Source: a virus. Taken from it: a DNA stretch of 25,377 nucleotides. Positions 1-25,377 of the stretch are shown here, one piece after another (within the stretch, counting starts at the first letter, position 1; each line of letters begins with the position of its first letter). The stretch is from positions 1-25,377 of IMG/VR virus record IMGVR_UViG_3300010153_000098. One strand, given 5' to 3'. The notes beneath the pieces are model-generated. The model ran no database searches. It had not been told where the DNA came from and saw nothing but the letters and a program-made list of their open reading frames with translations. Both the position numbers and the translations under genes were made by a program.

Positions 1-15
1 ACAAGAGGAATTACA

Positions 16-90
16 ATGAGTTAGAAAAATATATTAAAAATAGACACTGAAGAAGAAAGAAAATTAAGTGAAAAATATGCACCTAAAGAT
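16..90 (+). other. Amber-interrupted N-terminal tag of the first gene
   Basis: An ATG at 16, preceded by AGAGGAATTACA, opens a frame reading M-S-stop-K-N-I-L-K and then continues in phase, without another stop, into the frame beginning at ATG 91. The leader and first codons nearly match those of the next gene at 378-413, where codon 3 is TGG (Trp). Here codon 3 (22-24) is TAG, a single G-to-A change. The sequence shows an intact Shine-Dalgarno site and tag destroyed by one nonsense codon. Possible explanations are a real inactivating mutation, a base error near a contig end, or suppression. TAG ends another small gene at 11482, so general TAG reassignment is unlikely. Confidence 0.75.
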
Positions 91-393
91 ATGGAAGAAG
101 CAAGAACCAATAAAAATAAAAAAATGGCTCTTAAAATAATGGAAGATTTACGAAACAATAAATTCGTATTACCAAATCTTAGCAATCTTGAAAGGACTTT
201 GGGAAAAATGCCGAATGCCCCAAGAATAACACAAGGTAAAGAAGTCGGGCCATACAAACACACTTCTGTTATTCTTCAAGAGGTTCAAGATTATTTAGAT
301 TCTTTAGGCCCACCAACCGGAAATCCGCTAAGGCATGACCCTATAAGAGATAAATGGACTGAAGGCCGCCTACGCTCGGAGGAATTACAATGA
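91..393 (+). CDS. Small hypothetical protein, remainder of an amber-interrupted tagged gene
   Basis: This 100-residue basic, Lys/Arg-rich protein has no recognised domain. The ATG at 91 has no convincing ribosome-binding site, whereas the in-phase ATG at 16 does. The original protein was therefore probably about 125 residues with an N-terminal M-S-W-K-N-I-L-K tag, and translation from 91 may be inefficient. A predicted helical segment of alternating Lys and Glu is followed by a Pro/Gly-rich section (SLGPPTGNPLRHDP) near residues 71-84. The stop overlaps the start of the next gene as ATGA, suggesting translational coupling. It is probably part of the virion-protein set, by position only. Confidence 0.6.
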   Translation: MEEARTNKNKKMALKIMEDLRNNKFVLPNLSNLERTLGKMPNAPRITQGKEVGPYKHTSVILQEVQDYLDSLGPPTGNPLRHDPIRDKWTEGRLRSEELQ

Positions 394-767
394 GTTGGAA
401 AGATATTATTAAAGCACCATATGATGCACCTAGAAGAAGTAAGGCATTCACGGCAAGAAGGAAGGCCGAAGAAGAAATAAGTGCAACAAAACCTAAAGAG
501 GATTTATCCACTGACATTTCTGCTTTTGCTTCTAAGATTATTGACCCTCAAATGGAAAGATACGGTAGGGCTTTTGTGAATATAACAAAAAATAAAGATT
601 GGCAAGAATTTTCTGAATTATTAGATAAATATGATAAGGATAAACTAGAAAATGAACTCGGTAAATTATACAATACCAAAGTGTTCATTACCCATAGGCC
701 GTCTAAAGGCGACCCTAGAGATGAAGACTATGTTATTGATATTGGAGTAAATCACGAAGCAAGGTAA
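390..767 (+). CDS. Tagged hypothetical protein (MSWKDIIK)
   Basis: This 125-residue protein starts with the shared peptide M-S-W-K-D-I-I-K. A basic stretch follows (RRSKAFTARRKAEEE, about residues 15-29), then a mixed helical region and a short beta-like C-terminus (VFITHRP, DYVIDIGV). The start is well supported by GGAGGAATTACA just upstream and overlaps the previous stop. No family is recognised. Because the tag is shared with many unrelated proteins in this cluster, I infer a common destination such as the procapsid. The specific role is unknown. Confidence 0.8.
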   Translation: MSWKDIIKAPYDAPRRSKAFTARRKAEEEISATKPKEDLSTDISAFASKIIDPQMERYGRAFVNITKNKDWQEFSELLDKYDKDKLENELGKLYNTKVFITHRPSKGDPRDEDYVIDIGVNHEAR

Positions 768-778
768 GAGGGATTGAA

Positions 779-1489
779 ATGAGTTGGGAAAAGATAATTA
801 AAAGAAACTGCGGCTGCGGAAAAGATGTTTGTGAAACATATGGCGAAGTCAAGAAAGGAAAGGGAGAAAGACATTTTTATATTGAAAATGGAAAGCCTGT
901 TCAATGGACTGGTGAAACGCATAAACACCCTGATGGCACTTTAATGACTGGAAAAGAACATGAAGAAGGAGTAAGTAAAGAGTTATTTCATCTTTATGAT
1001 TTAGATAAAAAATATTTAAAACATCTAAGTAAGGAAACAACTACACTGAAAGGTGAAAAAATTCTAGAAGAAGATGACCCATTTGAAAAACTGGTAGGTA
1101 ATCAAGATAGAATAGACGCTGATGCTGACGGTAAAATTACAGGTAATGATTTCAAGATTCTAGGAAGAAGGGCTAAACTAAAGAAAGGACACGACCTGTT
1201 AAAAAGAGGAAAAAGTTTTACTAGGCGGAAAAAAATTGCTGAACATAATAAGCCTATTCAAAAACTAATACGGGAATTAGAAGAAGAATATGAAGATGCT
1301 CATAGTAGTTTAATTTCTATGACTACTTCTAAAACAACACAGGCAATTGGTTATGAAAGGCAGATGGCAAAAGTAAAGGAATTAGAAAGAGTGTGTACTA
1401 AAATTAAAGCCCGCATCAAAGAACAGCAGAAACGATTAAAGGTGTTGGCTAATGAAAATAAAAGCAAGGGGAGAGGATTCACAGCATGA
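779..1489 (+). CDS. Tagged protein with Cys cluster, His-rich segment and EF-hand-like loop
   Basis: This 236-residue protein starts M-S-W-E-K-I-I-K. A Cys cluster follows (C11, C13, C18), then a segment containing THKHPDGTLMTGKEH (residues 47-61). Similar short His/Gly segments recur in marine phage proteins, as I recall, but no function is assigned here. Residues 113-124 (D-A-D-A-D-G-K-I-T-G-N-D, followed by F) fit a calcium-binding EF-hand or dockerin-type loop, with Asp at positions 1, 3, 5 and 12. The C-terminal half is a Lys/Glu-rich coiled coil (about 130-230). A GAGGGATTGAA ribosome site precedes the ATG. I infer a structural or accessory virion protein. Confidence 0.8.
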   Translation: MSWEKIIKRNCGCGKDVCETYGEVKKGKGERHFYIENGKPVQWTGETHKHPDGTLMTGKEHEEGVSKELFHLYDLDKKYLKHLSKETTTLKGEKILEEDDPFEKLVGNQDRIDADADGKITGNDFKILGRRAKLKKGHDLLKRGKSFTRRKKIAEHNKPIQKLIRELEEEYEDAHSSLISMTTSKTTQAIGYERQMAKVKELERVCTKIKARIKEQQKRLKVLANENKSKGRGFTA

Positions 1490-1641
1490 CATTATGTAAG
1501 ATTAAATGGTGTTACGCAGATACCTGCCAATACAATAAGTCGCTTAAGTGTACTTTACCTCAAGTAAACCTAAGCCCAGAGGCTAAGTGTGAATCGTATA
1601 AAAAAGATGTTATTAGAGAAACTTTAGCCGCAGGTGATTGA
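1486..1641 (+). CDS. 51-residue Cys-rich protein, DUF1540-like
   Basis: This short frame starts at an ATG overlapping the previous stop (ATGA) and ends TGA at 1639-1641, directly before the next ATG. Cysteines lie at residues 4, 9, 14, 22 and 35, in a pattern (C-x4-C-x4-C-Q-Y-N-x4-C ... C-E-S-Y) that resembles the small metal-binding DUF1540 type, where C-x-Y-N and a final Cys-aromatic segment are typical. The assignment is from memory of that pattern and is tentative. Precise packing between neighbours and the conserved-looking cysteines argue that it is real. It probably binds a zinc ion. Confidence 0.65.
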   Translation: MTLCKIKWCYADTCQYNKSLKCTLPQVNLSPEAKCESYKKDVIRETLAAGD

Positions 1642-3789
1642 ATGAAAAAATTTCCTGATAGTCTAATTGAATTATTTGCTATGTTGGCTGACGATAAGCA
1701 AGCCAAAGTATTGTTTAATATTAAAAGTACTAATAGAAAAATTACTAATCCTGTATTCGATGGCATGGTAAATCACTTCAGGGCAAATGAAATTAGTCAA
1801 GATTCAGTTAGACAATATCTTAGGGATAATGATATTCTTGCAACTCTAATACCTAATTCTTTAGGTAAAGCCGAAAGACTACAATTACGAAGTAATATGG
1901 CTAACAATTTAGAAACTCTTATTCAGAATTTAGGTAAAAGACAATCCCGTGACCAAACTCAACGCTTACTTGATACTATCTTAGCAGATAATGATAAATC
2001 TAAAGCAGGTATTGTGGCTTTGAATGTGTTTATTAAAGATGCTAGCGATAATAAAATTAATTTAATAACCAAGAGATACCTAACTCCTGAAATAAGACTA
2101 AAATTAATAGGAATTGTTGAAAAATACGCCTCCAAAAAGAAAAATTTTACTCCAAGTGACTTCGATAAAGACACAATAATTAACTTAAATAACAATTTGA
2201 TAGTAATTCGTTCAGTAGCACAAGACATTGACGCAAAGGAACTCAATGACGAAGCCAAAAAGAACGGTTGGGCTGTTGAATCGTCAGGTAATGGCGTTAT
2301 TTTAAGAAAAATATTCAAAATGGGCGTTAAAACCACAGAAAAGTCACTAAAAAAGTTAATTCAAGATGATTTACCTTCAGTTGAATCTGCTAATGATGGA
2401 CAAAACACTCAAATTACTCAAAAACCATCTAATTTACGCAGATTATTGTATGGAAAGGAAGCGACTTTCAAAACAATAGGTGGTTTTTCTCAAATTGCGG
2501 CTAAAACGCAAGTTATACTAGAAGACTTCGGTACTGTTGATAAAGAAATCATAGAAAGTTGGTTTAAATTAGTGACAGAAGGTGTAGGTGCGGGATTAAG
2601 TTCAGATGCGGAGTTTATGAAGGCAATTACTAACTTTAAAGTCAATGGTTCTTCTATGTATGGTAAGTTTTTAAGTGGTAAAACTCAAACGAAGAACCAT
2701 AAGACATCTTTTTATGTTAGAGAGTTGTTGGAACAGCCTCTTAGTCAAAACTTATTCGATGAAGTTATGAAAAACATCAAAGGTAGTCTTAGAGTGTCTA
2801 GGCAGAATTGGATAGCATGGAAAAAGACTTCTTTAGATACTAAAAAAGAAAAGGATGCTTTTGAGATTGATGCTAGAAAGCCATTAACTGATGAATCTAG
2901 ACAGGCTTTTGAAGAAGCCTATATTAAAGCAACTACAAATTCAATACAAGCGATTATGTTAGAATATCTCATAACAGAGGAAGGATTAAAAATAAGTAAT
3001 GATGACTATTACATATTAAATGTAAATGAGAAAAGAGAATCTCAAATAGCGTTAATAGAGGATTCAAAAGTTATGAAAAAGGTTTCTGACCTCCGTACTA
3101 ACATATTGGAAGACCCAAATAATGTAATATTTTACAAGGATTGGTTGAAAGAGAATGACTATGCTGAAGATTTAACTTTATTTAGAGAGAGAAGGATGGC
3201 ATCTCAATTACCTAAGAAAAAAACTGAAGAAAAGACTGAAGAAGAGACTGAAGAAGAGACTGAAGAAGAGACTGAGGAAATAGATTTTACTTATTTAGAT
3301 ACCGAGTCCGAATTGGTTAGGGTCATATATTCTGTAATACATAATGCGCCAACCAAAGTCACAGAAGATAAAAACGGCGAGAAAGTCGAGAGGCCGATAG
3401 ATGGTATTTTCAGAAAATATTTAGGCAACAGGTCAAAGTTAGCAAAGTATGTAAAATCTAATAAAAAGGACATAAAAGAAGGTCTAGTAGTATTCTATCA
3501 TATCTGTAACTCTATGGGTACTTCTTTGGTTACAGAAGCACAGGCAATAGACAAGCATACATCAAAAGGCTTATCTGCGGAAAACGAGTCGCTGCTGGCA
3601 GCAGTAAAGAAATTTGCCGCTAAAATGGAAAGTAGTCTTAAAGTATTTAAAAATAAGTTTAAAAAAGAATTAGGTACAAGGCTGAAAGATATAGCAGATA
3701 ACCCAAAAAAGTACCCTGCTGTTTATGATAAAAGACCTTACATAAGTAAACTAATTAAGTATTCACTGCTAAAGAGGCGACCACAATGA
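1642..3789 (+). CDS. Large helical protein of unknown function (715 aa)
   Basis: No domain is recognised. The protein is almost entirely predicted helix, with no signal peptide or membrane segment. A low-complexity T-E-E-E tract (residues about 528-547) separates a large N-terminal region from a C-terminal basic region ending KLIKYSLLKRRPQ. The start ATG directly follows the TGA of the preceding small gene, and the stop overlaps the next start. Unlike its small neighbours it lacks the W-x-x-I-L-K tag. With the 887- and 1045-residue proteins it forms a set of giant unassigned proteins around the packaging genes. Candidate roles, by position only, are internal virion, core or ejection protein. 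Confidence 0.8.
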   Translation: MKKFPDSLIELFAMLADDKQAKVLFNIKSTNRKITNPVFDGMVNHFRANEISQDSVRQYLRDNDILATLIPNSLGKAERLQLRSNMANNLETLIQNLGKRQSRDQTQRLLDTILADNDKSKAGIVALNVFIKDASDNKINLITKRYLTPEIRLKLIGIVEKYASKKKNFTPSDFDKDTIINLNNNLIVIRSVAQDIDAKELNDEAKKNGWAVESSGNGVILRKIFKMGVKTTEKSLKKLIQDDLPSVESANDGQNTQITQKPSNLRRLLYGKEATFKTIGGFSQIAAKTQVILEDFGTVDKEIIESWFKLVTEGVGAGLSSDAEFMKAITNFKVNGSSMYGKFLSGKTQTKNHKTSFYVRELLEQPLSQNLFDEVMKNIKGSLRVSRQNWIAWKKTSLDTKKEKDAFEIDARKPLTDESRQAFEEAYIKATTNSIQAIMLEYLITEEGLKISNDDYYILNVNEKRESQIALIEDSKVMKKVSDLRTNILEDPNNVIFYKDWLKENDYAEDLTLFRERRMASQLPKKKTEEKTEEETEEETEEETEEIDFTYLDTESELVRVIYSVIHNAPTKVTEDKNGEKVERPIDGIFRKYLGNRSKLAKYVKSNKKDIKEGLVVFYHICNSMGTSLVTEAQAIDKHTSKGLSAENESLLAAVKKFAAKMESSLKVFKNKFKKELGTRLKDIADNPKKYPAVYDKRPYISKLIKYSLLKRRPQ
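3223..3282 (+). repeat. 12-bp in-frame tandem repeat encoding TEEE/TEEK
   Basis: Five adjacent copies of a 12-base unit, consensus ACTGAAGAAGAG, lie in frame in the 715-residue protein; the first and last copies diverge. They encode an acidic linker. The copy number is likely to vary between related viruses by slippage. Confidence 0.9.
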
Positions 3790-6449
3790 CTAAACTATTA
3801 AATAAGTATTTGCCTAATAATGCTAAAGAAATACTAAATTCGTCTGAAAGAGAATTTAGAAGGGTTGTTCGTGGAAGCAGTGAAAGTGATAAAAAGAAAG
3901 CAATTACTTCAATAGAGGATTCTATTAGAGAAAGCATAATGAAATACAGAAAGGCTCTTAGAACTAATATAGGAACTAAGACTAGACAGGCTACTAGTAA
4001 GGAAGTTAGGGGAGTTATTTTACAAATCATACAAGAAGTAAATGAACATTTAATGGCTTTAAAAACTGAGAAAAAAATGCCTTCTAGTAAAGATATAGGA
4101 GTACAAGAAAATATAATAAATTATATTAGAGATATGTTAGAAGATACTAAGCATGTAAGATATAGCGGTGCTAAGTTAAAGGTCGAGGATATTATGTCTA
4201 ATTCCTTTTCATCTGACCAAATAACTATTACTAAAAAGATTAATGTTTCTGAAACAGAATCAGATATTAAAATGCTTTTTAATATGAAAGAATATCCCAT
4301 TCCTAATCATATTAAAAAGAATTTAAGGGCTTTTACTGAAAGACTTGGAGAATTGTCTAAAGCAAAGACTACTAGATTCAAAATACATAGACATGAATCC
4401 CATTTGAAAAAGATTTTTGGTAGCGATACTCAAAGGGCTAGAGATGCTAAAGATAGAAAGGCCACATATAAGTTTTGGAAAGGTATTGCTGCTCATGAAG
4501 ATGATTTAGAAACTGAATTAGATAAATTAGTTGTGTTATTAGAAAAAGGTAATCCAAGCGATGCAAAGACAGATAAAGATGTATCGGCGTTTCTAAAGTT
4601 TATGAGTAGTGACCCTGATTTAAAATATGTATATCCATTCCCTAAAAAGACATTAGGCTTTGCTGATATAAATGCAAGGTCGTATCAATTCCTACTTAAT
4701 TTCCTTAAACTGTTTAATTATGATGTTAACTTTAGAGGAAATAAAGTTAGTTATGCAGGTAAAGGAGGTTCCGATGCACCTAGCGATGATGATGATACTT
4801 CGGATTCAGAAGTAACAGGCGGTACAGGTCAAGAAGAAGTAGTATCAGACGAAGAACCTCAAGGCGGGGAAGATTCTGATGAATTAGATGTCCAAACAGA
4901 ACAGAATATAGCCGCAGACGCTCAAAGAGCAGATAGAGCGAATCAATTGACCGTAGGTGAAAATGCAGCAAGAGATGTATTTAGTAATCCTGAAGTTTCA
5001 GAATTAAAGAAAGATATGGAAAAAGAAGACTATGACCCACTAGGAATACTAGTGGTAAAGGATGACTTAAAAGGTCTAATGCCTCTATATGGGGAAATAG
5101 ATGAAATTAGAGACTATTTAGAAGAAAAAAGAACCTTGCTAGACATAGATGAAGATGATGAAGAGGCTCTCTTTGAGACATTTATGGATGATTTAGAGAG
5201 AATACATTCTTTGGCAGACAGTCTAAAAGAGTTCCATTTACCTATATTTGCGGCGGAAAACCCTGTAATTAGGGCAGAATATCCAGAATTGAAGGCTAAA
5301 GCGGGGTCAACAGGAGCAGACATTGATAGATTTTTAGAATTGTTTGCTAATTTAATCCAAGATGAAAAGGCAACTATGGCTAATGTAACTGCTCTTGATA
5401 TGCTAGGTGCAGGTACAAAAACTAAAGACGATATTCCAGAAACTAAAAAAAGATATTTCAAATATGTTACAGGAGTTGCCGCAAGAAAAGGTTCTCCTAG
5501 ACAATCCTTCAAAGCAGCAAATTCAGCAAACTCTAAGATTAATGCGGCTATTAATAAAGTAGTTAAAGAAATGGCACAGGTATTTATTACTCCGCAGATG
5601 ACTCATTTAGATGCGGGAATATCTCTCCCCTTTAAGAATAACTTTGCTCTAAGATTGATTTCCTCAACTAAAAAATTAGATAAGAAGTTTGAGATTTATC
5701 AAGCCATAAATGAGAAGTTTATGAGTACAGGAGAGGCATTCATAGATGAAGAAGCCGTGGTTAAATTAAGGTCATTTACTAGTATGTTGGCTAAAGGTGA
5801 TGCAGTTCAGAATTTTGAGAATATCAAATCAGCAGGTGCTAAGTTTGCACAGGCGTTGTATGACATCGCTAAATATACTGAAGATAAAACACGGACTAAA
5901 TTAAATGACAATATAAAGGAAAGTATTCAAAAAGATGTGGCGGCAATACTGGGTTCTATTAGAAGCATTTCTAATGTTAGAAGAGATGAATATTTCATGA
6001 ATAATTCATGGGGTAACAAGATAGGAATACTAGACGAATATAAGCAAAGTAAGAAGGATGGAATAGAAGATATTTCAGTACTCAGAGTAATTCTAGATTT
6101 GTTGGAAAGTAAACACGGTGAAAGTGCAATACCTGATAAGAACGAAAGACAGAAATTACTAGATGATTTGAGAGAGATTAAGAAAAGTGAAGTTAGTGAA
6201 AAAATACTAAGTGTTCACGATTCTATTCGACTACTAAAACAAAAGCCGGTATTTTATGGTAAAAAGAAAATCAATAACTTTGACCATATAGGTGACATGA
6301 TAACTAAGATGGAAAGAGAATACAATTTAGATATTAGCGCAAGTGAGATAACAGGTGTCGTTAATGAATTGGATTCTTTTGATAGTATTAGTAAATCCTA
6401 CGGTATTAGTACAGAACATGTTTATGTGATTAAAGCAAACTTTAGGTGA
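3786..6449 (+). CDS. Large helical protein with acidic linker and C-terminal helix-turn-helix-like segment (887 aa)
   Basis: The family is not recognised. The N-terminal third is Lys/Arg-rich and helical. A strongly acidic low-complexity linker (about residues 328-375, rich in D, E, S and G) precedes a mostly helical C-terminal half. The last 25 residues (863-887) contain S-I-S-K-S-Y-G-I-S-T-E-H-V-Y-V-I-K, which matches the shape of a helix-turn-helix (I-x3-Y-G-I-S, then V-Y-x-I-K). This suggests contact with DNA. The start overlaps the previous stop. Candidate roles are an internal core protein or packaged DNA-associated protein; both are inference. Confidence 0.8.
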   Translation: MTKLLNKYLPNNAKEILNSSEREFRRVVRGSSESDKKKAITSIEDSIRESIMKYRKALRTNIGTKTRQATSKEVRGVILQIIQEVNEHLMALKTEKKMPSSKDIGVQENIINYIRDMLEDTKHVRYSGAKLKVEDIMSNSFSSDQITITKKINVSETESDIKMLFNMKEYPIPNHIKKNLRAFTERLGELSKAKTTRFKIHRHESHLKKIFGSDTQRARDAKDRKATYKFWKGIAAHEDDLETELDKLVVLLEKGNPSDAKTDKDVSAFLKFMSSDPDLKYVYPFPKKTLGFADINARSYQFLLNFLKLFNYDVNFRGNKVSYAGKGGSDAPSDDDDTSDSEVTGGTGQEEVVSDEEPQGGEDSDELDVQTEQNIAADAQRADRANQLTVGENAARDVFSNPEVSELKKDMEKEDYDPLGILVVKDDLKGLMPLYGEIDEIRDYLEEKRTLLDIDEDDEEALFETFMDDLERIHSLADSLKEFHLPIFAAENPVIRAEYPELKAKAGSTGADIDRFLELFANLIQDEKATMANVTALDMLGAGTKTKDDIPETKKRYFKYVTGVAARKGSPRQSFKAANSANSKINAAINKVVKEMAQVFITPQMTHLDAGISLPFKNNFALRLISSTKKLDKKFEIYQAINEKFMSTGEAFIDEEAVVKLRSFTSMLAKGDAVQNFENIKSAGAKFAQALYDIAKYTEDKTRTKLNDNIKESIQKDVAAILGSIRSISNVRRDEYFMNNSWGNKIGILDEYKQSKKDGIEDISVLRVILDLLESKHGESAIPDKNERQKLLDDLREIKKSEVSEKILSVHDSIRLLKQKPVFYGKKKINNFDHIGDMITKMEREYNLDISASEITGVVNELDSFDSISKSYGISTEHVYVIKANFR

Positions 6450-6453
6450 TAAC

Positions 6454-6933
6454 ATGGGTTGGTTTGAAATACTAAAAAGAACAGAAATTGTTCCCGAAGA
6501 ATCTCTTCAGGACTTAGAAGAGTTTGTTTTAGCAGAAGAGAAAGGCTATCCTTCTGTATTGCACCCTCTAAAAATAGTTGCTGAGTTTGATGATGATACA
6601 GATAAACTAAAAGGATATACTTCATTTAGAGACTTTGGTAAATTCTTTTTTGTAGGTAATAGTTATGTTTTTGATAGAGAAGGTGGAACATTTAGAAAGG
6701 TACTGGCTGCTAGGAAAAAGGCTTTGGGTGATAGTAAGCCTAAAATTACTTTACTTAATCCAATAGAGGGTACTGATTTATCTAGACTAACTGCTATGGT
6801 TGAAAAAAGAGGTGGCGTTAAGATAGAAGAATATTCACAAGTGGATGATGTTATGGATGAATCTATGTATAACGAATTTAAGAAATTACCTATGTTTAGA
6901 TACCCGCCATTAAAAGAAGGTGAAGAAGAATGA
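6454..6933 (+). CDS. Tagged protein, possibly GNAT acetyltransferase-like
   Basis: This 159-residue protein starts M-G-W-F-E-I-L-K, a variant of the shared tag. Residues about 38-130 run strand (LKIVAEF), strand (KFFFVGNSYV), then D-R-E-G-G-T-F-R-K-V-L-A-A-R-K-K-A-L, then strand (KITLLNP) and helix (LSRLTAMVEKRGGVKI). That order resembles a GNAT acetyltransferase, with an R-x-G-G-x-x-x-K-L-type segment where acetyl-CoA would bind. The match is by eye and lacks the canonical Q/R-x-x-G-x-G/A. Four bases after the preceding stop, GGTGATAAC leads into the ATG. The acidic tail ends GEEE, and the stop overlaps the next start. Confidence 0.75.
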   Translation: MGWFEILKRTEIVPEESLQDLEEFVLAEEKGYPSVLHPLKIVAEFDDDTDKLKGYTSFRDFGKFFFVGNSYVFDREGGTFRKVLAARKKALGDSKPKITLLNPIEGTDLSRLTAMVEKRGGVKIEEYSQVDDVMDESMYNEFKKLPMFRYPPLKEGEEE

Positions 6934-7346
6934 ATTGGTTTGATGTATTAAAATTAAAAGACGATGATGGAAACTTGTTAATTGTTGAAGATGTTGACGA
7001 GTTTGTAAGATACCTTAGAGAATCTTTAAGGGCAGTAGCCGCACCTTTCTATGGTACTATTACACAACCAAAGAGCGAAGGGAATCCTAGAAAATCGAAC
7101 ATAGTTGTAAAGGAAACATGGGTCGATGATAATACCTTAAAGGTAGTAGCCAGCGTAAGAAATCCTAATACGACACAAAGAGAATACTTTGAAATTATTC
7201 TCCGAGAAAATGAAGAAGGAGACTTTTACTTTGATAAGGTTGAAGGGGCGGGAGTGTTCCTATTCCGTAACACTAATGTCAGTAATTCGGGTAAATTAAT
7301 ACAAGAAATACAGCAAGCGGTTAAGAGATATTTACAAAGTAGTTGA
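6930..7346 (+). CDS. Tagged hypothetical protein (MNWFDVLK)
   Basis: This 138-residue protein starts M-N-W-F-D-V-L-K, close to the tag of the preceding gene (M-G-W-F-E-I-L-K). The body alternates strands (SNIVVKETWV, TLKVVASVR, YFEIILRE, FYFDKVEG) and ends in a helix (KLIQEIQQAVKRYL), suggesting a small alpha/beta fold. No family is recognised. It overlaps the previous gene by ATGA and lies just before the terminase, so a packaging or head role is possible but not shown. Confidence 0.8.
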   Translation: MNWFDVLKLKDDDGNLLIVEDVDEFVRYLRESLRAVAAPFYGTITQPKSEGNPRKSNIVVKETWVDDNTLKVVASVRNPNTTQREYFEIILRENEEGDFYFDKVEGAGVFLFRNTNVSNSGKLIQEIQQAVKRYLQSS

Positions 7347-7350
7347 TTGC

Positions 7351-8781
7351 ATGGAAATAGAACCTTTTAATTTTGAACATAATATGGATATGGAGTTATC
7401 TAAAAACTCCTTTCCATATTTTTTCCAGAATGTATTAGGGTTTGATTTTCCATCTTATATTAGTGAATGGCATGACTTAATGAATGAAACTCAAAGGACT
7501 GTTATTATTTGTAGTCGTGACCACGGTAAGTCTGTATTTATGCACAGTTGGGTTGTATGGAAATTAATCTTTGAAGAACCCCCATACCAAATGCTATACA
7601 TATCTTCTAACCAAAAACAGACTCTTGTTCACATGAGAGACATTGATAAAATGTTTACTCATCCTATGCTTAAAAAATTCAAACCTGCTAGGGGTTGGGC
7701 TATCGGTAACATTACATTAACTAACGGTAATCAAATCTTAGAGCGTTCCGTAGGTTCACAGATTCGTGGACTACACCCTCAAGAAATAGTAATTGATGAC
7801 CCTTTGAAAGAGTTTAGTATGACAGGTATTCAAAAGGTTACAGATTGGTTTTATGGTGACATGATACCTACACTGCATCACACTGCGTCATTGAGAGTTA
7901 TTGGTACTCCATTTAGTTACACAGATATTTACCAACAGTTAGCAGAAAATGAGGCTTATACGGTCAGAACATATCCATGTCTCAATTCTTTGAATGAACC
8001 CTTATGGCCGGATAGATGGAATTACGATGCGTTGATGGCTCGTAAAGCAGAAGTAGGTTCATTGATGTTCACAAGAGAATACATGTGTGTACCTATTTCA
8101 ACAGGTACTTCTTTATTCAATCCTGATTATTTAGAGAGGGCCAAAGATAAGGATTATGTTTTGAAACCACAAAGGCGTGAAGGCTTCAAGTATTATGTAG
8201 GGGTTGACCCTGCTATTTCAACTGATGGAGATTACAATGTAATTACTGTATTAGAAGTTGATGAACATGACAATAAAACAGTAGTATTTGTTGACCGTTC
8301 TAAGAATGTTGAGTTTAGAGAGAACATAGAAAAGGTTCGTCTAATAGGAAAGATGTTCCATCCTGAAGTAGTATTGTTTGAGACAAACACCTTCGCTAAA
8401 TCATTTACACAAGAATTGAGGAATGTATCTGATTTGAATGTTCATGACTTTAACACTACTAGAAAAAGAAAGGAAGAGATTATTCTAAGTTTGCAGATGA
8501 ATTTTGAGAATGAAAAGATTAGACTACCTTATGGTAATGAAGAGAGCCGAAGAGTATCAATGATTCTTTTAGAAGAATTGTCAATGTTTGCTATTACAGA
8601 CAAAGGGAAGTTTGAGGGAATTGGAGCGCATGACGATATGGTTATGAGTTTAGCCCTTGCTAATGCGGCTACCCATACTATGAGTGAAACATTCATACTG
8701 TTAGATGACTTGGGTTTATTTGAGCCGGTTAAGACTAACCGTTATCAACCCACTAGCGGCGTTATAGGAATGAATTTTTGA
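7351..8781 (+). CDS. terL: Terminase large subunit (DNA-packaging ATPase/nuclease)
   Basis: This is the motor that cuts concatemeric viral DNA and pumps it into the procapsid through the portal. At 476 residues it has the normal family length and both domains. The ATPase domain shows a Walker A-like S-R-D-H-G-K-S (55-61; Lys60), a hydrophobic strand ending I-D-D (148-150) as Walker B, and I-G-T-P (184-187) in the coupling-motif region. The RNase H-like nuclease shows G-V-D-P (Asp286), L-F-E-T-N (Glu344) and A-H-D-D (Asp428/429), the expected acidic triad. The Walker A is of the S-R-x-x-G-K-S type, common in T4-like terminases. No small terminase subunit is recognised nearby. Confidence 0.96.
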   Translation: MEIEPFNFEHNMDMELSKNSFPYFFQNVLGFDFPSYISEWHDLMNETQRTVIICSRDHGKSVFMHSWVVWKLIFEEPPYQMLYISSNQKQTLVHMRDIDKMFTHPMLKKFKPARGWAIGNITLTNGNQILERSVGSQIRGLHPQEIVIDDPLKEFSMTGIQKVTDWFYGDMIPTLHHTASLRVIGTPFSYTDIYQQLAENEAYTVRTYPCLNSLNEPLWPDRWNYDALMARKAEVGSLMFTREYMCVPISTGTSLFNPDYLERAKDKDYVLKPQRREGFKYYVGVDPAISTDGDYNVITVLEVDEHDNKTVVFVDRSKNVEFRENIEKVRLIGKMFHPEVVLFETNTFAKSFTQELRNVSDLNVHDFNTTRKRKEEIILSLQMNFENEKIRLPYGNEESRRVSMILLEELSMFAITDKGKFEGIGAHDDMVMSLALANAATHTMSETFILLDDLGLFEPVKTNRYQPTSGVIGMNF

Positions 8782-8790
8782 GGTGGTTAT

Positions 8791-10146
8791 GTGACAACGG
8801 CAGAAGAATACGACGAAGCCTCTGAAAGAATGAAGCGTTTAGCGGAGTTAGAGAGAGAAAAGCAAGAAGAATTGTCAGAAGTTCAAAATGATTTAAGCAC
8901 TAAATTGACAGGAGTTTCTGATTATGTCATGTCTGATTATGAAGCAGTAAATAATCTATCCAAGAATCTAAATATTAATGCTACTGATGCTAGGAAACAA
9001 CTATCCACATTCCCTTCTGAATATATTGTTGATGGTCAAAATATCCCAGACCTAGTAAGAAAAATGCGTAAAGCAAGAAGGAAACTAAAAGGAGATTCTA
9101 GAATAAGAATGTCTGAAACTATTGATACAGTTATTGATGGATATGCAGACCACATACACAAGTGTATTGATTCTATTTATTGGATTACTCCATATAAGAT
9201 TCCTCTCTTGAAAATGAGATTCAACGAAAAAGATTTATCTAAATTAAATAAGATTTCAGAAGTTAAAGAAAGAAGAAACATAGTTGATTCTCTTTGTAAA
9301 TTATGGGAAATAGATTTAAAGAAAACAGATATGGCTTTTGGTTCTAACTACGCTAAATTAGAAAAAGAATCTAGATTAGCCAAAAAGGAATTTAGAGAAG
9401 AGTTAAAGAAAATTAGCGACCAATCTTTAATTAAATCTAAAAAGGAGAAGTCCTTAGATTTTATTTTAAAATCAATATGCGAAAATCCCGGAATTGGTCT
9501 TGGAACTATTCATGACCAAATGCCAAACAATTTACATAAAGCCAATTCAACTAATACTATTTCTAAAATGATTAAGAAATTAGAAGTAGGTAGTATAGAT
9601 GGTGCTTATTATAAATTACCTAATGAATTAAAAAAGAATGTTTGGGCTTACACTGCTGCATTTATTGATTCAGACGGTTATATTACTATGGATAGAAACC
9701 ATAATCCGAGAGTAGGGTTGATTGCTACTGGAGAAAGAGGTAAGGTGTTCATGAATGAAATGCACAAGTCTATTGGGTTTGGTAAATTACATTTAGACCA
9801 AAAATCCCCTCAAGATACACGACCTGTTAATCGCTTAAACTTTTATTCACAGGCAGATGTAGTCAATCTATTAACTAAATGCTTACCGCATTTCAGACTA
9901 AAGAAAGGTAATGCTGAATTATTATTAGAATTAATTCGTATGAAAAAGTCGCACAAGAAGGCCGATTGGTATAAATCTAGATGTGATGAGATATTCAAGT
10001 TAATGAAATGGGAGAACCATAAAGACCATGTTGGTTTTGATTTTGCTAAAGAAGGAATATATGTTGATGATATTTCTAAGTTACAAGGTAACTGTAAGAT
10101 GTCTGCTATGGATGAGTTAGAAGGTATTGGAGGTATGATAGTATGA
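8791..10146 (+). CDS. LAGLIDADG endonuclease-type protein with long N-terminal helical region
   Basis: This 451-residue protein starts at GTG behind GAGGTGGTT. Residues 1-215 are charged and helical without a recognised family. Residues about 222-275 look like a winged-helix segment (SLDFILKSICENPGIG... TNTISKMIKKLE). From about 283 a LAGLIDADG homing-endonuclease domain begins, with the motif A-A-F-I-D-S-D-G-Y-I (289-298; Asp295 at the catalytic position), followed by typical R-V-G-L-I-A-T, K-S-I-G-F-G-K and L-L-L-E-L-I-R-M-K segments. Only one motif is visible, so it would act as a dimer or serve as a binding domain. No intein splice residues flank it. It lies between terminase and head genes, a common site for such selfish elements. 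Confidence 0.82.
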   Translation: MTTAEEYDEASERMKRLAELEREKQEELSEVQNDLSTKLTGVSDYVMSDYEAVNNLSKNLNINATDARKQLSTFPSEYIVDGQNIPDLVRKMRKARRKLKGDSRIRMSETIDTVIDGYADHIHKCIDSIYWITPYKIPLLKMRFNEKDLSKLNKISEVKERRNIVDSLCKLWEIDLKKTDMAFGSNYAKLEKESRLAKKEFREELKKISDQSLIKSKKEKSLDFILKSICENPGIGLGTIHDQMPNNLHKANSTNTISKMIKKLEVGSIDGAYYKLPNELKKNVWAYTAAFIDSDGYITMDRNHNPRVGLIATGERGKVFMNEMHKSIGFGKLHLDQKSPQDTRPVNRLNFYSQADVVNLLTKCLPHFRLKKGNAELLLELIRMKKSHKKADWYKSRCDEIFKLMKWENHKDHVGFDFAKEGIYVDDISKLQGNCKMSAMDELEGIGGMIV

Positions 10147-10526
10147 GTTGGAAAGATATTCTTAAAGTAAAGGCTACCGCTACTCACAATAGCAAAGGCG
10201 AAAAGAAAGACCAATGCGCTTTAAATGCCGATGAATCATATGGATTAAAAGGTTCAGCGTATAAATCAGGATATATGACCCGTTGCCGTCAAGGAAAACT
10301 AAAGAAAGGCGGAGATAATTTCAAAAGGGAAAAAGAATCGGGATTACACGGTTGGTTTTCAAGAAGAGGCGGGGATGGACAAAAGGGTTGGGTTTCCTGT
10401 CAATCATGTGAAAATGATAATGAAGAGACAAAACCTTGTGGAAGACAAGATGCTTCTAAAGGAACTAAACAAAGATGTAGGCCAACTTGTTCTGCATGTG
10501 AAACATATAAAAGGAGAAGGGGATGA
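10143..10526 (+). CDS. Tagged Cys-rich basic protein (DUF5872-like)
   Basis: This 127-residue protein starts M-S-W-K-D-I-L-K. It then carries a conserved-looking phage block: K-K-D-Q-C-A-L-N-A-D, Y-K-S-G-Y-M-T-R-C-R, then H-G-W-F-S-R-R-G-G-D-G-Q-K-G-W-V-S-C, P-C-G-R and C-R-P-T-C-S-A-C. The order G-W-F, G-W-V-x-C, C-G-R, C-R-P-T resembles the small DUF5872-type proteins of marine phages and giant viruses; this is recalled, not searched. Eight cysteines suggest zinc binding. It is strongly basic and overlaps neighbours on both sides (ATGA). An internal, DNA-associated virion role is inferred. Confidence 0.8.
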   Translation: MSWKDILKVKATATHNSKGEKKDQCALNADESYGLKGSAYKSGYMTRCRQGKLKKGGDNFKREKESGLHGWFSRRGGDGQKGWVSCQSCENDNEETKPCGRQDASKGTKQRCRPTCSACETYKRRRG

Positions 10527-10876
10527 TGTGGGAAGATATTCTAAAAAAGAAACCTAAGAGTGCTAGGTCAAGAGCCTTAGAGAGAGCCAAAAAGAAAGGG
10601 CTTAAAGGATTAAATAGACCACAGCGATTAAAAGACAGTTCAGGAAAATCACATCATGTAATGGCCTTTGAAGGTAAGAAAGCCAAGTACATTAAATTCG
10701 GTCAAGCAGGTGTAAAAACAAATCAAACTGCTGGACAAAGAAAAGCATTCAAATCTAGACACGCAAAGAACATAAAGCGTGGTAAAATGTCTGCTGCTTA
10801 TTGGGCTGATAAGGTGAAGTGGAGTCCTAAGAAAACTAAAGAAAAGAAGAATAAGAAATGGCGGAAGGGCAGTTGA
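10523..10876 (+). CDS. Tagged, strongly basic small protein, candidate DNA-binding head protein
   Basis: This 117-residue protein starts M-M-W-E-D-I-L-K. A second ATG at 10526 would give M-W-E-D-I-L-K; GGAG at 10513 fits either. Lys and Arg make up roughly a third of residues, with a Lys-rich tail. The core H-H-V-M-A-F-E-G-K-K-A-K-Y-I-K-F-G-Q-A-G and R-H-A-K-N-I-x8-A-A-Y-W-A-D-K-V-K-W resembles short proteins that recur in marine phage genomes (recalled pattern, function not known to me). High positive charge plus the shared tag makes it a good candidate for a packaged DNA-condensing protein. Confidence 0.8.
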   Translation: MMWEDILKKKPKSARSRALERAKKKGLKGLNRPQRLKDSSGKSHHVMAFEGKKAKYIKFGQAGVKTNQTAGQRKAFKSRHAKNIKRGKMSAAYWADKVKWSPKKTKEKKNKKWRKGS

Positions 10877-11344
10877 ATGTGGGAAGATATATTAAAGGCT
10901 GATTTTGTGGTAAAAACCAATTGGCCTGAAGCGGATTTTTGGCTACAAAAAAGAGGTTCTGAACAGAATGTCGGAAAGCCTATGAGAAAGTTTAGCAAGG
11001 TTCAAGGTCAATATAACATAGGAATTAAAGTTCCGAAAGGAATGAATAAAGAATATGTATATGCACAATTAGCAGCACTATTTAGAAAAGGATATTGGCA
11101 AACACATTCTTACGGTACTCTTAATTTACAGCATATTAGAGTCGATGATGTAAAGAAGATACTACAATCTTTTGAAAATAAAGAAGACTATACAGACGCT
11201 ACATCAGATAAGATAGAAAAAATATATGATAAGTGGCTAAATGATTCTAAGTTGATTAGTCAATTACTTATGTCAAGTAACTCTCTAATTAGAGAAGGTC
11301 GGGAAATTAAAAGGTTCTTAGGGAAAATGGAGGACATGAGATGA
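10877..11344 (+). CDS. Tagged hypothetical protein (MWEDILK)
   Basis: This 155-residue protein starts M-W-E-D-I-L-K immediately after the preceding TGA, so no longer start is possible. A conserved-looking core D-F-W-L-Q-K-R-G-S-x4-V-G-K-P (residues about 20-34) is followed by Y-N-I-G-I-K-V, then L-A-A-L-F-R-K-G-Y-W and G-T-L-N-L-Q-H-I. Similar cores occur in marine phage proteins, as far as I recall, without a function I can name. The C-terminus is helical and charged. GGAGG near its end (11329-11333) probably serves the next small gene. Confidence 0.78.
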   Translation: MWEDILKADFVVKTNWPEADFWLQKRGSEQNVGKPMRKFSKVQGQYNIGIKVPKGMNKEYVYAQLAALFRKGYWQTHSYGTLNLQHIRVDDVKKILQSFENKEDYTDATSDKIEKIYDKWLNDSKLISQLLMSSNSLIREGREIKRFLGKMEDMR

Positions 11345-11484
11345 AGTATTGCGGTAAATGTTATACTGCCGATATTGGGGTTTATCCCTTCGGTTATTGT
11401 CAAGTTTGTTGGGTCAAGGCAGGTAGTCCTAAGACCATGAAGATGAAAGCATTGATAAGAGAGGCGAATCCTCCAAATATTTAG
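11341..11484 (+). CDS. 47-residue zinc-ribbon protein
   Basis: This short frame starts at an ATG overlapping the preceding stop (ATGA), with GGAGG about ten bases upstream, and ends at TAG 11482-11484. The translation begins M-K-Y-C-G-K-C-Y and continues Y-C-Q-V-C-W, giving C4-x2-C7 and C20-x2-C23, a complete four-Cys zinc ribbon. A short basic helix follows. Precise overlap, a strong ribosome site and paired CxxC motifs argue that it is a real gene. It may bind DNA or a partner protein. It is also the one clear use of TAG as a stop here. Confidence 0.7.
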   Translation: MKYCGKCYTADIGVYPFGYCQVCWVKAGSPKTMKMKALIREANPPNI

Positions 11485-11494
11485 GGGTGTAGTT

Positions 11495-13138
11495 ATGGCT
11501 GAAAAGAAGCGACGGTTCTCGTTCACTAACCTGTTTAGGCGTTCAACTCCTAAACCTGCGGATAGGCAGATATTCAATATGGGTATTCAGGAAAGACAGA
11601 ATAACTACATGATGACGGCCCCTATCATTTATTCTATGGTTCAGCAATCAGTTATTGTCCGAACATGTATTACTCAATTAAAACAAGAAGTTTATAGAAG
11701 AGGTTATGTTTGGGAAAAAGCATTTGATTCTATTTGTAAACAATGCGGTAAAAAACACCAAAGACCTGTATCTGAATGTTCTAGATGTAAAAGCACTGAT
11801 TTGAAAAAACCAGATGTAAAACAATTAGAGTATGCAGAAAGGTTCTTAGAAGGATATGTCAATCCTTCTGAACAATTATTTATTGATGTTCTAAAAGAAT
11901 TAGAGGATGATTTGAATACAATGGATGATGCCTACATTGTCTTAGTTAAAGAATATTTCCTAGACGGTAATGGTAAAATAAGAATGCACCGCATAAAAGA
12001 AATCTTTAGAGGCGACCCTGTTACTATGTTTATTTATGCAGACGAAGAAGGTGTAAAGGGTACAAAAGGATTCACATGTATTAATCATAGGACTATATTA
12101 GATACTGAACCGCATCATACTTGTGAAGAATGTAATGGTAAACTATATCCTGTTCATTATGTTAACAGAGCGAATGGGGAAGACCAATACTTCTTAGAAG
12201 GCGAGGTGTTACACTTTAGTAAATACAGCCCTAGTAGGCTGTACGGTTTTTCTCCTGTAATTACATTATACAATCATATTATGACTCTAATTGCTATGGA
12301 GAATTATGTTAATTCAGCCTATACTAAGAGCAGAATGCCTAGAGGATTATTGGCAGTACAGACTCGTAACATGGATTCAATGAGAGCCTTTTGGCGTGGT
12401 GTAAAAGAGAAGATGGAATCAGACCCTCACTTTATTCCTGTTATGGGTGTTGAATCAGATAGTGGCGGTAAGGGTGCTGTTGAATGGATTAAGTTTATGG
12501 ATAGTCTAAAAGAAATGGATTACATGTCTGTAAAGGATGATTTAAGAGATAGGATTTCAGCATTCTATGGAGTAAGTAAAGTATTCATGGCAGACAATAC
12601 CACTAGTGGTGGATTGAATAATGAAGGTATGCAGATTCTTGTTACTAATCGTGCAGTACAAATGGCACAGAATGTGTATAATAATTATGTATTTCCTTAT
12701 CTAATCAAACAGTTCGGTATTACTGATTGGGAATTAAAACTCCCACCATCAGAAGAAGAAGACGAAATAGCAGTACTTCGTAAAAGAGAATTAGAAGTTA
12801 GTATTGCGGCTGCTATTAAAAATCTAGGATTTGAAGTTGACATGGATGAAGACGGTCAATTTACTTATGACAAACCTGAACCTACGAAACAGCCGCAAGA
12901 AGGAGAAGAAGGGCAGAAAGGAAGTAAAGACCCCTTAGCCGGTTCTAATTTAGACCAAAGAGACTTAGACGAAAGTATGCGAGTAATGGCAGAAGGCGGA
13001 AGTAAACCACAAGAAAATCCAGCGACAACTAGAAATAAACCTAGTGTTGAGACAGGGCCAGATAAGCGTCTAACCGGATTACCCGAAGATGCCGGAAATC
13101 AGAATGTTGATTCAAGAACAGAAAGAAGAGTTGGTTAA
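11495..13138 (+). CDS. Portal protein with two zinc-ribbon-like insertions
   Basis: This is the dodecameric ring at the capsid vertex through which DNA is packaged. It has 547 residues. Portal-like features include the early S-M-V-Q-Q-S-V-I-V-R-T-C-I segment, the helix before residue 280, the R-A-F-W-R-G-V-K-E-K stem-like region (297-306), and R-D-R-I-S-A-F-Y-G-V-S-K-V-F-M (351-365), typical of the clip/stem of HK97/SPP1-type portals. Unusually, C81/C84/C95/C98 form a four-Cys knuckle, and C195/H198 with C210/C213 form a second. The last 100 residues are a Pro/Glu/Gly-rich disordered tail. The location after terminase and before protease supports the call. Confidence 0.9.
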   Translation: MAEKKRRFSFTNLFRRSTPKPADRQIFNMGIQERQNNYMMTAPIIYSMVQQSVIVRTCITQLKQEVYRRGYVWEKAFDSICKQCGKKHQRPVSECSRCKSTDLKKPDVKQLEYAERFLEGYVNPSEQLFIDVLKELEDDLNTMDDAYIVLVKEYFLDGNGKIRMHRIKEIFRGDPVTMFIYADEEGVKGTKGFTCINHRTILDTEPHHTCEECNGKLYPVHYVNRANGEDQYFLEGEVLHFSKYSPSRLYGFSPVITLYNHIMTLIAMENYVNSAYTKSRMPRGLLAVQTRNMDSMRAFWRGVKEKMESDPHFIPVMGVESDSGGKGAVEWIKFMDSLKEMDYMSVKDDLRDRISAFYGVSKVFMADNTTSGGLNNEGMQILVTNRAVQMAQNVYNNYVFPYLIKQFGITDWELKLPPSEEEDEIAVLRKRELEVSIAAAIKNLGFEVDMDEDGQFTYDKPEPTKQPQEGEEGQKGSKDPLAGSNLDQRDLDESMRVMAEGGSKPQENPATTRNKPSVETGPDKRLTGLPEDAGNQNVDSRTERRVG

Positions 13139-13139
13139 T

Positions 13140-13469
13140 ATGACTTGGGAAAATATATTGAAAATTGAAAAGTTTAGGAATCCTTTCAAACAACAAAAGA
13201 AGGGAAGAGAAAAAATGCCTATGGAACTTTTTCAACGAAGGCATAGATTAAGTCCCGAAGTCATGAAAGAAGTTAGACAAAAAATACAACCATTAACCAA
13301 TTTATACAAGCAAAAGGTTACTGAATTTGAGGCTAATGAAGAAAGTACGCTTTGGATAATTTCTAAACATTTGACGGGCAGACAATCAAGAAATCCTGAT
13401 GCTGATGCTATTAATACCATAGATGAAATTATTAGAAATTTAACAGATAACATAAATAGAAGAAGGTGA
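13140..13469 (+). CDS. Tagged hypothetical protein (MTWENILK)
   Basis: I place the start at ATG 13140, one base after the portal stop, because the protein then begins with the shared tag M-T-W-E-N-I-L-K; the longer in-phase frame from 13089 would overlap the portal tail. The protein has 109 residues: a basic stretch (FKQQKKGREK), then amphipathic helices (SPEVMKEVRQKIQPL ... INTIDEIIRNLTDNINRR). No family is recognised. Its helical and basic character and its place between portal and scaffold-type genes suggest a small internal or assembly protein. Confidence 0.78.
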   Translation: MTWENILKIEKFRNPFKQQKKGREKMPMELFQRRHRLSPEVMKEVRQKIQPLTNLYKQKVTEFEANEESTLWIISKHLTGRQSRNPDADAINTIDEIIRNLTDNINRRR

Positions 13470-13473
13470 TTAA

Positions 13474-13701
13474 ATGTCAGAAGATTTGAAACAAAAAGAA
13501 ATGAGATTAAAGAAAGAATTAGCAAAGGTTAGGAGTCAAAATGCGGCAGACAGTCGTAAAGCGACTCCTAGTAGGGATTTCTCCGTTGGAGGATTACCGC
13601 CGGACACATCGCATAAGTCTATTAATGCGTCTAATGATGTTCCCGATGTAGTATTACTACCCTCTAAGAGAAGAGGAAAGAAAGAAAATGTTCCTTTTTG
13701 A
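13474..13701 (+). CDS. Small hypothetical protein (75 aa)
   Basis: The N-terminal third is a charged helix (MSEDLKQKEMRLKKELAKVRSQ); the remainder is Ser/Pro-rich and probably disordered, ending basic (KRRGKKENVPF). AGAAGGTGATTAA upstream supplies the ribosome site. No family is recognised and it lacks the tag. Tight packing (four bases after the previous stop) supports it as a real gene. Confidence 0.65.
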   Translation: MSEDLKQKEMRLKKELAKVRSQNAADSRKATPSRDFSVGGLPPDTSHKSINASNDVPDVVLLPSKRRGKKENVPF

Positions 13702-13710
13702 TGTGATTAT

Positions 13711-16700
13711 ATGTTATGGGAAGCAGTGCTAGTAGGGCGTGAAAATGACCCTTCCTTTTTATTGAAGGCACTAGTTAATGACATAGAAAAGAGATACGAA
13801 GGAAAAAGAACCAAGCAACCAAGACCTAATCCATATATAGATAATGATGGTAAGCCTATTGATAAAGTAAAGGCTAAGGCTTGGGAAAATATACCAAGAA
13901 GTTTTGCTTTAGAAGGCCCGAATAAAAAAATGTCAATAGAAGATGCATACATTACTGTTTTAGCAGAAGCGGCTAAAACTCAAATGGGAACAGGCTCTAA
14001 AGGACAACCTAAATCCGATAGCGATGAAGTGTATCGGCTATTTTATCAAGAACAAAGAAAAAGAATACAAGATTATTATAAAAAACTTATTAGTAATCAA
14101 AAGAATAAAAAGTACACTTTATCTGAATTAAATAAAGAATGGATAGAAGAAAACAGATATTGGAATCCTAAAGATTCATCAATAGATGAGTCTAAAAAGA
14201 AAATATTTACTGATTTAGGAATACCTATTGAAATTAATTGGAAAACAGGATATGACAGACCCGCATCTGGTTTTGAAGATAAATTTTTTGGAAGCAACGA
14301 AGGTCTAGAACTTAAACTAAAAGAACTTAATCAGCAGTTAGAAAAAGAAGAGAAAAAAACTGACGAGGATTTAGATAATATATCCTTTGATTGGCAAACT
14401 AAAGAGGAAGCCATTAAAGGGAATAAAAAGTTTATTGAATATTTAAAAGACGAAATACAGGTAATAGAAGGAAGAATACAAGAAGGTAAAAAAAATCAAT
14501 TAAGTAATAAAGAATTATTTTCTATGTATGGAGGAAAGGCCAAGTTCCAAAAGAAAATAAACGATAGTTATATTTCTGCTATCAAACTATTAGAACAAGA
14601 AGATTTGAAATTGTTTGATGAAAATTATAAGAAGATGCAAACTAAAATAGATAAGGATATATCTTATGCTATTAAAAACATAAAGCCATCTCCTGATATG
14701 AAAGATAATATTACTTTCGGAGAAGTATATAGTAATATAGAAGGCTCAAGTGAATTGTCTGAATTAAAAGAACTTCTTAAAGATGATGAAATGAAACAAT
14801 ACTTAGAACTTCTATCAGATAAATACTCTCTTCCTAAGAAATGGGATGAGATGTCTGATAAGGAACAAAATGCTTGGGAATTAGATAATAAAAGAAAGTT
14901 TCAAAGTAACTACCAAAGATTATTAAAAACCCTATATGCTCTAAAAAACAAATATTCTGCTGATGCGTCTACTTCAAATAAGGTTTCAAAGGTGGAAGCG
15001 GTCATTAAAACTCTTAATGATAGATTTAGTATGAAATCATGGGAAGATGGTAGAAAAGAAGCAGAAGAAATGAAAAGAGAAAGCGGCACATCTTTGAGAA
15101 GAGATTCTAAAGATTCTGACTTCGGCCCTAATAAATTAAAAAGACCAAAACCTAAAAAATGGAAAACTATGTCATTTAAAGAACAACAGGAATGGTATTC
15201 AAAAAATACAATTAAAAATCCTAGTAGAAAAGCAGCAGAAGAATCTGACATGCAGAATATATATGAAGTGATATTTAACGACAAAGAACCTTTAGATAAA
15301 TTAGTTAAGAATAAAAAAATAAAAGCACTATTACCTAGTAAAGAAGTTGATGTTACGAAGCCTACTAGGGAAATGTGGTCTAATCTATTAACTAAACTAG
15401 AAGCATTTAGTAAGTCTAAAAACCCTGAAAGTCAATTTAATAAGTTAATCTTATCTAATGAATTATATCTTATTGATGTAATTAACTTAATGCAAACTAG
15501 AAGAAATAATGTATATCCTAAATATACTAAATTGACAGGTAAGAAACTAGTTATGCAAAAGCCTCCTAAAAAGAAAAAGGAAGTTTCGATAGGGGGGAAA
15601 AAGACTAGTCAGTTAAGTGTAGGAAATCGCCCACCTAAACCTAAAAAGGCAATAGAAGATGACCCTAATCCAGAATATTTTGATACTTCCGAAACAGTAC
15701 CTAAAGACCCAAGAACAGCAAGTGAAAGAGCATGGGATGAAAAGCACTTTAGAAGGGTGAAGAAAGCCGAAGATGACGAAAAACCTTTACCTAAAATTGG
15801 TAGCAATAAAGCGGCTATGGAAGCAAGAGAAAAGAAATATGCAAAAATGTATAGAGAAGCGATTACGGCTAACTATGCTAAATTAAAGGCAGATATGAAT
15901 AAAGTAAATTCTGATGATTTAGATAAGTACTTCAGTAAAACAAAAAGTGTTATGGATTCTGATTTATTTCATTGGATTGATAAAACTAACAAAGGAATAA
16001 CTATGAGAGTTATTCCCTATGGAGAAGGAGATAAAGATTACTCCACCATTAGAAAAGATGTTCTTGATATAATGAAAATATTAGATAAAGATATGGAATA
16101 CGATGGTTCTGAAATGAAAGTATTAGATGTTCTTAATGTTCTTGGAAGAAAAGTATATAAAAAGAAAGCAGGTTCTATTGTTTCAGACAAGAGAAGAGAT
16201 GTTTCTGCTAAATTAAAAACCATAGGTGAAGAAACAGTCAGAGCAGTTATGGCTAAAGATAGTAACGATTTCAAAATACCTAGATTGTTTAAATTAAAAT
16301 TAAAACAAAACAATCTTAAACTTAAAAAGGAGTTTTATAATATATTTACTGCCACACCAACGCCTAATAAAACTACAAAGGTTGAGACTATGAGAATGGT
16401 TGAAGGTACTGAAGAAAAAATAAACGAATTAACTGAAATAGAAAAGATAATATTATCTAGATGGAAACTAGTTTCTGATGCCGTAGTTGAATTATCAAAA
16501 CCAGAAATAAAAGCCAGAGAAGAATCTTTTAAGAGAAAACAGTACGCTCAAGCACTAAGGTATATTTTAGACTTTGAAGAAGCAATTGAATCCGCTAGAA
16601 AACCTATGGATATAATGGAACAAGAAGTTATAGTGCTATCAGAACGACTACAAAAAGACCCTGTAAAATTCCTTTTGCCTTCGGGAGAAAGTTCTACAAT

Positions 16701-16848
16701 TGAAGCGAATAAAGAAAGAATCGAAAGCGAGGTTCAAAGAGTTCTTAGACTACTAAAAAGGAAACAGTCTTACATAGATAGAGTACAAAAAGAAATAGAT
16801 AAATGGCAAAGCCTTGCTGATAAAATAGAAAAAGATTTGGAGGAATAA
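13711..16848 (+). CDS. Giant helical protein of unknown function (1045 aa)
   Basis: It starts M-L-W-E-A-V-L, possibly a degenerate form of the shared tag, behind TGTGATT. It is almost wholly helical and charged, with coiled-coil-like segments around residues 195-250 and 990-1045, and has no recognised enzyme domain. A short internal repeat is visible: P-K-K-W-x2-M-S-x-K-E-Q-x2-W at 375-389 and again at 481-495. A Pro/Lys-rich linker lies near 610-650. It sits between portal and scaffold genes and is the largest gene of the window. A tape measure is conceivable but unlikely, as no tail genes surround it. An internal core protein is more plausible; both are inference. Confidence 0.8.
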   Translation: MLWEAVLVGRENDPSFLLKALVNDIEKRYEGKRTKQPRPNPYIDNDGKPIDKVKAKAWENIPRSFALEGPNKKMSIEDAYITVLAEAAKTQMGTGSKGQPKSDSDEVYRLFYQEQRKRIQDYYKKLISNQKNKKYTLSELNKEWIEENRYWNPKDSSIDESKKKIFTDLGIPIEINWKTGYDRPASGFEDKFFGSNEGLELKLKELNQQLEKEEKKTDEDLDNISFDWQTKEEAIKGNKKFIEYLKDEIQVIEGRIQEGKKNQLSNKELFSMYGGKAKFQKKINDSYISAIKLLEQEDLKLFDENYKKMQTKIDKDISYAIKNIKPSPDMKDNITFGEVYSNIEGSSELSELKELLKDDEMKQYLELLSDKYSLPKKWDEMSDKEQNAWELDNKRKFQSNYQRLLKTLYALKNKYSADASTSNKVSKVEAVIKTLNDRFSMKSWEDGRKEAEEMKRESGTSLRRDSKDSDFGPNKLKRPKPKKWKTMSFKEQQEWYSKNTIKNPSRKAAEESDMQNIYEVIFNDKEPLDKLVKNKKIKALLPSKEVDVTKPTREMWSNLLTKLEAFSKSKNPESQFNKLILSNELYLIDVINLMQTRRNNVYPKYTKLTGKKLVMQKPPKKKKEVSIGGKKTSQLSVGNRPPKPKKAIEDDPNPEYFDTSETVPKDPRTASERAWDEKHFRRVKKAEDDEKPLPKIGSNKAAMEAREKKYAKMYREAITANYAKLKADMNKVNSDDLDKYFSKTKSVMDSDLFHWIDKTNKGITMRVIPYGEGDKDYSTIRKDVLDIMKILDKDMEYDGSEMKVLDVLNVLGRKVYKKKAGSIVSDKRRDVSAKLKTIGEETVRAVMAKDSNDFKIPRLFKLKLKQNNLKLKKEFYNIFTATPTPNKTTKVETMRMVEGTEEKINELTEIEKIILSRWKLVSDAVVELSKPEIKAREESFKRKQYAQALRYILDFEEAIESARKPMDIMEQEVIVLSERLQKDPVKFLLPSGESSTIEANKERIESEVQRVLRLLKRKQSYIDRVQKEIDKWQSLADKIEKDLEE

Positions 16849-16850
16849 AA

Positions 16851-17216
16851 ATGACATGGAATTACTATAATAATGAAGAAGAATTTATACTTAAAGAAAA
16901 GAAAACACCCGACAAAACTATTCTTAATAGTTTAGATAAGAAGCAGACTAAGAAGTTGAAGAAGACACTGCAAGCGGCAGAACCTACTGAATTTTTTGGT
17001 CAAGACTTTACTAAGATGGGTGACTTAATTGATGTGCTTAAAGATTTAGACCTTACAAAGTCAGATAAGAAACTAAATAAACGCATGAAGAGTATGGATG
17101 AGCGCAACCTTGACATAGTGGCAACCGCTACCAAACTCCGTAAGGACTACGAAACCCTGTACCGGCAATTACGGGAAATGGTTTATCCAAAGAAAAAAGG
17201 TGACAAAGATGAGTGA
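16851..17216 (+). CDS. Small helical hypothetical protein (121 aa)
   Basis: It starts M-T-W-N-Y-Y-N, retaining only the M-x-W of the tag, and reads EEFILKEKK slightly later. The rest is Lys-rich helix (KKQTKKLKKTLQAAE, LRKDYETLYRQLREM). GGAGG at 16838-16842 provides the ribosome site. It overlaps the next gene by eight bases. No family is recognised. Proximity to two further small helical proteins and the scaffold suggests an assembly role, but nothing in the sequence proves this. Confidence 0.72.
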   Translation: MTWNYYNNEEEFILKEKKTPDKTILNSLDKKQTKKLKKTLQAAEPTEFFGQDFTKMGDLIDVLKDLDLTKSDKKLNKRMKSMDERNLDIVATATKLRKDYETLYRQLREMVYPKKKGDKDE

Positions 17217-17445
17217 AAGTGAAGATGTATTGGCTATTCTAAAGGCTTTAACCGAAAAAATTGAACAGTTGGAAAAGACAGTCTATCATCAAGATAACCT
17301 TTTGATGAAGTCAGGTTTTGTAGTAGCAACAAGTCCAAGTCCAAAAATGAATAATTCAGCAGCCGCAACTTCAGGTATTGGAGATGTTTCTAATATGGAA
17401 TGGTCTGATATTCATAAGATGGTCGAAAAGATAGGTGGTCAATAA
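17209..17445 (+). CDS. Small scaffold-like protein ending in the MEWSDIHK motif
   Basis: I choose ATG 17209 because AAGGTGA at 17197-17203 lies at proper distance; an in-phase GTG at 17200 falls inside that site. The 78-residue protein has an N-terminal coiled coil (VLAILKALTEKIEQLEKTV), a Ser/Ala/Pro linker, and a C-terminus I-G-D-V-S-N-M-E-W-S-D-I-H-K-M-V. This nearly equals the C-terminus of the protease-scaffold protein (I-D-E-I-S-S-M-D-W-S-D-I-H-K-M-V). The architecture of coiled coil, flexible linker and terminal peptide is that of a miniature scaffold. I infer that it shares the scaffold's binding partner, most likely the coat protein. Confidence 0.8.
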   Translation: MSESEDVLAILKALTEKIEQLEKTVYHQDNLLMKSGFVVATSPSPKMNNSAAATSGIGDVSNMEWSDIHKMVEKIGGQ

Positions 17446-17708
17446 TGCCAGAAAGAGTAACTAAAGAAGAAAGAACAGTTAGCCTTGCTATTGAAAAGGC
17501 TAGGAAAGCAAAGGAATTACTTCAACAAGAAAGCACTCATGAAAGATTGCCTCTTGAAGATGAATTGGTAGTTGAGAAAATTACACGGCCAAAGGCTGAA
17601 AATGTAAAGATGATGAATCAAACAGACCAAAAAGAAGGATATGGTCTTGCTGGTGAAACTATTGAACATAAGATTAAGAAGGCAAAAGAATTGTTAGAAG
17701 AACGGTGA
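17445..17708 (+). CDS. Small helical protein with repeated KAKELL ends (87 aa)
   Basis: The protein is entirely charged helix and linker. A similar peptide occurs near both ends: A-I-E-K-A-R-K-A-K-E-L-L-Q-Q-E (15-29) and T-I-E-H-K-I-K-K-A-K-E-L-L-E-E-R (72-87). This two-headed layout suggests it bridges two identical sites. The ATG shares one base with the preceding TAA. No family is recognised. Context suggests a head-assembly accessory factor. Confidence 0.72.
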   Translation: MPERVTKEERTVSLAIEKARKAKELLQQESTHERLPLEDELVVEKITRPKAENVKMMNQTDQKEGYGLAGETIEHKIKKAKELLEER

Positions 17709-17712
17709 TTAT

Positions 17713-20241
17713 ATGCCAGCATCCGGCCTTCTATTTGAGAAGGGTAAAGCCTCTAATAAAATATTAAGACTCTTTGAAAGAGTTAGAGTAGCGTATCTTT
17801 CTGCACGAACAGACCCCAAAGAATATGGGTCAAAGTGGCATAGTGCAGTGGAATACATTAGAGATGAATACGATGATTCAAAAGAGTTTGGAGAAGAATT
17901 AAAGAATTTCATCAATGATAAAGACTTAGAGCATGAAGATGCTAAGGATGCAACTACTACTACTGCCGAAAAGATATACGAATCTGTAAAGAATCTAAGG
18001 TACTCTTCTGACCAAGTTAGTGACCCTTTCTCTAAAAACTTCAAAGGTAATGTCCTTGAAGAATTACTTGATAATCCTGAATCAATGGTTAAATTTGTGC
18101 ATTATGCCATGCGTTCAGACAATAAAGCACTTAAACCATCCATTTACAGCGTTAAAGACATGGAACCTGACACAATTACAGAGGGTCTTATGGGACTTGA
18201 CCTAGAGGTTGATGATATAGCCCTCTATATTATAGAGCATTATGGGGATGGAAAAGACTCAAAGAAGGTTGAAAAGAAAGTTAAGGCTGCTATGGCTATG
18301 TTAGAATTATTATTCTTTTCTAAACATGATGAAGAAGATTGGGATGAATTGAAAGATATTGATATGGAAACTGACACTCCTAAGAAAATGATAACAAAGT
18401 CTGAAACTGAAAAAGGAAAGACAGATTTCATTACTCCTAATAAGCCAATGTATAGAATCTTTGAGATAGATGATATGAAAGAACTGAAAGGATTTAGTGG
18501 CGAGTATATTGTTCAAGAAAAGTATGACGGTATGAGAATACAAATTCATAAGATAGATAATAAAATTAAAATCTATTCATATAATGAAAAAGATATTACT
18601 AGTAAATGTAAAGAACAGGTCGAAGAATTAGAAAAGAAACACTTTGGGGATTGTATTCTGGATGGGGTTCTATTATTATTTGATGGCGAAAAACCCTTAC
18701 CTAGAGCAAGAGTTATTTCTCAAGTCTTTAGTGACAAAAATTCTGACCTTAAACTAAAGGCTCATATGTTTGATATTATTAGACATAATGAAAAAACTAT
18801 TGCTGACGAACCTTTGAATGATAGATTAAATGTCATGTTTAATAATTATTCAGTTCACTCAAGCGAATATCTAAACTTCCCTTCCAAAAAAGATACTCGT
18901 TTAGCCGACTCAATAGAAGATGTTGAAAAGTATGCTAAAGAAATAATGGACATGCCAGCAGCAGAAGGAGTAGTAATTAAAGACGCTACTTCTACTTATT
19001 ACATAGGCACACGCAAGAATCCTAAATGGATTAAATGGAAGAGTTTTGTTGATTTAGATTTAATAGTATTAGATAAGAAAAAGAAAGGAAACTCTTATTC
19101 TTATGTTTTAGGTGCTGGCCCAACAGAAGGTGAAGGCAAGGAGTATGAAACGATAGAGGGTAATACCTACATGAATGTAGGTAATGCAATTAATACTAAA
19201 ATTGAAGCAGATGTCGGTTCTATCATTAGAGTTAAAATAGACCAAGTTAAAAAGACAGGTGATAAATATTCAGTTTATTCTGCTAAAGTAATAGAATTAC
19301 CGGAAGTAGGGATGCCCGATAAATTAGTTACTTTAGAGTTACTGTCCAAAGATAATAAAAAAGAATTAAACTACGATGTTAAGGCATTGGAAAAAGGAAT
19401 AGTAATTACTGATTATATTCACGGAGAAGCGTCTATTATAATTAAAGGTGACATGGATGGATTTACTATCTATGGATTTGATGAACATAATTTAATGGCT
19501 AAGAATGCTATGCTAGATTTAGATGTTTGGAAAACTCAAGCCGAAGAAATAATGAAAACTAAGCAATCCAAATTAACAGTAGCGGCATTTAATCATATGA
19601 AAGACAAAGGCCCAAAAACTCCTAAAGAATTGCATAATTATTTAGTAAAGACTCACTCTTCCCTTTATGAAGATATTTTAGATAGTAAATTGACAAGAGT
19701 AAAGGATTGGATGGAACATAGGGATGGTATATCTTATGACGAAAAGACAAAAAAATTGTTTTCTGACCCCGATAAGATAATGCAAGAAACAAATATACTC
19801 AAGCAGTATAAAACACCTAAAGAATATCAAAATGGAAAATTTAAATTATATCTAAGAGAAGATGAAAATTTAAACCTAGTAATTAAATTAAAAGATGAAA
19901 CTTTGAATTGGTTGATAGACTTAGAAAAAGACGATGATATATTCAAATTGTTTGGTAAAGCCAATAAATACCCTGCCCAAGTAGCGCAGAACATATCTAA
20001 GAAGAAAATCATTGATTCTGGTAAAATAGGACTTGGTGTTCAGAAAAACGGCTATCATGAATACTTCCTAAAAGGAAATAAGTTTGAAACTAAATTACAC
20101 CTTAGAGTGCTAGAAGCAGAGGGTAAAACAATGTGGTTAGCATGGACTGGATATAAGCAGAAGCCAGCAGACAAAGAAGGTGATGCTGGTTTATGGAATA
20201 TTTACGAAGATAGGTATAGAAAAATAGGACTTCCTGAATAA
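17713..20241 (+). CDS. ATP-dependent DNA ligase-like protein with extra N- and C-terminal regions
   Basis: This 842-residue protein carries a nucleotidyltransferase core at about 262-450: motif I E-K-Y-D-G-M-R (Lys270 as AMP acceptor), motif IIIa H-M-F-D-I (351-355), motif IV E-G-V-V-I-K (418-423) and motif V W-I-K-W-K (439-443). An OB-fold-like region follows to about 540. Two usual contacts are changed: S-R-N becomes S-Y-N (289-291) and motif III D-G-E becomes D-G-V (317-319). Residues 1-240 are helical and unassigned. Residues about 708-842 form a separate beta-rich region, vaguely like the LigD phosphoesterase domain (weak, by eye). It starts at ATG behind GGTGATT. The position among head genes is unusual for a ligase. 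Confidence 0.85.
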   Translation: MPASGLLFEKGKASNKILRLFERVRVAYLSARTDPKEYGSKWHSAVEYIRDEYDDSKEFGEELKNFINDKDLEHEDAKDATTTTAEKIYESVKNLRYSSDQVSDPFSKNFKGNVLEELLDNPESMVKFVHYAMRSDNKALKPSIYSVKDMEPDTITEGLMGLDLEVDDIALYIIEHYGDGKDSKKVEKKVKAAMAMLELLFFSKHDEEDWDELKDIDMETDTPKKMITKSETEKGKTDFITPNKPMYRIFEIDDMKELKGFSGEYIVQEKYDGMRIQIHKIDNKIKIYSYNEKDITSKCKEQVEELEKKHFGDCILDGVLLLFDGEKPLPRARVISQVFSDKNSDLKLKAHMFDIIRHNEKTIADEPLNDRLNVMFNNYSVHSSEYLNFPSKKDTRLADSIEDVEKYAKEIMDMPAAEGVVIKDATSTYYIGTRKNPKWIKWKSFVDLDLIVLDKKKKGNSYSYVLGAGPTEGEGKEYETIEGNTYMNVGNAINTKIEADVGSIIRVKIDQVKKTGDKYSVYSAKVIELPEVGMPDKLVTLELLSKDNKKELNYDVKALEKGIVITDYIHGEASIIIKGDMDGFTIYGFDEHNLMAKNAMLDLDVWKTQAEEIMKTKQSKLTVAAFNHMKDKGPKTPKELHNYLVKTHSSLYEDILDSKLTRVKDWMEHRDGISYDEKTKKLFSDPDKIMQETNILKQYKTPKEYQNGKFKLYLREDENLNLVIKLKDETLNWLIDLEKDDDIFKLFGKANKYPAQVAQNISKKKIIDSGKIGLGVQKNGYHEYFLKGNKFETKLHLRVLEAEGKTMWLAWTGYKQKPADKEGDAGLWNIYEDRYRKIGLPE

Positions 20242-20290
20242 TGAACCGATTCTTTAATATAGTCATTGAAATTACAAGAGGTTGAAGACT

Positions 20291-21514
20291 ATGAGCATTA
20301 GTGTCATGGCATCTAGGAATAATGATTTCAGGATTCTTAAAAGCGATGAATTAATGATTGGTGGTTATGCAAGCATCGAAGTTGTAGATAAACAAAACGA
20401 TTTAATTACACTAGAAGCATTAAATACCGCAGTTAAAAAGTTTATGGATGATAAGAAATTCAGAAATGTAATGACAAATCATTCTAATGTTCAAGTTGGT
20501 GAAGTAATAGACTCTTATCGAGATAAAAGTGGAAAACTATGGAAATCAGAAGTTGATGATGTAGGATTTTTTGTAGTAATTAAATTAAGAGATGATATTG
20601 AAAAAGCCAAAGAAGTTGGAAGAGGTATTCGTAAAGGAACATTAAGGTCTTTTAGTATCGGTGGACAAGCATTACAAAAGGTAAAGAAAAGTCACGGTGA
20701 ATTAGGCGAATACAACGAAATTAGTAAATTAGAACTCCATGAGGTAACAATCTGTGAAAAAGGAATTAACCCCGAAGCAAAGTTTGATATTTTAAAAAGA
20801 GATAAAGGAGATGAAAAAATGAGTGATAAACTTGAGAAAGCATTGAATGAGTTGGATATACTTCTAAAAGAAGTTGAAGAACTTAAGGGCGACGAAGAGG
20901 AAATGGCTGAATACGCTGAATCCGACTCTGATGAAAACATGGAAATGGCAGATGAAGAAGAAATGGCAGATTCGGAAGAAATGGCAGATGAAGAAGAGAA
21001 CATGGGTGGAACACACCCTGCTTACGATGATTCAGCCGATAAAGCATACCTTCGTACTCTTGATGGAGCAGGTAATCAAATTGGAGAACCAGCAGACCGT
21101 ATAGTAATTAACAACGGAAAGCCTACTTCAACTGATATGCCGGTAGTTAAGGCATTTAGCAACGGAGAGTTTGATACTCTAAACCTTTCTAATTCTAACA
21201 TTGAAAAGGCATACGAAGCATTCCGTCAAGAACAACTTGAATCACTTGCATACGATAACCTACGAAAGTCTTTTGAAACTCGCTTTGCGTCTGAAAAGGC
21301 AAGCCGTGAGAATGTCCTAGCAAAGTCTCAATATGACGCACAGGCTGAAATTGCTTCCATGAAGCAAGAGTTTAGCGACCTACGCAAGTCTCTTACTGCT
21401 GAAAAGGATTCTATCATTAAAGCACAAGAAGAGTCAGTAATTAAGATGCCAAGTATTGATGAAATTTCATCAATGGATTGGTCAGATATTCACAAGATGG
21501 TGAACAACAGATAA
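20291..21514 (+). CDS. Prohead protease fused to scaffold (HK97-type)
   Basis: This protein cleaves scaffold and coat during head maturation. Start ATG 20291 is chosen over the in-phase TTG 20282 because GAGGT at 20277-20281 fits it, giving 407 residues. Residues about 10-175 are the U35/S78-type protease: G-G-Y-A-S-I-E-V-V-D at 24-33, catalytic His64 in T-N-H-S, catalytic Ser122 in S-F-S-I-G-G, and L-H-E-V-T-I-C. From residue 177 an acidic helical scaffold follows, including three copies of E-M-A-D-type repeats and a long coiled coil. It ends in M-D-W-S-D-I-H-K-M-V, shared with the 78-residue protein at 17209. It lies directly before the capsid gene. Confidence 0.92.
   Translation: MSISVMASRNNDFRILKSDELMIGGYASIEVVDKQNDLITLEALNTAVKKFMDDKKFRNVMTNHSNVQVGEVIDSYRDKSGKLWKSEVDDVGFFVVIKLRDDIEKAKEVGRGIRKGTLRSFSIGGQALQKVKKSHGELGEYNEISKLELHEVTICEKGINPEAKFDILKRDKGDEKMSDKLEKALNELDILLKEVEELKGDEEEMAEYAESDSDENMEMADEEEMADSEEMADEEENMGGTHPAYDDSADKAYLRTLDGAGNQIGEPADRIVINNGKPTSTDMPVVKAFSNGEFDTLNLSNSNIEKAYEAFRQEQLESLAYDNLRKSFETRFASEKASRENVLAKSQYDAQAEIASMKQEFSDLRKSLTAEKDSIIKAQEESVIKMPSIDEISSMDWSDIHKMVNNR
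20803..20809 (+). promoter_or_regulatory. Internal Shine-Dalgarno site for the nested scaffold
   Basis: AAAGGAG within the protease coding region stands eight bases before ATG 20819. The same AAAGGAG core occurs before the gene at 22880. It decides the likely internal start. Confidence 0.65.
20819..21514 (+). CDS. Nested scaffold protein from an internal in-frame start
   Basis: Within the protease-scaffold gene, exactly at the domain junction, ATG 20819 is preceded by AAAGGAG with eight bases between. Translation there gives a 231-residue acidic scaffold (M-S-D-K-L-E-K-A-L-N-E-L) without the protease. The arrangement matches lambda C/Nu3, where scaffold is made in excess from inside the protease gene. 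Downstream of this point codon choice shifts, for example toward AAG for Lys, resembling the highly expressed capsid gene. Strong but indirect; separate translation is not proven. Confidence 0.65.
   Translation: MSDKLEKALNELDILLKEVEELKGDEEEMAEYAESDSDENMEMADEEEMADSEEMADEEENMGGTHPAYDDSADKAYLRTLDGAGNQIGEPADRIVINNGKPTSTDMPVVKAFSNGEFDTLNLSNSNIEKAYEAFRQEQLESLAYDNLRKSFETRFASEKASRENVLAKSQYDAQAEIASMKQEFSDLRKSLTAEKDSIIKAQEESVIKMPSIDEISSMDWSDIHKMVNNR
20942..20995 (+). repeat. 18-bp in-frame tandem repeat in the scaffold acidic region
   Basis: Three consecutive 18-base copies of GAAATGGCAGATGAAGAA (the middle one reads TCG for the sixth codon pair region) encode E-M-A-D-E/S-E units, residues 218-235 of the protease-scaffold protein. 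They form an acidic low-complexity segment between protease and coiled coil. Confidence 0.9.
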
Positions 21515-21521
21515 GGTGATT
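21513..21521 (+). promoter_or_regulatory. GGTGATT-type ribosome-binding site of the capsid gene
   Basis: AAGGTGATT lies four bases or so before ATG 21525 and decides that start over the in-phase GTG 21516, which falls inside the site. It pairs with the AUCACC part of the 16S rRNA 3' end. The same GGTGAT core precedes genes at 6454, 13474, 17713, 23517, 23925 and 24640. Confidence 0.75.
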
Positions 21522-21524
21522 AAC

Positions 21525-22859
21525 ATGACAGGATATATTAACACAATAGCAGATTTAGAAGCACAAACATATGGAATGAATCTTCCAGCCGGTAATGCCT
21601 TGCTAAAGCAAGCAGGTATGGTTGGTGGAATACACACAGGACATGACGGTTCTCCGTCATTTAGCGGTTCAGCCGTTTCTGATGTATCAGCACTATACAA
21701 TGTAGTTTATGGACAAAAGGTTTGGTCTATGCTAAACCGTGAAGTTAACGCATTGTCTATGATTTCAAAGCGACCTTACACTTCAAGTGGATGGAGAGTA
21801 CTAAAGAGCAGACCTGCGGGTGGTGCTGGTAATCTCTTTACAGTTGATAAAGCAGATACAGATTTAACATTGGGAGAATTGGGTTCAGACACTCCAAGAG
21901 CAGATGCTATTGGTGGTGTTCCAGAAAACGCAGGGCTTTCTTCTGCGGCAGATGGATTGGGACCAATTGCACCAACTTATGCTCAATTGAACATGAGTCC
22001 TAAAGTAGTTGCTCATCAATTTGATTTCAGCGAGTTGGCTATGGAAATGGCACAAATTGACGATGGAATTGGCGATATTAGAGCGCAAATGCGTGAAGAT
22101 ATGGGTAAGCACCATGCAGAAGTACAGAACAAGATGCTTGTTATGCCACTACAATTTTATGGTGAAGCAACACTATTGCCTAACATTGGTAACAACTATA
22201 CTTCTTTGCTAAAGGTAATTACTTCAAAGGCTGAATTAGACCTATTGGATGCTCAATCTGCACTAATGACAGATGGTGCTACTGCAACAAATGTAAGTCA
22301 CATTTACGGTACAAACCGTGATTCGGCTTCATTCCTTGATTCAGAAGTCGATGCAGGTACTTCCTATGCAGCAACAGATGTTAGGTCACTAACTCTTACT
22401 TTGCTAAATAACATGGTTCGTAACTTGAGACTTGCTGGTGGTTCACCAAAGGTTATTCTAACTGGATATGATACTATTCAAGCAATTGCAGACCTATTGC
22501 AAAGCCAAGAAAGATTCATGGATAGAAAGGAAATTGTACCAACAGTTAACGGTGTTCGTGGAACAAAGGGTCAAGAAGTCGGATTTAGAGTAGCAACATA
22601 CTACGACATTCCACTAATCCCTGTAAAGGACATGACACAAACTGGACTTGCTTCAACTAAACTATCTGACCTATTATTCCTTGATACAGACCATCTATGG
22701 TTGTCTGTTATGAAGCCAACTCAATACTTTGAGGATGGAATCGCTAATGGAAACCCATTCGGAGTAGGAACACTTGGAAACCGAGCATTGTACCGTACTA
22801 TCGGTGAAGTAGGATGTTCTTTCTTCAAGGGTCAAGGTAAAATAACTAACATACAGTGA
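21525..22859 (+). CDS. Major capsid protein (HK97 fold)
   Basis: This protein forms the icosahedral shell. It has 444 residues from ATG 21525. It directly follows the protease-scaffold gene, the usual HK97-type order. It is Gly/Ala-rich, with a flexible N-terminal region, a helix around M-R-E-D-M-G-K-H-H-A-E-V-Q-N-K-M that fits the spine helix, a long P-domain-like section (S-L-T-L-T-L-L-N-N-M-V-R-N-L-R, then V-I-L-T-G-Y-D-T-I-Q-A-I-A-D-L-L), and Y-Y-D-I-P-L-I-P-V-K-D-M near the end, typical of HK97-fold coats. There is no obvious delta-type scaffold domain, consistent with a separate scaffold. Codons (AAC, AAG, CGT, CTA) suggest high expression. Confidence 0.87.
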   Translation: MTGYINTIADLEAQTYGMNLPAGNALLKQAGMVGGIHTGHDGSPSFSGSAVSDVSALYNVVYGQKVWSMLNREVNALSMISKRPYTSSGWRVLKSRPAGGAGNLFTVDKADTDLTLGELGSDTPRADAIGGVPENAGLSSAADGLGPIAPTYAQLNMSPKVVAHQFDFSELAMEMAQIDDGIGDIRAQMREDMGKHHAEVQNKMLVMPLQFYGEATLLPNIGNNYTSLLKVITSKAELDLLDAQSALMTDGATATNVSHIYGTNRDSASFLDSEVDAGTSYAATDVRSLTLTLLNNMVRNLRLAGGSPKVILTGYDTIQAIADLLQSQERFMDRKEIVPTVNGVRGTKGQEVGFRVATYYDIPLIPVKDMTQTGLASTKLSDLLFLDTDHLWLSVMKPTQYFEDGIANGNPFGVGTLGNRALYRTIGEVGCSFFKGQGKITNIQ

Positions 22860-22879
22860 GATAAAGGAGAGGATGAAAA

Positions 22880-23143
22880 ATGGCATTTGCAACAGTAATA
22901 AACTTAGAAATGAATTTAGAAGGAAATAGAAGAGTAGTTTGTGGACAAACTACTTCTGATAGCACAGATGGAAATATTGAAACAGGGCTTTCAAGCGTTG
23001 ATTCTCTAGTATTTACCCATAAGGGTTCTGCTGAAGAAGCGGCATCGGCAGTAATTAATGCTGATTTGCCACTTGCAAGCGGTGATGTAGCAATACATTG
23101 TGTTAGCGGTGATGTAGTCTATTTCATGGCAATCGGACAGTGA
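22880..23143 (+). CDS. Small beta-rich protein, candidate capsid decoration protein (87 aa)
   Basis: It follows the capsid gene behind a strong AAAGGAGAGG site. The pattern G-N-R-R-V-V-C-G-Q-T-T-S-D-S-T-D-G-N-I-E-T-G-L-S-x-V-D followed by H-K-G-S-A is one I recall from many small proteins beside capsid genes in marine viruses. It looks like a compact beta sandwich, rich in Ser, Val and Gly, without membrane segments. A decoration or head-vertex role is inferred from position and fold type. Confidence 0.72.
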   Translation: MAFATVINLEMNLEGNRRVVCGQTTSDSTDGNIETGLSSVDSLVFTHKGSAEEAASAVINADLPLASGDVAIHCVSGDVVYFMAIGQ

Positions 23144-23153
23144 GGTGTTTTAA

Positions 23154-23507
23154 TTGGCACAAGCACATACAACGGTACTATTAGCAGACCACAAAGGTAT
23201 TGCTAGACCTAAAGTTAGCGGAGATGAATATGTAGTTGATGCATTAGTTGATGTAACTTCTGTAGTAGAAGCAGGTTCAATTATACCTGCTAGTGACTTT
23301 GGATTGTCAACAATCCATTGTGCAACAATAACCGGATTTGATGGGGCTAACGCAGTACAACCGCAGATAGAATGCTCAGATGTTGGGGCTTATGAATCAA
23401 GCACTTCTATTGCTCTAATGTTCACTTCACTTGATGGAACAAACGCTACCGTTGCTGCTGATGCAAACGGTGGCTCTGTTAGACTTAGAGTTTGGGGCAA
23501 CCTTTGA
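23154..23507 (+). CDS. Small beta-rich structural protein (117 aa)
   Basis: It starts at TTG 23154 behind GAGGTG, giving M-A-Q-A-H-T-T-V-L-L-A-D. No ATG lies nearby in phase. The protein is beta-rich and Ala/Ser/Thr/Val-dominated, with predicted strands around Y-V-V-D-A-L-V-D-V and S-V-R-L-R-V-W-G at the end. Its composition and size resemble its neighbours at 22880 and 23925. A virion surface or head-completion protein is likely, but no family is named. Confidence 0.75.
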   Translation: MAQAHTTVLLADHKGIARPKVSGDEYVVDALVDVTSVVEAGSIIPASDFGLSTIHCATITGFDGANAVQPQIECSDVGAYESSTSIALMFTSLDGTNATVAADANGGSVRLRVWGNL

Positions 23508-23516
23508 GGTGATTAG

Positions 23517-23867
23517 GTGGTTAAAGTTAAGTTAACTCCTAATTCAACAATTGGGCTGCTAAACATAACACCTGACTCACTAATCACAAGAGAAAAAGAA
23601 GCAGAAGTTAGCGTTGTCTTTGCAATTAATTGCATTGGCGACCCTAACTATCTGTTTACTTTCTCTGAAGATGACCGTTTAGAATTGGAAAACGCTAATA
23701 GTCAACTATTAGACAGTGCTTCAATAGGTTTAGGTATAGAAAATCTATCGGCTAAAATGCTGACTGATACTCTTTTACCACCTAAAGTAGTACCTAAAAA
23801 GCGTTCACTACCAAAGACGACTAAGAAGGAATCCGCTAAGGCTTCCTCTAAGTCCTCTCTTGTGTGA
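23517..23867 (+). CDS. Small protein with basic tail (116 aa)
   Basis: GTG start behind GAGGTGATT. The first 85 residues look mixed strand/helix (MVKVKLTPNSTIGLL, AEVSVVFAINCIGDPNYLFTF); the last 30 are Lys/Ser/Pro-rich and likely disordered (PKKRSLPKTTKKESAKASSKSS). No family is recognised. Its place among small virion-type proteins suggests a structural role; the basic tail might touch DNA or the capsid. Confidence 0.72.
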   Translation: MVKVKLTPNSTIGLLNITPDSLITREKEAEVSVVFAINCIGDPNYLFTFSEDDRLELENANSQLLDSASIGLGIENLSAKMLTDTLLPPKVVPKKRSLPKTTKKESAKASSKSSLV

Positions 23868-23887
23868 TTTTAACCGGCAGTGTTAAT

Positions 23888-23906
23888 AGAGAGGCGTAGC
23901 CTCCCT
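23888..23906 (+). other. Short hairpin in the 57-base intergenic gap
   Basis: The perfect inverted repeat GAGGC-GTA-GCCTC (23891-23903) is extended by two more pairs after one mismatch. It occupies the longest gene-free gap in the window (23868-23924). No T-tract follows, so a terminator is not supported. It could be an RNA-processing or attenuation element, or chance. Confidence 0.4.
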
Positions 23907-23924
23907 AAAACAGAAGGTGATGAT

Positions 23925-24224
23925 ATGGCATTTGGGTGCAGGTCTAGCGGCGTATTAGGCGCAAGTAAATTAATTGTGACAGGTAAGACAAAGTTAGTTA
24001 GCATACATGCGGCTCTTTTTGTTACTGGCGGTAACGCAGTTACGATTAATGTATATGACGGTACGGACAATTCTGGCACTAAGGTAGCCATGATTTCTCA
24101 TTCAACTAATGGATATTATAATCTAGAATATGATATGCATGGAGTTTTGTGCAACACAGGACTATTCTTAGAAGTCGCTGAAGCCGGTTCATCTACGGTT
24201 AATGTTTCAATAGAATTTGCTTGA
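23925..24224 (+). CDS. Small beta-rich structural protein (99 aa)
   Basis: I start at ATG 23925 behind AAGGTGATGAT; the longer in-phase frame begins in the hairpin gap and lacks a site. The protein alternates strands (KLIVTGKTKLVSIHAALFV, AVTINVYDG, VAMISHS, YYNLEYDM, LFLEVAEAG, TVNVSIEFA), a jelly-roll-like or beta-sandwich pattern. It resembles small decoration or fibre-like proteins beside capsid genes. No named family. Confidence 0.75.
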   Translation: MAFGCRSSGVLGASKLIVTGKTKLVSIHAALFVTGGNAVTINVYDGTDNSGTKVAMISHSTNGYYNLEYDMHGVLCNTGLFLEVAEAGSSTVNVSIEFA

Positions 24225-24234
24225 GGTGTTTAAT

Positions 24235-24630
24235 ATGGCAGTAATGAATCAAGATACTAGGCTAGTAATGACGATTTTATTTGTTGGCACTGTTAGTGGA
24301 GCAAATGTTTATTTTTATGCTTCTTACGGTTCTAACTTCCCATACACTCAATTATCCCACGCAGTTTTGTTTGGATTAATTACAGTGGGTGGAATTATGG
24401 TTCTTAAAGCAGTGTTTGACTTAGCCCTAAATGATAAGATTGAAATTCGATTATTGGATAGACGAATAGCGGCTTATTGGGAACGAAAAAAGCGTGATGA
24501 GCAACAAAGACAAAGACTCCAAGATACTATGAAACAGTATCAAACCACATTTAATACACCAGTACCATTGACACCTGCGTATGAATCTGAAAATACGGTA
24601 TCGAACCAATTTTTAGCAGAATTACAATGA
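24235..24630 (+). CDS. Two-TM membrane protein with charged cytoplasmic tail (131 aa)
   Basis: ATG 24235 follows GAGGTG at 24223-24228; an upstream in-phase TTG precedes that site and is rejected. Hydrophobic segments span about residues 9-29 and 41-65. A charged helix then follows (ERKKRDEQQRQRLQDTMKQ), and a disordered tail. Both termini are therefore probably on the same side. It resembles no family known to me. It is followed by another small membrane protein and a GTPase. A holin was considered, but the long tail and GTPase link suggest membrane scaffolding instead. Confidence 0.78.
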   Translation: MAVMNQDTRLVMTILFVGTVSGANVYFYASYGSNFPYTQLSHAVLFGLITVGGIMVLKAVFDLALNDKIEIRLLDRRIAAYWERKKRDEQQRQRLQDTMKQYQTTFNTPVPLTPAYESENTVSNQFLAELQ

Positions 24631-24639
24631 GGTGATTAA

Positions 24640-24858
24640 GTGGTATTTGGCGACATAATGGGTTTTAGTGAATCCGATTATGTGTATAATCAGAGCAGAG
24701 CGCATTCTGCTGATATGTTTTTTGTTAAGGCTAGATTTTTCTTTTGGGGTCTTTGTGCCACTATGTCTAGTTTTTTTATAGGAAATATCATGGGTGTTTT
24801 TGACATCAATGTTATGGGTTGGATTTTAGATAATTTATGGCACTCTTGGGAGATATAA
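24640..24858 (+). CDS. Small membrane protein (72 aa)
   Basis: It starts at GTG 24640 behind GAGGTGATT, the same spacing as the GTG-started gene at 23517. An aromatic-rich membrane segment spans about residues 32-53 (R-F-F-F-W-G-L-C-A-T-M-S-S-F-F-I-G-N-I-M-G). The C-terminus may form an amphipathic helix (GWILDNLWHSWEI). It ends two bases before the GTPase start. Function unknown; its position suggests it works with the two neighbouring membrane-linked proteins. Confidence 0.72.
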   Translation: MVFGDIMGFSESDYVYNQSRAHSADMFFVKARFFFWGLCATMSSFFIGNIMGVFDINVMGWILDNLWHSWEI

Positions 24859-24859
24859 T

Positions 24860-25377
24860 ATGTCAATGATAGCGGGATTTGCCGTAGTAGTTACGGAAGC
24901 CTGTATTGCATTTTGGAAGAGAGTACACGCAATTAACTTTGGGGTGTATGGTGCTACAATGGTTGGAAAAACAACATTAAGTTATCAAATGAGAACAAGG
25001 GGAGAAGTACAAACCATTCAAGAAAGAACAGTAGGACTACATAGACCTACTAGAAAGGTTATTAAATTAGAAGGAGATGTGCATACTATTAGAAGTTCTG
25101 ATATAGGGGGAGAAGCGATATATTGGAAAGAATGGGCTAAAGATATGCAAGTTAGAAAGCCTAAATATATTATTTTTATGATAGACCACAGGCATTTAGA
25201 TAGTCCAGCCAATTTAGACCACCAAGTAGCATGGAAGTTTTTAGTTGATATTGTATTAAGTGATAGATGGCCTAGTGGAAAAAAGAAAAAAGATAAAGAT
25301 TATCCTATGGCAATTGGTATTTGGGCTAATAAATATGATGTTTGGGGAGAAAAATATAAATCTCAAAGGGAAATAGA
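24860..25377 (+). CDS. Membrane-anchored Arf/SR-beta-like small GTPase (partial)
   Basis: ATG 24860 opens a frame that runs off the window after 172 codons. Residues 3-19 are hydrophobic (MIAGFAVVVTEACIAFW), a possible membrane anchor. A Ras-superfamily G domain follows: G1 G-A-T-M-V-G-K-T-T (31-39), G2 Thr57 in E-R-T-V-G, G3 D-I-G-G-E (81-85), strand Y-I-I-F-M-I-D (103-109) and G4 N-K-Y-D (157-160). D-x-G-G plus a following Trp (89, 92) points to the Arf/Sar/SR-beta branch. The Gln normally after G-G is Glu85. Such GTPases act as nucleotide-gated switches at membranes. A viral copy next to two membrane proteins is unusual. Confidence 0.85.
   Translation, partial: MSMIAGFAVVVTEACIAFWKRVHAINFGVYGATMVGKTTLSYQMRTRGEVQTIQERTVGLHRPTRKVIKLEGDVHTIRSSDIGGEAIYWKEWAKDMQVRKPKYIIFMIDHRHLDSPANLDHQVAWKFLVDIVLSDRWPSGKKKKDKDYPMAIGIWANKYDVWGEKYKSQREI

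Follow-up and report, generated by a model that had tools for sequence, protein, structure and literature searches.

The capsid-targeting peptides of the internal head proteins of phage T4 are described as being cleaved by gp21, and the first 10 residues of one of these proteins, IPIII, as enough for its incorporation (PMC9026906). In herpesviruses, the tail of the scaffold is reported to bind the capsid protein (PMC12474303). Here we analyse a stretch of 25,377 nucleotides of viral DNA (IMG/VR record IMGVR_UViG_3300010153_000098, positions 1 to 25,377; hereafter the window), in which eight proteins with starts between 390 and 13140 open with forms of one peptide, M-x-W-x-[DEN]-[IV]-[LI]-K. 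This tag is probably an address label by which proteins are loaded into the growing virus head.

All eight N-termini agree, in the translations of the open reading frames, with those quoted in the original prediction, and six fit the pattern literally as it was given there. The other two deviate: MSWEKIIK (779) has K at the position where the pattern has [DEN], and MWEDILK (10877) lacks the residue preceding W. The ATG at 13140 is internal to a longer open reading frame starting at 13089, and with the end of the portal gene at 13138, we regard 13140 as the likelier start of the MTWENILK gene. The degenerate tags suspected at 13711 and 16851 turn out to be real derivatives. The 13711 protein begins MLWEAVLVGREND in the window and MSWKAVLAGREND in relatives; the 16851 family has canonical tags in relatives (MTWEDILKE, MSWQEILKA), and alignment reveals an insertion after MTW in the window copy. 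The prediction had overlooked two proteins of the window with this core at their C-terminus, encoded at 17200-17445 (..NMEWSDIHKMVEKIGGQ) and, for the head protease, at 20282-21514 (..SMDWSDIHKMVNNR). The features are collected in Table 1.

Table 1. Tagged genes and neighbouring head genes of the window.
Feature	Position	Strand	Match or remark
N-tagged gene, 125 aa, MSWKDIIK at 390-413	390..767	+	close relative in G001 tagged too
N-tagged gene, 236 aa, MSWEKIIK at 779-802	779..1489	+	EF-hand_1 E 0.016, weak, below cut-off
N-tagged gene, 159 aa, MGWFEILK at 6454-6477	6454..6933	+	
N-tagged gene, 138 aa, MNWFDVLK at 6930-6953	6930..7346	+	
Terminase large subunit, untagged, context	7351..8781	+	phrog_38 E 4.5e-57
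N-tagged gene, 127 aa, Cys-rich, MSWKDILK at 10143-10166	10143..10526	+	DUF5872 E 0.045, weak
N-tagged gene, 117 aa, strongly basic, MMWEDILK at 10523-10546	10523..10876	+	phrog_7595 E 3.1e-22
N-tagged gene, 155 aa, MWEDILK at 10877-10897	10877..11344	+	DUF6943 E 1e-5, just below cut-off
Portal protein, untagged, context	11495..13138	+	phrog_18178 E 2e-67
N-tagged gene, 109 aa, MTWENILK at 13140-13163	13140..13469	+	
Large protein, 1045 aa, degenerate tag MLWEAVLVGREND; relatives MSWKAVLAGREND	13711..16848	+	
121-aa protein, degenerate tag, insertion after MTW; relatives canonical	16851..17216	+	alignment
81-aa protein, core in C-tail, MEWSDIHKMVEKIGGQ at 17395-17442	17200..17445	+	
Head maturation protease, scaffold-like coiled coil; C-tail MDWSDIHKMVNNR at 21473-21511	20282..21514	+	Peptidase_S78 E 3.3e-9
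Major capsid protein, putative partner for docking	21516..22859	+	phrog_24667 E 1.9e-25; SU10_MCP E 2.3e-6

The capsid protein finds matches in HVTV-1, HCTV-1 and HCTV-5, and the viruses that carry the tag look like viruses of marine archaea. The order Magrovirales is described as having genomes of 90-110 kb, morphogenesis and replication genes on opposite strands, a family B polymerase and a capsid protein close to that of Druskaviridae (PMC12999244). Compared with this published definition, these features are found in the relatives and not in the 25-kb window: six of the eight long relatives are records of 90-96 kb, the other two being 84 and 88 kb, and replication genes lie opposite to the capsid strand in G003, the one genome examined for this, where five of eight large opposite-strand proteins match polymerase B, ribonucleotide reductase, ligase, chaperonin and helicase. 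As to Poseidoniales, the hosts expected for Magrovirales, a scan of genome contigs gave matches only in two contigs, both from a MAG that bears the name Maricaulis and probably misbinned. Archaeal viruses of this kind are described as widespread in surface oceans (PMC10160649).

The original prediction had proposed looking for enrichment of the motif across related contigs. In eight long genomes, picked by length among the capsid protein matches, the tag stands on 101 of 551 capsid-strand ORFs and on none of 580 on the opposite strand. With nine further records from a scan by tag only, which hold tags by selection because they were found through the tag itself (in six the capsid protein is 51-55% identical, and the other three have no capsid match), the counts become 215 of 1125 against 0 of 1092, at 6-20 tagged ORFs per record. 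It should be borne in mind that start codons were set at the tag where one was present, which favours tag counts; the opposite strand was handled identically and yielded none. As a control for chance, 81 loci including the window (1.18 Mb) were scanned in segments of at least 50 codons, and neither the minus strand nor the reversed sequence gave a match; a looser pattern gave one minus-strand match in a second set, 80 loci of a second clade, where some matches internal to the capsid protein were excluded from the counts.

The tag also serves to find related genomes, as had been anticipated. The tag-only scan yielded at least 80 loci and at least 119 stretches, and of 30 long contigs chosen among the matches listed, 24 carry this capsid protein; three of these were known from the capsid search, so that 21 of 27 are new among the matches listed. 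No N-terminal tag was found in 35-50 kb stretches of HVTV-1, HCTV-1, vir519 and two marine phages, and the protease tail is absent from HVTV-1 and vir519; thus there is no isolate from which results transfer directly.

Beyond the tag, the proteins differ. With the first 12 residues trimmed off, the 215 tagged proteins of the 17 records fall into 119 sequence families. In an alignment of 86 family representatives (those of at least 100 aa that were not truncated), the tag W is the sole invariant residue and the tag K is nearly invariant. Most tagged proteins are orphans. Six Pfam families are found among the 86, with one member each (PAP2, DUF5754, DUF6943, GNAT, Synaptonemal_3 and DEK_C, the last two probably chance matches), seven PHROGs families are matched, and PADLOC gives no match; anti-defence and similar roles are therefore unsupported.

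Conservation ends at the tag Lys, where the information content of 2.9 bits drops to at most 0.41 over the following 24 positions. The proposal that the prohead protease removes the tag is thus not supported: a conserved protease site closing the tag was not found in the 24 positions past the Lys, a result that concerns sequence signature only. The other half of that proposal, a tag for loading into the procapsid, stands as the best explanation, by virtue of the core at the C-terminus of the protease-scaffold, the lack of tags on the opposite strand and their rarity after the capsid gene.

It is the C-terminal copies that give this reading its form. An M-x-W-x-[DE]-I core ends the protease-scaffold and often the 81-aa protein too, and at least one further family carries the motif at its C-terminus. 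The ORF just upstream of the capsid gene has W-x-[DEN]-[ILVM] within its last 22 residues in all 155 readable loci (161 were examined, kin to one another, and six were unreadable). The W of the protease tail is invariant in 34 of 34 aligned sequences, and the tail is kept even at about 50% capsid identity. The predicted structure of the protease (mean pLDDT 55, moderate, and used for domain layout alone) suggests, with low to moderate confidence, a long coiled coil at residues 304-384 followed by a short tail helix at 400-408. The 81-aa protein, which has an ORF of its own (17200-17445) rather than being read in frame from within the protease gene, bears the tail in seven of eight genomes and, by pattern, in 37 of the 80 loci of the second clade, of which the others may not span the gene; in G017, G034, G047, G027 and G049 no such tail was seen.

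We consider it quite probable that the tag is a capsid-assembly docking peptide, and that cargo proteins copy the tail of the scaffold and are thereby enclosed in the head. As the procapsid assembles, the protease-scaffold and the 81-aa protein would attach to the inner face of the capsid shell through their C-terminal core, 6-20 other proteins per record, a set that changes from one to the next, would mimic this docking with a mostly N-terminal tag, and the tagged proteins would thus be enclosed ahead of DNA packaging. We infer that the shell is bound most likely through the major capsid protein and less likely through the portal, and that the tagged proteins are packaged together and delivered to the host cell.

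Part of this picture could be otherwise. The tagged proteins may be permanent parts of the inner capsid or DNA-binding components, or assembly factors that depart, rather than delivered cargo, which is compatible with docking and to which we grant a limited share of belief. Some of them are strongly basic (e.g. 10523-10876), and the large 13711 family and the 16851 family, with degenerate or full tags, lie near the scaffold genes. However, families turn over fast, 82 of the 119 having been seen once in the 17 records, and this suits accessory cargo better, as do the rare enzyme-like members, a PAP2 phosphatase and a GNAT acetyltransferase (2 of the 86 representatives).

It is also conceivable, if improbable, that the docking partner is not the major capsid protein, and that the tag concentrates proteins at the portal or at a scaffold core like that of T4, where the core is reported to attract the targeting peptide by affinity (PMC9026906). 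Tags cluster upstream of terminase and between terminase and portal, and many tagged genes flank these two. When genes were mapped by position, with each contig treated as circular, 14 of the 17 records had the necessary anchors and three lacked them; in the 14, the stretch from terminase to portal has tags on 25 of its 65 genes and the stretch from portal to capsid on 6 of 96, as against 9 of 280 among the 20 genes following capsid and 131 of 481 of the remainder. The presence of the motif on the scaffold-protease itself, however, is easier to square with a receptor that is not part of the scaffold. The fifth core position is L or I in N-terminal tags as against H or N, rarely A, in the C-tails of the protease and the 81-aa protein; the two forms are similar without being the same, so they could bind different sites. 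In divergent clades the protease tail shifts from SDIHKM to DEINEL while N-terminal tags keep their consensus, and this pattern speaks neither for nor against a receptor common to both.

A destination other than the head, be it a membrane of the host, a compartment for replication or some host factor that the protease tail would use as well, is very hard to reconcile with a motif that ends the head protease in every readable locus, or with the lack of tags on opposite-strand ORFs and their scarcity on post-capsid genes, where a single genome, G050, accounts for two thirds of the tags (six of its 20 genes). Among 10 proteins scanned in the post-capsid block of G003, there is a tail tube protein as well as a weak match to a tape measure.

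The motif is confined to protein ends. In the eight genomes, M.W.[DEN][IVL].[KR] occurs 75 times at N-termini, 15 times at C-termini (two gene families) and at none of 208,972 interior positions, and the looser W.[DEN][IVL][LIVHN][KR], which needs no Met, gives 95 N-terminal, 21 C-terminal and 8 interior matches. Several of these eight look like tags with a miscalled start. Comparison of the tails with a profile of the N-terminal tags separates the two less cleanly than does the pattern count: 15 of 314,253 interior windows score as high as the median of 24 tails, as against 19 of 33,247 C-terminal ones, and 6,486 interior windows equal or beat the lowest-scoring tail. Several of the strongest interior profile matches are proteins with a miscalled start, or C-terminal or double tags. 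The 101 tags of the eight genomes are written in 88 different 18-mers encoding 50 hexapeptides, with all six Leu codons used at one position; codons vary and residues are kept, which indicates selection on the tag at the level of the peptide. That the tag stands at gene starts, amid gene content that turns over, might recall a relic of translation initiation or 5'-cassette recombination with no role in the protein, but this is scarcely credible given the codon variation and the occurrence of the same core at C-termini.

If the docking reading is true, proteins packed in the heads of uncultured marine archaeal viruses could be listed from sequence only. It might also supply a peptide with which proteins could be directed into capsids, and it suggests a simple hypothesis for how they are chosen, namely mimicry of the scaffold's own shell-binding tail. 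Only tentatively do we extend it to an entire order of archaeal viruses that abound in the sea, in which one address code, derived from the scaffold tail and independent of terminus, would load 6-20 rapidly exchanged proteins for delivery to the host.

Our best reading is that the tag would work like the capsid-targeting peptides of T4 and P1, the herpesvirus scaffold tail and the encapsulin loading peptides, membership of none of these systems being implied. As in T4, where otherwise different internal head proteins (IPI-IPIII) are described as having a short N-terminal peptide in common (PMC9026906), a short N-terminal peptide is common to unrelated proteins of the late or head gene set. Unlike the tag, however, IPI opens MKTFKEF without the W-x-D-I core (by eye, IPI alone being compared); the T4 peptide is cleaved by gp21, whereas a cleavage signature is lacking here; the termini of gp21, gp22, gp67 and gp68 have no evident IPI peptide (by eye), whereas here the protease and the 81-aa protein share the core; and T4 has three internal proteins plus Alt, against 6-20 tagged ORFs per record. 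In giant phage SPN3US, too, several head proteins have N-terminal propeptides thought to target the prohead, but most are described as longer than 100 residues and cleaved (PMC5694885). The N-terminal signal of P1 DarB is likewise reported to suffice for loading a reporter into the head, though the authors report no N-terminal consensus among Dar proteins, as against one consensus over 119 families here (PMC9024508). Herpesvirus UL26 and UL26.5 resemble our case in that a protease-scaffold and a second protein are described as sharing a C-tail (PMC12474303); here, in contrast, the second protein has a separate gene and the motif is also N-terminal on many other proteins. In encapsulins, a short N- or C-terminal peptide is described as loading cargo into an HK97-related shell (PMC7355545). 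Our motif occurs in sequence at both termini and may or may not act from either, and the capsid protein has profile matches to head-protein families, its structure model being unusable (pLDDT 42, 35-row alignment). The differences are that the present system is viral, involves many protein families at once and has a core shared with the scaffold-protease, with binding putative. If true, this would make it the viral equivalent of encapsulin loading, and might link the docking of scaffolds to the packaging of cargo in HK97-type shells.

The original prediction placed a near-identical opening peptide on eight genes of the window, a 25,377-base virus record that encodes, by profile matches, terminase, portal, a Peptidase_S78 head protease and the major capsid protein. 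All eight read as quoted, although the printed pattern, M-x-W-x-[DEN]-[IV]-[LI]-K, fits only six of them, MSWEKIIK and MWEDILK deviating. Three further window genes were remarked on (see the table). An 842-residue ATP-dependent DNA ligase (DNA_ligase_A_M, E 5.5e-28) lies within the head gene cluster, adjoining the protease; in the relative G003, ligase is encoded on the replication strand. A possible homing-type endonuclease (phrog_5046, HNH endonuclease, E 1.5e-5) stands between terminase and tagged genes, and a frame among the late genes, open at the window end, contains GATMVGKTTL and later DIGGE, resembling by eye an Arf-like small GTPase. The G003 gene at the same place, seventh after capsid, matches nothing in Pfam or PHROG at E 0.001.

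Eight relatives were picked through their capsid protein, independently of the tag. On their capsid strand the strict tag opens 101 of 551 ORFs, on the other strand none of 580. Nine further records were retrieved by the tag itself, and are tag-bearing by selection; six have a capsid protein at 51–55% identity and three have no capsid match. Over all 17 records, taking the tag-bearing strand as reference, the count is 215/1125 against 0/1092, each record having between 6 and 20 tagged ORFs. ORFs were called mechanically (at least 40 codons, overlaps removed), a start at the tag being preferred on both strands alike. No tag was present in stretches of five other tailed viruses read as controls.

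With 12 residues removed, the 215 tagged proteins fall into 119 BLAST families, of which 82 have a single occurrence; the tag is real and modular. Alignment of 86 representatives gives the start consensus MxWxDILK, with W invariant and K nearly so; the six core positions carry 6.7, 1.2, 2.2, 3.0, 2.7 and 2.9 bits (119 families). The 101 tags of the eight relatives are encoded by 88 different 18-mers; with codon use varying in this way, selection acts at the level of the peptide.

Terminase, portal and capsid genes could serve as anchors for a position map in 14 of the 17 records. From terminase to portal, 25 of 65 genes are tagged; the stretch from portal to capsid has 6 tagged genes in 96, the 20 genes after capsid, taken over all these records, 9 in 280 (six of the nine from the record G050 alone), and the other late-strand genes 131 in 481. 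Ten proteins scanned from the block after capsid in G003 yielded a tail tube protein and, weakly, a tape-measure match. The tag is a feature of late genes lying outside the tail block.

Scanning IMG/VR for DNA that fits just the tag pattern returned at least 119 stretches, with 80 loci among the matches listed. In the new loci read from these, 146 of 152 matches stand at the beginning of an ORF, no more than 30 codons being open upstream. This capsid protein is present, at identities down to 51%, on 24 of 30 contigs of more than 40 kb picked from the 80 loci listed, three of the 24 (those of loci L212, L241 and L245) being already known from the capsid search; the tag does locate related genomes, as proposed. 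Among the six contigs without a capsid match, G032, G041 and G045 carry 10–19 tags together with terminase or portal matches, and G024 has a tagged protein start common to a positive contig (loci L209 and L271). The match in G031 lies 226 codons inside an ORF and that in G040 starts an ORF of 162 residues; these two were taken for other phages.

The same core occurs at C-termini. The window protease, encoded directly before the capsid gene, ends ..MDWSDIHKMV.., and in all 155 readable cases from 161 loci the ORF before capsid has W-x-[DEN]-[ILVM] within its final 22 residues, these loci being related and not independent. Past a variable acidic linker, the tail W never changes across a 34-row alignment whose members are 45–96% identical to the window protease; a structural model, of moderate confidence at best, runs from a catalytic domain through a low-confidence linker and a long coiled coil to a short tail helix. 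A separate gene encodes an 81-residue protein with this core in seven of the eight genomes, in 37 of 80 second-clade loci (by pattern), as well as in G050 and G042; G017, G034, G047, G027 and G049 did not yield it. A third family, of about 375 residues, closes in several genomes, though not in the more divergent, with a tail of W-x-[DE]-x-[LI] type; in its G047 and G049 copies the tag-like WQNILK/WKNVLK stands some 60–100 residues from the C-terminus, and an additional stretch extends the protein beyond it. Across the eight genomes M.W.[DEN][IVL].[KR] occurs 75 times N-terminally, 15 times C-terminally and never in the interior (208,972 positions); if Met is not required, the three counts rise to 95, 21 and 8. 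One core position separates the forms, being H/N, rarely A, in the protease and 81-residue C-tails and L/I in the N-terminal tags.

Seven consecutive tagged genes of G034 have in common a longer start, W-x-x-[IVL]-L-K-N-I-Q-I, also found on an eighth gene at the contig's other end; the tag seems to have been extended locally in this set, which is perhaps paralogous. Double tagging is suggested by several N-tagged proteins of 395–442 residues in which a further tag-like site, W-x-x-[IL]-L-[KS], lies some 50 residues short of the C-terminus.

Coordinates of individual features in the window and its relatives
Feature	Record	Position
N-tagged protein with second C-terminal tag-like site	G034	1626-2813
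N-tagged protein with second C-terminal tag-like site	G027	6927-8198
N-tagged protein with second C-terminal tag-like site	G049	9398-10726
N-tagged protein with second C-terminal tag-like site	G047	17888-19147
N-tagged protein with second C-terminal tag-like site	G032	17642-18943
~375-residue family	G047	16470-17900
~375-residue family	G049	10713-12032
Seven genes with longer start	G034	83.8-89.6 kb (L352:3817-9597)
DNA ligase	window	17713-20241
Possible homing-type endonuclease	window	8791-10146
GTPase-like frame	window	~24863-25377
Seventh gene after capsid	G003	L088:15647-16348

The capsid protein matches nine records in a phage collection, eight of them haloarchaeal; one match, HVTV-1, is classed in Druskaviridae, with which magroviruses are placed in the available part of PMC8651126. 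The eight long relatives measure 84–96 kb, and of eight large proteins scanned on the strand of G003 opposite to capsid, five have matches, to polymerase B, ribonucleotide reductase, ligase, chaperonin and UvrD-type helicase. Size, opposite-strand replication genes and capsid matches fit the published description of magroviruses (PMC12999244), the name provisionally given to the group here. Magrovirus-like contigs at loci L125 and L126 belong to a genome bin labelled Maricaulis sp., probably through a binning error.

Among the papers listed on magroviruses, or on capsid targeting with archaeal viruses, no title or abstract opening mentions the tag motif, and an earlier mention is possible. Searches with tag words or for Poseidoniales virus motifs gave no literature matches, and the words motif, N-terminal and scaffold are absent from the main text of PMC10160649.

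The short motif occurs at either protein end, is fixed on the protease-scaffold, recurs on a second, small protein and appears across dozens of late proteins that are otherwise unrelated; it is best read as a docking peptide that would act in procapsid assembly. Its binding partner, and the virion presence and delivery of tagged proteins, we infer. The procapsid-loading tag of the original prediction survives in this form, its core shared with the protease-scaffold tail, but removal by the prohead protease is not supported: the 24 positions past the core hold at most 0.41 bits (119 families), giving cleavage, which is part of the loading scheme in T4, no support in sequence. N-terminal signals load internal proteins in T4 and P1, according to the portions of PMC9026906 and PMC9024508 available. 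As far as the accessible text of PMC12474303 goes, a C-tail common to scaffold and protease binds the capsid protein in herpesviruses, and in encapsulins, by the corresponding part of PMC7355545, cargo enters an HK97-related shell by means of a short peptide at its N- or C-terminus.
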